Source: Pseudoxanthomonas sp. SE1
Lineage (GTDB): Bacteria > Pseudomonadota > Gammaproteobacteria > Xanthomonadales > Xanthomonadaceae
Reading direction: 5' to 3'
NCBI RefSeq assembly: GCF_029542205.1
Contig: NZ_CP113783.1
Coordinates: forward strand, 1,417,001 to 1,481,000
Length of the DNA stretch: 64,000 nucleotides
Numbering within the stretch: the stretch's first letter is position 1; each line of letters opens with the position of its first letter. The notes beneath the pieces were generated by a model. The model was given only the letters and a program-made list of their open reading frames with translations. It was not told where the DNA came from and did not search any database. Positions 1 through 64,000 of the stretch are shown here, in pieces. A program made the position numbers and the translations under genes.

Positions 1-289
1 ACAGTTCGATGTTGCCGGTCCACTGCAGCAACGGAATGTGCGGCACGACTGCGGCGACGACGGCCGCAGCGAAACCCATGGCCAGGATCCCGTAGATGAC
101 CTTGCGGACTTCCTTCGGCTGCTTCTCGGGTTCGAAGTAGAAGGACATGGCCGCGCCGGCCAGCGCGGCCGCCCACGCCCAGGGGGAGAACGTGTAGGCG
201 GCGGCGCTGACGCCGGCGGTGGCCACGCCCTTGCTGATGGTCGACGGTGCGTTGGCCAGCAGCACGCCCAGGAGGGTTTCGAACTTCAT
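1..289 (-). CDS. Putative phage holin, 3' end cut by window edge
   Basis: The reading frame starts at ATG 289 (MKFETLLGVLLANAPS) and runs off the left edge after about 96 residues. Two hydrophobic segments are visible: an Ala-rich one at about residues 22-50 and a second at about 66-85 (GILAMGFAAAVVAAVV). They are separated by a charged stretch (EPEKQPKEVRK). This layout, and the position 4 bp downstream of the endolysin, suggest a holin that permeabilises the inner membrane for the amidase. The holin name is inferred from position and topology, since the protein is incomplete here. It is the last visible gene of the leftward late operon of prophage A. Confidence 0.6.
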   Translation of the reverse strand, partial: MKFETLLGVLLANAPSTISKGVATAGVSAAAYTFSPWAWAAALAGAAMSFYFEPEKQPKEVRKVIYGILAMGFAAAVVAAVVPHIPLLQWTGNIEL

Positions 290-293
290 CGGA

Positions 294-755
294 TCAGGTC
301 CACGCCGGCGTGCCGAAGCCATTGGCGGCCAGCCAATCGCGCACGCTGAAGGAAGGGCATGCCTTGCCGGGCTGCACGTCACGGTGGCCCAGGATCCGCG
401 TGACGCCGGGATGGTCCTTCTGCAGCTGCACCAGCAGCTTCTTCAGCGACTTGAACTGCGCCGCGGTGAAGTTGTTCACCGCCAGGCCTTTCGGCCCGCC
501 GGTGTCGACGCCGCCGACCAGGCAGACGCCGATCGAATGTGCGTTGTGGCCTGCAGCGTGCGCACCGGCCTGCGCGATCGGGCGGCCGGTCTCCACCGTG
601 CCGTCGCGGCGGATCACGAAGTGATAGCCGATATCGGCCCATCCGTTGCCCTTCGGTGGCGGCAGCGTGTGCCAGGCGCGGATCTCGCGCACACCGACGT
701 CCATCGCAGCGGGCGTGGCCGAACAGTGGACCAGAACTAGGTTGATCTTTCGCAT
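294..755 (-). CDS. N-acetylmuramoyl-L-alanine amidase endolysin (Amidase_2 family)
   Basis: A 153-residue protein starting at ATG 755 (MRKINLVLVHCSAT); upstream in-frame codons look non-coding. It has the PGRP/T7-lysozyme-like amidase_2 layout: an early His (VHCSAT), a GYHFVIRRDG core, GHNAHSIGVCLVGG, and the C-terminal zinc region GHRDVQPGKACPSF. Proteins of this family cleave the bond between N-acetylmuramic acid and L-alanine in peptidoglycan. No signal peptide is visible, so export should depend on the neighbouring holin. Length is normal for a single-domain phage amidase. It is separated by 46 bp from the preceding tail gene and by 4 bp from the holin. Confidence 0.93.
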   Translation of the reverse strand: MRKINLVLVHCSATPAAMDVGVREIRAWHTLPPPKGNGWADIGYHFVIRRDGTVETGRPIAQAGAHAAGHNAHSIGVCLVGGVDTGGPKGLAVNNFTAAQFKSLKKLLVQLQKDHPGVTRILGHRDVQPGKACPSFSVRDWLAANGFGTPAWT

Positions 756-801
756 GTCGCCACGATCGCCGACGCCGGCGACGCGCAGCCACGGGATGCA
801 G

Positions 802-1581
802 TCACGTCGCCGGCGGGATCTCGCGGAATGCCGGCGACCAGCGCCACCAGGGACCGCGCACCTGCTCGATGTCGCCCAGCACGTCGGTGTAGCCGTACAC
901 CGCGGATTCGTGCAGCTTCGCCGCGTCGACCACGCCACTGCCGGCGGCGGTCTCCCATCGTGGGATGGCCACGCAACGCGCGGCCCGCGTCAGCGCATAC
1001 CGCAAACGCGCCCAATCCATGCCGTTGGCCAGGCCACCGCCGCGCACGCGGGCTTCCGTGTCCATGCTGAGGGTCACAGGGAGGCGGCGATACGGCCGGC
1101 GTTCGTCGGCGAAGATCTGCATGCCCACGGTTTCGGACACCACGGTGGGATCCACCAGGGAGATCTTCCAGCCCGCATCGATGCGCACGGATACCGCCGG
1201 CATCACCACCAGTTCGCCGATCTCGATCACGCCCTGCGTCGTCGTGATCACCACGCTGACGCTGGCCGTCGCAGCTGCTGCAGGTACCACCAGCCAGCAC
1301 GCCACGGATCCGTCCTGCAGGCGGCGCGTGACGCCGCTGGCGCCGGCGGCCGCAACGGTGACGCCCTCGGGAAGATTCAGGCCCAGCAGCGCGATCACGC
1401 GGACCACGATCGCGCTGGCCAGCGTGATGTTGATCGTCGGGCTGCCGCTGGTGCGCTGGATCCGCGTGGCACGCGCAGGCTTGCCGTCGAACATGGCCGC
1501 GCCGGCGTCGGTGGTCAGCCAGGAAGCGCCGGCGGCGAGGGAAACGGCGTTCACCGCCGGCATGCTGTACCCGATCAACAC
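802..1581 (-). CDS. Phage tail-region protein of unknown function
   Basis: About 259 residues. The proposed start is GTG 1581 (or TTG 1578), overlapping the stop of the upstream gene; the frame is open further upstream but is occupied by that gene. The protein is rich in Ala, Val and Thr, with no recognised catalytic motif (for example LIGYSMPAVNAV near the start and RYALTRAARCVAIPRWE near the end). It sits between the SPRY-domain tail protein and the lysis genes, where siphophages usually encode baseplate or tail-tip proteins. A tail-tip structural role is inferred from position only. Confidence 0.75.
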   Translation of the reverse strand: MLIGYSMPAVNAVSLAAGASWLTTDAGAAMFDGKPARATRIQRTSGSPTINITLASAIVVRVIALLGLNLPEGVTVAAAGASGVTRRLQDGSVACWLVVPAAAATASVSVVITTTQGVIEIGELVVMPAVSVRIDAGWKISLVDPTVVSETVGMQIFADERRPYRRLPVTLSMDTEARVRGGGLANGMDWARLRYALTRAARCVAIPRWETAAGSGVVDAAKLHESAVYGYTDVLGDIEQVRGPWWRWSPAFREIPPAT

Positions 1582-1796
1582 TGCAGATCTCCTTCCGGCG
1601 CCCAGCCGAACACGTGGAATTCCGGCGCAAGGGGTTGCATCGCCCATTCGCCGGCGTAAGGGCCGCGCTCAATCCTCCAGGCTGCGACCCACTCTGAAGG
1701 TCGGCCGATCAGCGTGGCCACGCCTGGCGCAAGGTCATCGGTCCGCCGCGGCTGGAATGTTGCCTGGACGCGCTGGAATTGTTCGGTGATCGGCAC
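1575..1796 (-). CDS. Small phage tail-region protein
   Basis: A 73-residue protein with a probable GTG start at 1796, three bases past the TAG of the upstream gene. It begins PITEQFQRVQATFQ and ends with FHVFGWAPEGDLQC. No domain is recognised. Tight spacing upstream and an overlap with the next gene downstream argue for translation within the tail operon. A role as a small tail-tip component is a guess from location. Confidence 0.6.
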   Translation of the reverse strand: MPITEQFQRVQATFQPRRTDDLAPGVATLIGRPSEWVAAWRIERGPYAGEWAMQPLAPEFHVFGWAPEGDLQC

Positions 1797-1798
1797 GG

Positions 1799-3778
1799 CT
1801 AACCCCACAGGATCAGGGTGGTGTCGCCGTTCGCCGGGTTGCGCAGGCGGCTGCGCACCAGCACCTTCTTGCCGCTGGCCAGGCCGTAGCGCGGATGCGT
1901 GATGCGGCCGACCTGGCCAGGCTTCGGATTGAAATCGGATCCGCCTTTCAGGCGCAGCACCATCGTGAAGCGCGGCGTGCCATACATGGCCACAACGCGA
2001 TCGATTTCCGTCTGCGCGTCCTGGGCACGCCAGAAGAGCGACACGATCGGTTCGGCTGAGTCGGCATGCTGATAGCGGCGCGGCAGTGGGCCGCCGCCAT
2101 ACACCTGGCCGCGCCACAGCCCCATCAGTTCATCGCGCCGCGGCTGCGGCAGGTCGACCATGTCCGTGACCAGTTCGCCGGCGCCCAGCGCCTGGGCGTT
2201 GGGCCGGTAGGCCATGCGACGCGTCAGGCCGGGCGCCAGGTCTGGCGTGCAGATCAGATCGCTGTCGAGATCCGCGCGCGTCAGGTCGAAGGCCAGCGTG
2301 CCGCCGTAGGTGTCCGGCGCGATGATGCGGGAAAAGCGCAGCACGCCGTCATCGTCCTGCCACCACCAGGCGCCCCAGCTGGGCAAAGCCCGCGCCAGCG
2401 CCGCGCGCGCCCAGCCGCCCTCGCCGGATTCCCTGGTGTAGTAGCCGATGCCGGCGTAGCCGGTTGCTGCGTCGATCGCACTGGCGTCCGCACTGGACCA
2501 GGCAGATTTCCGGACGCGGCCGAACACGCCCTGCAGGAACTGCAGCAGCGTCGCCGGCTGCATGCCGGCGCCGATGCTGGACACGTCGCAGACGACGGGC
2601 CCCACCGGCGGGCTGGTCATGGCCAGCTGCTGCGCGTCAGGCGTCACGGTGTACGTGCCGGCCTCCATGATGTCGCCGCGGTCCATCACCGTGGCCACGT
2701 GCGCCAGCGGCGCGTCCGCGACGTACAGCACCGTGCCGTCGCTGTTTGCCGGCAACGCGGGCACGCTGGCCACGGCACCGATCACCACCGGCTGGGGCGT
2801 CCACGCCAAGGCGGGCAGGTTGCCCAGGAAGACGCCGCGGGCCAGGGATTGGTCCAGGTCGTCGTGCGCGTCGCTCAGCATCAGCTTCTTGCTGCTGTCG
2901 CTCTGCAGCTCGATGCGCTCCACCACGTAGCGGCCGACCGTGACGGCGCCGGCGACGCTGCCGCCGCGGTCAGCCAGGCGGATGGCCACCGGCGTGCCAC
3001 GAAGATCTTCCAGCGCCATGCTGTCCAGCAGGCCGTCCGGATCCACGATGTCCGCCGTCGCGCTGCCGGCGCGGGTCGGTGGATCTCCCGACCAGGGCCA
3101 GAAGCCGATCTCCGCGGCGGTGGTGACGCCCGACAACAGCAACCCTTCGTAGCGCGCATGCGCGGGCGCATCGCCGGCGTCGCTCAGGAAGTCCCAATCG
3201 GCCAGCCTGGCGCTGGCGCTGGCCGCGGCAACGGCTGGCCAGCCTGCAGCTGCTGCAGGGCCTGCTGCAGGCCACTGGCCAGCGTTCACGGCGCACACCA
3301 GGCCGCCGGCGGTTGGCGGTGCGATCGACACAGCGAAATGCCAGGTTGTGCCCGCCGGCAGGTTGCGGGCGTGCACCAGCGTCGCGCCCTTGTAGAAGGC
3401 GATCGTGGGCGTCGCGCTGACCAGGTCGATGGCAACGCCGACGATGTCCCCCTTGGCGATCGCCGGCAGCCCTGCGGCCACCTGCACACCGTTCACCCAC
3501 ACCTGGCCATCGTGAAGCGCCCAGGCCACGCCGGCGTTTCCCACGGCGCTGTTGTAGGCGGCGCCTGCCTGCACGACGCCGATATCACCGAAAACGGCTG
3601 CATCGCCCCACAGGGTGAATTCGGCACCGCGCACGCCGGTGGAATGCCCCACGTCGCTGCGTGCATTACGCGAACCGTTTATCCCGTCGGCAGTGGTGAC
3701 CACCGTCTGGCCACCGTCGCGGGCCGCCATCGCCGGGCCGATCGGCGCCGCGGCGAAGCGGGCATAGGCCTGAGGCAT
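1799..3778 (-). CDS. Tail protein with N-terminal SPRY-like domain
   Basis: A 659-residue protein. Residues about 60-170 look like a SPRY/concanavalin-type beta sandwich: FGDIGVVQAGAAYN, DGQVWVNGVQV, GDIVGVAIDLVSAT and TIAFYKGATLV follow the family pattern of a GD-IGV-lD step followed by an FYKNG-like loop. The remainder (for example WPWSGDPPTRAG, TYGGTLAFDLTRADLDSD) is typical of large phage tail-tip or central-fibre proteins. In phages such domains often contact the host surface. It overlaps its upstream neighbour by one base at 3778, within an ATGA junction. Adsorption is the likely role, but no receptor can be inferred. Confidence 0.75.
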   Translation of the reverse strand: MPQAYARFAAAPIGPAMAARDGGQTVVTTADGINGSRNARSDVGHSTGVRGAEFTLWGDAAVFGDIGVVQAGAAYNSAVGNAGVAWALHDGQVWVNGVQVAAGLPAIAKGDIVGVAIDLVSATPTIAFYKGATLVHARNLPAGTTWHFAVSIAPPTAGGLVCAVNAGQWPAAGPAAAAGWPAVAAASASARLADWDFLSDAGDAPAHARYEGLLLSGVTTAAEIGFWPWSGDPPTRAGSATADIVDPDGLLDSMALEDLRGTPVAIRLADRGGSVAGAVTVGRYVVERIELQSDSSKKLMLSDAHDDLDQSLARGVFLGNLPALAWTPQPVVIGAVASVPALPANSDGTVLYVADAPLAHVATVMDRGDIMEAGTYTVTPDAQQLAMTSPPVGPVVCDVSSIGAGMQPATLLQFLQGVFGRVRKSAWSSADASAIDAATGYAGIGYYTRESGEGGWARAALARALPSWGAWWWQDDDGVLRFSRIIAPDTYGGTLAFDLTRADLDSDLICTPDLAPGLTRRMAYRPNAQALGAGELVTDMVDLPQPRRDELMGLWRGQVYGGGPLPRRYQHADSAEPIVSLFWRAQDAQTEIDRVVAMYGTPRFTMVLRLKGGSDFNPKPGQVGRITHPRYGLASGKKVLVRSRLRNPANGDTTLILWG

Positions 3779-4080
3779 CAGGCCTCCGGAAGCGGTTCGC
3801 GGCTCAGCTGCACGCGTTCGCTGGCGGCGCGGGCCAGATAGTTGGCAGCCACCGGATCAATCAGGCCTTCGAACCGCTGCCATAGAACGCCGTCCACACG
3901 CTCATAGTGGCGCGAGGCGCGCAACACGAAGCCAGCGCCATCCAGGCGGGCAATGCGCTGGAACATCGCTTCGGCCTCGCTGCTGTCTTCGAAACTGATG
4001 GTCTGGCCCTGCGACAGAAGGTTCATCACACGGATGTCTTCCGGCTCGGCGTTGGTCAGGAAATCTTCGTAGCTGATCAT
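3778..4080 (-). CDS. Hypothetical tail-region protein
   Basis: A 100-residue, mildly acidic protein (MISYEDFLTNAEPEDIRV...) with no recognised domain. Its stop codon overlaps the start of the SPRY-domain tail gene, so the two are probably translationally coupled. Small proteins in this place are often minor baseplate components or assembly factors. The function is unknown. Confidence 0.75.
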   Translation of the reverse strand: MISYEDFLTNAEPEDIRVMNLLSQGQTISFEDSSEAEAMFQRIARLDGAGFVLRASRHYERVDGVLWQRFEGLIDPVAANYLARAASERVQLSREPLPEA

Positions 4081-4093
4081 GGCTGTGGGGCTC

Positions 4094-4291
4094 CTATCGT
4101 GATTCGGCTTCGCGCTGCTTGCGCAGGCGTTCGTCGCGCTCGAGCGCCATCAGTCGCGTCTCCACACTGGTGGGTGTAGGCGCGGAGGGGCGCGGGATCT
4201 GCAGGCGCTTTTCCAGGCGCCGGACGCGGCGCCACAGCAGCGCCAGGGCAGCAATCGCAGCGGCGGCGATTAGCACGCATGCCGCGCTCAT
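4094..4291 (-). CDS. Small membrane-anchored coiled-coil protein
   Basis: A 65-residue protein starting at ATG 4291, which overlaps the stop of the upstream gene by four bases. One N-terminal transmembrane helix (residues about 4-20, VLIAAAAIAALALLW) is followed by a basic RRVRRLEKRL stretch and a charged, helical C-terminus (RLMALERDERLRKQREAE). The topology recalls small phage Rz-like or host-interaction membrane proteins. Nothing in the sequence defines its job. Confidence 0.65.
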   Translation of the reverse strand: MSAACVLIAAAAIAALALLWRRVRRLEKRLQIPRPSAPTPTSVETRLMALERDERLRKQREAESR

Positions 4292-4935
4292 GCTTCGATC
4301 ACCGTCGCGTCTTCCGGCGGATCCGCCGGCGACGTCGGCAACGTGGGCGCCGGCGGCGGTGGTGTCAGGTCGGCCGGCTTCTCTGCCCACTGCGGATCCT
4401 CCTTCTTGCGGAAGGCGAAGCCGGAACGCAGGTCGCTGGTGTTCAGGACACGCAGCAGGTTTTCGACCTTCGCCCGCGCCGTACCATCCGCGAAGCCCTC
4501 CTGCCAGCGCCACGCCTGGCCAGCGCCTTTTTGCGCGGTCGGATCCCATACCAGGTCGCCGTAGCTTTCGCCCTTCCAGTTCGGGCGGCCATCGAAGCGG
4601 GCCATCGTCATCAGATCTTCCGCGGTGACTTCGCCGGTGTGGCGCACCCATGCATCGTCCATTTCGATCGTGTCGCCGATGCTGTCCTGGTGAACGGTGT
4701 GCGTGGTGGTGTTGCTGCGGCTGGCGTAGCCGTTCGGCGCTTGCTTGAATGTGCCGTCTTCGCTCATCTCCCAGGCCTGGGCGGTCATGTGGTAGTGGTC
4801 GGCCTTCACGCTCAGGTCCACTTCCATCACAACGCGCATGAATACGCCGCTGTCCTGTTCGTGGAAGTCGCGCACCTCGACGTTCTCTGGCAGGCCGGTG
4901 GGGTAGCCGGGAAGTTGGATCTGCACAAGGTTCAC
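4288..4935 (-). CDS. Hypothetical tail-region protein
   Basis: A 215-residue protein starting MNLVQIQLPGYPTG. The central part is well ordered (VFMRVVMEVDLSVKADHYHM, then GWW-free, Asp/Glu-rich strands), and the C-terminus is a proline-rich tail (TPPPPAPTLPTSPADPP). No family is recognised. It lies directly after the Hint-domain tail protein, so it may be a tail-fibre accessory or assembly protein. Confidence 0.75.
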   Translation of the reverse strand: MNLVQIQLPGYPTGLPENVEVRDFHEQDSGVFMRVVMEVDLSVKADHYHMTAQAWEMSEDGTFKQAPNGYASRSNTTTHTVHQDSIGDTIEMDDAWVRHTGEVTAEDLMTMARFDGRPNWKGESYGDLVWDPTAQKGAGQAWRWQEGFADGTARAKVENLLRVLNTSDLRSGFAFRKKEDPQWAEKPADLTPPPPAPTLPTSPADPPEDATVIEA

Positions 4936-4945
4936 TGCGTATTCC

Positions 4946-7900
4946 TCACGGTTTGTACTGCGCGTTGTGGGTGGCGATCGCGACGCCGGCGGACTCGCCC
5001 GCCAGGAACATGCGATTGCCCAAGTCGACTTTGACTACCTGGCGTCGACCCATGAACTGCAGATCGCTGACCAGTTCCAGCGAAAGACGGTCGCCGCGCT
5101 GCACTAGCACCAGCTGGCCCAACATCTGCGGTGTATGTTTCACACGACCGTCCGGCAAATCCATGGGTGTCGATGCGCTCTGCACGACGCTGGCGCCGGA
5201 CGTGGTCACCAGGCGGTAGCAGTCCTCGGCGCCGATCGCGATGGCGCGCACCGCATGCTCTTCGACGCGCGCACCTGGCACACGCACGTTGATGCACGGC
5301 ACCATGTCGCCGGGCTGCAGATCGCGCACCAGCCGGCCGTCAGGCAGCACGGTATCGAAGTCCACGCACCAGTCGCCCGGGTTGCCGGTGCCCGGCCCGC
5401 CACCGGTACCGGTGCCGCTGGTGGGAATCGTGATGTTGCCGATGATGATCGCGCCTTCACCCGCCTGTTGGGCGTTCAGGACATTGGTCTGCGCGTAGTA
5501 GGTGCGGGTGCCACCGTCCAGGAAGGGATCCAGTGTGAAGATGATGTAGGTCACGCCTTGGGTGAGGCCCGTGACCGCGTTCGTCACCGCGTTGTAGGTA
5601 ACCGATTCGCCACTGACGTTCGTCGTGTGCGCGTTCACGGTGACTTGGCCGGAGCTATTCGCCGATAGAGCGGTGGCATTGCGAACTGATGCGATGCCTG
5701 CGACCAGGGAGGCGCGGCTATTGCGTGCGCCGGCGAGCATGATGCGGCTGCCTCGGACATTGAGCCCGATGCGGCGCACGCCCCCGTCCATAGCCAAGTC
5801 GATGTTGCCCGTGCGGCCGTAGGTCGTGCCGTCGGTGATGACGTTTTGGTCAAGCGTGGTCTGGCGGCGGATGTTGCACTGGCGGAAGCGTGCGTGGTGC
5901 GTTGCCCAGGGCATCGTTACGTTCGCGCCGGTGGTGTTGTTCCACTGCACGCCAACAATCGGGCGGACGTAGGCTGTGCCCGCTGGGATCTCAACCAGGT
6001 TTTCAGCCAGCCAGTAGCCCGCGTGATTGATCGCCTGCCGGCCGCCATAGCCGATATCGGCGCCATCCTTGTTGTAAAAATTCAGGCCCACGTAGGTGAA
6101 GATGTCGATGCCGGCCGGGCGCGGCGTACCGATGTCCACGACACCTTCCGATCGCACGATGAACTTTTCGCCCGGCTCTACCGCGAAGCGGTCACCGGTG
6201 CGAACGTAGACCTGGTTGGAACCCGGGCTGGCCGTGCCGCCGGCGTCGCCGATGAACAGCTGCATCTGATTGCCGGACGCGAACGCTTCCAGCCCAACAG
6301 ATACGGCGCTGGTGTATGCGCCGCCCACGCTGTCATTCATCCAGCCATCGGCGATGAACTCGCCCTGGATCGGCTGGTATTGCGCAACGGGGAACTGGCC
6401 CTTGTTCTGGCCAAAATTCCCGTTGGGCACGAAGCTTTCGCCGGTGCTGACGGCGCGAGGCTGGTCATCCGTGAAGGCCAGGCGGATGTTGTCGAACACC
6501 CAGAAGCCGGATGTGCAGCCGGTAACGATCAGGTTCGCGTGCGCCTTCACCGCGCCATAGGGCACGGTGATGCGGCCGGTCACCGTGCGCCAGTACGCGT
6601 TTGCCTGCTGGCCGGTCGAAGGGGCCGTGGACCAGGCGATGTTCTTTTCGCCGATGAACGCGCCGTCTTTGTTGTAGAACACTAAGCCAATGGCGCCTTC
6701 ACCGTTGGCGATGTTCTGCCACCTGCCGACGCACCCGATGACGGACAACACCTGGCCGGGCCGCACCTGGATCGACTTGGCGTTGACGCAGCGGGCATTC
6801 GGAACGCCGAAGCTTGCGCTGAAGACCATGACCTGCGAACCGCTGATGGCGGCCGGGTTCGTCTCGGTGTACATGCCCGGGTCGCGCGACCAGTACAGAT
6901 CCGCTTGTTCAAAGCTCGGGTTGAACACCAGCGAGTCCGTCGCCGATGCGAAGTCGTCCGCATTCTTCGACCAGCCCGTGCCGTTCCAGTAGAAGGTTTC
7001 CCGGTAGCTGGGGCGGTACCACATATCGCCGACGATGTAGGAACCGCCGGCGGGCGATGCGTCCTGGACGAACAGCCGAATGCGCGCGTTCGCTGTGGAC
7101 TGCGCCGTGTTGGCCGAACTCTGCGCGGCCGCCGCGTCGATGATCGCCTGCGGCAAGCGATTGTCCGGCGACTCGACCCACGACGATCCGTTGCAGTACC
7201 ACCAGCGGCCGTCATCGCTGTCCTGCCAGTAGTCGCCAAGCTTTGCGCCGGCGCCGCCGATCGCTGGCGCGGTCGGCTGACGGTAGATGTCGATCTGCCC
7301 ATCAGCGGTAGCCTGCGCATTCTGCGCAGCGATCAGCGCCGCCAAGGAAATGCCGTTCGCCGTGCCGCGGCAATACGTGGACGCCTGCACCAGGTTGCCG
7401 TCCATAGGCTCGACCATGATGCCGTCGATGTCGATCGTGTCGCCTAGCGTCGTCGTGTCGAAATCGATGCGGAACATCATCGACGGCGACGTGTAGGCCG
7501 TTGGGTCTACCATGACGACCACGCGGCGCCAGGTTCCATCTGCCACGCAGGCCCAGCCAGACGTGCCGATGTGGGGGCTCACGCCGTCCCACACGAACAG
7601 ATCGTGCGTTTTGGCGAAGCTGGCGGCGCTGGTCTTGTACCAGAATGAAACCAGGTACCGCTTCCCTGGGGTGCGGGGCACGTTCAGGCCGTTGCCCAGG
7701 TACAGGTAGCCTTCAGTGGAACCGCCGCCGCTGCGCGTCAGGCGCCAAGCGCCACCGGATCCGACCTTCGTATTTCCCGCGCCGGTGATGCGCGAGATCG
7801 TCAGGCCGTAGTTGGTCGTGACGGGAAGCGTGGCGCTTTCCAGCGTGCTGAACTGGTCCGGCAGCAGGTTCACGCCACTGCCGCCCACGTAGTTCAGCGG

Positions 7901-8275
7901 ATCGTCCGGCGACTGCACCACCCACGCCGACCAGGTGCCGACCAGGCCGCGCACCTTCACCCGCACGCGCCAATGCGTGCGCGCCGATTCGTTGCTGTTG
8001 TAGACCAGGTCCGTGCCGCTGTAGACCACCTTGGACGTGCCGGGGGTGCCGGCGACGTCGGGGGCGCGCTCCACTTCGTAGATTGCGCGCGGCTCACTGC
8101 TGGCGTTCCAGCTGGCCTTCACGCCGCCCAGCTGCGCGGTGACGGCGAACCCGCCAGGCGCCGCCGGTGGTGGTGCCTGGTAGGGGATCGGCATCCAGGT
8201 GCCGCCTGGCGCGGTGGTGGGCGTCAACGCTGGCAAGTCGCCGGCGCCGATCTCCAGCAGCAGGACCTTGCCCAT
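4946..8275 (-). CDS. Large tail fibre/tip protein with C-terminal Hint (intein-like) domain
   Basis: A 1109-residue protein whose start overlaps the end of the tape measure gene. The N-terminal part has a fibronectin-like stretch (FAVTAQLGGVKASWNAS). It is followed by repeated carbohydrate-binding-like jelly-roll modules (LVSFWYKTSAASF, FRIDFDTTTLGDTIDIDGIMVE, VSTGESFVPNGNFGQNKG). From Cys970 (GDWCVDFDTVLPDG) to the end there is a Hint fold: Cys at the splice-like N-terminus, DLQPGDMV, and a terminal FLAGESAGVAIATHN with His1103-Asn1104. The usual block-B TxxH is missing (ASTPMD). Known Hint domains catalyse peptide-bond rearrangement. Whether this one is active is uncertain. A host-recognition tail protein is the likely role. 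Confidence 0.82.
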   Translation of the reverse strand: MGKVLLLEIGAGDLPALTPTTAPGGTWMPIPYQAPPPAAPGGFAVTAQLGGVKASWNASSEPRAIYEVERAPDVAGTPGTSKVVYSGTDLVYNSNESARTHWRVRVKVRGLVGTWSAWVVQSPDDPLNYVGGSGVNLLPDQFSTLESATLPVTTNYGLTISRITGAGNTKVGSGGAWRLTRSGGGSTEGYLYLGNGLNVPRTPGKRYLVSFWYKTSAASFAKTHDLFVWDGVSPHIGTSGWACVADGTWRRVVVMVDPTAYTSPSMMFRIDFDTTTLGDTIDIDGIMVEPMDGNLVQASTYCRGTANGISLAALIAAQNAQATADGQIDIYRQPTAPAIGGAGAKLGDYWQDSDDGRWWYCNGSSWVESPDNRLPQAIIDAAAAQSSANTAQSTANARIRLFVQDASPAGGSYIVGDMWYRPSYRETFYWNGTGWSKNADDFASATDSLVFNPSFEQADLYWSRDPGMYTETNPAAISGSQVMVFSASFGVPNARCVNAKSIQVRPGQVLSVIGCVGRWQNIANGEGAIGLVFYNKDGAFIGEKNIAWSTAPSTGQQANAYWRTVTGRITVPYGAVKAHANLIVTGCTSGFWVFDNIRLAFTDDQPRAVSTGESFVPNGNFGQNKGQFPVAQYQPIQGEFIADGWMNDSVGGAYTSAVSVGLEAFASGNQMQLFIGDAGGTASPGSNQVYVRTGDRFAVEPGEKFIVRSEGVVDIGTPRPAGIDIFTYVGLNFYNKDGADIGYGGRQAINHAGYWLAENLVEIPAGTAYVRPIVGVQWNNTTGANVTMPWATHHARFRQCNIRRQTTLDQNVITDGTTYGRTGNIDLAMDGGVRRIGLNVRGSRIMLAGARNSRASLVAGIASVRNATALSANSSGQVTVNAHTTNVSGESVTYNAVTNAVTGLTQGVTYIIFTLDPFLDGGTRTYYAQTNVLNAQQAGEGAIIIGNITIPTSGTGTGGGPGTGNPGDWCVDFDTVLPDGRLVRDLQPGDMVPCINVRVPGARVEEHAVRAIAIGAEDCYRLVTTSGASVVQSASTPMDLPDGRVKHTPQMLGQLVLVQRGDRLSLELVSDLQFMGRRQVVKVDLGNRMFLAGESAGVAIATHNAQYKP

Positions 8276-11200
8276 CAGCGCAACATCTCCAGCAGGCCCA
8301 ATTCGTTGCGCGTAAGCCCGCCGCCAAGGCGATCACGGATGTCGCGCAGCAGGTCGTTTGTGACCGTGTTGGTCCCGCCGTTGCCCGCGTTCGGGTTGCC
8401 CGTGGTGTTGGACACTGGCGCGTTGCCACCAGTCGGCGGCGCCGGCGCCACCGGGTTGTATAGCAGCGCGAACAGCGCTGCAGCGATGCCATCAGGAAGG
8501 GCGCGCAGTTCGTCCGCCAGGTCGCCCATGGTGGTGCCGTCGTCCATGTCCAGTTCGGGCACGCCCATGCCTTCGATCAGGCCAGTTACCTGGCTATAGA
8601 GCGCGTTGTAGTCGGCGCCACTCGCGTACAGGTTGCGGCCCAGGCCCAGCGCGGTCTGCGACAGGGACGACACCTTGGACATATCGCCGGCGGCGGCCGC
8701 CGCCTGCAGCTGCTGCATGGCCTCCTGCAGCTTTTCGGCGTCCGTCATCGGGGAGTACTGGCTCAGCGATAGATCGCCCAGTAGGCTGTTGCGCTCTTCC
8801 TCCATCTGCCGCTGCAGGCCAGCCATGTTCATGGCGCGCAGTTGTTCGATCTTGGCCAGGTCTTCGGCACGGGCGCCCGACAGGCCCAGGGCGCGGGCGT
8901 AATCGTTGGCCGCCTTGATCTGATCGCGGTAGGTCAGTTCGATATCCAGCGCAGCGCGCTGCCAGTTGTTCAAGCCGGACGTGCGCAGTTCGGTTTCGAC
9001 CCCCGACATCAGTCCGGCGTAGTTGCCCAGCAGCGTGGTCACGCGCTCGATCTCGCTGCCCAGGCTGGTGCCGTTCTCCGCGGCCAGCTTCTTGAAGTAC
9101 TCCACCGCCCGGGCCACGTTCTCCATTTCCCAGCCCTGCAGGGAACGCCCCAATTCTTCCGCGCTGCCGGTCACCAGGGTGATGGCCGCAGACAGTGCGG
9201 TCATGATGTCGCTGGCCTTGTTTTCGTTGTCCAGCAGGCGGCCGAAGCCCAGGGCGCGCACCGACGACGCGGACAGGCTTTCCACCATCTTGGCGATCTC
9301 GGCTTCGATCTGCTGCTGAGCCTTCTCCGGATCCGCGTCCAGCTTGATCTTGCCGATGTTCACCCGCACGCCCGCCAGCTGCTTGCTGATGTCCACGCCC
9401 AGCTGCTTGGCCACCGACAGCGCGCCGCCCTTCACCGCGCGAATGGCGCCGTCGAAGGCGCGATCCACTTCATTGTCCAGGCCGGCGTATTCGGTCCAGT
9501 ACTTCGAAGAGCGGAAGAGTCCGCCCTTTTGCTTGATGTCGGCGTAGGCCTGGCCACTGAAGCCGTCGAAGCCGTAGCTGCCGGTGATGCCCTGGGCCTG
9601 GATCTGCGGCTTCTTCCGGCCGAACAGCTTGGCGTGAATGGACGAACCCGAAAGGATGGACGAAATCTTGTCGCTGAACCCCAGCGAGCGGAACAGCTTA
9701 TCGGCGTTGCCGACAGCGCCCAGCGTGGCCACCTTGCCCGCCCAGCTTTCGCCGTTGTTGATATCCCAGCCCTGATCGAACAGTTCGGCGTTCTTCATCA
9801 TGCCGGCGATGATCCAGCCGATGATCGGGATGGCGGACGCCATGCCGCTGGCGCCGCCGGCGGCCGCGCCGCTGGCGCCGCTGACGCCCGTGGAAGCGTT
9901 CGCCATGCCGACCAGGCCGCCCCACGTGCCGCCCGCCGTGCTGGCCGCGCTCGCTGCGCCGGATCCGCCGAACAGGCTGCCGATGGCCGACATCCAGTTG
10001 CCGCCGCCCTGGGCGCTGCCGCCGCCGAACAGGCTGCCGATGTTCGACAGCCAGTTGCCCTTTCCGCCGGCGGAAAAGCCATTACCGCCGAACATGCCCA
10101 TGATCGACTGCAGCATGTTGCCGCCGCCCTGGTTGCCGCCGCCGAACATGCCCATGATCGACTGCAGGAAGCCGCCGGTGCCGTTGTTGCCGTTGGCGAA
10201 GGCCTGGGAGATCTGCGCCTGGATCGGGATCACGATCTTCTGCTGCAGGAAGGTGCGCACCAGGTCGCCCACCAGCTGCTTGGCGATGTTCTTCAGCGAA
10301 GCGCCCAGCGACTTGAAGTCGCGCATGCCCGACATGATGAAGTCGGTGAACGCGTCGGCCACCGATTCGATCGACCGCAGCCAGGCGTTGCGGTATTCGT
10401 CGGAAATGTCCTTCTGCAGTTCCAGCCAGTTGCGCGCGTCGACCGCCGAGCCGTAGAGCTCGCGCAGCTGGGCGCGCTCCTGTTCGGTCAGGTCGATGGT
10501 GTCGCGCAGGCCCTGGGCGTGGAGCTCGCGGGCCCGGGTCTCGGCCTTCAGCATGCCTTCGGCGATCGCGCGTTCGCGCGCGCTCAGGCCAACGGCGCGC
10601 GTCTCACGCTGGTATTCCTCGACCAGGGAACCCACCACGTCCACGTTGCGATCGATGGCCGCCTGCTCGCGCTGCGCCATCTCCAGGCGCCGTTCGTGCG
10701 CCACCTTCGCTTCCTCGCGCGCCGCCTGCAGCTGGCGCTGGGCGTCCGCGTCCAGGCGGTTGTGCTTGATCAGATCCGCCTGGACCTTGTCGATGCGCTC
10801 CAGGGCGGCGGCGTATTCGTTGGCCGCCTTCTGGACCGGCCCGGCATAGACCGCCTGCTGGTCGCGCACCAGGTCATTCAGGGCACGCGTGGCCTGGGCG
10901 GCCGCGGCGTCGTCGCGGGTTTTCTCGCGCGTCACCCTGGCCGCGTCGCGCACCGCGCCGGTCTCCTGCTTGCGGGCTTCGGCGGCCGCTTCGCGCGCCT
11001 TGGCCAGCTGTTTCGTCACTTCGATCTCGGCCTGCATCGCGCGGCCGATCTCGGCCAGCTGCTGCTGGTCGAATGGCTTGCCGGTGGCGGCCTGGTTGGT
11101 GATCTGATACCCGACGCGGCGGCGGATGGCGGCTTCCTCGCCGCCCTGCACTCCGGCCAGCTGGATGTAGGCGTTCTGGATGTTCTTCGTGGCCTGGTCG

Positions 11201-12993
11201 ACCAGCTTGGCCGATTCGGCCGCAGACGCGCCGACTTCGCGGATGCTGCTGGCGGCCACGCGCGCGGCGACTTCGGCGCCATAGAACCGTTCGATGATCG
11301 ACTGCCACTGCGGAATCGCGTCGACCAGCAGGATCCGGCCTTCGCTCAGCTGCTGGGAAACGCCCATCAGTTCGGCGCGCAGTTTGGGGGATGCAGCCGT
11401 AAGGTCGGCGCTGGCCAGCACCAGCCCGGTGACGTTCTTCGCGGCCAGGTCGCTGCCCAGCTGCAGTTCGGTCAGCTGGCGGTTGTAGCTCTCGATGGCG
11501 GACGCGTTGCGCGCCACTTCCGCGGCGATGGACGGATCCGCGAAGCCGAAGCGCGCAACGGAACGCATGCTGCGGTCTGACAGGTCCTGCTGCGCGTCGG
11601 CGAGCTCGGCCAGCTTGGCCTTGATGCCATCGATCGCTTCGCCCACCTTGGCTTCCGACAGCGACAGGGCCGCATCGATGGACGGCGCGCGGTTGAACTC
11701 CTCGAGCGAACGGCGCGCCTCGCTGAAGCCCTGGCGCAGCGAATCCGTGGCGGCCTTGGCGGCGTCATCGCTCTGCCACAGCCAGGCCACCAGCAGCGTC
11801 ACGGCCGACACCAGCAGCAGGATGGGGTTGGCGGACAGGAAGGTGAGGGCGGCGGCCAGGCCACGCGATGCGATCGCGGCAGCGGTCTGCGCGACCGTCA
11901 GGCGGGTGGTGGCACCCTGCAGGCCAACGACGCTGATCATGGCCGTGTTCACCACGGTGCTTTGCGCGATCCACAGCGCCTGCAGGAACTTCAGCCCCGC
12001 CTGCAGCTTGCCGCCGGCGTAGAAGACGGCGGCGACGGCGGCGAACTTGACCACCAGGCCGATGACCGTGCCCAGGTTTTCGGCCAGCGTGCCCAGGGAA
12101 ACCGCGATCAGGCGCGACGCGCCGGCTGCCTGATCGGCTTCACCCACGTACACCATCAGGTTGTTGCGCAGCACCTGCCAGGCGCGGCTGATCGTCAGCG
12201 GCACCTGCGACGCTTCGTCGGCGATGCGGCGGGCGTTGTCGCCGGTCCACGCGCGCAGCAGCACGTCGGTGGTCAGAGCGCCTTCCTCGGCCAGCTTCTT
12301 CAGTTCCCCGCGTGGTACGCCGATCGATTCGGCCAGCGCCTTCATCAGGCGGGGCGCGGCTTCGTTCACGGCGTTGAACTCTTCGCCCCGCAGCGCGCCG
12401 GCGCCCAGCGCCTGGGACAGTTGCAGGACCGCGCTGGCGCTCTCCGCGGTGGTTGCACGGGAGACCAGCAGGCCCTGGTTGATGGTGCGGGTCAGTTCCG
12501 CGACCTTGGCCTGGCTGACGCCGTAGCGCTCCAGGGCCGCATAGCCGCGGTTGTACAGCGTCACCGTGGCGTCCAGGTCCTGGTAGGTCTGGTTGGAGAT
12601 CTGCAGCAGCTGCTGGCCCACACGGCGCTGTTCGTCCAGGCCCTGCGTGACCTGGCTGATCTTGCCGCGGATGTCGGTGTAGGTATCGGCCATGCGGCCG
12701 AGCTCGCGCACGGAAAGGGTGATGCCCAGGCCGGCGAGGGTGGCGCGCAGGCCGCCCATGGACCGTTCCATGCCTTCGGTCTCGCGCTTCGCCCGGCCAG
12801 CGGCGCGGGCGTATTCGTCCACGTCCCCGCCCGCCTTGCGCGTGCGCTGCCCTGTCTCCGTCGCCTGCTTGCCCGTGCGGTCCAGCGCGTCGCCGAACTT
12901 GCGGACGTTGCCGGCGCCCGTGGTCAGCGTACCGGTCAGGCCCGTGCCGTCCGCCTTCAGGACGATGGTCAGGGTTTCGGTCGCGTTGGCCAC
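8275..12993 (-). CDS. Tail tape measure protein
   Basis: At 1572 residues this is the longest gene in the window. The N-terminal 250 residues match the tape-measure N-terminal domain (VRELGRMADTYTDIRGKI, LNRGYAALERYG, LGAGALRGEEFNAVNEAAPR, LKKLAEEGALTTDVLLRAW). Two hydrophobic segments around residues 330-410 and long helical coiled-coil regions (residues about 600-880) follow, then a Gly-rich repeat block. The protein sets tail length and is ejected with the DNA. It follows the G/GT chaperone genes as in lambda, which supports the call. At roughly 1.5 angstrom per residue of helix the length predicts a long tail of the siphovirus type. Confidence 0.95.
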   Translation of the reverse strand: MANATETLTIVLKADGTGLTGTLTTGAGNVRKFGDALDRTGKQATETGQRTRKAGGDVDEYARAAGRAKRETEGMERSMGGLRATLAGLGITLSVRELGRMADTYTDIRGKISQVTQGLDEQRRVGQQLLQISNQTYQDLDATVTLYNRGYAALERYGVSQAKVAELTRTINQGLLVSRATTAESASAVLQLSQALGAGALRGEEFNAVNEAAPRLMKALAESIGVPRGELKKLAEEGALTTDVLLRAWTGDNARRIADEASQVPLTISRAWQVLRNNLMVYVGEADQAAGASRLIAVSLGTLAENLGTVIGLVVKFAAVAAVFYAGGKLQAGLKFLQALWIAQSTVVNTAMISVVGLQGATTRLTVAQTAAAIASRGLAAALTFLSANPILLLVSAVTLLVAWLWQSDDAAKAATDSLRQGFSEARRSLEEFNRAPSIDAALSLSEAKVGEAIDGIKAKLAELADAQQDLSDRSMRSVARFGFADPSIAAEVARNASAIESYNRQLTELQLGSDLAAKNVTGLVLASADLTAASPKLRAELMGVSQQLSEGRILLVDAIPQWQSIIERFYGAEVAARVAASSIREVGASAAESAKLVDQATKNIQNAYIQLAGVQGGEEAAIRRRVGYQITNQAATGKPFDQQQLAEIGRAMQAEIEVTKQLAKAREAAAEARKQETGAVRDAARVTREKTRDDAAAAQATRALNDLVRDQQAVYAGPVQKAANEYAAALERIDKVQADLIKHNRLDADAQRQLQAAREEAKVAHERRLEMAQREQAAIDRNVDVVGSLVEEYQRETRAVGLSARERAIAEGMLKAETRARELHAQGLRDTIDLTEQERAQLRELYGSAVDARNWLELQKDISDEYRNAWLRSIESVADAFTDFIMSGMRDFKSLGASLKNIAKQLVGDLVRTFLQQKIVIPIQAQISQAFANGNNGTGGFLQSIMGMFGGGNQGGGNMLQSIMGMFGGNGFSAGGKGNWLSNIGSLFGGGSAQGGGNWMSAIGSLFGGSGAASAASTAGGTWGGLVGMANASTGVSGASGAAAGGASGMASAIPIIGWIIAGMMKNAELFDQGWDINNGESWAGKVATLGAVGNADKLFRSLGFSDKISSILSGSSIHAKLFGRKKPQIQAQGITGSYGFDGFSGQAYADIKQKGGLFRSSKYWTEYAGLDNEVDRAFDGAIRAVKGGALSVAKQLGVDISKQLAGVRVNIGKIKLDADPEKAQQQIEAEIAKMVESLSASSVRALGFGRLLDNENKASDIMTALSAAITLVTGSAEELGRSLQGWEMENVARAVEYFKKLAAENGTSLGSEIERVTTLLGNYAGLMSGVETELRTSGLNNWQRAALDIELTYRDQIKAANDYARALGLSGARAEDLAKIEQLRAMNMAGLQRQMEEERNSLLGDLSLSQYSPMTDAEKLQEAMQQLQAAAAAGDMSKVSSLSQTALGLGRNLYASGADYNALYSQVTGLIEGMGVPELDMDDGTTMGDLADELRALPDGIAAALFALLYNPVAPAPPTGGNAPVSNTTGNPNAGNGGTNTVTNDLLRDIRDRLGGGLTRNELGLLEMLR
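9960..10170 (-). repeat. Tandem Gly-rich repeats inside the tape measure gene
   Basis: Imperfect direct repeats lie within the coding sequence. A block encoding MLQSIMGMFGG occurs twice (about 10088-10114 and 10141-10167, near-identical DNA), and a related block encoding NIGSLFGG or AIGSLFGG occurs twice (about 9967-9990 and 10020-10045). Units are separated by GNQGGGN or AQGGGN linkers. They appear to be recent in-frame duplications of a short helix-loop unit, which would change tail length in small steps. Confidence 0.7.
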
Positions 12994-12996
12994 GGG

Positions 12997-13482
12997 CTAC
13001 TCCATTCGGCGGTTAAAGACGGGTGCGGCGACTTCCTCCATGACGCGGACGCCCCAAAGCACGTCCGGACGCAGCTTCATGTCGATGCCCAGCAGGTCGC
13101 ACACGCTGGCGATCTCCGCGGCATCGATGCCTTCGTAGATCCGCACCGCGCCGGCGGCGCCCGCGACCATCTGCGTGCGCCATCGGCAGTGGGTAAAGAC
13201 GCTGTAGGCGGGGACGTTCTCCTTCCACAGCGTCACCACGCGTTCGCCGTCGTTGCTGTTGACCTGGTCGGCCAGGTCGCGCGCGTCATCGATCGCGTCC
13301 TGGCTTACCCCCATCTCCGCCAGTTCTTCGGCGAACTCGTCATCGCTGCCTTCGTCAGGCAGCGCGTCTAGCCACGCGAGCGCTGCCGACGCGAGGTTTT
13401 CTCGTCGTAGCGCTCGGGACGAAAAGCCTTTAAAAAAGCGACCGCCCCCGCCGCAACGCACTCGGGCGACTTCTTCACCCAT
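12997..13482 (-). CDS. T-type extension of the tail chaperone, read by -1 frameshift
   Basis: An open frame overlapping the G-type gene by about 115 bp. It has no convincing start of its own. Protein-like sequence begins after the slippery site (KGFSSRALRRENLASAALAW) and continues to VMEEVAAPVFNRRME, ending 3 bp before the tape measure start. A frameshift at 13431-13437 would join 103 residues of G to 144 residues of this frame. In lambda the GT fusion binds the tail tube and tape measure. The overlap geometry and gene order are the same here. Confidence 0.87.
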   Translation of the reverse strand: MGEEVARVRCGGGGRFFKGFSSRALRRENLASAALAWLDALPDEGSDDEFAEELAEMGVSQDAIDDARDLADQVNSNDGERVVTLWKENVPAYSVFTHCRWRTQMVAGAAGAVRIYEGIDAAEIASVCDLLGIDMKLRPDVLWGVRVMEEVAAPVFNRRME

Positions 13483-13739
13483 GCCAGCTGTTCGGCCGCA
13501 TCCAGTTCCTGGTTACCGCCCTTGCCGATGCCGCGGACGCTTTCCAGGTACTTGTCCAACAGTTCGCCGTTGCTGTAGTCGTTTTCCGGATCCAGCAGAT
13601 CCGTCAGTTCGTCCTGCGTGGGACGCTTGAACCTGCCGAAGAAGGAACCCTGCACCTTCGTGCCGCGGGTCGTGCCGAAAGACACCAGCACTTCGATTTC
13701 CACGCTCTCTTCGTACTGCTCGATATTGATGCCGCCCAT
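13368..13739 (-). CDS. Tail assembly chaperone, G-type (frame 0 product)
   Basis: A 123-residue protein starting MGGINIEQYEESVEIEV, directly downstream of the tail tube gene and upstream of the tape measure gene, as for lambda gene G. The Glu/Asp-rich body (ELTDLLDPENDYSNGELLDKYLE) fits a chaperone that coats the tape measure during tail assembly. The frame ends at 13368. A slippery heptamer at codons 101-103 lets some ribosomes move into the -1 frame and make a longer GT-type protein of about 247 residues. Confidence 0.88.
   Translation of the reverse strand: MGGINIEQYEESVEIEVLVSFGTTRGTKVQGSFFGRFKRPTQDELTDLLDPENDYSNGELLDKYLESVRGIGKGGNQELDAAEQLAWVKKSPECVAAGAVAFLKAFRPERYDEKTSRRQRSRG
13431..13437 (-). 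promoter_or_regulatory. Programmed -1 ribosomal frameshift heptamer T TTT TTA
   Basis: On the minus strand the G frame reads GCT TTT TTA AAG. The seven bases T TTT TTA fit the X XXY YYZ rule, with both tRNAs able to re-pair one base back. The next codon in the new frame is AAA GGC, leading into the T frame. It sits 63 bases before the G stop codon. Confidence 0.85.
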
Positions 13740-13824
13740 GTGCTTCGTCTCCTTGCCGTTGGCGCTGCGGCCTTGGCGTTGGCGTTAGAGCGGCCGACCG
13801 CGGGCAGCGGCCGGCCGCGTGGGA

Positions 13825-14757
13825 TCAGCGCACGATCACGCTGTATTCGGGGCCGCTGCCGTCCTGCACGAACGGGCCCTGCAGCTGCAGGGCGGCGATG
13901 TTCTGCACTTCCTGGCGTTGGGGCGACAGCAGCTGCGTCTTCGGCGCGGTGATCTCCACGATGTTGCCGGGGACCGTGCCGTGGATGTAGCTGAAGGCCA
14001 TCAGGGTTTCGGCGTTCACGTCGTTGTAGAAGTTGTGCGTGCCCACGTCGGGCTCTTCCACCGTGCCCTGCCAGGTCGCCATGCGATCGACCTGCTGCAC
14101 CTGCTCTTCTTCCGAATGTTCGTAGAACTCGACGCGCTGGCCGAAGTCCACGGACAGTTCGTGCAGGCCGGCCAGGTAGCTGCCCACTTCGAACTCCACC
14201 GTTTCAGCACGGAAGGCCTGAGGCTTGACGAAGGCAGACAGCACAGTTCCCAGGGCGGTGGGCTGGTCGACCACCGGACCGAACAGGCCGGTGAATTCGA
14301 ACTGCAGCCACGGGTATTCCCGCTTGCGGCTGCTCATCTTCACCGTGCCGCGCGCGCCGGTGACCTTGTGCAGCGTGCGACCGACCAGCACCCACATGGT
14401 CAGACTGTTGGTGTCCTGGTCCTTGGGTTCGTAGGTCACGCTGGTGTCGGCCAGGATGGTTTCGGTGTGGCCACAGCCCAGCATCAGCACGCCCCAGGCA
14501 GGGGCCACGCCCGGGTCGCCACTGCCGGCCAGCGCGACTTCGCCGGTGATCTTCACGTGCTTGCCGACCATCGTGGCGGCCTTGGCGCCGAACAGTTCGG
14601 TGTCTACGTCGAATTCCAGCTGGTCGCCTTCCAGCGGCGAGATGGAAAGGTTCCGGGTCTGGATTGCATTCAGCGCGCCGGTGGGCGCGGCGTCGACGCC
14701 ATAGGTGGCTTCGATCTTCGCCAGCAGCGCCTTCTTCTTGAAAAAAAGCTTGGCCAT
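13825..14757 (-). CDS. Major tail (tube) protein
   Basis: A 310-residue protein beginning MAKLFFKKKALLAKIEATYG. Beta-rich composition, ATYGVDAAPTGALNAIQTRN near the start, and position just upstream of the G/GT pair match siphophage tail tube proteins. These polymerise in hexameric rings around the tape measure. Paired strands such as GKHVKITGEVALAGSG and GTVKMSSRKREYPWLQFEFTG are typical. An inverted repeat (13790-13818, GCGGCCG arms) follows the stop codon and may reduce read-through into the chaperone genes. Confidence 0.85.
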   Translation of the reverse strand: MAKLFFKKKALLAKIEATYGVDAAPTGALNAIQTRNLSISPLEGDQLEFDVDTELFGAKAATMVGKHVKITGEVALAGSGDPGVAPAWGVLMLGCGHTETILADTSVTYEPKDQDTNSLTMWVLVGRTLHKVTGARGTVKMSSRKREYPWLQFEFTGLFGPVVDQPTALGTVLSAFVKPQAFRAETVEFEVGSYLAGLHELSVDFGQRVEFYEHSEEEQVQQVDRMATWQGTVEEPDVGTHNFYNDVNAETLMAFSYIHGTVPGNIVEITAPKTQLLSPQRQEVQNIAALQLQGPFVQDGSGPEYSVIVR

Positions 14758-14834
14758 GTCGGTCTCCTAGTGCCCCGGCCTGAGACCGTCGTGGGGCGTT
14801 TTCAATCGGGGTGTGTAGCCGCGCGCACGCGCGA

Positions 14835-15020
14835 TTACTTCTGCTCTTTTCGCTTGAACCGCGTCGCGTCGAAACGGGTTTCGGTGTTCGCCTGCTTGAT
14901 GCGGTCCTGGCGGATCGCCTGCACGGCAGGATCGACCTTCTTGGCTTGCGCAGCAGCGGGTGCTGCGGTGGTGGTTTCGCCGGCGGCGCCGACATCGGTG
15001 GGGGTGGGCTTCTGGTTCAT
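14835..15020 (-). CDS. Small hypothetical protein next to tail tube gene
   Basis: A 61-residue protein, MNQKPTPTDVGAAGE then an Ala/Lys-rich helix (AAAQAKKVDPAVQAIRQDRI) and a basic end (FKRKEQK). It is charged and probably partly disordered. It lies between the presumed tail terminator and the tail tube gene. The function is unknown. Confidence 0.6.
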   Translation of the reverse strand: MNQKPTPTDVGAAGETTTAAPAAAQAKKVDPAVQAIRQDRIKQANTETRFDATRFKRKEQK

Positions 15021-15031
15021 TGCGGGCTCCG

Positions 15032-15487
15032 TCAGTTGACTTCGAACACTTCCCAGGTGCTGACCACCCAGGCATAGGGGGTTTCGATCTGCTGGCTGTT
15101 GACTACCGACTGCAGCACCAGCGCCTGCAGGGGTTCGGTGGCCATGGCTTCATCGGCCAGCTGTTCCAGTTCGTGTATCAGCACGAATTCGGCTTCCTCG
15201 ACGTCCAGGCCGGTGGCGCCGGTTTCCAGCAGCACCTGGCCCACGATGCTGATGCGCACGCGGCCGTTCTCCGACGCCCGCAGCACGTCGGTATCCATGC
15301 CGTTGTCGCTGGTTTCGTAGGGGTAGCGGGTGATGCCGCCGAACAGCACCATCCAGACGCCGCGGCGCAGGTCAGGATCCTGGCGCAGGGCGAAGTCCTT
15401 CCATTCGCGCGTTACCAGGCGGTCAGGGTTGATCTCGCCCAAGCGTTCGGTGATGGCCTGCAGGATGGGCAGGTATCGGGTACTCAT
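15032..15487 (-). CDS. Putative tail terminator/minor tail protein (gpU-like position)
   Basis: A 151-residue protein beginning MSTRYLPILQAITERLGEI. The start resembles tail terminator or tail completion proteins, which open with a helix that sets the ring size, followed by strands (GRVRISIVGQVLLETG, EFVLIHELEQLADE). It lies between a gp10/Z-like protein and the tail tube gene, where gpU-type terminators are found. Its start overlaps the stop of the preceding gene. Confidence 0.6.
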   Translation of the reverse strand: MSTRYLPILQAITERLGEINPDRLVTREWKDFALRQDPDLRRGVWMVLFGGITRYPYETSDNGMDTDVLRASENGRVRISIVGQVLLETGATGLDVEEAEFVLIHELEQLADEAMATEPLQALVLQSVVNSQQIETPYAWVVSTWEVFEVN

Positions 15488-15978
15488 GCGGGTCCGCCTT
15501 GTGCCAGGCCTTCACCGACTGCAGCGCGGATCAGGGCATTGATGCGATCGCGCTTGGCCTCCAGCGCAGGTTCGGCGAACGGCTGCGCCGGCACGCCGCG
15601 CTGGGCGATCGTGCGGCGGAACAGATGCGCCAGCTGCAGGCGCGTCATGCCGGGGGTGCGGGGGGTGATGCCCTTCATGCGGATCCAGTCGACCATTTCC
15701 GCCAGCGGCGGCCGGCCACCGGGGCCGGTGCCCTTCTCCTGGTAGTACGCGTGCCGCTTCGGAAAGGTGATGTGCTGTTCCAGCGGCGCCGGGTGGCTCA
15801 CGCCCACGGATGTCACGATCTCGCTGCGGAACTTCGGGGCGCGCTGTTTGGCTTCGTTCGACGTTTCCAGGGCGCCGCGCCACAGTGCGCTGCCCACGCG
15901 CTGCAGCACCGCGCGATCACGGCCCAGGATCGCGGCTGCGATCGCCTGGGCGTTGTGGCTGATGCGCAGTTCCATCAC
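15484..15978 (-). CDS. Head-tail connector/tail completion protein (HK97 gp10 or gpZ-like)
   Basis: A 164-residue protein. The pattern LWRGALETSNEAKQRAPKF...IVTSVGVSHP...HAYYQEKGTGPGGRPPLAEMVDWI is the usual core of HK97-gp10/minor tail protein Z relatives, in which an APK or APV motif precedes a strand pair and a YYxExGT step. These proteins join the head connector to the tail. Overlapping starts and stops on both sides place it in the head-to-tail block. Confidence 0.8.
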   Translation of the reverse strand: MMELRISHNAQAIAAAILGRDRAVLQRVGSALWRGALETSNEAKQRAPKFRSEIVTSVGVSHPAPLEQHITFPKRHAYYQEKGTGPGGRPPLAEMVDWIRMKGITPRTPGMTRLQLAHLFRRTIAQRGVPAQPFAEPALEAKRDRINALIRAAVGEGLAQGGPA

Positions 15979-16607
15979 TCGGCCTTGTTGAATTCGTCCA
16001 GAAATGCCTGGTAGAGCGCGGCCGCGGTCATGTTCTTGGGCTGGCTTTCGCCGCCCTGGCCAGCGCGCAGGGTGATGGGCTTGCTGTGGTTCCGGATCGT
16101 CAGTTCACGCATGGCTTCCGCCTTCGCGCGCAACAGCACCAGGTCCAGTTCGATGTCCGTCACGCTGGTGGCCTCGCCGGGGTCATCCGGAAGGGTGTGC
16201 GCGGCGAAGTAGTAGAACGGGAAGACAGCACCGAAGGCCGCGATCTGCGCTGCGTTCGGCGGTGGGGATAGATGCAGTTCCTGGGCGGTACCGGCGGCCA
16301 CGAGGCGCAGCGTGGGCAACGGACCGCGCGGCATGTTCCAGGGCGCCGTCTGCAGCTCCTGGACGCCCCAGGGCGAGCCCTTCACCTGGATCAGATCCGC
16401 CGGCGCCGGATAGGCCACCTGGCCGGCTTCCAGTTGTAGCTGGCCCGCATGCGTCCGGGGACGCTTGCGCACGCCCACCGCGCGACCAGCGATGCGCAGA
16501 TGCCGCAGGAAGTCCGCATCGTTGGGCGCGACGAAAAGCCCCGCTGAATCCATCAGCGAGGCCTTGTGCTGGGCGATCAGTTCCGCGGTGGTGTACGGGA
16601 CGCCCAC
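15975..16607 (-). CDS. Putative head-tail adaptor protein
   Basis: A 210-residue protein (MGVPYTTAELIAQHKASLMD). The early helix-rich region followed by AGQLQLEAGQVAYPAPADLIQ and a C-terminal helical segment (DLVLLRAKAEAMRELTIR) suggests a head-completion adaptor of the gp6/gp15 type. No catalytic motif is seen. The identity rests mainly on position between the capsid and the gp10-like gene. Confidence 0.6.
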   Translation of the reverse strand: MGVPYTTAELIAQHKASLMDSAGLFVAPNDADFLRHLRIAGRAVGVRKRPRTHAGQLQLEAGQVAYPAPADLIQVKGSPWGVQELQTAPWNMPRGPLPTLRLVAAGTAQELHLSPPPNAAQIAAFGAVFPFYYFAAHTLPDDPGEATSVTDIELDLVLLRAKAEAMRELTIRNHSKPITLRAGQGGESQPKNMTAAALYQAFLDEFNKAE

Positions 16608-16615
16608 GGCCGCGA

Positions 16616-17185
16616 TTACTCCTTCGCGCCTTCGGCCAGGATGGCTTCGGCTTCCTGCGCAGCCTTTTCGAACGCCACGATGACCGCTTCACGGTTCTGG
16701 TTCTCGCGCTCGACCTCGGCGCCCAGGCGGTAGCTGGCCAGGATCCGTTCCAGGTCCTCGCGCGGGGTCTCGCTGTGGTCGACGTTCGACAGGTTCGCCA
16801 GCAGCGTGGCTTCGTCCATATCCGCCAGATGTTCCTTCGCGCGCGCACGGTCGCGCTCGGCTTCGGTGGCCTGGTCCAAGCGGTCCAGTCGCTCGAGCTC
16901 CAGGGCCTGGATCAGCGTGCTGCGCGCCTTGTCGCCGCGGCCGCGCTCGGCCTCCAGCAGCTGGTCGATCTCTTCGGCCGGCCGATCCTTCAGCGATTCG
17001 ACTACCTTGGCCACGCTGGTCTTTTCCAGGTACGCCACCAGGTCGACGGGCACGATCGTTTCTTCTTCCGCCGGCGGCGCGGGGATCAGCGTCGGATCCA
17101 CCGGGCGGGTCTCGCCGGGCTTGATGTACGTGCCGCCGATATACACGCCGGTCTTGCCGGTGTTCGTGTAGGGGATGCGTTGCAT
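16616..17185 (-). CDS. Phage structural protein of unknown role, helical C-terminus
   Basis: The chosen start is ATG 17185, which has GGAGT about 7 bases upstream (an alternative upstream start at 17215 lacks one). The 189-residue protein opens with a short beta region (RIPYTNTGKTGVYIGGTYIKPGETRPV) of the kind seen in head-decoration or FluMu-like N-terminal domains. It continues as a long charged helix (EAERGRGDKARSTLIQALELE, then ERENQNREAVIVAFEKAA). It lies immediately after the capsid gene, so a head decoration or connector role is possible. Confidence 0.65.
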   Translation of the reverse strand: MQRIPYTNTGKTGVYIGGTYIKPGETRPVDPTLIPAPPAEEETIVPVDLVAYLEKTSVAKVVESLKDRPAEEIDQLLEAERGRGDKARSTLIQALELERLDRLDQATEAERDRARAKEHLADMDEATLLANLSNVDHSETPREDLERILASYRLGAEVERENQNREAVIVAFEKAAQEAEAILAEGAKE

Positions 17186-17248
17186 GGGGTTCACTCCAGA
17201 AAGGGGCGGGCCCATTGCGGGCCCGCCTTGCGCTGACTGCGGGGAGGG

Positions 17249-19849
17249 TTAGGCAGCGCGGCCGGTGGCGCTGTAAGCCACCACGCTGGTGAAGCGGGCG
17301 CGGTACTCCGTCGGCACGTGGATGCTGCTGAACTCTTCGCCGTAGGACAGCTTGCGGCCGGTCGGGCGACCGTTCGGGCCCACCGCTTCGAACGGCGCAC
17401 CGAAGCCGAACGGCTTGGCGATGGTGTACGCCGTCGCGCCACGCTGGCCCATGATGATCCGCTCTTCGCCCAGGTCGATGCCCGGCGCGTTGGTGGACCA
17501 GCAGCCCACGCCCTTGATGTCGGCCAGGTCACCGCTGACCGTCACGGACGAATCGGCGCGCTTGCCGGCGGCGGTGTACTGCTCGGCGTTGGTCGCTTCG
17601 TCGTTGAGGGTGTAGGCCATCAGGGCGAAGTCGGGCTGCACGAAGCGATCCTGCGCCAGACGCGCCTTGCGATCGCCGAAGGCCTGGATCAGGCCGTTCA
17701 GGTGCTTGACCTTCTCCACGCCGTTCGGCACGTCCAGGTCGAACAGTACGATGTTCGTTTCCTGGTAGAAGTCGGCGGTGATGGTCAGGCCCGTCTGCGG
17801 CACGCCCGCCTGGTTGACGATCTGCACCAGGCCCAGGTTGTAGTTCACCACCCGGTAGTAGTTGCCGGCGGCCTGCGTGCCGCTGCCGTCGTAGCGCGGA
17901 CGCGCGGTGCCGCCGACGCGGACCACCATCGGCTGCTGTTCGCTGCCGATCGCCGTGCCCTTCAGGTCGCGCGGCTGCCACGGACGGACGATCGGGAAGC
18001 GATCGGCCGGCACGCGGTAGGTGCCCGGGTTGCCCGCCGATTCGGTCAACGCCACAGCGTTGCGGACCACGGCGCCGTAGGCGGCGGACTCGCGCTGCAT
18101 GTGGTTGGCGATGCGACGGCCGACGTTCTCGCGCATCACGCGCGAGTTGCTGACCAGGGCGCGCGCCCACGCGTCGTAGTTGATCAGGCTGTTGCGCAGG
18201 CTGAAATACGCCGCTTCGTTGGTCACGTCCAGGCTGATCTTCATCGGGACGATATAGGCGTAGTCGTTTTCGATCGACACGCCGCCCGGCGGGATCTCCT
18301 GGCCTTCGTACACCACGCCATCGTTGCGCAGGGCGCTGATGTCGCGCTTCTCGTAGGGGATGGAGTGGGTCGGGGCGGCGGTCAGGTCGACGTTGGTGGC
18401 GACCAGGTCCAGCACGCGGTTGTCGGACGTGGCTTCCAGCAGCACGGCGCGCTGGTAGCTGGCCGGCAGGCTCAGGTCGCCGGACTCGACCGGACCACCG
18501 GCCAGGCGCTTGCTTTCGTCGTGCAGGCGCTGGGCGTTGGCTTCATCGAAGGCGGCCAGCAGCTTCTTCTGGAAGGGCGTCTGCTTGTCTTCGTCCGGCA
18601 GGCGCAGCTGGTGGCCCAGCATGGTGCTGCGCAAGCCGTTGTGCACCGCCTGGGCCAGCGACTTGATGGTGTTGCTGTCGTCCACGCTGATGCGCGGCGA
18701 GCCTCCGGCGGAGTAGCCCATCTGCGCCAGCTTGCGGTTGGCCTCCATCTGCTCGCCGATGGCGATCTGCTTGGCGGCCAGTTCGCGCACCTGGTCTTCG
18801 GTCCACGCGCCAGTGATCACCGGCAGGACGCCCGACAGCTGCGTGCGGGTCTGCTCGCTCAGGGTGGTGGCGGCTGCCAGGGTGTCGGTGAACAGCTTCT
18901 GCCGGGCGCTGGTGTTGGTGGCGGCCTGCTGCGCGGCGGTGGCCTGGTCGGCCAGGGCCTTCTGCACGGCGGCGGCGATCGCTTCCGGCGTGGCCTGTTC
19001 GACCGGGTTGGTCACGGACAGCTGCACGACGGCATTGCTGCCGGCGGCGGCCAGGGCCTTGGCGATGCCTTCCCACTGCGTGAGGAACGCCGCATCGTCT
19101 GCGTCGTCGGCCAGGGCGCGCGCGCCCATGTTGAAGGATTCTTTGATGCCGGCCAGCTGGGCTTCCGACAGCACGATGCCGCGGGCCTTCAGGTGGGCGA
19201 GGAATTTTTCCCAACGGTTCATTGCGATTGTCTCCAGGGATTCGGTGAGTTGGCGCGCGAGCCCCGGATGAACAAACACAGGGCCGGAAGTGGATGCGGT
19301 GACGGACAGGGTCACGGGGTCCAGGCGCTTGATGACGGGACGGATCGTCAGACCCGCGCCCAGCAGTACGCACCCGTGCTCGTTGCCCTGTTCGTTATCG
19401 CGGAAAGCTTCGTGGAATTCGGCCGACAGGTAGCGGAACCCGCGCTTGCGCACGGCATCGGTGCCGAAGTCGGTCCATTCGACCTGTGCGCGCAAACGGC
19501 CGTTGTCGACCTTCAGCGCCAGGATCTTGGCCGCGGCGCCGTCGCCGGGCTTGTGGTCTACGTCCAGGAAGATGTCCTGGCCCAGCACGCGCGAGTCGAA
19601 GTTGCGCACCATCTGCGCCAGCATCGTGGGCGTGATTTCGAAACGGCCATACCGCGGGTCCGTGAAGCTACCGGTGCGCGTGATCGTCACCCAGGAGCGC
19701 TCGACGCCTTCCGCCAGTTCGACCGTGTTGGACATGCAGCGGCGCGTACCGGTCGGGTCGTCTTCGCCCAGGAAGAAGATGCGGCTGCCGACCATGCGCG
19801 CGAACTTGGCCGATGCGGGTGCGATGCCGGATGCGTTGATTCGCTGCAT
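17249..19849 (-). CDS. Fused prohead protease-scaffold-major capsid protein
   Basis: A single 866-residue frame. Residues about 55-180 look like a Mu gpI-type prohead protease (SFTDPRYGRFEITP, FLDVDHKPGDGAA, AQVEWTDFGTDAVRKRGFRYLSAEFHEAF). Residues about 210-400 are Ala/Gln-rich helical scaffold. From about 410 to the end is a capsid protein (RDISALRNDGVVYEGQEIP, YDAWARALVSNSRVMRENV, PDFALMAYTL). An internal ATG at 19222 with GGAG 9 bases upstream could give a separate 656-residue scaffold-capsid product. The first ATG (19849) abuts the T-run of a terminator and has no ribosome site, so the true start may be 19795 or 19735. Confidence 0.88.
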   Translation of the reverse strand: MQRINASGIAPASAKFARMVGSRIFFLGEDDPTGTRRCMSNTVELAEGVERSWVTITRTGSFTDPRYGRFEITPTMLAQMVRNFDSRVLGQDIFLDVDHKPGDGAAAKILALKVDNGRLRAQVEWTDFGTDAVRKRGFRYLSAEFHEAFRDNEQGNEHGCVLLGAGLTIRPVIKRLDPVTLSVTASTSGPVFVHPGLARQLTESLETIAMNRWEKFLAHLKARGIVLSEAQLAGIKESFNMGARALADDADDAAFLTQWEGIAKALAAAGSNAVVQLSVTNPVEQATPEAIAAAVQKALADQATAAQQAATNTSARQKLFTDTLAAATTLSEQTRTQLSGVLPVITGAWTEDQVRELAAKQIAIGEQMEANRKLAQMGYSAGGSPRISVDDSNTIKSLAQAVHNGLRSTMLGHQLRLPDEDKQTPFQKKLLAAFDEANAQRLHDESKRLAGGPVESGDLSLPASYQRAVLLEATSDNRVLDLVATNVDLTAAPTHSIPYEKRDISALRNDGVVYEGQEIPPGGVSIENDYAYIVPMKISLDVTNEAAYFSLRNSLINYDAWARALVSNSRVMRENVGRRIANHMQRESAAYGAVVRNAVALTESAGNPGTYRVPADRFPIVRPWQPRDLKGTAIGSEQQPMVVRVGGTARPRYDGSGTQAAGNYYRVVNYNLGLVQIVNQAGVPQTGLTITADFYQETNIVLFDLDVPNGVEKVKHLNGLIQAFGDRKARLAQDRFVQPDFALMAYTLNDEATNAEQYTAAGKRADSSVTVSGDLADIKGVGCWSTNAPGIDLGEERIIMGQRGATAYTIAKPFGFGAPFEAVGPNGRPTGRKLSYGEEFSSIHVPTEYRARFTSVVAYSATGRAA

Positions 19850-19885
19850 AAAAAAAGCCGGGCCCGTTTTTAACGGATGCCCGGC
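19850..19885 (-). terminator. Rho-independent terminator behind the lipoprotein gene
   Basis: Minus-strand hairpin with GCCGGGC and GCCCGGC arms, an inner AACGG/CCGTT pairing, and a run of seven T at 19850-19856. It ends one base before the first ATG of the capsid-fusion frame. It probably isolates the lipoprotein gene from the capsid gene, at least partly. Confidence 0.85.
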
Positions 19886-19952
19886 TTAGTGCCTTGTGGG
19901 ATGCGACGAAACTAAAGCCTCATCCCCCGCGTGTTTACGGGAACGCGTCCCG

Positions 19953-20336
19953 CTATTTCTTCGCCTTGGCCAGCAGCTGCGCGATGGCGGGCTGGCGCTT
20001 CAGCAGTGTTTCGTCGCCCGTGCAGATGCCCAGGATGGCTTCATTCACGAAGCGATCGCCGTCGCCTTGGGAGATGGCCAGTTCGCCCGGCCAGTACACG
20101 AACGGGCGGAAGCCGGTGTAGCCACCGAAGGAATTGCGCGAGTTGACCTCGCCGCAGACCACCCGCACCCCGGACAGCCCGGGGTTGACGCTCAGGTTCC
20201 GGAACTCGGCACTCTTCGGATCCTTCAGGCTGGCGCGGATGTCCCGCTGTGCCTGGTCCTGGAACCGCTCTTCTTCCGATACCGCACAGCCGGCCAGGGC
20301 CAGCGCAACGCACAACAGCACGGACTTCGTGCCCAT
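19953..20336 (-). CDS. Phage-encoded lipoprotein (moron-like)
   Basis: A 127-residue protein starting at ATG 20336, with GGAGGAAG just upstream. A signal peptide with the lipobox LAGC (residues about 14-17) predicts lipid-anchored export. The mature part has two further Cys (VVCGEV, GICTGD) and no recognised enzyme motif. It interrupts the head-gene cluster and is followed by a strong terminator, the pattern of a moron gene expressed independently in the lysogen. Such lipoproteins often block superinfection or alter the envelope. That role is inferred. Confidence 0.8.
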   Translation of the reverse strand: MGTKSVLLCVALALAGCAVSEEERFQDQAQRDIRASLKDPKSAEFRNLSVNPGLSGVRVVCGEVNSRNSFGGYTGFRPFVYWPGELAISQGDGDRFVNEAILGICTGDETLLKRQPAIAQLLAKAKK

Positions 20337-20347
20337 GACTTCCTCCA

Positions 20348-20557
20348 TCACGTGGCGCCCCCCGCCACTTGGATCGGGACGATAACCCACGTCTTGCAGA
20401 TCTTGCAGCAGGCCTCGGCCGGCCCCTTGTCGGGGAAGCGGGTCACCCTGGCCAGCAGCATGCGATCGCCGGCGGCCCAGATCAGCTTTTTGCAGGTCGG
20501 GCAGTGGATGTCGGCCGGGTGGACGGAACGCGCGGGGCGCAAGCTCAGCGTGGACAT
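20348..20557 (-). CDS. Small zinc-ribbon protein, possibly Com-like
   Basis: A 69-residue protein starting at ATG 20557. Two Cys pairs (HCPTCKK and ACCKICKTW, about 30 residues apart) suggest a zinc ribbon. Mu-like phages encode Com, a small zinc-finger translational activator, next to head genes; size and spacing are compatible with this. Phage-encoded zinc ribbons of other function are common, so the Com label is tentative. Confidence 0.6.
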   Translation of the reverse strand: MSTLSLRPARSVHPADIHCPTCKKLIWAAGDRMLLARVTRFPDKGPAEACCKICKTWVIVPIQVAGGAT

Positions 20558-20561
20558 GCAA

Positions 20562-21605
20562 TCACTCTCCAATGCGGGCGCGCACCTGCGCCCAGGTGGC
20601 AAACAGTTCGGATTCCTGCAGGCGGCCGTCGCGGAATAGCGCGCCCTTGTTCTTTCCCAGGATGGCGTCCTGTTGCTGCGCCGGCTGGCCACGTAGCCAG
20701 TCCGCCGACGTCTGCAGGCCTGCGCGGTCTTCCTCCGTGATTTCGTCGTTGAACACGACGGTCAGGAAGCTCAGCGTTTCAGGGTGGGCAGGGTAGGGAT
20801 GCTTGCCCTGCGGGTACACGCCCGGGCCCAGGCCGTGCAGGTTGGCCCGCGCGTGCAGGTCGCAGACGTCGAAGCGCGGATGCAACGGCGACAGGTTGAA
20901 CTTCACCGCGGCCACGTCCTCCTGTTCGAACACGCTGGACACGAAGGATTCGGTGAACGCCCGATTGATTTCCGTGCGCATCACGCGCAGCGCGTTGCGC
21001 AGCGGGTTGCCTTCCCCGGCCATCAGCGCTTCGCGGGTGTGCCGGCTGATCACTTGGCCGGCCGCGTTTCGGATCGTCACCTTGATGTCCGCCGGTACCG
21101 CCTTGCCTTCGGCGATCAGGCGCTGCGCCGCCTGGCGGGCGGTGTCGCCGCGGATGATGGCGTTCTGGATCGTGCGGGTGATGGTGTCCTTCGTAGCCTT
21201 GTTGACCCTCCAGATCCGATCGGACAGCTGCAGGCCGTCGTTGCCGGTGTAGTCGAACAGCCACCGCAGCGTCCGTTCGACGTGGTTGGGCGCCAGCGGA
21301 TCCGCCCGCAGCGGGCGCGTCAGGTCCAGCACGCCGGCCAGGGCCTGGTCCAGTTCCCGACCCCAGCGGCGGGCATGCTCAGCCAGCAGCTGGTCCAGGA
21401 CCGGTTCGAAGGCGGCCAGGGCTTCAGGGGGCACGCTGCCGTCCTCCAGGGCTCGATCGGCCAGCCAGTCGGCCAGCTGGTCCGCCAGGCGCCCGTAGAC
21501 GCCCTGGACGGCCGCTGTGGCGCTCTCGCGGCGCCTGATGGCCTCGACCCGCGCCGCGGCCATGGCGCGCCGGATGCGCTCCCTGCGCTCGGCGGTGGTG
21601 GCCAC
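20562..21605 (-). CDS. MuF-like minor head (head morphogenesis) protein
   Basis: A 347-residue protein with a long N-terminal helical region (RRERIRRAMAAARVEAIRR). The conserved MuF core follows: RTIQNAIIRGDTARQAAQRLI, NALRVMRTEINRAFTESFV, then SPLHPRFDVCDLHA. The HP...D.CD step is characteristic of the family. These proteins bind the portal and capsid during head assembly, and some are ejected. Position directly after the portal gene agrees. Confidence 0.9.
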   Translation of the reverse strand: MATTAERRERIRRAMAAARVEAIRRRESATAAVQGVYGRLADQLADWLADRALEDGSVPPEALAAFEPVLDQLLAEHARRWGRELDQALAGVLDLTRPLRADPLAPNHVERTLRWLFDYTGNDGLQLSDRIWRVNKATKDTITRTIQNAIIRGDTARQAAQRLIAEGKAVPADIKVTIRNAAGQVISRHTREALMAGEGNPLRNALRVMRTEINRAFTESFVSSVFEQEDVAAVKFNLSPLHPRFDVCDLHARANLHGLGPGVYPQGKHPYPAHPETLSFLTVVFNDEITEEDRAGLQTSADWLRGQPAQQQDAILGKNKGALFRDGRLQESELFATWAQVRARIGE

Positions 21606-21606
21606 G

Positions 21607-21846
21607 CTACCTGGCCTTGGGTGCGATGGCGACGTGATTGCAGACCGTGCCCCAGCGCGAATAGATCCAGACGTTCCAGGACAGCGGGTTGCGGTGCGGC
21701 AGGTCCGGGTTCGTCGGCACAGCCTTCACCACGACAGGCTTCCACCAGGGAAGGCGACGCGGGCCGTGCGCGGTGCCAAAGGCCGGCGATGTGAAATCGG
21801 CGATGGCCAGGCGCAGCCTGCCCAGCTTGAAGCATCGTGTCTTCAT
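21607..21846 (-). CDS. Small hypothetical protein between portal and MuF genes
   Basis: A 79-residue basic protein (MKTRCFKLGRLRLAIADF...) filling the gap between two minus-strand genes with 1-6 bp on either side, which supports its being real. It is rich in Trp, Pro and Arg (PRRLPWWKPVVVK). No family is recognised. Confidence 0.6.
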   Translation of the reverse strand: MKTRCFKLGRLRLAIADFTSPAFGTAHGPRRLPWWKPVVVKAVPTNPDLPHRNPLSWNVWIYSRWGTVCNHVAIAPKAR

Positions 21847-21852
21847 GTGGCC

Positions 21853-23262
21853 TCAGTGGTTGGTGATGGCGGTGGCGCTCTCGCCCTTGGGCGCGTTGTT
21901 CGGTGTGATCGACACGCGCGGGCCGGAGCCGCTGCGCGGCACGATGGGCTGGCCCGTGGCGGGGTCGATTTCGTCCATGTCCTCGGGATACGGATCCAGT
22001 TCCGCACGCTCGCGCTTCAGCGCCTCGCGCTCCGTCGCAGCATTCAGGCCAGCCGTTTCGAAGACGGTTTCCTGGCTGGCACCCAGGGCCTGGACCTTCA
22101 GCGCGTGGTCGGCGCGCTGGTTCGGCGTGTCGGTCAGCCGCTCTTCGAAGCCCACGTTGAAGTCGTAGCCGTCAGGGTTGATGCCCTTCAGCAGCAGCTG
22201 CAGGCGGAAGCCCTCCAGGTAAACGCTGGCGGCCACGGTCTGGATCGCGGCCAGTTCTTCGTACCAGTCTTTTTTCAGGTCTTCGAGGACATCGCGGCTC
22301 AGGTCGCCGATGTAGCCGAACAGGCCCTGGGGCATGGGTGTGCCGGCGGCGAACGTATCCAGCAGGTGCACAACGTCGGCGATCTGATCCAGCTGGGCAT
22401 CGCCCTGCACCGGATTCACCGCGCCCTTCTTGTTGCTGTAGTAGTCGCGCACCGAACCGCTGGCCTGGTCGGCTTCCACGCCCGCGCGGTACGCGCTGAC
22501 CTCTTCGGGCGTGGCGCCCTCCAGGATGTGCGACATGCGCATGGGCGCGCGCATGTGCCGGCGAATCACCAGGTCTTCTTCGGTCAGGTCCAGCTTGCGC
22601 CACACAGTGCGCGTGGCGTCCAGGTACGGGCGCCCCATCGAACCCCAATCGTCGAAGTTGCTGGGATCCAGCCTGCCCAGGGTCATCTGCCACAGCGCGA
22701 ACTGCGCGAGGGATCGGCCCTGTTCGACATCGATCTGATCGTAGGCGTGCGCCGTGTCGTTGAAGATGCCGTTGTCGCCGACGTTCGGGATGATCGTTTC
22801 GGACGGCATGCGGATCGCCGCGGCGACTCGCTCAGTGGGATCCAGCACCCACTGCATGGCCAGATTGCCTTCCATCAGGATGGCGCGCAGGTCGCTCTGC
22901 AGCTTCTGCGGGTTGTTGATCTTCGTGCGGGTGACGAACTCGCGCCACTCGCGTTCCAGTCGGGGCTGGCCGGTGGCGATCAGCCGCACGCCGCCCTTCG
23001 CCGCCGTCCGGGCGCTGCGGCTGTGGATCTTCTTCACCCGCCCGTCCATTTCGTCCATCCGCCGGATGTCGCGCACGGTCTGCAGGTGCTTGGGATCCAC
23101 CCACCACCGGGCCCGCAGGCGCTGGACGTCGTCCCAGCTGCGGCGCGAGCCGGTCTCGCTGCTGCCGCGGGTGGTCTCGCCGGGGGCGCGGGGGGTGCCG
23201 GTGCGATCGGTACGCGGCAGGAAGGACAGGCGATCGCGCAGGGATTGGAAGAAACGCATCAC
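21853..23262 (-). CDS. Portal protein
   Basis: A 469-residue protein. Features of portal proteins include an N-terminal wing with RRMDEMDGRVKKIHSRSART, a central stem region (AMQWVLDPTERVAAAIRMPSE), a late helix (IGDLSRDVLEDLKKDWYEELAAIQ) and a GFEERLTDTPNQRADHALKV step. It should form the dodecameric DNA gate at one capsid vertex. It lies between the large terminase gene and the MuF-like gene in the usual order. Confidence 0.88.
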   Translation of the reverse strand: MMRFFQSLRDRLSFLPRTDRTGTPRAPGETTRGSSETGSRRSWDDVQRLRARWWVDPKHLQTVRDIRRMDEMDGRVKKIHSRSARTAAKGGVRLIATGQPRLEREWREFVTRTKINNPQKLQSDLRAILMEGNLAMQWVLDPTERVAAAIRMPSETIIPNVGDNGIFNDTAHAYDQIDVEQGRSLAQFALWQMTLGRLDPSNFDDWGSMGRPYLDATRTVWRKLDLTEEDLVIRRHMRAPMRMSHILEGATPEEVSAYRAGVEADQASGSVRDYYSNKKGAVNPVQGDAQLDQIADVVHLLDTFAAGTPMPQGLFGYIGDLSRDVLEDLKKDWYEELAAIQTVAASVYLEGFRLQLLLKGINPDGYDFNVGFEERLTDTPNQRADHALKVQALGASQETVFETAGLNAATEREALKRERAELDPYPEDMDEIDPATGQPIVPRSGSGPRVSITPNNAPKGESATAITNH

Positions 23263-23268
23263 GGGCTC

Positions 23269-24843
23269 CTATAGCGCGCCCGCGGGCAGCAGCTGCGCGC
23301 GGTCTCGCTGACTGGTCAGGATTACGGTGGGCTGGTGCGCAGTGCTACGGGCGGCGAGCGACCACACCGCGGCGCACGCGGCATCGAAGTAGTCATCGCC
23401 CTTCTTCGGGTCGGCCATGACATAGCTGGGATAGGCCGCCTTGCTGGCCTTGCTCTTCACGTTGCCAAGCTGGCGAATGAAGGTGCGCAGTTCCGCCAGC
23501 TGCGGATCCCGCATGTCCTGGTCATCGAAGTACGGGACGATGGCGTGGCCGTTGTGGAACACGCCGCGCAGGGCCATGGCCATCTGATGCTTCACCATGC
23601 CTTCGAAGCGGATCGGGCTGAACGCCCATTCCGGCCAGGTGCTGGCCGTGCTTTCCCCGTCGCCGATCGCGCGGCGATCGATGTCGGTCAGGCGTTCGCG
23701 GAACAGGTCATCGTTCAGCGGCGCGATCATGCCCACGCCGTAGGCGTCGCCCAGGGCCGTGTCGGGGCGGAAGTACTTCCACAGTTCCAGCAGGTCGGCG
23801 CGCACCACGCTTTCGTCGGTACCGGCGGGCCAGGCACGCACGAAGGGGAAGAAGATCCAGTTCCCGATCATCTCGGCCACCACCAGGCAGTGGCGCGACG
23901 CTGATGGGTTCTCGCCGTGGCCACCGGCGTCGTATCCGAACCCGATCAGGCCGCGGCGCTTGTAGCGCGTGCCAGGCAGCGGGCCGGCCAGTTCGAAGCC
24001 GGCGCGCAGGCCGATCTGAATGGCCTCGCGCAGCTTGCGTTCGTGGATGTGATTCTTGCTGCTGACGTTGATGCACAGCAGCTGCCGGATGTACTCATCG
24101 GCATCCAATTCTTCCCGCATCTGCGCCATGAACGCGGCGTTCAAAATGCCCAGCTCAATGCCCAGGTTCACGTCGATGGTGGTCAGGGCCTGGTACTGGC
24201 CGCCGGCGATCATCTCGCTGAGCGTGTCTGCGCCCTTGAATACGCCAGTCACGCGGATCTCTGGCCGGTTCTCCGATGCTTCGGACGCGCCCAGGCGGCG
24301 CGTCGAACCCATCATCAGCAGGAAGCGGCTGTAGAGCCGGTCCCGCGGCATGTCGTCCACTTCCTCCAAGCTCGCCGCGGTCATGTCGCCGCCGTCGACG
24401 TTGGCCATGATGCCGTAGGCCTTCGCGCGGCTCCGGTTGGCGAACTGGTAGTAGGTGTCCGCCAGCAATGGGCGATTGCCGCGCTGGCCGATGAAGGCGG
24501 TCAGGATCGGGCTGCGGCGAATCGCTTCCAGGTGATAGTTCAGGTTAACGATCGCCTGGGCTTCGCGCGGGCCCACGATGCCCAATTCCTGGTCCGCTGT
24601 CGTCGCGTTACGCTTCAGCTGGTAAAGCTCTTTGATCGCGGTCTTGCCGGTACGGCGGCAGCTGAAGTCGATCGTGTTCGGGTACCGGTCCATCTCGATG
24701 CACTTCAGCACCTGCACCGGGTCCAGCGTCACGTTGTGGATGTGCTTATGCCACAGCGCATGGTCGTGCGCGTATCGCATGATCTCCACTTCCGCCACGC
24801 TGCGCAGGCCATCGCGCTGGGCCCGGGAAAGCCGCTCAGGCAT
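23269..24843 (-). CDS. terL: Terminase large subunit
   Basis: A 524-residue packaging ATPase-nuclease. An ATP-binding loop is visible as SCRRTGKTAIKEL (residues about 61-73), an acidic Walker B-like EEVDDMP near residue 165, and a C-terminal nuclease core with GFGYDAGGHG, ALGDAYGVGM and DDYFDAACAA supplying acidic metal ligands. It cuts concatemeric phage DNA and pumps it through the portal. It overlaps the upstream small-subunit candidate by 8 bp and is followed by portal. Confidence 0.92.
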   Translation of the reverse strand: MPERLSRAQRDGLRSVAEVEIMRYAHDHALWHKHIHNVTLDPVQVLKCIEMDRYPNTIDFSCRRTGKTAIKELYQLKRNATTADQELGIVGPREAQAIVNLNYHLEAIRRSPILTAFIGQRGNRPLLADTYYQFANRSRAKAYGIMANVDGGDMTAASLEEVDDMPRDRLYSRFLLMMGSTRRLGASEASENRPEIRVTGVFKGADTLSEMIAGGQYQALTTIDVNLGIELGILNAAFMAQMREELDADEYIRQLLCINVSSKNHIHERKLREAIQIGLRAGFELAGPLPGTRYKRRGLIGFGYDAGGHGENPSASRHCLVVAEMIGNWIFFPFVRAWPAGTDESVVRADLLELWKYFRPDTALGDAYGVGMIAPLNDDLFRERLTDIDRRAIGDGESTASTWPEWAFSPIRFEGMVKHQMAMALRGVFHNGHAIVPYFDDQDMRDPQLAELRTFIRQLGNVKSKASKAAYPSYVMADPKKGDDYFDAACAAVWSLAARSTAHQPTVILTSQRDRAQLLPAGAL

Positions 24844-25783
24844 CGTCGGCTTCTCCGCGCTGGTGTTCGATCAGCACCGGGTCGCGCTTCGTCGCCTCGC
24901 GGCTGCGCTCGATCATCGCGCCCAGCGCTTCCAGTGCCTTCGTCTGGCGTTCCTGGAACAGTAGCTGCGACCCCTCCGCGGCTTCGGCTTGCGCCAGGTG
25001 GCCACGCAGCACGTCGGCATCGTCCTGAGCCTTCGGTGTCATGCCCTGGCTGTTCAAGTCCAGGCCCAGCGACACCACCAGTTCCTTGATGATCTTGATC
25101 GCCGGGTGGATCTCGATCTTGAACAACTGCACCAGCTGGCCGGATTCCGGGTCGTTGTATTTCGCCAGGTGGAACACGCCTTCGCGGTCGTAATACCACT
25201 CGGGCGTCCGCAGCTCGGCGCCGCGGCCGATCACCGACAGGATCAGGTCATTGATGATCGCGGTCAGGTTGGCGTGCAGATCGGCGCGCAGTTCGCCCAG
25301 CAGCTTGGGGTCGCCGGTCTCAAAGGCGATGTGGTGACGCAGGAACAGTTCGGTCTTCTTTGTGCAGGCCTGGCCGGTGGTGCATCCATTCCATAGCAGT
25401 TCGCAGGATTCGCACTGGGGGTAACCGCCCGGGCGTGCAGGCCAATAGGTCGCGGTGCGTGCGTTCAGTCCATGCTTCAGCGCGTTGAAGCGTGTGCGTT
25501 GTGCCTCTTCGGGCGTCGGATGGCCATGCAGGTTCGCGGCACTGGCGGCCTTGCCGGCGGGCGTGGTCGGGCCGGTGGCGCTGGCCCACATTTTCAGCAG
25601 ATGGCGCGCCTGCTTGGCCTGCGTGGCTTCTCCCCCGCACTCGCGGCATCGGGCGTAGTAGCGCCACGGATGCCAAGCATCCTCGGGCGCGTCTTCGATG
25701 CGGTCCGGCTTCTTGTCGAACCGGTGATCGCAGGCAAGGCAGTGAAAATTGACTTCGTCTAGCTGGTCGCGGACTTTTCCCAT
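24836..25783 (-). CDS. Putative terminase small subunit with zinc-binding cysteines
   Basis: A 315-residue protein directly upstream of the large terminase gene. The N-terminus has a Cys-rich module (HCLACDHRF and RCRECGGEA). It is followed by a short motif common in phage small-terminase-like proteins (TGPTTPAGKAASAANLHGHP, then RFNALKHGL) and a second Cys cluster (CESCELLWNGCTTGQAC). The C-terminal half is helical. DNA recognition at the packaging site is the inferred role. Confidence 0.72.
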   Translation of the reverse strand: MGKVRDQLDEVNFHCLACDHRFDKKPDRIEDAPEDAWHPWRYYARCRECGGEATQAKQARHLLKMWASATGPTTPAGKAASAANLHGHPTPEEAQRTRFNALKHGLNARTATYWPARPGGYPQCESCELLWNGCTTGQACTKKTELFLRHHIAFETGDPKLLGELRADLHANLTAIINDLILSVIGRGAELRTPEWYYDREGVFHLAKYNDPESGQLVQLFKIEIHPAIKIIKELVVSLGLDLNSQGMTPKAQDDADVLRGHLAQAEAAEGSQLLFQERQTKALEALGAMIERSREATKRDPVLIEHQRGEADDA

Positions 25784-25825
25784 CCTGCGATTGGAAACCC
25801 CGCAGCGCGGCGGGGCTACGGGCTG

Positions 25826-26164
25826 CTACTCGATGCGCACGTGGCGCCGCGATCGCGGTCGCGGGTGGCGCGTCTCCGGTCCCGTACCGCTGACGGGATT
25901 CACGAAGGGCGGCCGCGATTGCCCGATGCGTTCGCGGATCTCCGCTTCCCACAGGCATGCCCACCTGGCCATGTAGCGCCGGCAGGCAGCCTCATCCGCC
26001 AGGAATTCGTAGCGCGGCGGCCGCCGCGGCGAAATGCACAGGCGCCAGGGAGCGCCGGGGTCACTGTTGGCGGGGCAGGCATTCGCCAGCAGTTCACTGC
26101 CCAGGTAAAGCCCGGGCCCGTCCAGGTAGTCGCGGAATTCGAAGCCGGCGGGCAGGGCGTCCAC
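25826..26164 (-). CDS. Hypothetical phage protein
   Basis: A 112-residue protein (MDALPAGFEFRDYLDGPGLYLG) with a central Arg/Pro-rich segment and a basic C-terminus (RHPRPRSRRHVRIE). No domain is recognised. It sits in the run between the DUF4031 gene and terminase, on the same strand. Confidence 0.6.
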   Translation of the reverse strand: MDALPAGFEFRDYLDGPGLYLGSELLANACPANSDPGAPWRLCISPRRPPRYEFLADEAACRRYMARWACLWEAEIRERIGQSRPPFVNPVSGTGPETRHPRPRSRRHVRIE

Positions 26165-26173
26165 CCGGCGATG

Positions 26174-26461
26174 CTACAGCAGGGGGCTGAACCGGTCGGG
26201 CGGCCGCCGCGGTCTGCGCTTCCAGTGGCACGTCCAGTCCACCGGCCCGGGTCGGGTATCGCTGATGAAGGTGACCAGCACCGTGTAGCGGGCGTTGCAG
26301 CCCTCCGGCAGCGGCTTGCGGTTCCGGACCAGACGCACGTCGTCCACTCGGTAGTAGCCCCGCACGGTCTCGCCCACCACGCGACGCACCAGCTGGCCCG
26401 CAGCGGGCGCGTCGTCTCCAACCCAATTCACGGTCCAGCGCGGGCCGGCGTGTCGCTTCAC
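26174..26461 (-). CDS. Hypothetical phage protein
   Basis: A 95-residue protein with a GTG start (26461) that overlaps the TGA of the upstream gene as GTGA, so it is probably translated by coupling. The sequence includes GYYRVDDVRLVRNRKPLP and ARYTVLVTFISDTRPG, suggesting a small beta-rich fold. It is strongly basic at the end. The function is unknown. Confidence 0.6.
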   Translation of the reverse strand: MKRHAGPRWTVNWVGDDAPAAGQLVRRVVGETVRGYYRVDDVRLVRNRKPLPEGCNARYTVLVTFISDTRPGPVDWTCHWKRRPRRPPDRFSPLL

Positions 26462-26802
26462 GGCGCGCCTGCGCGCTCTGCGGCGCGCTGCTGCAGGTAG
26501 CCGCGCGCCCAGGCTTCGGCGTCGACCGGAAGGCCCAGCTGGCCCGTCACCCGGCGACGCAGCGCCATGGCGCTGGTTTGTTTCCAGGTGATGGCCACGG
26601 CACCCGCCTGCAGGGCCAGGGCGCGCTTGCTCTGCGCTATGTCGTAGTGGCTGCTGCTGGCCTTCGGCGGCGCCTGGTGCCAGCGCCTGGCCACCCCGAT
26701 GCGGGCGGCCATGGCATGCAGTTCGTCGTCGGTGTCGGCCACCATGTGGCACATGACCATCCGGCCGAACTTCGCCCGCATGTCGTCCACGTAGACAGTC
26801 AC
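26458..26802 (-). CDS. DUF4031 domain protein
   Basis: A 114-residue protein starting at GTG 26802 (VTVYVDDMRAKFGRM). The pattern TVYVDDM...MCHMVADTDDELHAMAARIG...HYDIAQSKRALAL is that of DUF4031, a family common in phages and bacteria whose activity is unknown. Downstream genes overlap by four bases. Confidence 0.78.
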   Translation of the reverse strand: MTVYVDDMRAKFGRMVMCHMVADTDDELHAMAARIGVARRWHQAPPKASSSHYDIAQSKRALALQAGAVAITWKQTSAMALRRRVTGQLGLPVDAEAWARGYLQQRAAERAGAP

Positions 26803-26812
26803 GGCTGCGAAC

Positions 26813-27139
26813 TCAGCGCAGGCTGCCGCGGGGCGAAGCGCCCATCGGCTCGCGGATATGCGGCCGCGGCTTCGGGCCCTCCAGCTGCTGGCGCCGCTCG
26901 CCATCCTGGTGATCCAGCGTGTCGCCCTTGCTGGCCAGCGGGACGAAGCCGGTGGGGTTCATCACGCGGGTACCGACCGCGCGCAGCATGTCCACTTCCA
27001 CCTTGGCGCTGTTGATGATGGTCTGGCCTAGCTCGCTGATCGCCTTGGCTTTCTCCACCGTCATGCTGGCGTCGCCGCTGCGCAGGGCGCGGATGGTTTC
27101 GGCCAGGTCCTGGCGCAGGGAATTGACGTCGTAGCTCAT
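26813..27139 (-). CDS. Hypothetical phage protein
   Basis: A 108-residue protein (MSYDVNSLRQDLAETIRALR) whose first 60 residues form a probable helical hairpin (TVEKAKAISELGQTIINSAKV), followed by a Pro/Arg-rich tail. Its start overlaps the end of the HNH gene by four bases. Similar short proteins often accompany phage terminase modules. The function is unknown. Confidence 0.65.
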   Translation of the reverse strand: MSYDVNSLRQDLAETIRALRSGDASMTVEKAKAISELGQTIINSAKVEVDMLRAVGTRVMNPTGFVPLASKGDTLDHQDGERRQQLEGPKPRPHIREPMGASPRGSLR

Positions 27140-27843
27140 TGGGATTGTTCCTTCAGGGTTCGGTTGATGGCACGGGTCAAAACCGCACGCGTCTGGATGG
27201 CGCGCGCGATGTCTTTCGGGTAGTTGTGCAGCGTGTTGCGGCGCATGTTCTCGGCCAGCGTCACCACTTCCAGCCGGTCAGCGGTGATCTGCGCCACGTC
27301 CAGCGTCTTCATGCCGGGTTTGAAGATGCAGATATGCCCTTCAGGGATAGGGCCGTGGGCGGCTTCCCAAACCAGCACGTGCACCGGCCGCCAACGCATC
27401 ACGGGGAACACGCTGGGGTCATCGGTGATCTTGCGCACCACCACCTTGCGCTTCGGGTCGTACTTCTCCGTGCCGATCGGCACGTAGTTGCGCGCCAGAT
27501 GCGCGGGGCGGCCCTTCTTGAACTGCGTTTCGGCCATGCGGCCCACTGCCCAGCCAGGCCGACGCTTTCCCTTGTTTGCAGGGACGTTGCCCGGCTTGAT
27601 CCGGTTGGCGACGGTGTTGGGGTGTTCCGTGCCGTTCCACAGGTGCGCCAGCGGATGCTTCGTGTAGTCCGGCGATTTCTGCAGGCGCAGCGCGTGTGCC
27701 CGGTTGTAGACCTGGAACTTCGTCCGGCCGAGTACATAGGCGACCAGGAAGGCAGGGAAGTGGGGGAAGTTGATGCGCAGCGTTTCGTCTTCGTCGGCGG
27801 TCCAGCGCCTGCGCGGCGCCAGGATCCCTTTCGATGCGGTCAT
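27136..27843 (-). CDS. HNH endonuclease with N-terminal DNA-binding segment
   Basis: The chosen start is ATG 27843 (MTASKGILAPRRRWTADEDE), giving 235 residues. A Myb/SANT-like beginning (RRWTADEDETLRINFPHF) is followed by an NUMOD/HNH-type core: RPVHVLVWEAAHGPIPEGHI, then AQITADRLEVVTLAENMRRN. HNH proteins near terminase genes can assist DNA packaging or act as homing nucleases; the first fits its position. Overlaps at both ends place it in the operon. Confidence 0.82.
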   Translation of the reverse strand: MTASKGILAPRRRWTADEDETLRINFPHFPAFLVAYVLGRTKFQVYNRAHALRLQKSPDYTKHPLAHLWNGTEHPNTVANRIKPGNVPANKGKRRPGWAVGRMAETQFKKGRPAHLARNYVPIGTEKYDPKRKVVVRKITDDPSVFPVMRWRPVHVLVWEAAHGPIPEGHICIFKPGMKTLDVAQITADRLEVVTLAENMRRNTLHNYPKDIARAIQTRAVLTRAINRTLKEQSQ

Positions 27844-28103
27844 GTCGATGGCCTCCGGCGTTTCCTGGACGTCTTCTTGCGTTCGCGCCGGTCGTGCTGG
27901 ATGGCGCGGGTCAGTTCGGGGCTGTAGCTGGTCAGGTGCCAGCGGCCGCAGTGGTCGCACTGGTAGATGCTGTTGGGCGTCGCGGCGGCGCCGCGTGCCG
28001 TCTTCTGCATCTTCCCGACAGCCTTCGCGGCGGCCTGGTGGCGCTTGAAAATGCGCTTCCCGGTTACCGCGCAGATCGGGTGCTGGCCGCCGCCGTCAGC
28101 CAT
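27840..28103 (-). CDS. Small zinc-ribbon/nuclease-associated phage protein
   Basis: An 87-residue protein starting at ATG 28103 (MADGGGQHPICAVTGKRIF). It has IC...YQCDHCGRWHLTS, two Cys pairs that could hold zinc, and a very basic end (RRERKKTSRKRRRPST). The ends overlap the primase and the HNH gene. A nucleic-acid-binding role is likely but unproven. Confidence 0.65.
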   Translation of the reverse strand: MADGGGQHPICAVTGKRIFKRHQAAAKAVGKMQKTARGAAATPNSIYQCDHCGRWHLTSYSPELTRAIQHDRRERKKTSRKRRRPST

Positions 28104-30900
28104 CGTTTGCCGCCGGCAGGACCACGCCCTGGTTGCCCAGCGACTGGTCGGTTTCCTCGCTGATCGACACGTAAACGCCAAGCTCCTGAAGGCGGACCAT
28201 GTCCAGTGCGTACAGGTGGCCCGTGCGGCGCCCGTGAATGATCTTGTCCAGGCCCGACTTCACCACCAGGTCCGCTTTCTCCAGCTGGCTGGCGAAGACG
28301 CGGGCCGTCTTCACCGTCAGGCTGTTCCAGATATCGCGCAGGCGCATCGATGTCTGGATGTGGGACATGACGTCCTTCGGGCGCACCAGCAGCGCGGCCT
28401 TGCCGTCGACCGCGTCCACCTTCCACGGGAACTTGAATTCGCGGTTCTCTATTTCGCTGGCCAGCACTTCCAGGATCTGCACGAAGGGGTCGCGCTCGGC
28501 TTCGGTTTCCTTGATGTGCGCGTTCATTTCGGCGCGCAGGTCCTGCGGGAAGTTGCCGGTGCCGCGTGAGATACCGGCGAACTCGCACAGCAGGGCCCAG
28601 GCTGTCAGCACCGCGGCGTAGTTCGTCAGCATGCGCTTGGCGCCGGTGTCGCTGGGCGCTGCCCGGAACGCCTGCATCAGCCAGGTGCGCGAGGCCTCCT
28701 GCACTTCCTCCACGCGCTCGCGGCGCAGGGTGGCAAGGAAGTCCAGCCACTGGCGCATGGGGAAGCGCGGCAGCGAATCGGACGGCAGCTTGCCCATGTG
28801 GGCGGCGTGCAGGCTGCAGCGCACCACCTTGCCGGTCAGGGCACGCACCGGGACGTCTTCGCCGGCCAGCAGCACCGGGGCGCACAGCAGGTATTCGGTC
28901 ATGTCCGAACCGCGGCGCGTCACCGAATGCTGATAGCTCTCCTGCAGGATGGCCACCGCCTTGTCGATGATGTCCTGCTTACGTGCGGACAGTTCTTCCC
29001 AGCCCACCACGTGGCTGGTGCCGCTGATGCTGGTGATCAGGCGGAATTCGGTCTGCAACGACTGGCCCGAAAACATGGTGAAGGACAGGGTGCGTTCCAG
29101 GCGTTTGATCTGCGTCGACTTGCCGCTGCCCTTGTCGGCCTGCATCACCATGTGCGGCCAGAAGCCGGTGAAGGCCTTCAGGTGGCCACCCAGCGCCCAC
29201 ACCAGCGCCTGCGTCATGGCGTTTTTGCCGTAGGTCTCCTGGTAGGCGGTGATGATCTTGGCGGCATCCTCGCGGCGGCCGCTGTTGAAGGTCAGCAGGT
29301 GATAGGGGCACTGCTTGTCCGGTTCGGTGAAGTAGCAATCCGGGCCTTCGTTCACGATCGGCTTGCCGTCGCGCCAGGCCAGACCCACGAAGTTGACCGC
29401 ATCGCGGGCGCCGCAGTCGGCGGTGCGCTCCAGGATGTTCAGCAGGCGGCTGAACTTCTGCTGGTGGTAGATCGGGCCCAGCTTCTTCCACTGGTCGACG
29501 TTGTGCAGGCGTTCGTCCTCCAGCACGCGGCGCTGCAGTCGCTGGCCGTGGCGCGCGGTCTGCACGCTGACAGCGAACACGGTCGCCGGCATGGCGTCGA
29601 CCTCGCCGGTCATCGTGCTGGTGGCGCTGGCGATGGTGACGCGGGACAGCGAGGCGACGCGGAAGCCTGCCACGTCGCTGAACTTCATCTTGTCCTGGCC
29701 GCCGTCCGGATCCTCTTCCACCTTGTCCACGTAGGTGGTGAAGTCCGGTTTGCAGCGGTAGCGCCAATAGATGGAAAAGTCGTGCGGCGGCAGGAAAACA
29801 CGGGACTTGCCGCCGGGGCCATCCTTGCCAGGCAGGCCGGCGATGGCCCAGGGCTCGATGACCTGCAGACGTTCCTTCAGCGTCTCGATGCCGAACTTGC
29901 TGGCGATGTCGGCCACGTCGTTGCATTCGTCGCCGTACCACGTGGATGTGTCGACCATCTGCACCGCGACGTTCAGCGCCACCAGCGCTTCGTATGCGGC
30001 CCACGCGGCCATGTCGCCGGGGCGCTCGCCCTTGTCGTTGGGCTTGTCGGCATCGAAGGCGAGGATCACCCGCTTGCCGATCAGCAGGCGCCAGTCGATG
30101 TTCGGGACGTTGCCGGTACCTCGCACGGCCAGCGCTGCGGTGAATGGCATCTTGCAGGCCTCCACGCACAGCGCATTGATCGCGCTTTCCACCACGTACA
30201 CCGTGCGCGCCGACGACAGGTTGCCGCGGCTCATCACCCACGGATAGCCGGCCTTCTCGCCATGGGTCTGCGTCTTCACGTCACCGTTCAGGCCTGGATC
30301 GATGAACCGCTTATCCACGGCCATCGGCAGGTTCGTGGCCAGGTCCCGGCAGATGAAGGCGACGGCCGGGCCGCCATGGCCGACCGTGTTGGGTTCCTGC
30401 CTGGTGCTTGTCCAGGTGCTGAAGCCCAACGCCTTCAGCCTGATGGCCTGGCGCACCGTCTCTTGGGGCACACCGCGGCCGGTCAGGTACTCCACGGCCG
30501 GATCCGGTGCCTTCAGCACTTCGTCCGACATCCATTCCATCTGACTGCGCTCGCGCGGCGCCTGCTGCTCGCGTTCGGGTTCGAACGGCAGGCCGTAGTC
30601 GTCGCCCAGCAGCTTCACAGCCTCCACCGGCGTCGAAGCGGCGCCGATGTACTGCAGGAAGGCGATGGCATCGCCCGACGCGCCGTTGTCGCTGGCGGAT
30701 GCGCTGAAATCCTTGAACAGCCACTTGCCCTGTTTCTGATAGATGGACAGGGACGGGTTCTTGTCTGCGTGGTGCGGTGCGCACCAGTTGCCCTTCGAAC
30801 CGCCTGGGCGTTTCAGTCCGTGGCGCGTGGCCACGTCTTCCAGGTTGATGACCTGATTCAAGCGGTCGATGTGCCGCTTCAGTTGATCTTTGAATTCCAT
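28096..30900 (-). CDS. Phage DNA primase-helicase
   Basis: A 934-residue protein starting at ATG 30900, with GGGGAA upstream. The N-terminus has a degenerate zinc-finger region (GNWCAPHHADKNPSLSIY). It is followed by a Toprim-like part (TVYVVESAINALCVE, then KRVILAFDADKPNDKGE) and a C-terminal ATPase with a clear Walker A (QADKGSGKSTQIKRLERT, residues about 600-617) and a VVGWEELSARKQDII step. It should prime and unwind phage DNA at the replication fork. It is the only replication enzyme seen in prophage A. Confidence 0.88.
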   Translation of the reverse strand: MEFKDQLKRHIDRLNQVINLEDVATRHGLKRPGGSKGNWCAPHHADKNPSLSIYQKQGKWLFKDFSASASDNGASGDAIAFLQYIGAASTPVEAVKLLGDDYGLPFEPEREQQAPRERSQMEWMSDEVLKAPDPAVEYLTGRGVPQETVRQAIRLKALGFSTWTSTRQEPNTVGHGGPAVAFICRDLATNLPMAVDKRFIDPGLNGDVKTQTHGEKAGYPWVMSRGNLSSARTVYVVESAINALCVEACKMPFTAALAVRGTGNVPNIDWRLLIGKRVILAFDADKPNDKGERPGDMAAWAAYEALVALNVAVQMVDTSTWYGDECNDVADIASKFGIETLKERLQVIEPWAIAGLPGKDGPGGKSRVFLPPHDFSIYWRYRCKPDFTTYVDKVEEDPDGGQDKMKFSDVAGFRVASLSRVTIASATSTMTGEVDAMPATVFAVSVQTARHGQRLQRRVLEDERLHNVDQWKKLGPIYHQQKFSRLLNILERTADCGARDAVNFVGLAWRDGKPIVNEGPDCYFTEPDKQCPYHLLTFNSGRREDAAKIITAYQETYGKNAMTQALVWALGGHLKAFTGFWPHMVMQADKGSGKSTQIKRLERTLSFTMFSGQSLQTEFRLITSISGTSHVVGWEELSARKQDIIDKAVAILQESYQHSVTRRGSDMTEYLLCAPVLLAGEDVPVRALTGKVVRCSLHAAHMGKLPSDSLPRFPMRQWLDFLATLRRERVEEVQEASRTWLMQAFRAAPSDTGAKRMLTNYAAVLTAWALLCEFAGISRGTGNFPQDLRAEMNAHIKETEAERDPFVQILEVLASEIENREFKFPWKVDAVDGKAALLVRPKDVMSHIQTSMRLRDIWNSLTVKTARVFASQLEKADLVVKSGLDKIIHGRRTGHLYALDMVRLQELGVYVSISEETDQSLGNQGVVLPAANDG

Positions 30901-31035
30901 GCTGTTCCCCGAAGTGAAGCCGTCCACCGGCGGCTGTGCCGGTGGAGAAAACCGCCCCCTGGCGGCGTCGGGTTACGCGCTACAACAGCTTTTCGGGCAG
31001 CGTGCGGGGCGTGAACCTCTTGCGGCGGCGGCGCG

Positions 31036-31323
31036 TCAGTCGCATACCCAGCGCCCTGCGTTGATGCCGTGTTCGCGCAGGAAGGCCACAGCGCGGCCCA
31101 GCGAATCGGCGGGGAGGTAGACGTGGTTGCCGTCCAGCAGCAGGCTGCGATCGCTGAACTTGATCTTGTCGGGCGGGCAAGCGAACGCCGTCAGGTCGAC
31201 AGGCTTCGTGCTTTCGTTGGGCGCGTGGGCGGTACCGACCACCACGACGGTGCCGGCGAAGAAGATGCGCGCCACGATGTCCGGCGCATTGGTGCGCACG
31301 GTGATGATGCTGTCGGTGGTCAT
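31036..31323 (-). CDS. Hypothetical early phage protein
   Basis: A 95-residue protein starting at ATG 31323 (MTTDSIITVRTNAPDIVARI). It is beta-rich (FFAGTVVVVGTAH, LLLDGNHVYLPADS) and has no known motif. It overlaps the ASCH-type gene upstream. A 135-bp gap to the primase contains a perfect 8-bp hairpin (30924-30945) without a T-run and a possible 21-residue basic peptide frame (30980-31045). Confidence 0.6.
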   Translation of the reverse strand: MTTDSIITVRTNAPDIVARIFFAGTVVVVGTAHAPNESTKPVDLTAFACPPDKIKFSDRSLLLDGNHVYLPADSLGRAVAFLREHGINAGRWVCD

Positions 31324-32087
31324 CCGGAAACCTTCTTGAAAGTGATCGCCCATACCCACGGGTTTGCATCCCAGGAAGCGGGGCCATTGATCGATTGCCA
31401 CAGCTGGCGGAACGTGCGGCGCGCGCCTGTTTCGTCGTGGCGCCAGTCGGCGGCGGTGCCGTCGACGGTGGGGCGCACGCCCTCGGCCATGCAGTCGGCG
31501 TCGCTGATGTCTAGCAGCCGCTGCACGCGCACCTCTGTAATTTCCAGCGTGAAGCGCGAAAGCGCTTTCGGCATGTGTAGCGGCGATTCGTACTTATCGA
31601 TGTAGGTCTCGTCCCGATCGGCGCGATACTGAACATCGTGCTTTTCGTAGCTGCTCAGCGGGTGGCGCCGGCCGCCGCGAATGCGGAAGGTCTCTTTCAC
31701 CCAAAGCTGGCCGCCGGGCCCGCCATAGGGACACCAGGGCCACCAGCCAGTGTCGCCGGCGTACAGCGTTGGGTTGTGCTGGCGGCCCGTGTCCGCGCCG
31801 CTGGTGACTGCATTGCCATAGTTGACCAGGTGGCCGACAGGGCCCGCGCGCCGGCGGTGACGCTCCAACTGCATAAGGCGCTGCTGTCCGTCTTCCTCCA
31901 CGAACTTGATGCGGCGGCGCGTCTGGGTTTTCAGTCCGCTCTGGATCCTGCGCACCATTTCGGTATTGAACAGGATCGGAAGTTCCGTCTGGCAAGTGCT
32001 GCAGAGATCTTCTGCAACCCACCAGCAGCCACCCCAGCAGGCGCGACTATCTGTGCAGCCGCAGACGCGACAGCGGCGGGCGCTCAC
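31320..32087 (-). CDS. ASCH-type phage protein with N-terminal zinc motif
   Basis: A 255-residue protein. The first 35 residues form a small Cys-rich module (RRCRVCGCTDSRACWGGCWW, LCSTC) widely found at the start of phage proteins. The rest follows the phage ASCH pattern: LFNTEMVRRIQSGLKTQTRR, GQLWVKETFRIRGG, SRFTLEITEVRVQRLLDISD, and NPWVWAITFKKV. ASCH folds are related to PUA domains and are thought to bind RNA. Its role in the phage is unknown. Confidence 0.78.
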   Translation of the reverse strand: MSARRCRVCGCTDSRACWGGCWWVAEDLCSTCQTELPILFNTEMVRRIQSGLKTQTRRRIKFVEEDGQQRLMQLERHRRRAGPVGHLVNYGNAVTSGADTGRQHNPTLYAGDTGWWPWCPYGGPGGQLWVKETFRIRGGRRHPLSSYEKHDVQYRADRDETYIDKYESPLHMPKALSRFTLEITEVRVQRLLDISDADCMAEGVRPTVDGTAADWRHDETGARRTFRQLWQSINGPASWDANPWVWAITFKKVSG

Positions 32088-32359
32088 GCGTGTACCTGGG
32101 CGGCCGGCGCCGGCGTTGGGTCCACCAGTTCGACCGTAGCGGCCAGCAGCAGCATGGCGGTGTAGCCTTCGCCCGCTTCGTCGGCGTGCTTGGCGATTTC
32201 GGTGCCGGTCGCCAGCAGGGACAGGCCGGTTTTCTCGGACACACGGCGGATGACGCCGCCCATGTCGGCCATCTTCGCGGCGTAGTTCTCGCGCAGGTGC
32301 GCGCGCACCGTGTTGCGCGTCTGCGCCAGGCGTTCGGTGATTTCCAGGGCTTGTTCCAT
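32084..32359 (-). CDS. Hypothetical early phage protein
   Basis: A 91-residue protein starting at ATG 32359 (MEQALEITERLAQTRNTVRA). It is mostly helical with a C-terminal Ala/Pro stretch and has no recognised domain. It overlaps the ASCH gene by four bases, so the two are likely coupled. Confidence 0.65.
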   Translation of the reverse strand: MEQALEITERLAQTRNTVRAHLRENYAAKMADMGGVIRRVSEKTGLSLLATGTEIAKHADEAGEGYTAMLLLAATVELVDPTPAPAAQVHA

Positions 32360-32361
32360 GG

Positions 32362-32688
32362 TCAGGCGTCCCCGTCGTGGTGGCGGATGTTTTGCACCGT
32401 GGTCGCGTGCGGTTCGCCGGGTTTGAACATCCGGCAGGCGGGCGAGCTCGCCAGCACGTCGGTCGCGCGACTGTCGGACCAGGCGCGGGTCATCAGGGCG
32501 CACTTGTAGAACCGGCGATCGCGGCCCTTGCTGCGCACCGTGCGCACGCGGCAGTGGTCGCAGGTGCTGCAGGTTTCGCCGGCCGGGCCGCTGCCTGGCG
32601 GGGCGGCGTGGCCAGCGGGTGCCGGGAACGCGCTGTGCGCGCTCTGGCGGCGCGCCGGCTCTGCGGCGCCGAACAGGGTGGACTGCAT
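32362..32688 (-). CDS. Cys-rich hypothetical phage protein
   Basis: A 108-residue protein starting at ATG 32688 (MQSTLFGAAEPARRQ). The Cys cluster ETCSTCDHCRVRT with later YKCALM and ACRMF suggests a zinc-binding module. A similar pattern occurs in several phage early proteins. No function can be named. Confidence 0.65.
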   Translation of the reverse strand: MQSTLFGAAEPARRQSAHSAFPAPAGHAAPPGSGPAGETCSTCDHCRVRTVRSKGRDRRFYKCALMTRAWSDSRATDVLASSPACRMFKPGEPHATTVQNIRHHDGDA

Positions 32689-32695
32689 GGGGCGG

Positions 32696-33052
32696 CTACT
32701 CTCCGTGCGCATTTCCGGCCTCCTGGGGCTCGGGACGGGGGATGTGGATCAGGGCGTAGGACTCGCCCAGGCGGATGGCGTGGACCTGGTCCTGGTCGCC
32801 GCCCAGGTAGACCCGGACGCCCGTGGCCCCCCGCGCGTGGTAACCCTCGGCGTTGAGGACTGCCGCGGTGACAGGAGGGGCCGCGCCCATGGCGATGTGG
32901 TCGGCGCAGCTGCGCAGATAGCTGGCCAGGCGGGCGTAACCTTGCGCGTCGAAGAAGCTGGCCAAGGCGATCAGCCCGCGCGGATCCGCCGGCAGGTGCG
33001 GCGCCAGGTGGGCCGGCATGGGCACGTCGACGGTGACGATGGGCCCGGCCAT
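32696..33052 (-). CDS. Hypothetical early phage protein
   Basis: A 118-residue protein (MAGPIVTVDVPMPAHLAPHL). Some strand and helix content is visible (GLIALASFFDAQGYARLASY), with no catalytic motif. It overlaps the J-domain gene by one base. The function is unknown. Confidence 0.6.
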   Translation of the reverse strand: MAGPIVTVDVPMPAHLAPHLPADPRGLIALASFFDAQGYARLASYLRSCADHIAMGAAPPVTAAVLNAEGYHARGATGVRVYLGGDQDQVHAIRLGESYALIHIPRPEPQEAGNAHGE

Positions 33053-33717
33053 CAGCGGAACCCCGCCCGGGCCTGTTCGAAGGCCTGATTGACCTGGTGG
33101 AAGCGCTCGGCGTCGCCGGTCAACCGGTCAGGGTGGAAGGTGCTGCGAAGGCGACGGTGCGCGTCCTGGATCGTGGCCAGGTCGGCGTCCGCGGGGACGC
33201 CCAGCACGTCGGTCCAGTGAGCCGTAGCGTGCGCGCTAGGCGCGGGCAGGGCCACGAAGCCGGCGAAGGCCTGGCGAATGTCGCCGACGCCCCAGCGCTC
33301 TATGGCGCGCAGCGCGCCGATGTGCGCCGCGATCGCGGCCAGGTTGTCCGGCATGCGGTCCCAGCGGTCGCACGGCATGCAGTGCGGCACACCGTCCAGT
33401 TCGAAGTAGACGGCCACGCCGGGATCCGTGGGCAAGCCGCGGCCGCTGTAGGGCAGGCCGTCGCGGCGAAGCTGCATGTCGCTGCTGATCACCACCAGCT
33501 TCGGGTCGATGCGCCAGGGCTTGCCGGCGCGGGTGAACGCGCTGATCTCGGCCATCAGGCGCGCGGTGGCGTTGCTGATGGTCACCTGGCGCAGCGATGA
33601 CCAGTTCGTGCCCGGCTCGCGCTTGCCAAACTTCGCGCGCTTGCGTTCCGCCGGCGGCGTGCGCATGACATGCGCCGGCCACGTCAGGGGGTAGGCATCG
33701 GAAGGAATGGTGGCCAT
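33052..33717 (-). CDS. Phage J-domain (DnaJ-like) protein
   Basis: A 221-residue protein starting at ATG 33717 (MATIPSDAYPLTWPAHV). The C-terminal 55 residues are a J-domain: HWTDVLGVPADADLATIQDA, then RLRSTFHPDRLTGD with the HPD motif, then RFHQVNQAFEQARAGF. J-domains stimulate host Hsp70 (DnaK). The N-terminal 160 residues are unlike DnaJ proteins and may select the substrate. Such proteins may recruit host DnaK to phage replication or assembly complexes. Confidence 0.82.
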   Translation of the reverse strand: MATIPSDAYPLTWPAHVMRTPPAERKRAKFGKREPGTNWSSLRQVTISNATARLMAEISAFTRAGKPWRIDPKLVVISSDMQLRRDGLPYSGRGLPTDPGVAVYFELDGVPHCMPCDRWDRMPDNLAAIAAHIGALRAIERWGVGDIRQAFAGFVALPAPSAHATAHWTDVLGVPADADLATIQDAHRRLRSTFHPDRLTGDAERFHQVNQAFEQARAGFR

Positions 33718-33718
33718 G

Positions 33719-33937
33719 TCAGCCGTCCCCCCGCACGATGCGTTCGGCCTGCACCAGGTGCTTGGCATCCGAACCGATGCGCACCAGGGCTTCCAGGATC
33801 GTGTAGCCCATGTTCTGCAGCCAGTCGGCGCGATTCAGGACCACGGCGGCGATCAGGCTTTCGCCGGTGCTGAGCGGGCCGGTGCCATCGTTCTGGCGTG
33901 CGAACCTTGCACAGGTCACGACATCGTCCAGGGTCAT
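33719..33937 (-). CDS. Hypothetical early phage protein
   Basis: A 72-residue protein (MTLDDVVTCARFARQNDGTG), helical in character, with no motif. It abuts the J-domain gene (1 bp) and overlaps its upstream neighbour by four bases. Confidence 0.6.
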   Translation of the reverse strand: MTLDDVVTCARFARQNDGTGPLSTGESLIAAVVLNRADWLQNMGYTILEALVRIGSDAKHLVQAERIVRGDG

Positions 33938-34134
33938 GCGCGCACCGCCTTGCCCAGGACGTTAAGGGCATGCTGATAGTTGTCGTAGCCGGATACCTTC
34001 GCCGCTTCATGCAGTGCGGCGGTGTGGGTGATTTCCCGGGCCTTTTTGATCTTCTTGGCCAGCTTCTTGATGCCCTCCAGCGTCTTCGGTGGCGTGCTGG
34101 GGAAGGAAGGCGGGGGTGATGCGTGCGTGCTCAT
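33934..34134 (-). CDS. Small helical protein
   Basis: A 66-residue protein from ATG 34134 (MSTHASPPPSFPSTPPK). A basic segment (GIKKLAKKIKKAREITHTAA) is followed by EAAKVSGYDNYQHALNVLG. This pattern recurs in small bacterial and phage proteins annotated as glyoxalase-superfamily-associated. The function is unknown. Confidence 0.6.
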   Translation of the reverse strand: MSTHASPPPSFPSTPPKTLEGIKKLAKKIKKAREITHTAALHEAAKVSGYDNYQHALNVLGKAVRA

Positions 34135-34136
34135 AG

Positions 34137-34433
34137 TTACCTCGTGGATGCGTTCTTGCGGGCGGCCAGGACCAGTTCCGGCGGGAAGCACGGCACAGCG
34201 CCGGCAGCCAGCAGGGCCTTCACCTGGGGGTCTTCGAAAAAGGCAACGCGGTCGGGGTGGTGCGCTTTGATTTCGCGCCACACCGCGTTTTTGTCGGCCT
34301 GGCTGAGCGCGGATGCCGGCACCTGGCGGTCGACGGTTTCCAGGAAACGGCGATCGCCGTCGTCCAGTTCGCGCGCCGGCTGCGGGCGCGCCATCGGGGC
34401 GGTCAGGCAGCGATTGCTAGAAGGGACGGCCAC
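34137..34433 (-). CDS. Hypothetical early phage protein
   Basis: A 98-residue protein. The GTG at 34433 has GGAGG 10 bases upstream and is preferred to the ATG at 34394. The sequence has helical content (DDGDRRFLETVDRQVPASAL, KNAVWREIKAHHPDRVAFFE) and no known domain. It overlaps the membrane-protein gene upstream. Confidence 0.55.
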   Translation of the reverse strand: MAVPSSNRCLTAPMARPQPARELDDGDRRFLETVDRQVPASALSQADKNAVWREIKAHHPDRVAFFEDPQVKALLAAGAVPCFPPELVLAARKNASTR

Positions 34434-34644
34434 GGCGTTCGGCCCTCCGCAGCACGTACAGCACCACCAGCGGCCAGAAGATCACCGCGGCGTATTCCTG
34501 CCACTGCGCCCAGCGCTTCATCACAGCGTGGTAGCGGCCGTTGGCGTCCATCACCATCAGGACGAAGGACCCGATGCTGGCGTAGAGCATCACCACGATG
34601 ATGGCGATGGCGACAAGGGCGACGGTGTTCAGCTGTTGCATCAT
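34417..34644 (-). CDS. Small membrane protein
   Basis: A 75-residue protein from ATG 34644. Two hydrophobic helices (VALVAIAIIVVMLYASIG, residues about 8-25, and YAAVIFWPLVVLYVL, about 51-65) are separated by a short polar part. It overlaps the recombinase stop codon. A superinfection-exclusion or membrane role is possible but not shown. Confidence 0.6.
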   Translation of the reverse strand: MMQQLNTVALVAIAIIVVMLYASIGSFVLMVMDANGRYHAVMKRWAQWQEYAAVIFWPLVVLYVLRRAERRGRPF

Positions 34645-35270
34645 CGGCAGGCTTCCTCGGCGGCGCGTTCGATGTCTTCGCGCGTGGGCAGGGTGTAGAC
34701 GGTGGTACTGGCGCGGCTCGCATGGCCCAGCAGGACCTGGACGACGGCTAGCGGGTCGCGGGCTTCGGTGGTGGCGATGACCCGCTGGGCGTAGGTGTGG
34801 CGCAGCCAGTGCGGGCTGACTTCCACCTGCAGGCCGGCGGACTGGCGCCACGCCTGCAGGCGGTGCTGGAAGGACCGTTCAGACATGGCCCTGCCCAGCC
34901 GGCTGCAGATCAGGGGTGCGTCATCGTCATCCGGGCAGCGCATCGCACGACGTACAGCCAGCAGATCGCGCAGGGCCTGTTCGGCGCCGGAATTCAGCGG
35001 CGTGTCGTAGCCGCGGCCACCCTTGGCGTGATCGTCGCCGGCATGGATGCGGCGCGTGCGCAGCGCGGTGCGGGCGTCGCCGACTGTCAGACCGCGCAGG
35101 CTGCCCAGGCGCAGGCCGCAGTGGCGGATCAGGCGGATCCAAGCGTGGTCACGCTTGGCATACATGCCGGCATGCCGGCCGATGTGCGCCAGCAGGCGCT
35201 TTTCCTCGGAACGCGTCAGGTAGCGTTCGAAGACCGCACGCGGCGCGGCGGCGGTCAGGAAGGTGTTCAC
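34641..35270 (-). CDS. Short tyrosine recombinase
   Basis: A 209-residue protein starting at GTG 35270 (VNTFLTAAAPRAVFERYLT). All catalytic elements of tyrosine recombinases are visible: Arg in CGLRLGSLRGL, a Lys candidate in GDDHAKGGRG, SPHWLRHTYAQR (HxxR), LLGHAS, and the nucleophile in STTVYTLP. It is about half the usual phage integrase length and has almost no arm-binding or core-binding N-terminus. It could integrate prophage A or resolve phage DNA multimers. It lies inside the early operon rather than at an attachment site. Confidence 0.85.
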   Translation of the reverse strand: MNTFLTAAAPRAVFERYLTRSEEKRLLAHIGRHAGMYAKRDHAWIRLIRHCGLRLGSLRGLTVGDARTALRTRRIHAGDDHAKGGRGYDTPLNSGAEQALRDLLAVRRAMRCPDDDDAPLICSRLGRAMSERSFQHRLQAWRQSAGLQVEVSPHWLRHTYAQRVIATTEARDPLAVVQVLLGHASRASTTVYTLPTREDIERAAEEACR

Positions 35271-35275
35271 GATAG

Positions 35276-35629
35276 TTACCCCCGGATGGACGATGCGGCC
35301 GACGGCGCCGCAGTGATGAATTGGCTGGCGCGTTCGAACAGCCCACAACGCAACCCGAAGGCGATCAGCGCGATCAAGACGCACAGCGCCATCACGCGGT
35401 TCTCCTGCTGCAGTTGTTCCCGGCTGATGGGTAGCGGCTTGTATTCCTCCACCGCGCGTTCGCCGGCGGTGCGGTGGATCTCTTCCGGGTCCAGGACGCG
35501 GGATCCATCCCCGAAGTACTGGCCCACGTGCAGGTCGCCGTTGTCGTCACGGAAGCCGTGCACCGGCGTATCCGGATGGGAAGACAGATAAACGGTCAGC
35601 GTGCTGATGGGCTGGATGCGGTCGCTCAC
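35276..35629 (-). CDS. Hypothetical protein with C-terminal membrane helix
   Basis: A 117-residue protein starting at ATG 35629 (MSDRIQPISTLTVYLSSHPD). The N-terminal part is soluble; one hydrophobic helix follows at about residues 79-95 (VMALCVLIALIAFGLRCGLF). It overlaps the upstream gene by four bases. The function is unknown. Confidence 0.6.
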   Translation of the reverse strand: MSDRIQPISTLTVYLSSHPDTPVHGFRDDNGDLHVGQYFGDGSRVLDPEEIHRTAGERAVEEYKPLPISREQLQQENRVMALCVLIALIAFGLRCGLFERASQFITAAPSAASSIRG

Positions 35630-35820
35630 GGCGCACCCGCCTTTGCCTGGGCGGCTTTGTTGGCCAGGCGTTGCAGCAGTTCTTCGCGGAACAGCAGCGC
35701 CAACTTCGTGCCGGCGCCCTTCACGCGGAAGTCGACGTTCAGGGGAGCCGTTTCAGTGGCGTGGGTGAAGCCTTTTTTCAGCAGATTGGCCGGGGCGGCA
35801 TGGCGGACTGTGCGGCTCAT
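35626..35820 (-). CDS. Small hypothetical early protein
   Basis: A 64-residue basic protein from ATG 35820 (MSRTVRHAAPANLLKKGF). It ends in a helical ALLFREELLQRLANKAAQ. ATGA overlaps on both sides support its expression within the early operon. No family is recognised. Confidence 0.6.
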   Translation of the reverse strand: MSRTVRHAAPANLLKKGFTHATETAPLNVDFRVKGAGTKLALLFREELLQRLANKAAQAKAGAP

Positions 35821-36299
35821 TGGGCGAGCGCCTCCAGCCGCGACATCAATTCCAATCCGGCACGCACTTCTTTGTCGAAGCACGCGCGCACCTGGGCGAT
35901 CTCTTCAGGGGTCACCCGGCCATCGCGCAACGCCTCGCGGATCGCTGCCGCTTTCTCGCCCGTCATTTCGTGCGCCGCGGCGTAGGCGTCCAGAATTTCG
36001 ACGTCACCGGCGTCCGCATGAAGGGGAAGGCGGTAGCTGCAGTGACCGGTCAACTGATTGACCGCGTGCAGGATCCGGAAATCGTCGGTGGTCAGCATGA
36101 TGGCCACGGCTTCGGCCAAGCCCAACTTGTGGTCGGGCATGGTCGGATTGGCCTTGTTGCTGAGCGTGCCGGCTGGCATGCCAATGCGTGGCGCCAGGGC
36201 GACGGCACCGCGCTTTCGTGCGCGGGCGTCGCTGAACTCGTGCACGGTCGCGTAGACAGCAACGTCCAGCGGACCGAACAACTCATCTTCGGTTGTCAT
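35817..36299 (-). CDS. CII-like phage regulatory protein (Phage_CP76 family)
   Basis: A 160-residue protein. The stretch LDVAVYATVHEF, then IGMPAGTLSNKANPTMPDHK and LAEAVAIMLTTDDFRILHAV follows the phage CP76/CII-like family, with a helix-turn-helix in the first 60 residues. In related phages it affects the lysis-lysogeny choice or early transcription. It is the first gene after the operator-rich region at 36300-36623, and a perfect CTTTTCA-CTGT-TGAAAAG repeat lies 16 bp upstream of its start. Confidence 0.8.
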   Translation of the reverse strand: MTTEDELFGPLDVAVYATVHEFSDARARKRGAVALAPRIGMPAGTLSNKANPTMPDHKLGLAEAVAIMLTTDDFRILHAVNQLTGHCSYRLPLHADAGDVEILDAYAAAHEMTGEKAAAIREALRDGRVTPEEIAQVRACFDKEVRAGLELMSRLEALAQ

Positions 36300-36623
36300 G
36301 TGAACCCTCAGCCACTTTTCACTGTTGAAAAGCGAGGGGCTCGGGGAGCATGACCCGCGGCATGGTTACAATCACCGCGAGGGACAATGGTCGACAAGCC
36401 GAGCCCTCACCGGTCCGGGCGGGACGGCAATCCCGCCCGGACCAACTCCCACCATTCGCGCGGCAACGCTCGCGGCGGGCACTTGAAACGTGCAGTCCGA
36501 AGTTTTCCGAACAGGGGCAGGGGGTGCCCGATCGGATAGGCCGCTGCACCGGCCTACTGGCTGACGCCTGGGGGGCAGGCGTCAGCCGTCACGCGTCCCT
36601 GGGGAGGGGCGACGCGCGAATGT
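36300..36623. other. 324-bp non-coding regulatory stretch with three palindromes
   Basis: There is no convincing gene here. It holds CTTTTCA/TGAAAAG (36315-36332, 4-bp spacer), a perfect 13-bp inverted repeat GGTCCGGGCGGGA with a 6-bp loop (36412-36443), and CTGACGCCT/AGGCGTCAG (36561-36585, 7-bp loop). None is followed by a T-run, so they look more like operators or RNA hairpins than terminators. It separates the Cro-like gene from the CII-like gene. Confidence 0.6.
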
Positions 36624-36821
36624 CTATGCGGCTTGGCCTTGTGCGGCTTCGTAGCCGCGTTCCATCAGCATCACCGCTTGCTTCGAAAAGCTGCGGCCTT
36701 CCTGTTGGGCCATTCGTTCGACTTTCCGAAGAAAGCGGGTAGGGACCAGGATCGACGCCTTGGCCGTCGATTCTTTGACGCTCTTGGGTTTGCGCTGTGG
36801 CACACTGCGACCGTTTGTCAT
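36624..36821 (-). CDS. Cro-like ribbon-helix-helix (Arc-type) repressor
   Basis: A 65-residue protein from ATG 36821 (MTNGRSVPQRKPKSVK). The pattern STAKASILVPTRFLRKVERM, then QEGRSFSKQAVMLMERGYEA is that of Arc/MetJ ribbon-helix-helix DNA-binding proteins. It is divergent from the CI-like repressor across an intergenic region with three operator-like repeats and a TTGACA promoter. By position it is the Cro equivalent. Confidence 0.8.
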   Translation of the reverse strand: MTNGRSVPQRKPKSVKESTAKASILVPTRFLRKVERMAQQEGRSFSKQAVMLMERGYEAAQGQAA

Positions 36822-36841
36822 GTCTGAAAAGTTCCGAATTG

Positions 36842-36921
36842 TTCGGATATTTGCGTAACAGGGACGGAAGCTACTCGCATATCCGAACTGTGTCAACCAT
36901 TTTTATTCGGATATTTGCGTA
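36842..36921. promoter_or_regulatory. Three operator-like repeats of the prophage A switch
   Basis: Two identical 16-mers, TTCGGATATTTGCGTA, lie at 36842-36857 and 36906-36921. A reversed variant, CGCATATCCGAA, lies at 36876-36887. The last copy overlaps the first base of the repressor ATG, suggesting autoregulation. A further TCCGAA-TTG-TTCGGA palindrome (36833-36847) overlaps the first copy. Confidence 0.72.
36868..36896 (-). promoter_or_regulatory. Leftward early promoter of prophage A
   Basis: On the minus strand, TTGACA (36896-36891), a 17-bp spacer and TAGCTT (36873-36868). The spacer contains one of the operator repeats, so repressor binding should block it. It would drive the ribbon-helix-helix gene and the leftward early operon. 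Confidence 0.7.
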
Positions 36922-37748
36922 TGAACCCACCATCCGCAGCGGACGCCTTTCCCACACGGCTGAAACTGTTGCTAGGCCCGCGCCGGATGACCCCCTGGGC
37001 GACGGCCTTAAAGATCCCGTCCGGGACCATGACCCGCATGTTTCGGGAGGGGATCCCTCCGACCTACGAAACGCTCTCAAAGATGATGCGCACCGAAAAC
37101 GTCAGCTTGTCCTGGCTGCTGGGCGCGAACTGTCCCGCGTACCTCTACACGGCCACCACCAGCGACGCGGCGACGGCCGAAGAAGTCGAGATCCGCGTTA
37201 CCGATGAACCTGGCTGGCGCATCCATGTGCTTTCGGATGGTGATGCGTGCGCGGTGGTACTGACGCAGCCCGCGTGCTTTATCGACAAGGCGGCGCGCAT
37301 CGATTACTTCGCCGTAGAAGTGATCTGTGGTCCGGTGGGCGAGCGAACGGCGGCGGTTCTGGCCATCGGCTCCCCGGAAAACGTTGGCCAGCTGGTGAAG
37401 CTGACGCGGGACCAGATGCAAACGATCTACCGGGAGGGGGTGGGATCCTTTCAGCTGATTGGTGGCCATGGTGTTCCTGGGCTGCTCGATCTGAAGGGGT
37501 TGGCGGATGACCTGAGCGCTGAGCGGCTCGCGGCCTTTCGAATAGAAGCCGGCGCATGCGCCGAATTTGACCCCGCGCCGGAAGACGGCGTGCCGGCCGC
37601 ACTCAGTCGCCTGGTGCACGCCTGGGCTCGCTTCACCGACTCGGAGCGTCAGGCGGTCGGGGTGCTTGTGGAACCTCTCATTGAGCGGGCTCGGGCGCGT
37701 GTCGACCCGCTTGCCGTCTCTACTGGATACGCTGCACACGGGCCCTAG
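36921..37748 (+). CDS. CI-like phage repressor without S24 peptidase domain
   Basis: A 275-residue protein. The N-terminal 60 residues form a CI-type helix-turn-helix (LKLLLGPRRMTPWATALKIP, GTMTRMFREGIPPTYETLSK). The ATG at 36921 has no ribosome site and lies against an operator, so the mRNA may be leaderless; a TTG at 36915 is also possible. The rest lacks the Ser-Lys self-cleavage motifs of LexA-like repressors, so induction would need another route, such as an antirepressor. It is divergent from the early operon and is the likely lysogeny keeper of prophage A. Confidence 0.8.
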   Translation: MNPPSAADAFPTRLKLLLGPRRMTPWATALKIPSGTMTRMFREGIPPTYETLSKMMRTENVSLSWLLGANCPAYLYTATTSDAATAEEVEIRVTDEPGWRIHVLSDGDACAVVLTQPACFIDKAARIDYFAVEVICGPVGERTAAVLAIGSPENVGQLVKLTRDQMQTIYREGVGSFQLIGGHGVPGLLDLKGLADDLSAERLAAFRIEAGACAEFDPAPEDGVPAALSRLVHAWARFTDSERQAVGVLVEPLIERARARVDPLAVSTGYAAHGP

Positions 37749-37864
37749 CAGCACGCCGTAGTTCCGTTGACCATGCGGCTTGGGGTAGACTTGCCGCGAG
37801 CCGTTTGGTTAATAGGGCGCCGGGTACGGCACCCCACTGATCGAGGATCTCCGCACTGCGGGGG

Positions 37865-37893
37865 TTCACAGAAAAAGAAGATGCGGTTACACT
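37865..37893 (+). promoter_or_regulatory. Promoter of the tRNA-Lys gene
   Basis: TTCACA (37865-37870), a 17-bp spacer and TACACT (37888-37893), ending 17 bp before the tRNA. Spacing is ideal for a sigma70 promoter. The 110 bp between the repressor stop and this site show no gene. Confidence 0.75.
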
Positions 37894-37910
37894 ACGCAGC
37901 CAGTTTTTCG

Positions 37911-37986
37911 GGGCCGTTAGCTCAGTTGGTAGAGCAGTTGACTCTTAATCAATAGGTCCAAGGTTCGAATCCTTGACGGCCCACCA
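37911..37986 (+). tRNA. tRNA-Lys (anticodon CTT)
   Basis: A 76-nt cloverleaf with encoded CCA. The 7-bp acceptor stem is GGGCCGT/ACGGCCC, the D-arm is GCTCAGTTGGTAGAGC, the anticodon stem-loop is GTTGA-CTCTTAA-TCAAT with anticodon CTT, and the T-arm has TTCGAAT. It is the only clear host gene in the window. Its 3' end faces the integrase of prophage B, which makes it the probable attachment site. Confidence 0.97.
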
Positions 37987-37995
37987 AATAGAACA

Positions 37996-38030
37996 AGGGG
38001 TTACGCCAAAAGCGTGACCCCTTTTTCTTT
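37996..38030 (+). terminator. Rho-independent terminator after tRNA-Lys
   Basis: The arms AGGGGTTACGC and GCGTGACCCCT pair around a CAAAA loop, followed by TTTTTCTTT. It ends 10-44 bp after the CCA end of the tRNA. Confidence 0.9.
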
Positions 38031-38101
38031 GCCTCCGTAAAGATCTTCCGTAAAAGTCGAGTTGCCCTACTATGTTTCACGGGGCGTAAGGAGACTGGGG
38101 C

Positions 38102-39004
38102 ATGGGACTGATTACCGACATTATTTCGGCCGGACTCGATAGCAGCACGACTGAGCTGCTCAACAAGGCACTAATTGCGGCGACGCGGTTGGGCGATGCC
38201 TCAATGGTGGAGTTCGCGTCCAAGGAGCTCAACGGCTATCAGGGATCAGATCTCCCAGACCACCGAAAGCTGCGGGGGCAACTTAAGGCGAGAACGCCAT
38301 ACTCAGGTTGGGAGGTGGCCCCGATCTCCACGGATGACCTGGGGTTCCTTCTGGTGACCAAGTTCAGCGAAGGCGTTGCCGAGATGGAGGACCTTATCTC
38401 GACCTCCGGAGCGGGGATGGTTCAGGTGATCCCTGGCCCTGGCCAGCAGCAATTGCTCAGGAAGATGTTCAGCGCCGAGAGCGACGTGACTTTCGCGCAG
38501 TTCGTCACCAAATCCGCGGTAGTCCAAAGCCTTCAGCGCAGCAGGTCCATCGTTCTTGATTGGGCCCTGAAGCTGGAGGCCAGCGGCGTAGCGGGTGACG
38601 GTTTGACGTTCTCTAGCAAGGAACGACGGGCTGCGCCCCACATCACAAACACGCTCATCAACCATGGCGTGATGTTGCAGCCGCATATCCAGCAGGGTGG
38701 CGATGGTGATCAAGCGATGGATCTGGGGCCAGACTTCCAGACGCTGTCGGCACTCATGGTGGAAGTCCTTGGACGCGTGAACGAGCTTGGACCAGCGGCC
38801 GCCGAGGCTCAGGCGGACGCCCAGACGGTGTTGGCGCAGATCAACTCCGGCAAGCCGAAAGAGGGCGTTGTGCGAGCCTGCCTGGAGTCTCTGAGGTCGA
38901 TAATGGAGAACGCTACGGGCACGCTTCTAGCTGACGAGGTCAAGAACAAGTTGGCTCCCTATTTGGTGAGTCTAGGGCCAATGATCGCGGCCCTTGCAGG
39001 TTAG
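38102..39004 (+). CDS. AbiTii-domain protein, probable phage-defence gene
   Basis: A 300-residue protein with AAGGAG 8 bases before ATG 38102. Residues about 3-47 match the AbiTii domain: LITDIISAGLDSSTTELLNK, then ALIAATRLGDASMVEFASKELNGYQG. AbiTii domains occur in predicted abortive-infection proteins. The remaining 250 residues are helical, with no visible nuclease motif. It sits between the tRNA and the integrase, a common place for lysogenic-conversion and anti-phage genes. Its stop abuts the convergent integrase stop. Base composition seems lower in G+C than its neighbours, which suggests separate acquisition. Confidence 0.75.
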   Translation: MGLITDIISAGLDSSTTELLNKALIAATRLGDASMVEFASKELNGYQGSDLPDHRKLRGQLKARTPYSGWEVAPISTDDLGFLLVTKFSEGVAEMEDLISTSGAGMVQVIPGPGQQQLLRKMFSAESDVTFAQFVTKSAVVQSLQRSRSIVLDWALKLEASGVAGDGLTFSSKERRAAPHITNTLINHGVMLQPHIQQGGDGDQAMDLGPDFQTLSALMVEVLGRVNELGPAAAEAQADAQTVLAQINSGKPKEGVVRACLESLRSIMENATGTLLADEVKNKLAPYLVSLGPMIAALAG

Positions 39005-40156
39005 TCAGGGGGCGTCCGCTGGCTTAACCAGCGGCACGCTCAGGTCGTAGACGTTCATCATCGGCTCGGTCAGGCCGGCGGCATCTTGCTTGTCGCGCTT
39101 GGTGCCCTTGGTGTCGGTGACGCCCTTGCGCTTGAGGTCGTGCAGGCTGAAGCGTTGCTCTTCGGTGATAACGCCGGCCTCAATCGCCTTCAGGATCAGG
39201 CGCTGCCAGGCGCTGTCCAAGCCGTCCTTCGTCAGCGGCTCGCCATCCTCGGACAGGAACACGAAGCGATTCTCCGGGCGCAGCTGCTCCGGTTGGCCGC
39301 GGCGGGCGATCACGCCACGCCGGTGTGCCAGCGCCGCGTCCCACGCCGCGCGCAGCCGAGGGGACCACTCCACGATGTTGTTGCGGCTGCCCTTGCGGCG
39401 ATCGGTGCGCAGGCCCTCTGCCTCGCCCTGGGCTTCCACGAGCGTGTTGGTCTCGATGCCGCGCAGGCGGCACAGGTAGCTGAGCTCGGCCACCATCCAG
39501 AGGTACGGCGGCTGGGAGCCCTTCGTGTGGGGCTTCAGGGCGCCGCGATCGCGTGAGAAGGCCAGCACGGCGTCGTAGACGGTCTGTGGCGGGAGGCGGC
39601 GGCGCCTACGCTCCTGGGCCTGCTCGATGCCCTTGGCGGGGTTCTCCTTCAGTCCCAGGTGCGGGCCGGCCCATTTGTAGACCCGGCGCAGATACCGCAG
39701 CACGTGGTTGGCCTTGGACGGGTGACCTTGGCGGACGATCTTCTCGACCAGGCGCTGCACGTTGGTCTGGGTGAGCCGGCCAGCCATGAGGGTGCCGAAC
39801 TTGCCGCCACCTGTGATGGGGAACTCCTCGATGATCTTCCGGCACACGGTGTAGTCGCGCTGGGTGGCCTTGGCCAGCGTCTTGAACTTGGTGCTGTCAT
39901 GAAAGGCGGCCAGCATCCAGGCGATCGTGCCGTGGGTGGGTCCGCCTTTGCCTTCCTCGACCAGGCGGTGCAGGTCCGACAGCTTGGCCGTGGGACCGGC
40001 GATAGTTTCGCGGGCGGGCCGGCCTTCCTTCTGGATGAACACGTACCAGCGGCCGCGGCCAGACGCATCCCAGTACACGCCGGCTGGCAGCGCTTTCTGG
40101 TCGATGTGCGCCGGGATGGTGGGGTTGAATTTGCGCTCGCGGCCGCGTGGACTCAC
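39005..40156 (-). CDS. int: Tyrosine integrase of prophage B
   Basis: A 383-residue protein with an N-terminal arm-binding-like part (HIDQKALPAGVYWDASGRGR), a core-binding helix region (LAKATQRDYTVCRKIIEEF) and a catalytic domain. Arg is in LCRLRGIETNT, Lys in RTDRRKGSRNN, HDLKRKGVTDT occupies the HxxR site (Lys in place of Arg) and the nucleophile is in MNVYDLSVPL. It is adjacent to the 3' side of the tRNA-Lys gene and convergent with the AbiTii gene. It should insert and excise prophage B. Confidence 0.92.
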   Translation of the reverse strand: MSPRGRERKFNPTIPAHIDQKALPAGVYWDASGRGRWYVFIQKEGRPARETIAGPTAKLSDLHRLVEEGKGGPTHGTIAWMLAAFHDSTKFKTLAKATQRDYTVCRKIIEEFPITGGGKFGTLMAGRLTQTNVQRLVEKIVRQGHPSKANHVLRYLRRVYKWAGPHLGLKENPAKGIEQAQERRRRRLPPQTVYDAVLAFSRDRGALKPHTKGSQPPYLWMVAELSYLCRLRGIETNTLVEAQGEAEGLRTDRRKGSRNNIVEWSPRLRAAWDAALAHRRGVIARRGQPEQLRPENRFVFLSEDGEPLTKDGLDSAWQRLILKAIEAGVITEEQRFSLHDLKRKGVTDTKGTKRDKQDAAGLTEPMMNVYDLSVPLVKPADAP

Positions 40157-40359
40157 GGTTCGTCCGCACCTTTGTCGGGATCATCCGGGTGGCGCTCGCT
40201 GCGCAATGCATGCTTGGAGAATGACTCCATGGCACGCGCCAAGCCCTGCATCGTTTCGACATAGGTGAGGCCGTTGCGTTCGGCCACCTCAAGCACGGCG
40301 CGTTCAATGTCGATTTGCGCCAAGCGGACCAACTGTGTCCTGGGATGCCAGTTGCTCAT
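40153..40359 (-). CDS. Small hypothetical protein upstream of integrase
   Basis: A 68-residue protein from ATG 40359 (MSNWHPRTQLVRLAQIDIER). It is helical (AVLEVAERNGLTYVETMQGL) with an acidic tail. It overlaps the integrase start by four bases. The location suggests a recombination-linked role, but no motif supports it. Confidence 0.6.
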   Translation of the reverse strand: MSNWHPRTQLVRLAQIDIERAVLEVAERNGLTYVETMQGLARAMESFSKHALRSERHPDDPDKGADEP

Positions 40360-40361
40360 GA

Positions 40362-40574
40362 TCAGATGATGTCCGGTGGGTAAGGGCTGTGGGGGTCTTC
40401 GTTTGCAGGCGATAGGCCAAGGGCACGGTTCAGCGCATCTAGGGTAGTCCAGACGCCGCCACGACAGGGCTTGACTGGCACGCCCGCCTTCTCTGCCCAC
40501 TGCTCCACGTCAGCGCGCCGGGTGTAGCCGCTGATCTGCTGCAGGTCGGAGAACTCGAGAACGGGGCCGATCAC
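40362..40574 (-). CDS. DUF4224-like, excisionase-type small DNA-binding protein
   Basis: A 70-residue protein with a GTG start at 40574, one base after the upstream stop codon. EFSDLQQISGYTRRADVEQW, then KPCRGGVWTTLDALNRALGL matches DUF4224, a winged-helix-like family often encoded beside integrases. An excisionase/directionality role is likely. Confidence 0.7.
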   Translation of the reverse strand: MIGPVLEFSDLQQISGYTRRADVEQWAEKAGVPVKPCRGGVWTTLDALNRALGLSPANEDPHSPYPPDII

Positions 40575-40575
40575 G

Positions 40576-41109
40576 TCAGAGAGCGTCTCGCAGGCGGCTG
40601 ACCAGCCATTCCGCGGCGCGCAGCTTCGCCGAATCGGGCAGGACCGCGAAGTCGGGGTCATCCGCGATCTGCTCGAGGCAGGCCAGGAACTGCAGCTCAA
40701 GACTCAGGGTTGCCGTAGCCGCGTCATCTGCAACCCCTGCAGGCGCGGCCGCCGCGTGACGTGGGCCGCGATCGGGTATCGCGGCCGAACGCTCTGCCCG
40801 CTTTCCCCCCCTTCGCGCCCCGAGGTGGTAGGTGATCTGGAGGGTGGATCCTTCGGAGCGAAGCCTGCCCTGGTTGCGCAGCATGCCGACGGCCTTTGCG
40901 CGCTCGGGCTGATCGAGGTCGGCCAGGGCGGCGCGCAAGTCGGCGCCGGGCATGCTGCCGCCTGCATCGCGAAGGATGGCGACGATCCGTTCGGCATTGG
41001 TCTGGGTGGTGGCCACGTCGATGGTCTCCTGCGTGAGAGGCGCCGGCGGCGGCGCCTCTGGGTGGAAGGCGGGCACGAGGCCCGTGAGGGTGGGGCGGAA
41101 GGCGTCCAC
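40576..41109 (-). CDS. Hypothetical protein with possible winged-helix segment
   Basis: A 177-residue protein. Residues 35-95 (AERIVAILRDAGGSMPGADL, AKAVGMLRNQGRLRSEGSTL) have the form of a winged helix-turn-helix. The C-terminus is helical (LELQFLACLEQIADD). It follows the ParB-like gene by 6 bp on the same strand. The function is unknown. Confidence 0.62.
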   Translation of the reverse strand: MDAFRPTLTGLVPAFHPEAPPPAPLTQETIDVATTQTNAERIVAILRDAGGSMPGADLRAALADLDQPERAKAVGMLRNQGRLRSEGSTLQITYHLGARRGGKRAERSAAIPDRGPRHAAAAPAGVADDAATATLSLELQFLACLEQIADDPDFAVLPDSAKLRAAEWLVSRLRDAL

Positions 41110-41115
41110 GGCGCG

Positions 41116-43125
41116 CTACGGCTTCTTCTTTGCCGGCTTGGCCTTCGGTGCCGCTGCCTTCTTGGCCGCTTTCTTGGCGGGCGACTTCTTGGCAGGGGTC
41201 TTCTTCGCCGGTGTCTTTTTGGCGGCCGCCTTCTTCGCGGCCTTCTTGGGCTTGGCGGCGGGCTCGTCCTGCGCGTTGGTCTGCTCGAGCTTATTGCCGT
41301 ACGACGGGCCGCGCAGCAGCTTCGGCAGCCAGCCGGTGCCGGCCAGCAGCTTCGCGCCCAGCGCAGCGCGTTCGTCCTTCTTCAGGCCGAGCAGCGTGGC
41401 CGCTGCTTCCTCCCCCTTGGCCTCGGTGACCGCCTGGGTAAGCAGGTCGGCATGGATCCGGCCGGCGAAGTTGTCCACCTCAGGTGACCAGTGGTCGGCC
41501 ATGTTGAAGTCGGTCACCTGGTGGATCGCGTCGACGCCGTCGTGGCCGCGATCGCTGCCGGTCCCGCCGTCGAAGTGGGCGACCACCAGCGCGGCCTGCA
41601 GGTCGAGACGCCATGCATCGGTCTGCCGCAGCAGGAACGCGAGCGTGTCCTTGCGGGGAACCTGCTTGATGATCTGCAGGCGCTCCGCGATGGCGGCGCT
41701 GACGGCCTTGTGGATGTCGGCCTCGGTACGCGGGCCGCTGTTGCCGAACGACAGGTGCAGCCCGTTGTTGCCGTAGCTGTTGGGCCAGTGCGACATCAGC
41801 AGACGCTCCAGCAGCACGCAGTGCGCCAGGGTCGAATCCTTGGCCAGCTGCATCGCCGCGGCCGCACTCCGGTGTGCCGAGAGCGTTACGCGCATTGCCT
41901 CGGACAGTTCGGGCTTCTTCGCCGGCTTGGGAGCCCTCGGCTCTTCGCTCGGGGTGGCGCCTGCACTCGCTGTCCTCGGCGACGGGCGGAGTTTCGCCCA
42001 CTGGTATTCCAGGTTGCCGCCATCGCTCAGGTAGACGAGCACGCCGGACTCAGCCTTCACGTCGGCCGGATACGAGGCGATGCAGCGGGCGTCGATGACA
42101 TCGCGCTCCTCGTACAGACGATCCTGCTCGTCCTGCAGGTCGCGCTGGGCGTCCAGGTCCAGCTCGTCCACATCGATGTCGTCGATCGCATCCAGCCTGG
42201 CGGAGATCTCGGCGTGGCGCGCCTCGTCCTGCGGCGACGCGAACTGGTCGTCACCCTTGGCCGAATAGTGGCGCGCGTGGTCGCCGAACGCATGGCGCTC
42301 CTGGTGGCTCATGCTCACGCGGGCCTCGACCCATGCCCATCCGTCTGCACGCAGCTGCTCTGCAATCGCCTCGAGACGATCCAGGGCAAGGGAGTCCAGC
42401 AAGGGCAGGTCGAGCAGGTACACGTGCTCGGAGAACAGATCCGTTCGAACGCGGCCTCCTGCCTGCTCGTAGGCGTCCAGGCTGACGAACTGCGGCAGCG
42501 GGCTGTCGCTGCGCACCGACTCGCGCGTGATGAAGTCACGCAGGTGGGTGGGCGAGCGCTCGTACTCGCCGCGCGCCGTCTCCCACGCTTGGCGCTGCAG
42601 CTCGTGGTTGTCGGTGGTGGCCAGGGCTGTCAGCTGGTCGATGTTCATGCCGCCGGCGCGGTAGATCTCGAACAGGTCGGGGCGCACGTTGGCCAGGCGC
42701 AGGCGCTGCTCGATGTGGCGCGCTGTCTTGCCGAAGCGCACGGCGATCTCGCCGATCGCCTTGCCCTCGGTGACCAGCTGCTGGAAGGCGACGAACTCGT
42801 CGGCCGGGTGCATGGCTTGGCGCATCAGGTTGGCTGTCAGGCCCGCCTCGGTACCGCGCTCGGCTTCGACTACGTGGCACGGCACATTGCTGAGTGCATC
42901 AGTCAGGCGACCCTCGTTCTGCAGCAGCTGGAGCGCCTGCAGGCGGCGGCCGCCGTCCTCGACTTCGAACAGGCCGTCGTTGGCTGCGGTCACGACCAGG
43001 TTGTTGAGCACGCCCTCGGCCGCGATGCTGGCGGCCAGCTCGTCAACGGCGGTTGCGCCGGTCTTGCGCACGTTGCGGGGGGACAGGCGCAGCTGCGCCA
43101 GCGGAATGGTCTGGATGTTGGTCAT
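41116..43125 (-). CDS. ParB-like protein with histone H1-like C-terminal tail
   Basis: A 669-residue protein from ATG 43125, whose ATGA overlaps the reverse transcriptase stop. Residues 1-200 are a ParB/RepB nuclease-like and DNA-binding region: IPLAQLRLSPRNVRKTG, VEDGGRRLQALQLL, TANLMRQAMHPADEFVAFQQ, EIAVRFGKTARHIEQRLRLA. The middle is Asp/Glu-rich. The last 50 residues are Lys-Ala-Pro repeats (KKAAKKAAAKKTPAKKTPAK), like bacterial histone-like tails. It should bind DNA tightly. Coupling to the DGR reverse transcriptase is notable. Confidence 0.85.
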   Translation of the reverse strand: MTNIQTIPLAQLRLSPRNVRKTGATAVDELAASIAAEGVLNNLVVTAANDGLFEVEDGGRRLQALQLLQNEGRLTDALSNVPCHVVEAERGTEAGLTANLMRQAMHPADEFVAFQQLVTEGKAIGEIAVRFGKTARHIEQRLRLANVRPDLFEIYRAGGMNIDQLTALATTDNHELQRQAWETARGEYERSPTHLRDFITRESVRSDSPLPQFVSLDAYEQAGGRVRTDLFSEHVYLLDLPLLDSLALDRLEAIAEQLRADGWAWVEARVSMSHQERHAFGDHARHYSAKGDDQFASPQDEARHAEISARLDAIDDIDVDELDLDAQRDLQDEQDRLYEERDVIDARCIASYPADVKAESGVLVYLSDGGNLEYQWAKLRPSPRTASAGATPSEEPRAPKPAKKPELSEAMRVTLSAHRSAAAAMQLAKDSTLAHCVLLERLLMSHWPNSYGNNGLHLSFGNSGPRTEADIHKAVSAAIAERLQIIKQVPRKDTLAFLLRQTDAWRLDLQAALVVAHFDGGTGSDRGHDGVDAIHQVTDFNMADHWSPEVDNFAGRIHADLLTQAVTEAKGEEAAATLLGLKKDERAALGAKLLAGTGWLPKLLRGPSYGNKLEQTNAQDEPAAKPKKAAKKAAAKKTPAKKTPAKKSPAKKAAKKAAAPKAKPAKKKP

Positions 43126-44483
43126 GCGGTGCGGATCCTCAGAGTGATGCGCCTGGCAGACAGGCGGTGATGGAAGCGGCGCGGTGCCGCGGCGGTACGA
43201 AGCCAGGCGAAGCGTCGGCGGATGGCCGCGCGCAGGCGGTGGGTGTTGGCGTGCTGCAGGTGCCCGGCGTAGCTGGACACCACGCAGCGGATGCGGGCGA
43301 GATCGTTGGGAGTGGCGCGGATGCGGCCGCCGGCGACGTGGACGCCTTCCCACTCGGCCAGCGCCTTGCGCAGGTGCGCGATGACGCGCGGTCGCGCCAG
43401 CGTGTGCGTGGGGTAGATCACGTAGCCCAGGAAGTCCAGACCATCGGTCAGGCGGCGCAGGCGGATCTCCGGCTTGAGTGAGAGCCGCAGCTCGGTGGCG
43501 AGGAACTCCACGATCTGCGCCTGCCAGCGCTCCAACTGCTCACGGTCGTGGTGGAAGAGCACGAAGTCGTCGACGTAACGCAGGTAGCGCTTGGCCTTGA
43601 GCACGTGCTTGGCGAACTGGTCCAGTGCGTCCAGGTACACGTTGGCGAAGAACTGGGACGACAGATTGCCGATGGGCAGGCCGCAGCCCGGCCGCGCATT
43701 GGCGAGCCGCTTGTGGGGCGGCACCTGCGCCAGCTCGTCGGCTGTCGCACGCACCTGCACGCCCGCCTTGCCCGGGTCGTGGCGCAGCAACGCATGGGTC
43801 ACGCGCAGCGCTTGATCGGGCAGGCCGGCGCGCTGCAGGCGCGGCTTGAGCATGCGCCACAAGGTCGGGCGGTGGATGCTGTTGAAGAAGTTGTGGATGT
43901 CCAGCTGCAGGTAGTAGCCGCCGCCCTGGCCGCTGTGCACCTGCCGGGCGAAGGCCTGCGCCCGCCGCACCGCCGCGTGCGTGCCCTTGCCGCGCCGGTT
44001 GGCGAAGCTGTCATGGATGAAACGCGGTTCGTAGATCGCCTCCAACTCCGGCACCAGCCAGTGGTGCACGACGCGATCAGCGAAGTCCGGCGCGTGGATC
44101 TCGCGCGCCTTCGGGCGTGTGGCGATGAAGCAGGTGGATGGGCGTGGCGACCATGTGCCCGTGAGGATCTCGCGTTCGATCTGGAGCAGCCCGCCCATCC
44201 ACCGGTCATCGAAGCGCAGCTGGTTTTGGCTGGGCACCTTCTGCCGGCGTGCGCGCTTCCATGCGTAGTACAGCCCCTGCAGCAGCGAGGGCTTCCGTTC
44301 CCCTTGAAACTCACCGACGCGGCGCACGGCCAACGCGAACCCGTTGTTGTTGCGGTGGTTGTTGTTGACGTTGCCGTTGTTGAAGTTGACGTTCCACGCG
44401 GACGCCGAGGACCAGGCGGCCGCCTCCCCATACACTTGCGACCAGGCCACGCAGCTCGGATGTGGGTAGCGTGGCTTCGTCAT
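43122..44483 (-). CDS. Diversity-generating retroelement reverse transcriptase
   Basis: A 453-residue protein from ATG 44483, overlapping the avd stop as ATGA. The RT core starts near residue 66 (SLLQGLYYAWKRARRQK). Catalytic blocks are YYLQLDIHNFFNSI, then CGLPIGNLSSQFFANVYLDA carrying the DGR-specific IGxxxSQ motif, then LRYVDDFVLFHH with the YVDD box, and LDFLGYVIYP. DGR reverse transcriptases copy the TR RNA with errors at adenines and feed the cDNA into VR. Residues about 22-58 are encoded by the template repeat itself, so the first 60 residues may be incidental or the true start may be internal. Confidence 0.95.
   Translation of the reverse strand: MTKPRYPHPSCVAWSQVYGEAAAWSSASAWNVNFNNGNVNNNHRNNNGFALAVRRVGEFQGERKPSLLQGLYYAWKRARRQKVPSQNQLRFDDRWMGGLLQIEREILTGTWSPRPSTCFIATRPKAREIHAPDFADRVVHHWLVPELEAIYEPRFIHDSFANRRGKGTHAAVRRAQAFARQVHSGQGGGYYLQLDIHNFFNSIHRPTLWRMLKPRLQRAGLPDQALRVTHALLRHDPGKAGVQVRATADELAQVPPHKRLANARPGCGLPIGNLSSQFFANVYLDALDQFAKHVLKAKRYLRYVDDFVLFHHDREQLERWQAQIVEFLATELRLSLKPEIRLRRLTDGLDFLGYVIYPTHTLARPRVIAHLRKALAEWEGVHVAGGRIRATPNDLARIRCVVSSYAGHLQHANTHRLRAAIRRRFAWLRTAAAPRRFHHRLSARRITLRIRTA
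44313..44420 (-). repeat. DGR template repeat (TR)
   Basis: A 108-bp copy of the 3' ends of the three target genes, inside the 5' part of the RT frame. The central 54 bp is 11 AAC codons and one CAC, with only GTC, TTC, GGC and CGC between, giving 23 adenines. The flanks are identical to VR, including 30 bp of GGGTTCGCG...GTCGGT. The TR continues GAG where all VRs have CAG, the kind of mismatch that separates IMH* from IMH. AAC-type codons cannot mutate to stop codons at the adenines. Confidence 0.95.
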
Positions 44484-44920
44484 CGATTGGCCCCCGCAGA
44501 GGCGGTATGGGTACTCAGTTTCTGGCCACGCTGCGGGGCGGCACGACAGCCGCCCGCATTCTGGGCTTGAGGGGAAGGCTGGCGGTTCCACCCGCCGACC
44601 TGCGCGCCGAGCTCTTCAGCCTGGCGTGCGAGGTGCTCGAAGTGACGGAAGCTGCGGAAGGCCTTGATCAGCTTGGCCGTCTGCATGTGCTGCTTGAGCT
44701 CGTCGACGGCCCACACCAGCTGACCGACCCACCGGCGGCGGTGCGCCTGGTCGCGCCATGCGCGCGAGGCCAGCTGCACCACGGTGCTGGCGGCGCGGCG
44801 CAGGTCACTGCCGATCTGGTACTTGTGGTAGCGATCGAAGCCGCGCACGAACTGCTCGATGTCCACGAGCAGGCGCTGTGCGGCCTTGATGATCGGCGGC
44901 GGCTGGTAGCGGGACGTCAT
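44480..44920 (-). CDS. avd: Avd, DGR accessory variability determinant
   Basis: A 146-residue protein. The first 105 residues form the Avd four-helix bundle: IIKAAQRLLVDIEQFVRGFD, HKYQIGSDLRRAASTVVQLA, WVGQLVWAVDELKQHMQTAK, FRSFRHFEHLARQAEELG. It is basic, as needed to bind RT and the TR RNA. The last 40 residues are Gln/Pro/Ala-rich and probably disordered; their codons would lie in the 5' part of the TR-containing RNA. The order avd, TR, RT is the same as in the Bordetella phage system. Confidence 0.9.
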   Translation of the reverse strand: MTSRYQPPPIIKAAQRLLVDIEQFVRGFDRYHKYQIGSDLRRAASTVVQLASRAWRDQAHRRRWVGQLVWAVDELKQHMQTAKLIKAFRSFRHFEHLARQAEELGAQVGGWNRQPSPQAQNAGGCRAAPQRGQKLSTHTASAGANR

Positions 44921-44956
44921 CGGTCAGATCAGGTCAAAGGGGCCAATTACTGACCG
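44921..44956. repeat. Inverted repeat at the end of VR1
   Basis: CGGTCAG (44921-44927) and CTGACCG (44950-44956) flank the stop codon region, with a 22-bp loop containing TTGGCCCCTTTG. A matching pair exists at VR3. DGR targets in other phages need a hairpin just past the VR; this may be its counterpart, although the loop is longer than usual. Confidence 0.5.
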
Positions 44957-45372
44957 ACGCGGCGCACGGCCAACGCGAACCCGCCGTTGCTGCGGAGGTA
45001 GGCGTTGACGCCGCCGAGGCTGAAGCTGACGCTCCACGCGGACGCCGAGGACCAGGCGGCGGGCGTCTTGCTCCAGTACCAGTCGTTCTGGATGTCGCGG
45101 AAGAACACGGTGTCGATGGCCGGGTTGTAGCGCTCGCGGTCGACCAGCAGCTGCAGCTCGTCGATGGTCGGGAGATCCCAATCGGTGGCGCCGAGCAGGT
45201 CCAGCGCCACGGCCTGCGCTTGCAGAGACTCCTGGTCGGCCTCTTCCTCGTTGATCTGTGTGGCGGTGAAGATCAGGCCGTGCTCGGGCAACTTCACGGC
45301 GACCCAGTCGGTCGCGTCGGCGGGCAGTTCCTGGCCATCGGCGGCCAGCTTGATGAGGGTGGGCTTTTTCAT
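44947..45372 (-). CDS. DGR target protein 1 (DUF1566, C-type-lectin-like)
   Basis: A 141-residue protein from ATG 45372 with AGGAG 8 bases upstream. It has a DUF1566/formylglycine-enzyme-like C-lectin fold: LIFTATQINEEEADQES, TDWDLPTIDELQLLVDRERY, NPAIDTVFFRDIQNDWYWSK. It then ends in the variable segment AWSVSFSLGGVNAYLRSNGG and FALAVRRVGQ. The varied residues should lie on the exposed ligand face. No signal peptide is visible. It differs from TR at 14 bases in the variable codons, all at adenines. Confidence 0.93.
   Translation of the reverse strand: MKKPTLIKLAADGQELPADATDWVAVKLPEHGLIFTATQINEEEADQESLQAQAVALDLLGATDWDLPTIDELQLLVDRERYNPAIDTVFFRDIQNDWYWSKTPAAWSSASAWSVSFSLGGVNAYLRSNGGFALAVRRVGQ
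44953..45060 (-). repeat. DGR variable repeat VR1
   Basis: The 3' end of target gene 1, aligned without gaps to TR over 108 bp. In the 12 variable codons 14 bases differ, each at a TR adenine (for example AAC to AGC, CTC, GGC, GCC and TAC, and CAC to CTC). Flanks are identical. Confidence 0.95.
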
Positions 45373-45408
45373 GGTGTGTGCTCCTGGATGGAAGGGCAAA
45401 GGGGCCAA

Positions 45409-46017
45409 CTACTGACCGACGCGGCGCACGGCCAACGCGAACCCGAGGTCGTAGCGGTGGAGGTTGTTGATGCGGCCGAGGCTGAAGTCGACGCCCCACG
45501 CGGACGCCGAGGACCAGGCGCAAGGCGTGCTGGTCCAGTGCCAGCGCGGCTTCACGCGCGGGAAGAGGTTGGTGTCGATGGCGGGCTCGTGGCGCGCGTC
45601 GTCGACCAGGCTGGCCAGCTGTGCGCGCGTGGGCAGGAACCAGTCCTCGTAGCCCAGCAGCGTGTATTCCCTTGCCAGCTCGACGCACTTGTCATGCGAC
45701 ATGCCACTGTCTTCGTCGTTCGGATCGCCCAACGACTCGACGGACCACATCAGGCCCGCATGGTGATCGATCACCGCGACATGGGTGTCACGCGGATCCT
45801 CGGCGGATACTTCTGTGCCGTCGGCGAGGACCTTGCTGAAGCGCGCGGCGGTGGCCTGCGCCTTGGCTTGGGTCACCGCCTCGTTTACGAGTTCAGCGAC
45901 GGCGTTGCGGTCGACGTTCACCTCCAGCGGAGCCACGACCGGGCGGGCGGAGTTGGCTTCGGGCTGCGGGTACAGGTTGAGCGTCACGTGCTCGGTGTGG
46001 ATGGTGATGTTGTCCAT
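45409..46017 (-). CDS. DGR target protein 2 (DUF1566, C-type-lectin-like)
   Basis: A 202-residue protein from ATG 46017. An extra N-terminal region of about 90 residues (IHTEHVTLNLYPQPEANS, AELVNEAVTQAKAQATAARF) precedes the DUF1566 domain: THVAVIDHHAGLMWSVESLG, EDWFLPTRAQLASLVDDARH, PAIDTNLFPRVKPRWHWTST. The variable end reads AWGVDFSLGRINNLHRYDLG. It differs from TR at 15 bases, 14 of them adenines. The N-terminal helix may serve to attach it to another structure. It ends 36 bp before the target 1 start. Confidence 0.93.
   Translation of the reverse strand: MDNITIHTEHVTLNLYPQPEANSARPVVAPLEVNVDRNAVAELVNEAVTQAKAQATAARFSKVLADGTEVSAEDPRDTHVAVIDHHAGLMWSVESLGDPNDEDSGMSHDKCVELAREYTLLGYEDWFLPTRAQLASLVDDARHEPAIDTNLFPRVKPRWHWTSTPCAWSSASAWGVDFSLGRINNLHRYDLGFALAVRRVGQ
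45415..45520 (-). repeat. DGR variable repeat VR2
   Basis: The 3' end of target gene 2. Fourteen adenine positions changed relative to TR, plus one G to A change (GTC to ATC, Val to Ile) that is not adenine-directed and may be ordinary mutation. It lacks the CGGTCAG/CTGACCG pair seen at VR1 and VR3 but keeps the following GGCCCCTTTG. Confidence 0.94.
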
Positions 46018-46027
46018 GGCGTGATCC

Positions 46028-46255
46028 TCAGTGGCGCCGGTCGGTCGGCGTGATGGCGTGCTGGGGCATGGCGCGGTCAGGGATCGGCTTGCCCTGGTCG
46101 GCGAGCTGCGTCTCCAGCGCCTCGATGTACTGCTGGTCGGCACGCCACTGCTTTTCAAGGCGCTCGAAGTGGTTGGCGTCGATGGGCAGGCCTTTGCCTT
46201 CGGCGGCGTTCGCAAGCGCACCGAGGGCGTCGGGTCCGGTCAGTTCTTTGGGCAT
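46028..46255 (-). CDS. Hypothetical protein in the DGR operon
   Basis: A 75-residue protein (MPKELTGPDALGALANAAEG) with a helical core (FERLEKQWRADQQYIEALET). It ends 10 bp before target gene 2 and overlaps the gene upstream by 16 bp. It may be co-expressed with the target protein. No family is recognised. Confidence 0.6.
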   Translation of the reverse strand: MPKELTGPDALGALANAAEGKGLPIDANHFERLEKQWRADQQYIEALETQLADQGKPIPDRAMPQHAITPTDRRH

Positions 46256-46428
46256 TCGGGTTCTCCAGGCGGTGGTTGGTCCTTCGCCAGGTGCAGCTGG
46301 ATGCGTTCCAGCAGCAGGCGAGGGCAGTGGTGGTCGGGTAGGTCGTGGAAGACGCGCTCGGCGTCTCGCAGCAGCTGGTTGGCACGCCTCAGTTGCTTGC
46401 CCAGGCGCGGGGCGGACGGCGCGGTCAT
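46240..46428 (-). CDS. Small helical hypothetical protein
   Basis: A 62-residue protein from ATG 46428 (MTAPSAPRLGKQLRRANQLL). It is basic and helical. An ATGA overlap with the upstream gene supports coupled translation. The function is unknown. Confidence 0.55.
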   Translation of the reverse strand: MTAPSAPRLGKQLRRANQLLRDAERVFHDLPDHHCPRLLLERIQLHLAKDQPPPGEPECPKN

Positions 46429-46649
46429 TCCTCTTCGTCTGACAGCCGCCGTCGCTTGCGTTCGCGGTTCTGCCGCTTGATCAGCAGCAACTTGGCGCGC
46501 TCGATGGCCTTCATCGATTTGCCCTCGCGGATGGGCGTGTTGCCGAGCACCTCGATGGTGTTGCCCTTCTTCTTGAGAAAGCGCTGTAGATCGCCGGCGA
46601 TCGCGTCGCTCTCGGCCTGTTTCTGGCGGCTGCGGGGCGGCAGGATCAC
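46425..46649 (-). CDS. Small basic hypothetical protein
   Basis: A 74-residue protein. GTG 46649 is preferred because GGGAGG lies 5 bases upstream and it overlaps the preceding TGA as GTGA; an ATG at 46664 is possible. The sequence includes DLQRFLKKKGNTIEVLGNTP and a very basic end (AKLLLIKRQNRERKRRRL). It may bind nucleic acid. Confidence 0.55.
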   Translation of the reverse strand: MILPPRSRQKQAESDAIAGDLQRFLKKKGNTIEVLGNTPIREGKSMKAIERAKLLLIKRQNRERKRRRLSDEEE

Positions 46650-46894
46650 GGCCGCCTCCCGCATAAGTGTCGACCCGTGGCATCTAGCCGTGGTGTGATG
46701 CCGCCCATTGCGGTCGAGAGGTATTGGCAACCCGTTGCCTGATCGACGTGCAGCCCAAGTCCGGATCGCTCGCGTGCGTCATGGTTGTCGGTTTCGTCGA
46801 AGCCGATTCGCAACCACGAAAACAGCGCGCTGAGCAGGAAGTAGACAGCTACGCACCAGAAGAGGTCGCGCTTGAGCTCCTGATACGCGCTCAC
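46646..46894 (-). CDS. Small membrane protein in the DGR operon
   Basis: An 82-residue protein starting at GTG 46894, overlapping the upstream TGA (GTGA). One transmembrane helix lies at about residues 12-29 (FWCVAVYFLLSALFSWL), followed by a soluble tail. The function is unknown. Confidence 0.58.
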   Translation of the reverse strand: MSAYQELKRDLFWCVAVYFLLSALFSWLRIGFDETDNHDARERSGLGLHVDQATGCQYLSTAMGGITPRLDATGRHLCGRRP

Positions 46895-47451
46895 GGTGAC
46901 ACCTCGCTTGCGCTTCGCTGGGGGCACTCCGGGTACGCGCACGGCGCCCCGTCGCTCTGCGTGCAGCCCGGGTGAGAACAGGCGCCGCGGTCGAGGAGGT
47001 CGATGACACTGAGTCCACCGCAGATGTCGAGCAGCATCATCGCCATGTTGGCCACGTCAGCGGCGTACTCGCGAATGCCGGGACCGTTGTCGTCACGGAC
47101 AGCCTTCTGGAGCTTGGCCAAGTGGTAGTAGATTTCGAGAAGCGCGAACTCGGGAGACATCGTCAGCCACCCTTGGCGGTCGCCTTTCCCCGCGTTCGCA
47201 TGCAGCTCGCTCTCCATGGCTCGGAGGAAGGGTCGAAGCACATCGGCGTACTTTCCTGTCAGCGGTCCCGGGGTCGCGGTGGCAACCAGTGCGCGCAGCT
47301 CGACGCCACGCAGGCGCATGAAGTCCAAGAGCTCAACGCCGAACTGCGTGGCGGCCTGCTCGTCGTACTGCTCCTTCTGAAACAACAAGCGGCCCTGGGC
47401 TGCGAGCAGGTGATCCAACTGCTGAAGGATTTCGCTGGCACCGGCGATCAC
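46891..47451 (-). CDS. Hypothetical phage protein with C-terminal cysteines
   Basis: A 186-residue helical protein (MIAGASEILQQLDHLLAAQG). The central REYAADVANMAMMLLDICGG resembles a motif seen in many phage early proteins of unknown function. The C-terminus has four Cys (ACSHPGCTQSDGAPCAYPEC) that could bind zinc. It overlaps both neighbours by four bases. Confidence 0.68.
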   Translation of the reverse strand: MIAGASEILQQLDHLLAAQGRLLFQKEQYDEQAATQFGVELLDFMRLRGVELRALVATATPGPLTGKYADVLRPFLRAMESELHANAGKGDRQGWLTMSPEFALLEIYYHLAKLQKAVRDDNGPGIREYAADVANMAMMLLDICGGLSVIDLLDRGACSHPGCTQSDGAPCAYPECPQRSASEVSP

Positions 47452-47729
47452 TTCGCACCCGCCTGTTCCAGCTCCTGCGCACTCCGCACGCCGGCCTCGG
47501 TCAGCGTGATGCGAGTGGGAAATTCGGGTTCGTCGAACGTGACCAGGCCGGCATCGAGCAGGCGGTTGACCGTGCGGCGGGTGAAGGCTTGGAACAGCTT
47601 GGGGCCGCTGTGGCGCACGGTGGACGTGCCCAGGGCGACGTAGCCGCCGCAGGCGCGCTGCAGCGTGTGGCTGGGGGTGGCGATGGCTGCGAGCAGGGCG
47701 TCGCGCATCTTGGGCTGCAACTCGGGCAT
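47448..47729 (-). CDS. Small winged-helix-like protein
   Basis: A 93-residue protein (MPELQPKMRDALLAAIATPS). The sequence FTRRTVNRLLDAGLVTFDEP followed by RITLTEAGVRSAQELE has the form of a winged helix-turn-helix. A DNA-binding role is possible. It lies in the leftward operon with a 4-bp overlap. Confidence 0.62.
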   Translation of the reverse strand: MPELQPKMRDALLAAIATPSHTLQRACGGYVALGTSTVRHSGPKLFQAFTRRTVNRLLDAGLVTFDEPEFPTRITLTEAGVRSAQELEQAGAK

Positions 47730-47730
47730 G

Positions 47731-47898
47731 TCAGCTCCAGCGGCCGCCGGCGGCGGCCAGGGTGAGGACGATCAGGGTGGCCAGCAGCAGCCACCCGATG
47801 ACGCCGGCCGCGCGCAGGCGCATGCGGGTGGGCGGGGTGAAGTCGGGCGTGGTGTGCTGGATGCTCTCCAGCGCGCCCAGGAACGGCGTGCGCTTCAT
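47731..47898 (-). CDS. Small membrane protein
   Basis: A 55-residue protein (MKRTPFLGALESIQHTTPDF) with one hydrophobic helix (VIGWLLLATLIVLTLAAAG, about residues 33-51). Its ATG overlaps the upstream stop (47895-47898), and its stop lies one base from the next gene. Spacing supports its being real. Confidence 0.55.
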   Translation of the reverse strand: MKRTPFLGALESIQHTTPDFTPPTRMRLRAAGVIGWLLLATLIVLTLAAAGGRWS

Positions 47899-48194
47899 GC
47901 GACACCTGCCTGCAGGGCGGCGTGCACATCCTGAATCTCGGCGTCGCAGGCTTCGCGCACGCTCAGCCAGAGGCGCTTGCGGTCTTCGTCGCGCACCAGA
48001 CGCAGCCGCTTGAGGTTGTCGAGCGATGCCTGGTGGGCGATGGCGACGGCATCGGCTCGCTGCTGCAGGGTGATGCTGTGGTCGGCGGCGCGGGCCTCGG
48101 CGTCGGCCAGCTCGCGCTCGTGGCGGCGGGTGACCAGCACGACGAGCAAGATGTGCAGCGCGACGACGGTCGCGGCAAGGATGACGGTGGTCAT
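47895..48194 (-). CDS. Membrane-anchored coiled-coil protein (Rz-like topology)
   Basis: A 99-residue protein from ATG 48194. An N-terminal helix (TVILAATVVALHILLVVLV) is followed by a long charged coiled coil (RRHERELADAEARAADHSIT, RADAVAIAHQASLDNLKRL). The topology resembles an Rz spanin, but the gene lies in an early operon, so the function stays open. Confidence 0.58.
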   Translation of the reverse strand: MTTVILAATVVALHILLVVLVTRRHERELADAEARAADHSITLQQRADAVAIAHQASLDNLKRLRLVRDEDRKRLWLSVREACDAEIQDVHAALQAGVA

Positions 48195-48385
48195 GCGTGG
48201 CTCCTGGGTGCGAGGGCCCACCAACTGCTGGGCTCGATGTCGCGGTTGCCTTTGACGATGCGCACGCCGATGCAGGCCGAGCACGGGTGGTGGTCGCAGG
48301 CGCTGTGGTCCTGCAGGTGCAAGTAGGGCGGCAGCGTGGCGTTGGCCACGTCGCGGCGGCGGTCGAAGGCGGGGGCTTCGTTCAT
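48191..48385 (-). CDS. Small Cys/His-rich protein
   Basis: A 64-residue protein from ATG 48385 (MNEAPAFDRRRDVANATLPP). The stretch HSACDHHPCSACIGVRIVKG has three Cys and three His that could bind a metal. ATGA overlaps occur at both ends. The function is unknown. Confidence 0.55.
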   Translation of the reverse strand: MNEAPAFDRRRDVANATLPPYLHLQDHSACDHHPCSACIGVRIVKGNRDIEPSSWWALAPRSHA

Positions 48386-48468
48386 GCACGCGGCCTCCGG
48401 GTGAGGCGCGCCTCGGCGATCAGCAGGCCGATCACCAAGAGCATGCAGAGCAGCGTGGCCGGACTCAT
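48382..48468 (-). CDS. Very small membrane peptide
   Basis: A 28-residue frame (MSPATLLCMLLVIGLLIAEA) that is a single hydrophobic helix with a basic end (RLTRRPRA). It overlaps both neighbours by ATGA, the same joint as the rest of this operon, which is the main reason to accept it. Confidence 0.4.
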   Translation of the reverse strand: MSPATLLCMLLVIGLLIAEARLTRRPRA

Positions 48469-48659
48469 GCGCGCCTCGTCTTGCCGGCGCGGATCGCGAC
48501 ATCGCAGGCTTCGTCGTAGGCTTGTGCGAACGTGACCTCGCCGCGAGCGACGCGGCAGGGTTGCGCCGCGTCATCTACGCAACCGCCCGTGTTGGCGGCG
48601 TGGGACGTCACGTAGAGCGGGCACGCAGGCACGCCCGGGCATTCCGTCGACACGATCAC
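48465..48659 (-). CDS. Small Cys-containing protein
   Basis: A 64-residue protein (MIVSTECPGVPACPLYVTSH) with four Cys in the first 35 residues (ECPGVPAC, GGCVDDAAQPC) and a helical end (TFAQAYDEACDVAIRAGK). It could bind zinc. No family is recognised. Confidence 0.52.
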   Translation of the reverse strand: MIVSTECPGVPACPLYVTSHAANTGGCVDDAAQPCRVARGEVTFAQAYDEACDVAIRAGKTRRA

Positions 48660-48925
48660 TTCGCACCCCCGAAGCGGGCGAGGGCGGCGGCGTACCGCGC
48701 GTCGGCCTCGCGACTGCGCTGGTAGAGCGGGCCAGGCTCTTGGCGTTGGCGTTCGTCCGAGCTAGCCCATGCCGTCTGCGCACTGTCGCGCTCGCGGCAT
48801 GCCTCGATCAGCTCGGCGACAGCAGCGCCAACCTGCGCCAGCGCCCACGCCTGCGAGCCCTCGGGCGCGTCCGCATCGGCGCCGGCGCGCTCCAGAGTCC
48901 CGGCGATGTCTACGGTGGCGTTCAT
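48656..48925 (-). CDS. Small helical protein
   Basis: An 89-residue protein from ATG 48925 (MNATVDIAGTLERAGADADA). It is Ala/Glu-rich with helices (VGAAVAELIEACRERDSAQT). It overlaps both neighbours by four bases. The function is unknown. Confidence 0.55.
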   Translation of the reverse strand: MNATVDIAGTLERAGADADAPEGSQAWALAQVGAAVAELIEACRERDSAQTAWASSDERQRQEPGPLYQRSREADARYAAALARFGGAK

Positions 48926-49122
48926 GCCGCACCTCCTTGGGCGCGCTCGGCCTGCCTGCGCAGCAGCCGGATGTGGCTGGCCACGTAGTTGCCGGTGCGG
49001 CCGTGCTGGTTCTCGGAGATCACCAAGCGCGTGGCATCGCGGCGCAGGTTGGGCAGGCCGGCGCGGTCCAGCTCGCGGTGGGCACGGCGCACGGCCTCCA
49101 GGTCGATCGCGAAGGTGGCCAT
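48922..49122 (-). CDS. Small hypothetical protein
   Basis: A 66-residue protein from ATG 49122 (MATFAIDLEAVRRAHRELDR). Basic and partly helical (YVASHIRLLRRQAERAQ). It shares its first base with the last base of the upstream gene. A small regulator or nucleic-acid binder is possible. Confidence 0.52.
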   Translation of the reverse strand: MATFAIDLEAVRRAHRELDRAGLPNLRRDATRLVISENQHGRTGNYVASHIRLLRRQAERAQGGAA

Positions 49123-49340
49123 CAGCGTGCCTCCCTGGCCAGCTCGCGGGCGCGCACTTCCTCGCGCTCGCTGCGTACGTGCAGGCGCGGCACATGACGG
49201 CGGTTGTGGCCCGCGCGCAGCTGTTCGGCGTGCGCGTGGTCGTGGTTGCTGCAGGTGCGCAGGCAGCGCGCAGCGGCGTGCGGAAGCGGGACCAGCGTGT
49301 CGGTCTGCTGGTCGTCGGACATGGTGCAGGCGTCGAACAT
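49122..49340 (-). CDS. Small His/Cys-rich protein
   Basis: A 72-residue protein from ATG 49340, or ATG 49322 (MSDDQQTDTLVPLPHAA). CLRTCSNHDHAHAEQLRAGH may bind metal. It starts 35 bp after target gene 3, next to the VR3 inverted repeat. Confidence in translation is moderate. Confidence 0.45.
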   Translation of the reverse strand: MFDACTMSDDQQTDTLVPLPHAAARCLRTCSNHDHAHAEQLRAGHNRRHVPRLHVRSEREEVRARELAREAR

Positions 49341-49351
49341 GGCAGCGTCTC

Positions 49352-49385
49352 CGGTCAGGTAGGCAAAGGGGCCGATTACTGACCG
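49352..49385. repeat. Inverted repeat at the end of VR3
   Basis: CGGTCAG (49352-49358) and CTGACCG (49379-49385) surround a 20-bp loop that contains the target stop codon region and GGCCCCTTTG. The arrangement copies that at VR1, 4.4 kb away. Confidence 0.5.
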
Positions 49386-49780
49386 ACGCGGCGCACGGCC
49401 AACGCGAACCCGCCGTTGGTGCGGCGGCCGTCGGAGACGTAGCCGTCGTAGAAGAGGACGAGCCACGCGGACGCCGAGGACCAGGCGCACAGGTCACTGC
49501 TCCAGAACCAGCCGCCCTTGATTTCGGGGAAGGCGTTGGTGTCGATGGCCGGGTCGAAGCGGGTGATGTCGACCAGGGTGAGCAGCTCGGCGCGGGTGGG
49601 CAGGCGGAAGCCGCCGCCGTCGTGCTCGACTGCGGCGCAGGCGTCGATCGCCTGCTGGTGTTCGTAGCGACCGGCCAGCGGCGTGCGCAGCCACTCCAGG
49701 CCGGTGGTCGTGTCGACGACGGTCAGGCTGGTGGCGGCATCGCCGGTGGGGTAGGTGAAGCGGGCTTCGGCATTGGACAT
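49376..49780 (-). CDS. DGR target protein 3 (DUF1566, C-type-lectin-like)
   Basis: A 134-residue protein, the first gene behind the leftward promoter. It is almost only a DUF1566 domain: TVVDTTTGLEWLRTPLAGRY, GGFRLPTRAELLTLVDITRF, PAIDTNAFPEIKGGWFWSSD. The variable end reads AWLVLFYDGYVSDGRRTNGG and FALAVRRVGQ. It differs from TR at 16 bases, all adenines, making it the most diverged of the three. It lies about 3.4 kb upstream of target 2 and is separated from the RT by some 15 genes. Confidence 0.93.
   Translation of the reverse strand: MSNAEARFTYPTGDAATSLTVVDTTTGLEWLRTPLAGRYEHQQAIDACAAVEHDGGGFRLPTRAELLTLVDITRFDPAIDTNAFPEIKGGWFWSSDLCAWSSASAWLVLFYDGYVSDGRRTNGGFALAVRRVGQ
49382..49487 (-). repeat. 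DGR variable repeat VR3
   Basis: The 3' end of target gene 3, gap-free against TR. Sixteen of 23 TR adenines in the variable segment are changed (AAC to CTC twice, TAC, GAC, TCC, GGC and ACC, and CAC to CGC) and no other base. Confidence 0.95.
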
Positions 49781-49915
49781 GGCGCTCTCCGGATGAAGGG
49801 AGGGCGCCGGCGGGTCAGTGCTGGGGCCGAGGGGTGCGGCCTGTCAGCGGCCGGAAGGGGGTCCGGCAGGGTGGCGACCCGCCGGTCGCCCGCCAGCTGG
49901 TGGGCTGGCGAGCAG

Positions 49916-49944
49916 AAGTTAGGCGCACCTAACTCGATTGTCAA
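49916..49944 (-). promoter_or_regulatory. Leftward promoter (pL-like) of prophage B
   Basis: On the minus strand, consensus TTGACA (49944-49939), a 17-bp spacer and TAACTT (49921-49916). It starts the operon for target 3, the small genes, targets 2 and 1, avd, RT, ParB-like and integrase. The leader of about 130 nt has a 7-bp hairpin (GGCGACC/GGTCGCC, 49873-49890) and no gene. Confidence 0.8.
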
Positions 49945-49957
49945 TAGGTGTGCCTAA
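49919..49957. promoter_or_regulatory. Two repressor operators over the leftward promoter
   Basis: TTAGG-CGCA-CCTAA (49919-49932) is a perfect palindrome covering the -10 side. ATAGG-TGTG-CCTAA (49944-49957) covers the -35 edge. The same TTAGG-N4-CCTAA pattern occurs three times at the repressor/Cro switch. A half site TTAGG lies at 49965-49970. Confidence 0.82.
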
Positions 49958-49975
49958 TGTATTTTTAGGCCGAAC

Positions 49976-50626
49976 TTACAAATCCCGACCGCCGAACTGT
50001 TTTTCGAAGTCGTCCATTGCTCGTTTTTCGGCGAGGGCGCCCTTGGTGGTCGTAATGACGATCAGCCCCTCGTCAGTCGTCGATAGGGCGCTGTGATAGG
50101 TAACGGAAACACCACCCTTCAGCGACCAGGTTGCCTCAGTAGTCTCAAACGTAGCGCCCATCCGGTTCTGGGCTTTCGGATGTTCGATGGAGGTTGGCGT
50201 ACCGAATTTCTCCGTAAGCTCGGCAAGGTCGTGAGTCTGACCAGCCAACCCCAATGTATGAACCGTCATGTAGTCTGCCTTTCCATCGACGATCCTTACA
50301 CCGAGGCTACCTCTCTTCGACATAGAGGGTCGTTCCTGCAGCGGGAACAATATTGAGACGCTCTCACCTTCCTCGATGGGCTTCCCGATGTTCCTAAGGC
50401 TTTGTATGAAACAGGGGCCGCTTTCGTCGGACCACATGGCATTCTTGTACTCGCGTTTGGTCGCGCGCCGATCTGCGCTCATGTAGTCACGACCTTCTCG
50501 CCAAGTGCATTCGGGGACCGTGAGCGGAACCCCAAAGGGGATCCCAAATACTGCGAAGCTGCCGTCTTGTGCCGTGGCGGCGCCGGCAAGCAGTAAGAGT
50601 AGGGGGGCGCTGGCAAACCTAAGCAT
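49976..50626 (-). CDS. Secreted protein of unknown function, co-oriented with the repressor
   Basis: A 216-residue protein with a signal peptide (MLRFASAPLLLLLAGAATAQ, cleavage after ATA or TAQ). The mature part begins FAVFGIPFGVPLTVPECTW and has two Cys, with no recognised enzyme motif. It lies 25 bp downstream of the repressor gene on the same strand and before the leftward promoter, so it should be transcribed with the repressor in the lysogen. It appears lower in G+C than its surroundings. A lysogenic-conversion role is inferred. Confidence 0.75.
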   Translation of the reverse strand: MLRFASAPLLLLLAGAATAQDGSFAVFGIPFGVPLTVPECTWREGRDYMSADRRATKREYKNAMWSDESGPCFIQSLRNIGKPIEEGESVSILFPLQERPSMSKRGSLGVRIVDGKADYMTVHTLGLAGQTHDLAELTEKFGTPTSIEHPKAQNRMGATFETTEATWSLKGGVSVTYHSALSTTDEGLIVITTTKGALAEKRAMDDFEKQFGGRDL

Positions 50627-50651
50627 CGAATCTCTCCCTTGAGTTAGTGTT

Positions 50652-51398
50652 CTACCCGCCCTGTCGGTAAATGAACTCGCCCCGGATCCTTAGGAGGTCT
50701 GCGTGTTCAGGGCTTATGCGCTCGTCCGGGAAACGACGCTTGTCAGGATTATTGCTCTCGAGTATCCAGCTGCCATCGATATCGCGCCTAAGTCGTTTGA
50801 TCTTCATGCCATCTGGATGATCGATCAAAAAGATTGCCCCAGATTTTGGCGTGGTCTTCCTGCTGTTGAACAGCACTATGTCGCCGTCAACTATGAAGTC
50901 AGCCATGCTGTCGCCATCAGCGAACACGCCGATGACGTCGTCGGACTGCACGCCATACCGTTTGAACCACGCAGCCTCTTTAATGAGGGGTGCGCGGGGT
51001 TCGAGTTCCCATGCGACTGCCCCGCCTCCGCAAGAGCCGTACGCGTCGATCATGTGAATCGGGCCGTAGGCGTCGCGCGCGTACTCCCAGTCAGAATTGT
51101 CGGGCTCGAAGACCTTATAGATCTCGCGCGACGCATTGCCGCCAGGCCGCATCGGCCCGCGCCCAGTGTTGAGCCACTCCGGTCGAACGCCTAACGCCTG
51201 CGAGATAGGCAGCAGCGCCTTTCCAAGGGACTTGGTGGATCCGTTGAACCATCCATGGACGCTCGGCGGCTTTACCCCTGCAAGCCTTGCCAACTCGGCT
51301 GGCTTCGGCGGGTCGAGGAGTTCACTGAGTGCAATATGCAGTCGCCGCGCCAGGGGTGTCGGCGCGGATGACGCTGCGGTGTCAGGTGCTGATTCCAT
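50652..51398 (-). CDS. CI-type repressor with S24 peptidase domain
   Basis: A 248-residue protein. The N-terminal helix-turn-helix (PAELARLAGVKPPSVHGWFN, KSLGKALLPISQALGV) is followed by a linker and a LexA-like C-terminal domain: SDDVIGVFADGDSMADFIVD with the catalytic Ser in GDSM, IVLFNSRKTTPKSGAIFLID, and Lys in GMKIKRL. RecA-stimulated self-cleavage would relieve repression after DNA damage. An operator overlaps its start codon, suggesting autoregulation. It should control both the rightward genes and the DGR operon. Confidence 0.9.
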   Translation of the reverse strand: MESAPDTAASSAPTPLARRLHIALSELLDPPKPAELARLAGVKPPSVHGWFNGSTKSLGKALLPISQALGVRPEWLNTGRGPMRPGGNASREIYKVFEPDNSDWEYARDAYGPIHMIDAYGSCGGGAVAWELEPRAPLIKEAAWFKRYGVQSDDVIGVFADGDSMADFIVDGDIVLFNSRKTTPKSGAIFLIDHPDGMKIKRLRRDIDGSWILESNNPDKRRFPDERISPEHADLLRIRGEFIYRQGG

Positions 51399-51460
51399 TA
51401 GGGAAGCCTAATGCCAGCCGAATTAGGGGTGCCTATTGCATTTCTGTAAGGCATGCCTAA
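51398..51460. promoter_or_regulatory. Three operators of the prophage B repressor/Cro switch
   Basis: TTAGG-GAAG-CCTAA (51398-51411), TTAGG-GGTG-CCTAT (51423-51436) and TAAGG-CATG-CCTAA (51447-51460) are spaced 24-25 bp apart, centre to centre. They match the two sites over the leftward promoter 1.5 kb away. Confidence 0.82.
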
Positions 51461-51464
51461 TACT
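51436..51464 (+). promoter_or_regulatory. Rightward promoter (pR-like) of prophage B
   Basis: TTGCAT (51436-51441), a 17-bp spacer and AATACT (51459-51464). The spacer holds one operator and the -35 touches another. Transcription would start just before the Cro-like gene. On the other strand TTACAG, 18 bp, TAATTC could serve the repressor gene. Confidence 0.6.
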
Positions 51465-51472
51465 CTGTGGCC

Positions 51473-51667
51473 ATGACAGACTCCGACATCATCGATCGCT
51501 TGGGTGGTACGGCCGAAGTTGCCCGTCTCTGCCAAGTCAAGCCGCCCTCTGTGAGTGAGTGGCGTCAGAACGGGATACCACCGGCGCGGCGGCAATTCCT
51601 CCAACTCCTGCGGCCCGAAGCGTTCCAAGTGGATTGTCTTCAGCCGGTCGGCGAAAGGCAGCACTGA
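51473..51667 (+). CDS. Cro-like helix-turn-helix protein
   Basis: A 64-residue protein from ATG 51473 (MTDSDIIDRLGGTAEVARLC). The HTH is TAEVARLCQVKPPSVSEW, like YdaS/Cro proteins. It is the first rightward gene and is divergent from the repressor across three operators, so it is the Cro equivalent. Confidence 0.85.
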   Translation: MTDSDIIDRLGGTAEVARLCQVKPPSVSEWRQNGIPPARRQFLQLLRPEAFQVDCLQPVGERQH

Positions 51668-51668
51668 C

Positions 51669-52019
51669 ATGCCCGGGGCGCGACGCACGCTGACCGATGC
51701 CGAGATCCTGTCCATGCAGCTGAGCACCAGCGCAGCTAAGCGCCTGCGCGGCGAGTGGCCACCCGAACACGACAGGCGCATGGACTCAGTCGCGCCCACG
51801 GCGATGTTCCTGTGGCTCGTCCTGGGACTGTGTGTGGTCGGCTTGGCCGGCACGTTCCTGTGGGAAGCGCTGGGCTGGGCCGAAGAACACTGCGGCGATC
51901 GCACCCACACCGGTGCGGGCATGGAATGCGCGCAGGGTGGTGCACACGAACCGCGTGGGGAAGGGAAGGATGTTGGGCATGGCGCGCAGTCTGCTGCGCC
52001 GCCTGGGGGTAGCGCATGA
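51669..52019 (+). CDS. Hypothetical protein with one membrane helix
   Basis: A 116-residue protein from ATG 51669 (MPGARRTLTDAEILSMQLST). The N-terminus is helical and charged; one membrane helix follows (AMFLWLVLGLCVVGLAGTFL, residues about 44-63), then a Gly-rich tail. The start overlaps the Cro-like stop region by design of close spacing. The function is unknown. Confidence 0.6.
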   Translation: MPGARRTLTDAEILSMQLSTSAAKRLRGEWPPEHDRRMDSVAPTAMFLWLVLGLCVVGLAGTFLWEALGWAEEHCGDRTHTGAGMECAQGGAHEPRGEGKDVGHGAQSAAPPGGSA

Positions 52020-52582
52020 AGCCCGTGCGTCAGTTCCTGCCCCCGCGCCAGTCCGTTGTCTACGGACACACGCGTCGCATGCTCGACCAGACCGCGACCA
52101 ACTATCAGTCCTTCGCCATGGCGTTGGCCGACAGCTATCTGAGCAGTGTGGCGCCGGACGTGCGCGGCGTGCCATTCCGCCTTGGCGATGACCCCTCCGC
52201 CGACATGAAGCACAACGCACAGATTCTGCGCCGCTATCTCGATGGCACGGTCAAGGCGCTGCCCGCAGACCTGGAAGACGCGTGGGTGATGGCATTGCCG
52301 GAGCCCTATCGCGGTGAGTGCGAACGTGACCTGTCGCGGCGACGTGGCCTGTTGGTCGTGCATCAACTGCAGACCGACGAGGCGGGGGAGGCGGTGGGTC
52401 TTGCGCGGCTGCTGCTGGAGTTCGGGCAGTTCGTCGAGGCCCTTGGCCCCGCGCTCGCAGATGGCCGCATCAGTGAAGCCGACGCGCAGTTCGCGCGCCG
52501 CATCCTCAACGAATCCGACGACCTGATCAGCGCCGTGCTGAGCGTGCGGCGACAGGTACAGAACATCCTTCCGGGGGCATAG
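52016..52582 (+). CDS. Hypothetical early regulatory-type phage protein
   Basis: A 188-residue helical protein (MKPVRQFLPPRQSVVYGHTR), overlapping the previous gene by ATGA. Segments such as HNAQILRRYLDGTVKALPAD and ECERDLSRRRGLLVVHQLQT resemble the helical early proteins that follow cro in lambdoid phages. No DNA-binding motif is certain. Confidence 0.68.
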   Translation: MKPVRQFLPPRQSVVYGHTRRMLDQTATNYQSFAMALADSYLSSVAPDVRGVPFRLGDDPSADMKHNAQILRRYLDGTVKALPADLEDAWVMALPEPYRGECERDLSRRRGLLVVHQLQTDEAGEAVGLARLLLEFGQFVEALGPALADGRISEADAQFARRILNESDDLISAVLSVRRQVQNILPGA

Positions 52583-52586
52583 ACGC

Positions 52587-52802
52587 ATGCACAGGGGGAG
52601 TCACTACCGCCCGCTCGTACCGGGCTTGCCGAATGCACGCCGCTGTGCGCCTGGACTTCTGGCAGCGATGGCTGCGCTGTATGGCGACACGTTGCCCGTC
52701 CTGTCGCACGAAGAGGCGCTTGCCGAGCGCGAGCGGATTCGATGCGAGGATGAAGCGCGGCGCTCAGCACAAGGCGTCTTGCCGTTGCGGGGTAGCGCGT
52801 GA
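52587..52802 (+). CDS. Small hypothetical protein
   Basis: A 71-residue protein (MHRGSHYRPLVPGLPNARRC) with a helical, charged C-terminus (SHEEALAERERIRCEDEARR). It starts 4 bp after the preceding gene and overlaps the next by four bases. No family is recognised. Confidence 0.55.
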   Translation: MHRGSHYRPLVPGLPNARRCAPGLLAAMAALYGDTLPVLSHEEALAERERIRCEDEARRSAQGVLPLRGSA

Positions 52803-53014
52803 GCGTGAGCCGTTGCATGCACCACGCCATGGCAATCGCCCAGCAGCCGCGAGCCGACTGGGGTGAGGCGAGCGAGAAGCTCCCCGAGATCTGCCCGAAC
52901 ACCGACTGCACGGGTGGAAAGGGGTGCAGGGAGCGCGTACGCGACTACCTGCGAACCCAGTACCGCATGCAGTCCAGGCGCGACGCCAACCGTCGCGGGA
53001 CGGTGCGCACGTGA
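52799..53014 (+). CDS. Small Cys-containing protein
   Basis: A 71-residue protein with a GTG start at 52799 overlapping the previous stop. EKLPEICPNTDCTGGKGCRE has three Cys and might bind zinc. It ends with a basic segment and overlaps the primase start by four bases. Confidence 0.55.
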   Translation: MSVSRCMHHAMAIAQQPRADWGEASEKLPEICPNTDCTGGKGCRERVRDYLRTQYRMQSRRDANRRGTVRT

Positions 53015-54087
53015 GCCGGCAAGATCTGGACGTCGAAGCACTCAAGGCCGGCGTCGACCTGGTCGCCGTAGTCGGGCGCTACGTGCAGCTGCGAAAGCAG
53101 GGACGTGAGTACGCCGGCCTATGTCCGTTCCACGCCGAGAACAGCCCGTCTTTCACCGTCAACCCCGGCAAGGGCTTCGTGCATTGCTTCGGCTGCGGGG
53201 CACATCACGACGTGATCGGCTTCCTGATGCACATCACGGGATGCGACTTCAAGGAGGCGTGCGTACAGCTCGGCGCGCGGGAGTTCTCGTCGGCGCGCGA
53301 TGGTGTGCGGATTGAGGTCGAAGAGCCCCTCGACGTGACCTGGGTGCCGCTGATGCCAGTGCCTGAGGATGCCCCGGAGATCATGTCGACCGGTGGCTGG
53401 ACGGTGCCGATCTGGAATCCGAAGCGAGGACGCGTGACGCGCCTCAAGCCCACCCGGTTGGATGCGTACCGCGATGCCAGCGGCGAGCTGCTGGGCTACG
53501 TGCTGCGCGCCGACATTGTCGATTGCGCCACCGGAAAGACGAAGAAGTGGACGCCGCAGGTGACGTGGTGCGTGGGGCCAGACGGGAAGCGTCAGTGGTG
53601 CCTGCAGCACTTCCCGCGCCCTCGGCCGCTGCTTGGCCTCGACGCCCTGGCGGCGCGACCGCAAGCGCCCGTGTTGGTCGTGGAGGGCGAGAAATGTCGC
53701 GCGGCTGGCGCTGACGCGTGGCCGCAATACGCGGTGATCAGCTGGCCAGGCGGGAGTCATGGCGTTACCAAGGCGGACTGGTCCCCGTTGGCGGGTCGCG
53801 ATGTCGTGCTGTGGCCCGATGCGGATGCCGCCGGCGACAAGGCCATGCGTGGCTGGAGCAACGATGGCGGCGCCTATCAGCCAGGCATCGCGCAGCTTGC
53901 GGCGCGGGTGGGCGCTCGTTCCATTCGCATGATCGATACGGCCGGCCGGCCGCACGGCTGGGACGTCGCCGACGCGCTCGAAGTTGAGGGATGGACGCCA
54001 CGTCAGCTGGCGGCGTGGGCCGCCGGTCGTGTGATCGAACTCAACGTGGTGCGCCCTGGCGCGCAGCCGTCAGCAGGGCAGGCATGA
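53011..54087 (+). CDS. CHC2/Toprim DNA primase
   Basis: A 358-residue protein with a GTG start at 53011. The zinc finger is complete (YAGLCPFHAENSPSFTVNPG, then FVHCFGCGAHHDVIGF). A Toprim-like region follows with VLVVEGEKCRAAG and RDVVLWPDADAAGDKAM. It makes RNA primers for phage DNA synthesis. It overlaps the VapE-like helicase gene as ATGA, so primase and helicase are produced together. It is shorter than host DnaG because the helicase-binding part is absent. Confidence 0.9.
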   Translation: MSRQDLDVEALKAGVDLVAVVGRYVQLRKQGREYAGLCPFHAENSPSFTVNPGKGFVHCFGCGAHHDVIGFLMHITGCDFKEACVQLGAREFSSARDGVRIEVEEPLDVTWVPLMPVPEDAPEIMSTGGWTVPIWNPKRGRVTRLKPTRLDAYRDASGELLGYVLRADIVDCATGKTKKWTPQVTWCVGPDGKRQWCLQHFPRPRPLLGLDALAARPQAPVLVVEGEKCRAAGADAWPQYAVISWPGGSHGVTKADWSPLAGRDVVLWPDADAAGDKAMRGWSNDGGAYQPGIAQLAARVGARSIRMIDTAGRPHGWDVADALEVEGWTPRQLAAWAAGRVIELNVVRPGAQPSAGQA

Positions 54088-55490
54088 CATTGGCGGCACG
54101 TAAATCCATGACGGTCATCGACGGCGGAAAGGGCAGTGGCCCACCGGACGGCGGTGCACCAGACCCGAATGCATGGGTGCAGCAGCTCACGCGAAACCGT
54201 GACGGCAACGTCGAGGGCACTCTGCACAACCTGCTGCTGATCCTGGAGAACGACGAGCGCTTGGCCGGGTTGTGGTGGCTCAACGAATCCAGCAATCAGG
54301 TGGTGCTATCACGCGACCCGCCCTGGAAGGGGGGTAACCGCGACGAGTTCACCGACGCCGACAGCTGCGAGCTGGCGGCCTGGTTGCAGGACCCTGACAC
54401 CTACTGGGTGAAATGCGGCGATGAGACCGTGCTCAAGGCGGTGATCGCCGTGGCGCGTCGACACCGGCGGCATCCCATTCGCGAGTACCTGACGGGCTTG
54501 AAGTGGGATGGCCAGCCGCGCGTCGAGCGCATGCTGGTGGATCTGTTCGGTGCGCCGGACAACGCCTACAGCCACGGCGCAGCCCGATGTTTCATGGTGG
54601 GCGCCATCGCGCGCGTGCTGTGGCTCGACGCCAAGCAGCCCTTCGTGGGGGCGCAGGTGGACTTCATGCTGGTGCTGGAAGGCGAGCAGGGCAAGCGCAA
54701 GTCGAGCGCACTGCGGGCCCTGTTCGGAAGCAACTGGTTCGTGGAGACATCGGAGTCTCCCAGCGGCAAGGATTTCTACCAGGTCATCCAGGGATGCTGG
54801 GGTGTCGAGATCGGCGAGATGGACAGCTTCTCGAAGGCCGACGTGACCAGCGTCAAGACCGCCATCACCCGACGGGTGGACAAGTTCCGTGCGCCGTATG
54901 AGCGTGTGCCGCGATCCTATCGGCGTGAATGTGTGTTCGCCGGAACGACCAACGAGCACCAGTACCTGCGCGATCCGACCGGTGGGCGACGCTTCCTGCC
55001 TGTGCGAACCGACGGCGAGGTATTGATCGACGAGATCTCGCGGCAACGCGACCAGCTATGGGCTGAGGCGGTCCACCTCTTCGATGAGGGGACGGCATGG
55101 TGGGACCTTCCGGCAGACGCCGCGGACGAACAGGCGGCGCGCTATGTGGGCGACAGCTGGGAAGATCGGGTCGAGCGCTGGGTCGATGGCCGCGCGGCCG
55201 AGGAGCGATATCCCACGCGACTCAAATTCAACGCGGGTAAGCCCGAGTGGGTGACGACCGACGAGATCCTGTGCCATGCCATCGGCATGGATGCAGCCAA
55301 GCACGGCCGGCCAGAGCAGATGCGCGTAGCCAACATCATGCGGTCACTGGGGTTCGAGCACCACCGTGAGCGATGGCCGGATGGCGGACGTGAGAGGCGC
55401 TGGTTTCGCGCCAGCGTAGACGTCAAGACCTGGATCGCTGACCAGCGGGGCAAGCCTGTCCAGGGAGGTGAGGATGCGCCCGACTTCTGA
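54084..55490 (+). CDS. VapE-like phage helicase/ATPase
   Basis: A 468-residue protein from ATG 54084. It has the virulence-associated E family core: HPIREYLTGLKWDGQPRVER, FMLVLEGEQGKRKSSALRAL with an ATP-binding loop, GCWGVEIGEMDSFSKADVTS (Walker B), VKTAITRRVDKFRAPYERVP and RECVFAGTTNEHQYLRDPTG. Such proteins act as replicative helicases in phages and islands. The C-terminus ends just before the repeat-rich non-coding stretch. Confidence 0.9.
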   Translation: MTLAARKSMTVIDGGKGSGPPDGGAPDPNAWVQQLTRNRDGNVEGTLHNLLLILENDERLAGLWWLNESSNQVVLSRDPPWKGGNRDEFTDADSCELAAWLQDPDTYWVKCGDETVLKAVIAVARRHRRHPIREYLTGLKWDGQPRVERMLVDLFGAPDNAYSHGAARCFMVGAIARVLWLDAKQPFVGAQVDFMLVLEGEQGKRKSSALRALFGSNWFVETSESPSGKDFYQVIQGCWGVEIGEMDSFSKADVTSVKTAITRRVDKFRAPYERVPRSYRRECVFAGTTNEHQYLRDPTGGRRFLPVRTDGEVLIDEISRQRDQLWAEAVHLFDEGTAWWDLPADAADEQAARYVGDSWEDRVERWVDGRAAEERYPTRLKFNAGKPEWVTTDEILCHAIGMDAAKHGRPEQMRVANIMRSLGFEHHRERWPDGGRERRWFRASVDVKTWIADQRGKPVQGGEDAPDF

Positions 55491-55885
55491 CCCAACCTCC
55501 TGCGATCTGTCCCAACCTGCCCAACCTCGTGTCCCAACCTCGGGCGTTGTGCCGTGGGCGTTGCCCAACCTGCCCAACCTTTCTCGCGTGCACGCATGGG
55601 GATTGCACAGCCATTCCTTCAATCCTAACAACTCAAACAGGTCAGGCAGGTTGGTCAGGTTGGGGCAGTCTTTGTGGCGCAAGGGTTTCGGGTGTCCCAA
55701 CCTCGGCGATGAGGTCGGACAGGTTGGGCAAGCGTCGTGTTCCACGGGAATCCAGCGCGCTGCGGCCGCGGGGCTCGCCTCGTTCAGGTTGTTCAGGTTC
55801 GGCCACGGGTCCTCCCCAGAGGGTGCCGTCACGGGTAATTCGGACCCCGGTTGCTCCCTAGTCACAGGGGCTTTCCTAGGGGGTT
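55491..55885. repeat. 395-bp non-coding stretch with CCCAACCT repeats
   Basis: No gene fits here. CCCAACCT occurs at 55491, 55511, 55520, 55533, 55564, 55573 and 55696, and its complement AGGTTGGG at 55657 and 55721, with several near copies (AGGTTGGT, AGGTTGTT). Two pairs lie 9 bp apart. Placement directly after the primase and helicase suggests iterons of a replication origin. Degenerate coding sequence on the minus strand is another explanation. Confidence 0.65.
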
Positions 55886-56407
55886 ATGGTGATTGATCTG
55901 GATGCCCCGTCCACCCAGATCTCGTTCGGCGAGCTCGTCGGCATCTCCCAGCCTGCTGTCAGCAACCTGCTGTACCGCGAAGTCCTGCGCGAAGGCGCAC
56001 CGCTGCGCGAGTGGCTGCTGGCGTACACCGATCATCTGCGCGAGATGGCCGCCGGTCGCGGTGGCGAAGGCAGCCTGGTGCTGGCCACGGAGCGCGCGCG
56101 ACTGGCGCGGGAGCAGGCCGACAAGGTCGCTATGCAGAATGCAGTGACCCGCGGAGAGCTGGCGCCTGCGCATCTGCTGGAGGAGGTGCTCGCGAAAGCT
56201 GGCGCTCGCGCGGGGAGAATCCTGGAGACGATCCCGGGTCTTCTTCGCCGTCGACTGCCGGGACTCACGTCCGATGACATCGCCGCCGTCACGCTGGTAG
56301 TAGTGAAGGCGCGCAACATCGCTGCCAAGATGCGCCTGGCCGACGTGGACGCCGACGACGACACGAGCGATACCGTCGACCTGGCCGCCGAGGTCGCTGG
56401 CGAATGA
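55886..56407 (+). CDS. Terminase small subunit (Nu1-like)
   Basis: A 173-residue protein. The N-terminal winged-helix part (FGELVGISQPAVSNLLYREV) resembles the Nu1 DNA-binding domain. Helices follow (RARLAREQADKVAMQNAVTR), including the RxE/Q-rich segment typical of the family. It recognises the packaging site and hands DNA to the large subunit, whose start it overlaps by four bases. Confidence 0.85.
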   Translation: MVIDLDAPSTQISFGELVGISQPAVSNLLYREVLREGAPLREWLLAYTDHLREMAAGRGGEGSLVLATERARLAREQADKVAMQNAVTRGELAPAHLLEEVLAKAGARAGRILETIPGLLRRRLPGLTSDDIAAVTLVVVKARNIAAKMRLADVDADDDTSDTVDLAAEVAGE

Positions 56408-58500
56408 GCATCCTGCGCGGTATCGATCCATCGCAGCTCGAGGCCGTCGAGCGCCACCTGCAGAAGGGACTGGAGGCGTGGTCGGTGAAGGAGCCGCTCA
56501 CGCTGGAGCAGTGGGCACGAGACAACTTCTACCTGTCCGCAGAGTCGAGCTACGTCGAGCAGAGCTGGACGCCATGGCCGTTCCAGAGAGCCGTCCTCGC
56601 CGTCATGAGCAACGACGATGTTGTGGCCGTCGACCTCAAGAAGTCTGCGCGCATCGGCTACACGAAGATGCTGCTGGCCTCGGTGGGCTACAACGCCGAG
56701 CATCGGCGGCGCAACCAGTGCGTCTGGCAGCCGACCGACGACGACGCCGAGGACTTCGTCAAATCTGAGCTCGACCCGATGTTGCGCGACGTCGAGGCGA
56801 TGCGCGCGGTATTCCCGTCCTACCTGGCGCGGCACAAGGACAACACGCTCCAGCAGAAGAAGTTCATCGGCTCGATGGTGCGCGTGCGCGGCGGTAAAGC
56901 CTCGAAGAACTACCGCCGCATCTCGATCGACGTCGGCTACCTCGACGAGCTAGACGCCTTCGACAACGACATCGAGAAGGAGGGCGCACCGGACTCCTTG
57001 GCGTTCAAGCGCCTGGAAGGCGCCACGTTCCCGAAGTTCATCTGCGGCAGCACGCCGAAGCTCAAGGGCTTCAGTCTGATCGACACACGCTTCACCCTGG
57101 CGGACGAGCGCTTCACGTTCCAGATTCCATGTCCGCAGTGTGGCGTGCGGCACGCACTGAGTTGGGGTGGAAAGGACGAGCCGCACGGATTCAAATTCGA
57201 GCGCGACGACGCCGGCAACGTCCTCACCGTGTTCCATATGTGCCCTCACTGCACGTTCCCACTCGCCCAATCGGGCTACTTGGCTGCAGCTGAGGCAGGG
57301 GAATACGTCAACGAGCGGGGCGACACGTGGCTGCGCGCGGACGGCAAGTTCACTACGCCCGCAGGTGAGTCGCTGCCGGCACCGCGCCACATTGCCCTCC
57401 ACGTCTGGACCGCGTACAGCCCCGCCGTGTCTTGGCAGCAGATCGTCAACGAGTTCCTGGCTGCTTACGCCAAGCAGCTCGAGGGTGACGACACGAAGAT
57501 GAAGGCTTGGGTCAATACGACCTTGGGCAACGCCTGGGAAGGCGAGGTCGAGCGCACAGACGCGGAAGAACTGAAGCAGCGAGCCGAGCCGTTCCCGCTG
57601 AAGCACATGCCGCGGGACTGCCTGCTGCTGCTGTGCGCCATCGACACCCAGGACAACCGGCTGGAGCTCGCCGTGTGGGGCTACGGGCGCGGCGGTCGTA
57701 TGTGGACGATCGACCACCGTGTCTTCTTCGGCAATCCGGCGCAGCAGGACATCTGGATGGAGGTCGAGGAGTTCCTGCGCACGCAGGAGTACAGCCACGC
57801 CAGCGGCAGGCCTCAGCGGATCTACGCGACGGCGATCGACTCCGGCGGCCACCACGCCGATGCGGTGTACGCCTTCGCGCACCGGCTCAAGGCGCTGCGG
57901 GTGCATGCGGTAAAGGGCGCCAGCGGCCGCGAGCGCTCCATCGAGAATGGCAACAGCCGTGTCAGCTACAGGTGGAATGGCAAGATTGAGAAGCTCGGCC
58001 CGGTGCTGTGGCACGTGGGTACGAACCTAGCCAAGGATCGCTTCCAGAGCCGGCTCGAAGTGGCTGCCCCGGGACCTGGCTACGTCCACCTGTCGGCTGA
58101 TCTTTCCGCAGAGTGGTTCAAGCAGCTGGCGGGCGAGATCCGCGCAACGCGCCGCATGGCCCATGGAACGGAAACCCGCTGGACGCCGACGCGCAAGCGC
58201 ATCGAGGTGAAGGATTGCCTCACGTACACCATTTGGCTCGAAGAGCGCCTTGATCTCTGGGCGCCGCGAAAGAACCGGTGGTGGGACGAGCTGGAAGTGC
58301 AGGTCCAACCGGAGGATGACTTGTTCTCCTATTCAATGGATTCCCGTGAAACACCTCCCGTCTCCAAGCCGGCCACGACACGGATGGCGCCTCCTCAAAT
58401 TCCTGAGCCGTTAGCCTCTGCCCCGACGCGCGTGGATTCCCGTGAAACACCGCGCAAGGAAGATGACTTCGGCTCGGGCCGGTGGAGCAGCCGCCTGTGA
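56404..58500 (+). CDS. Terminase large subunit (lambda GpA family)
   Basis: A 698-residue protein. The GpA pattern is clear: WARDNFYLSAESSYVEQSWT, WPFQRAVLAVMSNDDVVAVD, KKSARIGYTKMLLASVGYNA (the unusual GpA ATP loop), DVGYLDELDAFDNDIEKEG, and a C-terminal nuclease region with LLCAIDTQDNRLELAVWGYG and ATAIDSGGHHADAVYAFA. It packages DNA with cohesive-end cutting in lambda relatives. It is unrelated to the terminase of prophage A. Confidence 0.95.
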   Translation: MSILRGIDPSQLEAVERHLQKGLEAWSVKEPLTLEQWARDNFYLSAESSYVEQSWTPWPFQRAVLAVMSNDDVVAVDLKKSARIGYTKMLLASVGYNAEHRRRNQCVWQPTDDDAEDFVKSELDPMLRDVEAMRAVFPSYLARHKDNTLQQKKFIGSMVRVRGGKASKNYRRISIDVGYLDELDAFDNDIEKEGAPDSLAFKRLEGATFPKFICGSTPKLKGFSLIDTRFTLADERFTFQIPCPQCGVRHALSWGGKDEPHGFKFERDDAGNVLTVFHMCPHCTFPLAQSGYLAAAEAGEYVNERGDTWLRADGKFTTPAGESLPAPRHIALHVWTAYSPAVSWQQIVNEFLAAYAKQLEGDDTKMKAWVNTTLGNAWEGEVERTDAEELKQRAEPFPLKHMPRDCLLLLCAIDTQDNRLELAVWGYGRGGRMWTIDHRVFFGNPAQQDIWMEVEEFLRTQEYSHASGRPQRIYATAIDSGGHHADAVYAFAHRLKALRVHAVKGASGRERSIENGNSRVSYRWNGKIEKLGPVLWHVGTNLAKDRFQSRLEVAAPGPGYVHLSADLSAEWFKQLAGEIRATRRMAHGTETRWTPTRKRIEVKDCLTYTIWLEERLDLWAPRKNRWWDELEVQVQPEDDLFSYSMDSRETPPVSKPATTRMAPPQIPEPLASAPTRVDSRETPRKEDDFGSGRWSSRL

Positions 58501-58793
58501 GTCGCAACACTGCCCGCGCAAGAGCCCGCATCGATCAGTTGTCCGACGAGCTCGCCATCGGCGCCGCCATCCGTCTGCGGACGGACGCCGACCAGATCAA
58601 GGCCATCGTCGACGCTGTCGTGGCCTACCTAGTTGAGGAGTATCCATCCCAGGATCTCTACATCCCGTCGGCTGTGACGTACCCGGTGGATGAGATCCGC
58701 GCCGACTTCAAGACCATGTCCATGCGGGCGCTGTGCCGCAAGTACCGCATCAGCCGCCAGACCGTCTACCGGCTGCTCGACAGCGAGGTGTGA
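58497..58793 (+). CDS. Mor-like transcriptional regulator
   Basis: A 98-residue protein with GTG start 58497 overlapping the terminase TGA. EEYPSQDLYIPSAVTYPVDE and DFKTMSMRALCRKYRISRQT with VYRLLDSEV follow the Mor activator family, ending in a helix-turn-helix. Mor proteins activate middle or late promoters. Placement inside the packaging module is unusual; it could boost late transcription. Confidence 0.7.
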   Translation: MSRNTARARARIDQLSDELAIGAAIRLRTDADQIKAIVDAVVAYLVEEYPSQDLYIPSAVTYPVDEIRADFKTMSMRALCRKYRISRQTVYRLLDSEV

Positions 58794-58855
58794 TCACGCG
58801 GGGTGCGTACGTTTCCCCGAGATTGTGCGCACTCGGTTCGGCAACCTAGCCGCCC

Positions 58856-59080
58856 ATGAGCTTCGCCACCGAACAAGTTGCCCTGTTGCAGGACGCCTAC
58901 CGAAAGGTCGTGTCTGGTCAGGCGGTGCGACTGGGCGAGCGCCAGCTGACACGCGCTGACGCGAACTGGATCAGCGCGGAGCTCGACAAGTGGATGCGCC
59001 GCGCCAACGCGGAGCAGGTCACCTCCGCTGGCGGAACGGCGGGCGTCGCCATCGCCGATTTCAGCGGGTGCCGCCGTTGA
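58856..59080 (+). CDS. gpW-like head-tail joining protein
   Basis: A 74-residue protein (MSFATEQVALLQDAYRKVVS). The sequence GQAVRLGERQLTRADANWIS matches the gpW pattern of helix, beta turn (RxGxRxL) and helix. It lies between terminase and portal as in lambda, and its stop overlaps the portal start. Confidence 0.85.
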   Translation: MSFATEQVALLQDAYRKVVSGQAVRLGERQLTRADANWISAELDKWMRRANAEQVTSAGGTAGVAIADFSGCRR

Positions 59081-60660
59081 GCACGCCTGTCGCGAGGCGC
59101 ATGCCACAGCTGTCCCGAATGGCGGCCGCTTTCGACCGCGCACTCTTGCAGTGGGCGCCAGGTTGGGCGGCGTCGCGGGCGCAGCACCGCATCCGGGCCG
59201 TCGCCTATCGGCAGGCCTATGAAGCGGCCGAAGCGACTCACCTTCGTGGACAGGCGCGCGAAGCCGGCAGCGGCAATGCGATCGTCTCCCTGACCGGCAC
59301 CGCGCTGCGGAACCAGGCGCGTCACCTCGATCGCAACCACGACATTATCAGCGGTGGCCTGTCCACGCTGGTGCAGAACATCATCGGGCCGAGCGGCATC
59401 AACATTGTGCCCACCCCGCGCGATGCCGACGGCAACGTCGTCGAGTCCGTCGTCGACCAGATCATGCCGCTGTACCAGGCATGGGCGAAGCGGCCCGAAG
59501 TCACCTGGATGCACGACTGGGCGAGCGTGCAGCGCCTGCTCGCGCGCACCTGGCTTCGTGACGGGGAAGCCTTCGCGCAGGAGCTGCGCGGGTTTGTTCC
59601 TTTCCTCGAGCACGGTTCCGCCGTCCCGTTCTCCCTTGAGCTGATGGAGCCAGATCTCGTCCCCCTGGACCTGGACGACAGCGCACGGCGGATCCTCCAG
59701 GGCGTGGAGCGCAATGCGTGGGGCAGGGCGGTCGCGTTCCATGTGTACAAGCAGCATCCGGGCGACGCAGCCGTGTTCCGCCCGGAGACAAAGCGCGTGT
59801 CGGCGGACCTGATCCGCCACGTGCGCACCATCGATCGCATCGGCCAGGTGCGTGGCGTGTCCATCCTCGCGTCGACCTTCACGCGTATCGAGGACCTGAA
59901 GGACTACGAGGAATCCGAGCGCATCGCAGCGAAGATCGCCGCCAGCATGGCGGCGGTCATCATCAAGGGTGACCCGACCCTGTACGACACGGAAGGATTC
60001 GCGAACGCCGGTAAGCGCAAGATGCGATTCCAGCCCGGCATGGTCTTCGACGACCTCCGGCCGGGTGAGTCGGTCCAGTCGATCGACAGCAAGCGACCGA
60101 ACCCGAACCTGGAGCCGTACCGAAACGGGCAGCTGCGCGCGATTGCCGCGCCGATGCGCATTTCGTTCTCCTCGCTGTCGAAGAACTACAACGGCACCTA
60201 CAGCGCCCAGCGGCAGGAGCTGGTCGAGCAGTACGGTGCCTACGGCGTGCTCGCTTACGAGTTCGTTTCCCAGATGGTGCGCCCTGTGTACGAGCGCCTC
60301 ATCGCCATGGCGGTCGTTTCCGGCGAGCTCGTGCTTCCGCCTGGCGTCACCTTGGCGAGCGCCATCGGCGCGGACTACCTGCCGCCGCCCATGCCGTGGA
60401 TCAACCCGGTTCACGAGATGGAAGGCATCACCATGGCGGTGCGTGGCGGCGTGAAGTCCTTGTCTCGCGTCATCGCCGAACGCGGCGACCGCATGTACGA
60501 CACCCTCGAACAGATTGCCCTCGAACGGCGCTGGGCCGAGGACCTGGGAATCGTGCTTGACACGGATCCGCGGCAGGTTTCCGCCGCTGGCCTGATGCAA
60601 GCCCGCGCGCCCGGTCCACGTCTGCCGACGGAAACCATCGAACAGGAAAAAACGCCATGA
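59077..60660 (+). CDS. Portal protein (lambda gpB family)
   Basis: A 527-residue protein if started at TTG 59077, which overlaps the gpW stop; ATG 59101 is an alternative. The family pattern includes LRNQARHLDRNHDIISGGLS, LVQNIIGPSGINI, TWMHDWASVQRLLARTWLRD, GEAFAQELRG, RISFSSLSKNYNGTYSAQRQ and QMVRPVYERL. It forms the DNA entry ring. It overlaps the capsid-protease gene by four bases. Confidence 0.93.
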   Translation: MSTPVARRMPQLSRMAAAFDRALLQWAPGWAASRAQHRIRAVAYRQAYEAAEATHLRGQAREAGSGNAIVSLTGTALRNQARHLDRNHDIISGGLSTLVQNIIGPSGINIVPTPRDADGNVVESVVDQIMPLYQAWAKRPEVTWMHDWASVQRLLARTWLRDGEAFAQELRGFVPFLEHGSAVPFSLELMEPDLVPLDLDDSARRILQGVERNAWGRAVAFHVYKQHPGDAAVFRPETKRVSADLIRHVRTIDRIGQVRGVSILASTFTRIEDLKDYEESERIAAKIAASMAAVIIKGDPTLYDTEGFANAGKRKMRFQPGMVFDDLRPGESVQSIDSKRPNPNLEPYRNGQLRAIAAPMRISFSSLSKNYNGTYSAQRQELVEQYGAYGVLAYEFVSQMVRPVYERLIAMAVVSGELVLPPGVTLASAIGADYLPPPMPWINPVHEMEGITMAVRGGVKSLSRVIAERGDRMYDTLEQIALERRWAEDLGIVLDTDPRQVSAAGLMQARAPGPRLPTETIEQEKTP

Positions 60661-62939
60661 AGACCTGTGTGCTCGCCACCTGCATCCTGGGCGCTATTTA
60701 CGCGCTCGACAACGTCGGCCTCGACCAGATCGCACCCGACGCGCGAGGCCGTTCGGTGCTTGCGCTCAATACGGTCAGCACCACGCAGGTGGACCTGCTG
60801 ATCTACGGGCCGATCGGCGACTACTTCTGGGCAGACGGCATCACCGCTGCCAGTATCGTCGAGCAGCTGGGGCAGGTGACCGCCGGCACCATCAACGTGC
60901 GCATCAACTCGGATGGCGGTGTCGTCAGCGATGGCTTGGCGATCTTCAATGCGCTCGCGGCCCACCCAGCCACCGTAAGCGTGACCATCGATGGTGTGGC
61001 AGCGTCGATCGCCAGCCTCATCGCACAGGTGGGCACGACCCGCAAGGTTCATCGCAACGCCACCATGATGCTGCACGGCCCGCAAAGCGGCCGCTGGGGC
61101 TATGCGGACGACCTGCGCGATGCGGCAGCGATGCTGGACACCATCACCACCTCGATGCTGAGCGGCTACACCGCCCGGGCAACCACGCCTGCGGACATCG
61201 AAGCTCAGTTGAGGGACCGCCGTGACCACTGGTACACGGCGGAGCAGATGGTCGCCGCGGGTCTCGCCGACGAGATCATCGAGGCCAACGTTTCGCCTGC
61301 GCCCAGCGACGAGGCGGCTGCGGCGGCCCTGCTGTCCTACGTCCAGGCCATCTCCACTTCCGAGCGCAGCGATGTCACGGCATCGCTGCGCCAGTACATC
61401 CAGACGACAGTCACCGCGTCTGCCTTCGCCGCGCTCAGCGGAGCTCACCAGAGGGCGGTGTTCGCCCACATCGAGGACTCGACCATGAAGCACCAGTGCA
61501 ACCTGATCCTCGCGCAGGCCGGCAACCAGCCGTCCTCGCAGGGCAACAATCCCACCCCGGCCCCTGCGGTTGCCGTAGCACCTGCGCCGGTCCCTACTCC
61601 GGCTCCCATCGTCGCTACCGACGATCCGATCGCCCAGCTCGCCGCGCGTAACGAGAGCATCCGTGGCGTATTCGCCGCGTTCCATGATGTACCCGGCGTG
61701 CGCGAGCTGGAATCCACCTGCCTGGCCGATCCGCGCATGACGGTCGAGCAAGCCCAGGCGCGCCTGCTCCAGCGCCTGCCGAATGGCGCCACGCCGCTGG
61801 CGGCCGCGCCGGCGCGCAGCGGAGAAAGTCGCGTGATCGGCGACGAGAACGAAACGCGCCGTCAGCGTGTGGCGGACGGCATCCTCGCGCGTGCCGGCAT
61901 CCTGACGGGTGAGGCCGCCACGGCGGCACGGCAGGACAACCCCGCCGCACACCAACCGCTGTTCGTGCTGGCGGAACAGTCCTTGATCACTGCGGGCGTC
62001 AACACCCGAACGATGGATCGCGACCAGATCTCGCGTATGGCGCTGGCGCAGAGCACCGGTGACTTTCCGCTGATTCTGGAGAACGTCTTGCATCGCATGC
62101 TGCTGACGGCCTATCGCCTGCAGCAGTTCACCTGGTCCCGCTTCTGCGCGACTGGCTCGCTGACGGACTACCGTCCGCACAACCGTTACCACATGGGCTC
62201 CTTCTCCGACCTCAAGCCGGTGAACGAGGAGGGCGAGTACGAGAACGGCATCCTGTCCGACGCGGCCAAGGAGACCATCCAGGGCAGTCGCAAGGGCCGC
62301 ATCCTGCAGATCACCCCGGAAGTCCTGGTCAACGATGACCTGGGCGCCTTCTCCCGCCCCACCACGTTCCTCGGCCAGGCGGCGGCACGCACCATCGAGA
62401 AGGACGTGTACGCGCTGCTGGGCCAGAACGCCGGCATGGGTCCTCTGATGAGCGACGGCCTGACGCTCTTCCACGCCGACCACGGCAACATCGCGACCTC
62501 GGCCGGCGCACCCACCATCGCCCGCATCGATGCCGGCCGGCAGCAGATGGCGCAGCAGAAGGATGTGGGTGGCAATGACTACCTGGACATCCTGCCCGCG
62601 ATCTTCCTGGGCCCGTTGTCGCTCGGCAGTACGGCACGCGAGCTCAACGCGCAGGAATACAACGACGAAGCGCAGCGCCAGCAGAAGAAGCCCAACGTGG
62701 TGCGCGGCCTGTTCGCCGACGTGGTCGATTCGCCGCGTCTCAGTGGCCTGGCGTGGCTGATGCTCGCCGATCCGAACGTGGAGCCCGTCATCGAAGTCGC
62801 TTTCCTCAACGGTGTGCAGACCCCGACGCTCGAGCAGGAAGTGAACTTCCGGACCGATGGCGTGAGCTGGAAGGTCGTTCACCGCTACGGCGTGGGCGCG
62901 GTCGGCTTCCGCGGCGCACATCGCAACGCCGGCGAGTAA
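60657..62939 (+). CDS. ClpP-like prohead protease fused to major capsid protein
   Basis: A 760-residue protein. Residues 1-220 are a ClpP-type protease (INVRINSDGGVVSDGLAIFN, VTIDGVAASIASLIAQVG with the catalytic Ser in GVAAS, NATMMLHGPQSG). Residues about 275-330 are a Pro/Ala linker, and about 330-760 a capsid protein (LPNGATPLAAAP, YRPHNRYHMGSFSDLKPVNE, GRILQITPEVLVNDDLGAF). An internal ATG at 61485 with GAGG 8 bases upstream, at the start of the linker, resembles the lambda Nu3 scaffold start. The full product is probably processed in the prohead. Confidence 0.92.
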   Translation: MKTCVLATCILGAIYALDNVGLDQIAPDARGRSVLALNTVSTTQVDLLIYGPIGDYFWADGITAASIVEQLGQVTAGTINVRINSDGGVVSDGLAIFNALAAHPATVSVTIDGVAASIASLIAQVGTTRKVHRNATMMLHGPQSGRWGYADDLRDAAAMLDTITTSMLSGYTARATTPADIEAQLRDRRDHWYTAEQMVAAGLADEIIEANVSPAPSDEAAAAALLSYVQAISTSERSDVTASLRQYIQTTVTASAFAALSGAHQRAVFAHIEDSTMKHQCNLILAQAGNQPSSQGNNPTPAPAVAVAPAPVPTPAPIVATDDPIAQLAARNESIRGVFAAFHDVPGVRELESTCLADPRMTVEQAQARLLQRLPNGATPLAAAPARSGESRVIGDENETRRQRVADGILARAGILTGEAATAARQDNPAAHQPLFVLAEQSLITAGVNTRTMDRDQISRMALAQSTGDFPLILENVLHRMLLTAYRLQQFTWSRFCATGSLTDYRPHNRYHMGSFSDLKPVNEEGEYENGILSDAAKETIQGSRKGRILQITPEVLVNDDLGAFSRPTTFLGQAAARTIEKDVYALLGQNAGMGPLMSDGLTLFHADHGNIATSAGAPTIARIDAGRQQMAQQKDVGGNDYLDILPAIFLGPLSLGSTARELNAQEYNDEAQRQQKKPNVVRGLFADVVDSPRLSGLAWLMLADPNVEPVIEVAFLNGVQTPTLEQEVNFRTDGVSWKVVHRYGVGAVGFRGAHRNAGE

Positions 62940-62999
62940 CCGCCATCCACCTTGCTCGCGCGCAGGCCCGCGCGTGAGCCCTGAATCGAGGATACGAAC

Positions 63000-63356
63000 A
63001 TGGCCAAGAACTACATCAAGCCCGGCGAGCACCTGACGTTCACCGCTGCCGCCGATACCCCCTCCGGTAGCGGTGTGCTGCTCGGCACATTGCTCGGCGT
63101 GGCGCTCACCACCATCGCCAACGGGAATTCCGGCGAAGCCGGTGTCGAGGGCGTCTGGGAAATGCCGAAGGCAACCGGCGCAGCCATCAACGCCTGGTCC
63201 AAGCCGATCTGGGACGTTGCCACTGGCGCCTTCATTGCCAGTGGTGCTTCGACCGGCGATCTCGTCGGTGGCGCGATCGCGGTCGAAACGGCCGGATCGA
63301 GCGCGACGACCGTCAAGGTGAAGCTGCTGCCCGGCGCGGGCAGCCTGCAAGCCTAA
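63000..63356 (+). CDS. Head decoration protein (DUF2190)
   Basis: A 118-residue protein (MAKNYIKPGEHLTFTAAADT). The DUF2190 pattern is clear: SGSGVLLGTLLGVALTTIAN, AGVEGVWEMPKATGAAINAW, KPIWDVATGAF. Such trimers stabilise the capsid surface after expansion. It follows the capsid gene after a 60-bp gap. Confidence 0.85.
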   Translation: MAKNYIKPGEHLTFTAAADTPSGSGVLLGTLLGVALTTIANGNSGEAGVEGVWEMPKATGAAINAWSKPIWDVATGAFIASGASTGDLVGGAIAVETAGSSATTVKVKLLPGAGSLQA

Positions 63357-63435
63357 GCCTGGACCGCCGTCGCGCACAGAAGCCCGGGTGGCGTGCGCGA
63401 CGGCGGGGCCTTTCACCCGACGTCGGACAGGGGCG

Positions 63436-63726
63436 ATGAGCGAAAAGAACATGCATCTCGAAGATGCCATGGACAACAAGGTGGCGAAGGTTGCAGTGCG
63501 GATCTTCGTCTTCCTCGCGCCGTTCGCCATCGCGTTCGGTGCGTTCTACATCAGCTCGCAGCTGGGCGAGATCAAGCAGCTCCAGGTCAAGCAGGCGGAA
63601 AAGCTGCAGCAGGTCACCGGCGATGTGCAGGTGCTCAACGCAAAGCTGGATAACGGCGTCATCTGGCGCATCACCGAGCTGGAGCGCCGGCTCAATTCCG
63701 TCGAACAGGCAACCAAGACCCCATGA
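63436..63726 (+). CDS. Small membrane protein with coiled coil
   Basis: A 96-residue protein from ATG 63436 (MSEKNMHLEDAMDNKVAKVA). One membrane helix (VRIFVFLAPFAIAFGAFYI, residues about 21-40) is followed by a coiled coil (LGEIKQLQVKQAEKLQQVTG). It sits directly before, and overlaps by four bases, an endolysin gene, so a holin-like or lysis-accessory role is likely. Confidence 0.7.
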   Translation: MSEKNMHLEDAMDNKVAKVAVRIFVFLAPFAIAFGAFYISSQLGEIKQLQVKQAEKLQQVTGDVQVLNAKLDNGVIWRITELERRLNSVEQATKTP

Positions 63727-64000
63727 TCATCGATCGTTTCCCCGTCTTCATCGACCGCCTTCTCTCGCATGAGGGCGGGTTCACCGATGACCGCCGCGAT
63801 CCGGGCAACTGGACGGGCGGCAAGGTCGGCGTCGGTCTGCTCAAGGGCACGAAGTTCGGCATCGCTGCCAACACGTATCCCACGCTCGACATCAAGAACC
63901 TGACGCGTGGGCAGGCGGTGGCGCTCTACCGCCGCGATTTCTGGGATCGGGGGCGGCTTGATCGCCTGCCGCCGGCCGTCGCGTACCAACTGCTCGACGG
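63723..64000 (+). CDS. GH108-type endolysin (N-acetylmuramidase), 3' part outside window
   Basis: The frame opens at ATG 63723 and is cut by the right edge after about 92 residues. RLLSHEGGFTDDRRDPGNWT with TKFGIAANTYPTLDIKNLTR and ALYRRDFWDRGRLD is the glycosyl hydrolase 108 pattern; the catalytic Glu is in HEGGF. It would cut peptidoglycan glycan strands at lysis. Placing lysis genes within the head module is uncommon for lambda-like phages. Confidence 0.9.
   Translation, partial: MIIDRFPVFIDRLLSHEGGFTDDRRDPGNWTGGKVGVGLLKGTKFGIAANTYPTLDIKNLTRGQAVALYRRDFWDRGRLDRLPPAVAYQLLD

What the first reader, a model, noticed from the sequence alone, without database searches (positions are those of the whole stretch)
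43122..49780. Complete diversity-generating retroelement in prophage B with one template and three target genes
The sequence shows a DGR-type reverse transcriptase (IGNLSSQ, YVDD), an Avd protein, a 108-bp template repeat and three gap-free variable repeats at the ends of three DUF1566/C-lectin-type genes. In the 12 variable codons the VRs differ from TR at 14, 15 and 16 bases, and 44 of these 45 changes are at TR adenines. That is the mark of adenine-directed retro-mutagenesis, and the three targets carry different outcomes. Multi-target prophage DGRs are known as a class; this arrangement deserves description.
Basis: partly seen in the sequence, partly recalled or inferred. Interest (0 to 1): 0.95.

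Follow-up and report, generated by a model that had tools for sequence, protein, structure and literature searches.

The report
Prophage mutator with leader-clamped template RNA
A virus dormant in a bacterial chromosome carries a complete gene-rewriting cassette with one template and three lectin-like target genes, and its template RNA has a conserved folded leader that pairs across the template and likely positions it for copying, a layout that differs from the best-studied cassette of this kind.

Summary
Confirmed: one 108-bp template repeat (TR) and three gap-free variable repeats (VRs); 44 of 45 changes in the variable codons are at TR adenines. RT, Avd and three DUF1566/Lcl_C targets are present, in a prophage of about 42 kb bounded by a 47-bp tRNA-Lys repeat. 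Multi-target DGRs are ordinary: 67 of 76 loci with a TR have two or more VRs. Related cassettes differ in their VRs mainly at TR adenines, so the lineage looks active; this strain was not tested. TR lies inside the RT reading frame, whose ATG overlaps the avd stop (ATGA). Just 5' of TR is a ~150-nt structured element with strong covariation. A six-base-pair helix closes across TR: its variable pair ranks first of 14,140 column pairs in an unguided scan, and all 11 loci of a later scan keep it. TR flanks fit 6 of 6 in 58 of 58 loci tested; no VR flank of 118 does. Bordetella phage BPP-1 uses a 3' spacer instead. The layout resembles a retron; priming from the leader is predicted, not shown. My searches of open-licence papers found no description of it.

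The parts
43122..44483 (-). DGR-type reverse transcriptase, 453 aa; likely start ATG 44483 overlaps the avd stop by 4 nt (ATGA); contains TR
   Evidence: PHROG 1423 E 1e-99; best solved relative 8ub7_A E 3.3e-34; ATGA overlap in 66 loci
44480..44920 (-). Avd, 146 aa; its last ~30 codons are part of the RNA leader
   Evidence: PHROG 3206 E 1.5e-13, NCBIfam and Pfam matches below cut-off; low third-position divergence in the last 30 codons
44309..44420 (-). Template repeat (TR), in frame with RT and with the VRs
44423..44580 (-). Structured RNA leader 5' of TR (helices P1-P5), overlapping the avd end and RT codons 1-20
   Evidence: 29 pairs, 22 with compensatory changes; covariation 0.458 v shuffles 0.183; model R1 143 bits
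44517..44522 (-). P6, 5' strand GAAACU; followed by GAGU 44513-44516, which holds the predicted priming base
44306..44311 (-). P6, 3' strand AGUUUC, starting one base past the TR-VR identity
44571..44575 (-). P7, 5' strand of the weaker outer helix; partner 44300-44304 (four of five pairs form in the window)
   Evidence: 85.1% of cells paired in 42 loci
44505..44511 (-). P3, 5' strand; partner 44427-44433; encloses the RT start codon
   Evidence: 99.3% of cells paired, all seven pairs with compensatory changes
44499..44503 (-). P4, 5' strand; partner 44490-44494, which covers the GGGG before the RT start
   Evidence: 97.6% of cells paired; only one of five pairs changes on both sides
44947..45372 (-). 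Target 1, 141 aa, Lcl_C/DUF1566
   Evidence: Pfam Lcl_C E 6.3e-19 (on a slightly longer reading)
44949..45060 (-). VR1
45409..46017 (-). Target 2, 202 aa, Lcl_C/DUF1566
   Evidence: Pfam Lcl_C E 4.9e-21
45411..45522 (-). VR2
49376..49780 (-). Target 3, 134 aa, Lcl_C/DUF1566
   Evidence: Pfam Lcl_C E 2.9e-22
49378..49489 (-). VR3
39005..40156 (-). Prophage integrase
   Evidence: PHROG 1 'integrase' E 2.5e-25
41116..43125 (-). ParB-like gene between integrase and RT
   Evidence: PHROG ParB-like families E down to 9e-20
50652..51398 (-). CI-like repressor
   Evidence: PHROG 4 'transcriptional repressor' E 4.3e-32; Pfam Peptidase_S24
37940..37986 (+). Left att repeat in the end of tRNA-Lys; identical 47-bp copy at window coordinate 80129 (outside the window)

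Best explanation
This is a complete diversity-generating retroelement in a prophage of about 42 kb whose template RNA has a conserved folded leader 5' of the template and a conserved helix closing across the template, and these likely hold the template's 3' end for the RT-Avd enzyme, whose error-prone copies would then rewrite the ends of three lectin-like genes at adenines. Shown by sequence: TR, three VRs, adenine bias, TR inside the RT frame, the leader, and helix P6 between the leader (GAXACU) and the TR 3' flank (AGUX'UC). Inferred: this RNA is the template complex for reverse transcription; P6 marks where the cDNA starts; VR flanks do not complete P6, so only TR would serve as donor; the leader does the job that the 3' spacer does in BPP-1. 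Predicted and untested: cDNA is primed from the leader next to P6, most likely at the invariant G or A of CUGAGU.
For: 44 of 45 variable-codon changes at TR adenines. L049/L071 (98.2% cassette, TR identical): VRs differ at 16 and 14 TR adenines and nowhere else; L022/L034 (93.8%): 13 and 11, nowhere else. Third-position divergence 0.14-0.24 in the last 30 avd codons, 0.59 right after TR, RT average 0.48. Leader covariation 0.458 v 0.183 +/- 0.009 shuffled and at most 0.139 slid. Leader plus P6: 0.422 v 0.159 +/- 0.008; P6 252 of 252 cells paired in 42 loci. P6 is found unprompted by RNAalifold, and its variable pair has the highest mutual information of 14,140 column pairs. 11 of 11 loci from a later genome scan keep P6, one with a compensatory change at a position constant before. 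TR flanks 6/6 in 58 of 58 loci, VR flanks 6/6 in 0 of 118. The leader lies just before TR in 5 of 12 distant genome loci too, among them L075, where TR is far from the RT and outside its frame. Alifold z -13.2 for the leader v -3.0 for the 3' side and -4.0 for an RT interior control.
Against: No RNA or cDNA was observed. Four of six P6 pairs never vary in the 42-row alignment, so its covariation rests mainly on one pair. The loci are related: Fitch counts give only 8-9 changes on the tree, one of them a motif-finding artefact. The window RNA alone does not fold better than shuffles (z 0.44). Among 73 loci L134 breaks the variable pair, and L141 lacks the 3' pattern. In L075 and L084 I see only five pairs, by eye, and in L080 none; 7 of 12 distant genome loci lack the leader. 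P4 hides the ribosome site, so a role in RT translation is possible as well. This strain has no second isolate to show activity.
Confidence: 0.72

Rival explanations
1. The 5' structure only controls translation of the RT (it covers the ribosome site and holds the start codon), and the template RNA is primed from sequence 3' of TR as in BPP-1.
For: P4 pairs the GGGG before the RT start and P3 encloses the start codon; RT is coupled to avd by an ATGA overlap.
Against: In L075 and L084 the leader sits 1 and 27 nt before TR although the RT frame does not include TR. P6 reaches across TR to its 3' flank, not to the RT start. The 3' side shows no constraint above an RT interior control, and only about 20-35 nt separate TR from the conserved RT start of the related proteins.
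Confidence: 0.13
2. The conserved sequence 5' of TR is a DNA-level signal, such as a promoter for a separate template transcript or an overlapping gene, not an RNA fold.
For: Very low third-position divergence and an invariant ACTGAGT core in 42 loci.
Against: Compensatory changes in five leader helices and between positions more than 200 nt apart; slid controls collapse.
Confidence: 0.04
3. Function of the targets: they are receptor-binding parts of the virion, as in BPP-1, and the DGR changes host recognition.
For: In phages the main DGR targets are receptor-binding proteins (PMC10743442, passages; PMC8144416, passages). The prophage has a full tail module, and in the circular phage genome the DGR would lie close to it.
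Against: The targets are small, match no tail family in Pfam or PHROGs, and lie with integrase and repressor on the strand opposite to the head and tail genes; relatives keep that side.
Confidence: 0.45
4. The DGR of this strain is a silent remnant.
For: No reads and no second isolate were available; only 3 of 38 genus genomes, this one included, have the RT.
Against: RT, Avd and three target frames are open, the three VRs carry different outcomes, and flanks and P6 are intact.
Confidence: 0.12

Closest known systems
Bordetella phage BPP-1 DGR (mtd-avd-TR-brt)
   Same: Order target-avd-TR-RT on one strand, adenine-directed VRs in the target's 3' end, Avd, and a TR 3' edge that differs from the VR 3' edge.
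   Different: BPP-1 has a structured spacer 3' of TR that recruits RT-Avd and primes cDNA (PMC12875486, passages); in the BPP-1-like record L209 about 160 nt lie between TR and the annotated RT. Here no such spacer is seen and the structure is 5' of TR. R1 finds nothing in L209. A hairpin after the VR is not conserved here (30 of 154 VRs v 40 of 154 shuffled).
Stenotrophomonas sp. SKA14 DGR and other multi-VR DGRs
   Same: Several DUF1566 targets for one RT (PMC6642488, passages; PMC10743442, passages).
   Different: Two TRs and six VRs there, one TR and three VRs here; its RNA was not examined in the passages seen.
DiGReF structural group 3 (TR overlaps an end of the RT ORF)
   Same: TR overlaps the 5' part of the RT frame (PMC3521204, section 13).
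   Different: That paper names the overlap as an architecture; the section read mentions neither a translated overlap coupled to avd nor an RNA element.
Retrons (msr-msd-RT)
   Same: [quoted passage not shown] an invariant G follows the 5' strand of that stem (PMC6868368, passages).
   Different: The RT is DGR-type (retron St85 model 46 bits v cut-off 235); the template is an adenine-mutated repeat with targets; no branched DNA is known here.
Burkholderia phage Magia, Pseudomonas phage LPPA56, Shewanella phage QDWS DGRs
   Same: DGR close to the integrase; two VRs each; TR inside the open RT frame.
   Different: RT 35-38% identical; no significant R1 match (L211 only E 0.76, not at TR).

Membership tests
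DGR | RT of the DGR kind | tested here: met
   PHROG 1423 E 1e-99; 8ub7_A E 3.3e-34 (that this is the BPP-1 RT is recalled); IGNLSSQ and YVDD present (motif meaning recalled, SQ motif also in PMC3521204 passages)
DGR | TR-VR pairs differing at TR adenines | tested here: met
   44 of 45 in the variable codons, 44 of 52 overall
DGR | VR at the end of a C-type-lectin-like target gene | tested here: met
   three Lcl_C/DUF1566 genes; fold itself not tested, structure prediction switched off
DGR | Avd accessory protein | tested here: met
   PHROG 3206 E 1.5e-13; below NCBIfam and Pfam cut-offs
DGR | Mutagenic homing observed | not testable with these tools
   only comparative support in relatives
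BPP-1 type template RNA | Structured spacer 3' of TR | tested here: not met
   no constraint above background 3' of TR
BPP-1 type template RNA | Stem-loop after the VR | tested here: not met
   30 of 154 VRs v 40 of 154 shuffled; in the window VR1 and VR3 have 8- and 7-bp repeats, VR2 none
Retron | Retron RT | tested here: not met
   retron St85 model 46.4 bits, cut-off 235
Retron | Stem between the RNA 5' part and the template 3' end, with a G at its edge | tested here: met
   P6 and the invariant GAGU in 42 loci; likeness only, not membership
Retron | 2'-5' linked RNA-DNA product | not testable with these tools
   needs RNA and cDNA

The most novel reading that the evidence does not exclude
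A retron-like DGR: the template RNA is permuted, so that the primer lies 5' of the template. The leader folds back, P6 clamps the 3' end of TR, and the 2'-OH of the invariant G (or A) of CUGAGU starts the mutagenic cDNA. DGRs would then use two topologies, a 3' spacer (BPP-1) and a 5' leader, and the second would link DGRs to retrons in mechanism.
Probability: 0.38. Interest if true: 0.85.

Novelty: new variant of a known kind. Interest (0 to 1): 0.64.

Why it matters
In the papers I could read, the RNA that controls DGR copying is described in detail for BPP-1 only. A second architecture, with a defined helix and a predicted priming base, makes the question of how DGRs start cDNA synthesis testable in many phages. 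It also gives a sequence handle: the leader model or a 19-nt pattern finds such DGRs in raw contigs. With TR inside the RT gene, one stretch of RNA serves as template, codes for protein and takes part in a fold.

Tried and rejected
Multi-target layout as the novelty: rejected, common (PMC3521204, PMC6642488). Hairpin after the VR as in BPP-1: not above a shuffled control. Rfam: no match at E<=1 in 43000-46500. Spacer structure 3' of TR: no signal above an RT interior control. A function of the translated TR as protein: not supported; by my reading, 64 of 66 loci read TR in the VR frame, while L052 and L057 read it in another frame and stay open. An open RT frame through TR is by itself not special: the BPP-1-like record L209 has one too, with the annotated RT start after TR. 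Defence role: PADLOC gives general and DRT-type RT models for the RT and AbiTii for a neighbour; Avd and the three targets match nothing. PDB by sequence: target 3 alone nothing useful, target profile weak match 8q4e E 3.8e-5. Target structure: tool switched off. Class-wide genome scan with R1: own genome only, 1 of 369, stricter filters.

Literature: ten searches ran in open-licence PMC papers; in their listings and the passages I opened I saw no description of a leader 5' of TR or a helix across TR. The main subscription papers were not held, among them BPP-1 RNA work by Handa et al. that I only recall, so novelty is provisional.
Full report
1. Observation. Over 112 bp there are 52 differences, 44 of them at TR adenines; in the variable codons 44 of 45, and the other seven are at the two ends of the repeat. 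The genome has no other copy at E<=0.001.

2. Setting. The prophage runs from the tRNA-Lys end (37940-37986) to an identical 47-bp repeat at window coordinate 80129-80175, about 42 kb. Head and tail genes are on the plus strand. The DGR and its targets are on the minus strand between integrase and repressor. Of 70 related loci (L010-L079), those with a hit keep this side: integrase 17 of 17 and ParB-like gene 12 of 12 downstream on the DGR strand, repressor 11 of 11 upstream on the DGR strand, primase 4 of 4 upstream on the other strand; the held stretches are too short to reach the late genes. So in the window the targets are not in the late operon. Whether they act in the lysogen or in the virion is open.

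3. Relatives. The RT query found 56 viral loci and 23 genome-contig loci. With the window these are 80 sequences; 76 gave a TR. My count is 9 with one VR, 57 with two, 9 with three, 1 with four; flanks and contig ends limit this. 3 of 38 genomes of the genus, the own one included, have the RT. VRs of related cassettes differ at TR adenines while TR is unchanged: L049/L071 (98.2%) at 16 and 14 positions, none elsewhere; L022/L034 (93.8%) at 13 and 11, none elsewhere. Other pairs in that call show up to three non-adenine differences per VR and up to two TR differences, and four pairs are identical, VRs included.

4. TR inside RT. In 66 loci the RT frame has an ATG upstream of TR that overlaps the stop of the upstream ORF by 4 nt (ATGA) and stays open through TR; Avd matches upstream of RT in 70 of 70 loci L010-L079. 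Nine loci with more distant RTs (L075, L076, L078, L081-L086) do not have TR wholly inside the RT frame. Overlap of TR with the RT ORF is a known layout (PMC3521204, group 3), and other phages show it.

5. Leader. In 61 non-redundant loci (97%) four-fold third-position divergence is 0.24, 0.14 and 0.17 in the last three ten-codon blocks of avd (0.37-0.61 in the blocks before), 0.29 and 0.31 in RT codons 1-20, 0.10-0.20 in RT codons 21-50 (most of TR), 0.33 in codons 51-60, and 0.59 directly after; the RT average is 0.48 and single blocks elsewhere go down to 0.32. The 158 nt ending 2 nt before TR fold to a consensus of 29 pairs, 22 with compensatory changes, in the 42 of 61 loci that I aligned. 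Covariation is 0.458 against 0.183 +/- 0.009 in shuffles and at most 0.139 in slid versions. The loci are related, so shuffles overstate the case; the slid control keeps relatedness. Alifold energy against column shuffles: z -13.2 for the leader, -3.0 for the 3' side, -4.0 for an RT interior control. The window sequence alone does not fold unusually well (z 0.44).

6. Spread of the leader. 67 have an RT relative 219-276 nt downstream on the same strand. Of the 53 others, 4 carry the leader within about 300 nt of the end of the held stretch, so that the RT would lie beyond it; 49 have no match at E<=0.01 and are most likely chance. Model R1 finds the leader in 11 of 297 genomes of the family, own genome included, in 1 of 369 of the class, the own genome, and in both genus relatives with the RT (L008, L009). 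Among 12 genome loci with distant RTs it finds it in five, 0-41 nt before TR: L075, L076, L080, L082, L084 (39-61 bits); L078, L081, L083, L086, L087 and L088 have none, L085 only a chance match. In L075 TR ends about 745 nt before the RT match and is outside the RT frame, so the leader goes with TR rather than with the RT start. Seven phage DGR records, the BPP-1-like one included, have no significant match.

7. Closing helix. The leader motif GAXACU is complementary to AGUX'UC just 3' of TR. I noticed this from letters that vary together and then tested it. Of 73 non-redundant loci 72 had the leader motif by regular expression (L061 was missed); 69 of the 72 are complementary at X (13 as U.G), L134 is not, and L050 and L141 lacked the 3' pattern; by eye L050 is CACACU/AGUGUG, still complementary, and L141 has five of six. 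In an unguided scan of the same alignment X-X' has the highest mutual information of 14,140 column pairs, 72 of 73 complementary. RNAalifold finds all six pairs unprompted. In 42 loci 252 of 252 cells pair; four positions never vary. Fitch counts on an RT tree of 61 loci: 8 changes of X, 8 of X', 9 of the pair; one change of X and one of the pair come from three loci (L053, L055, L062) whose leader motif the script missed because another ATGA was taken; they are U.G; the other 58 are complementary. All 11 loci of the family scan have the complete helix (nine by pattern; L224 and L226 by best match); L226 has a compensatory change at a position constant in the 42 loci. Six of the 11, the own genome set aside, share no tested 60-nt stretch with earlier loci. 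In L076 and L082 six complementary letters of other sequence lie at the matching place; words of six are expected by chance in such a search, so the place is what counts. L075 and L084 show five pairs by eye, inside the end of the assigned TR, while the script's longest words lay elsewhere; L080 none. TR flanks fit 6 of 6 in 58 of 58 loci (three of 61 dropped, motif not found); VR flanks 6 of 6 in none of 118, 5 of 6 in 25. An outer helix P7 is weaker: 85% of cells paired, compensatory changes at four of five pairs.

8. How it most likely works. RT-Avd binds the leader; P6 sets the 3' edge of TR; cDNA begins there and runs through TR with errors at adenines; the product replaces VR sequence in three genes, whose 3' edge has another motif (consensus CCGGTCAGTaATT against CCGGTGAGTtTCAGG at TR). 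Steps after RNA folding are inferred from BPP-1 (PMC12875486, passages). [quoted passage not shown] here GAGU, invariant in the 42 loci, follows P6.

9. Comparison and novelty. It meets the tested features of a DGR. It fails two features of the BPP-1 layout (3' spacer, hairpin after the VR). It is not a retron. In L209 a 9-nt complement between the avd end and the spacer exists, untested, so a closing contact of another kind in BPP-1 is not excluded. Ten literature searches showed no description of a leader 5' of TR; key subscription papers were not readable.

Noticed in passing
L064, TR near 7862-7973: The TR has lost most of its adenines (reads SVLLHGGGVGNLRRDSSG) while the related L048 keeps NVNLHNGNVNNNHRNNSG; it looks as if a VR had overwritten the template.
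   Followed up: no
L052 and L057: The RT frame reads TR in another frame than the VRs do and stays open, so the translated TR peptide is not conserved there.
   Followed up: partly
window 38102-39004: An AbiTii-like defence gene (Pfam E 1.2e-26, PADLOC E 1.2e-30) lies just inside the left att repeat of the prophage.
   Followed up: no
VR 3' edges in L010-L079: VRs share a motif past the stop codon (CCGGTCAGTaATT, then often T-rich) that TR lacks; likely the homing site.
   Followed up: partly
L210, L211, L215: Phage DGRs near the integrase gene; in Magia the record itself calls a lectin-fold gene a potential DGR target.
   Followed up: no
PDB 8q4e: The target profile matches a solved protein called HbP1 (E 3.8e-5), the only match at E<=1 by sequence; its origin was not checked.
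   Followed up: no
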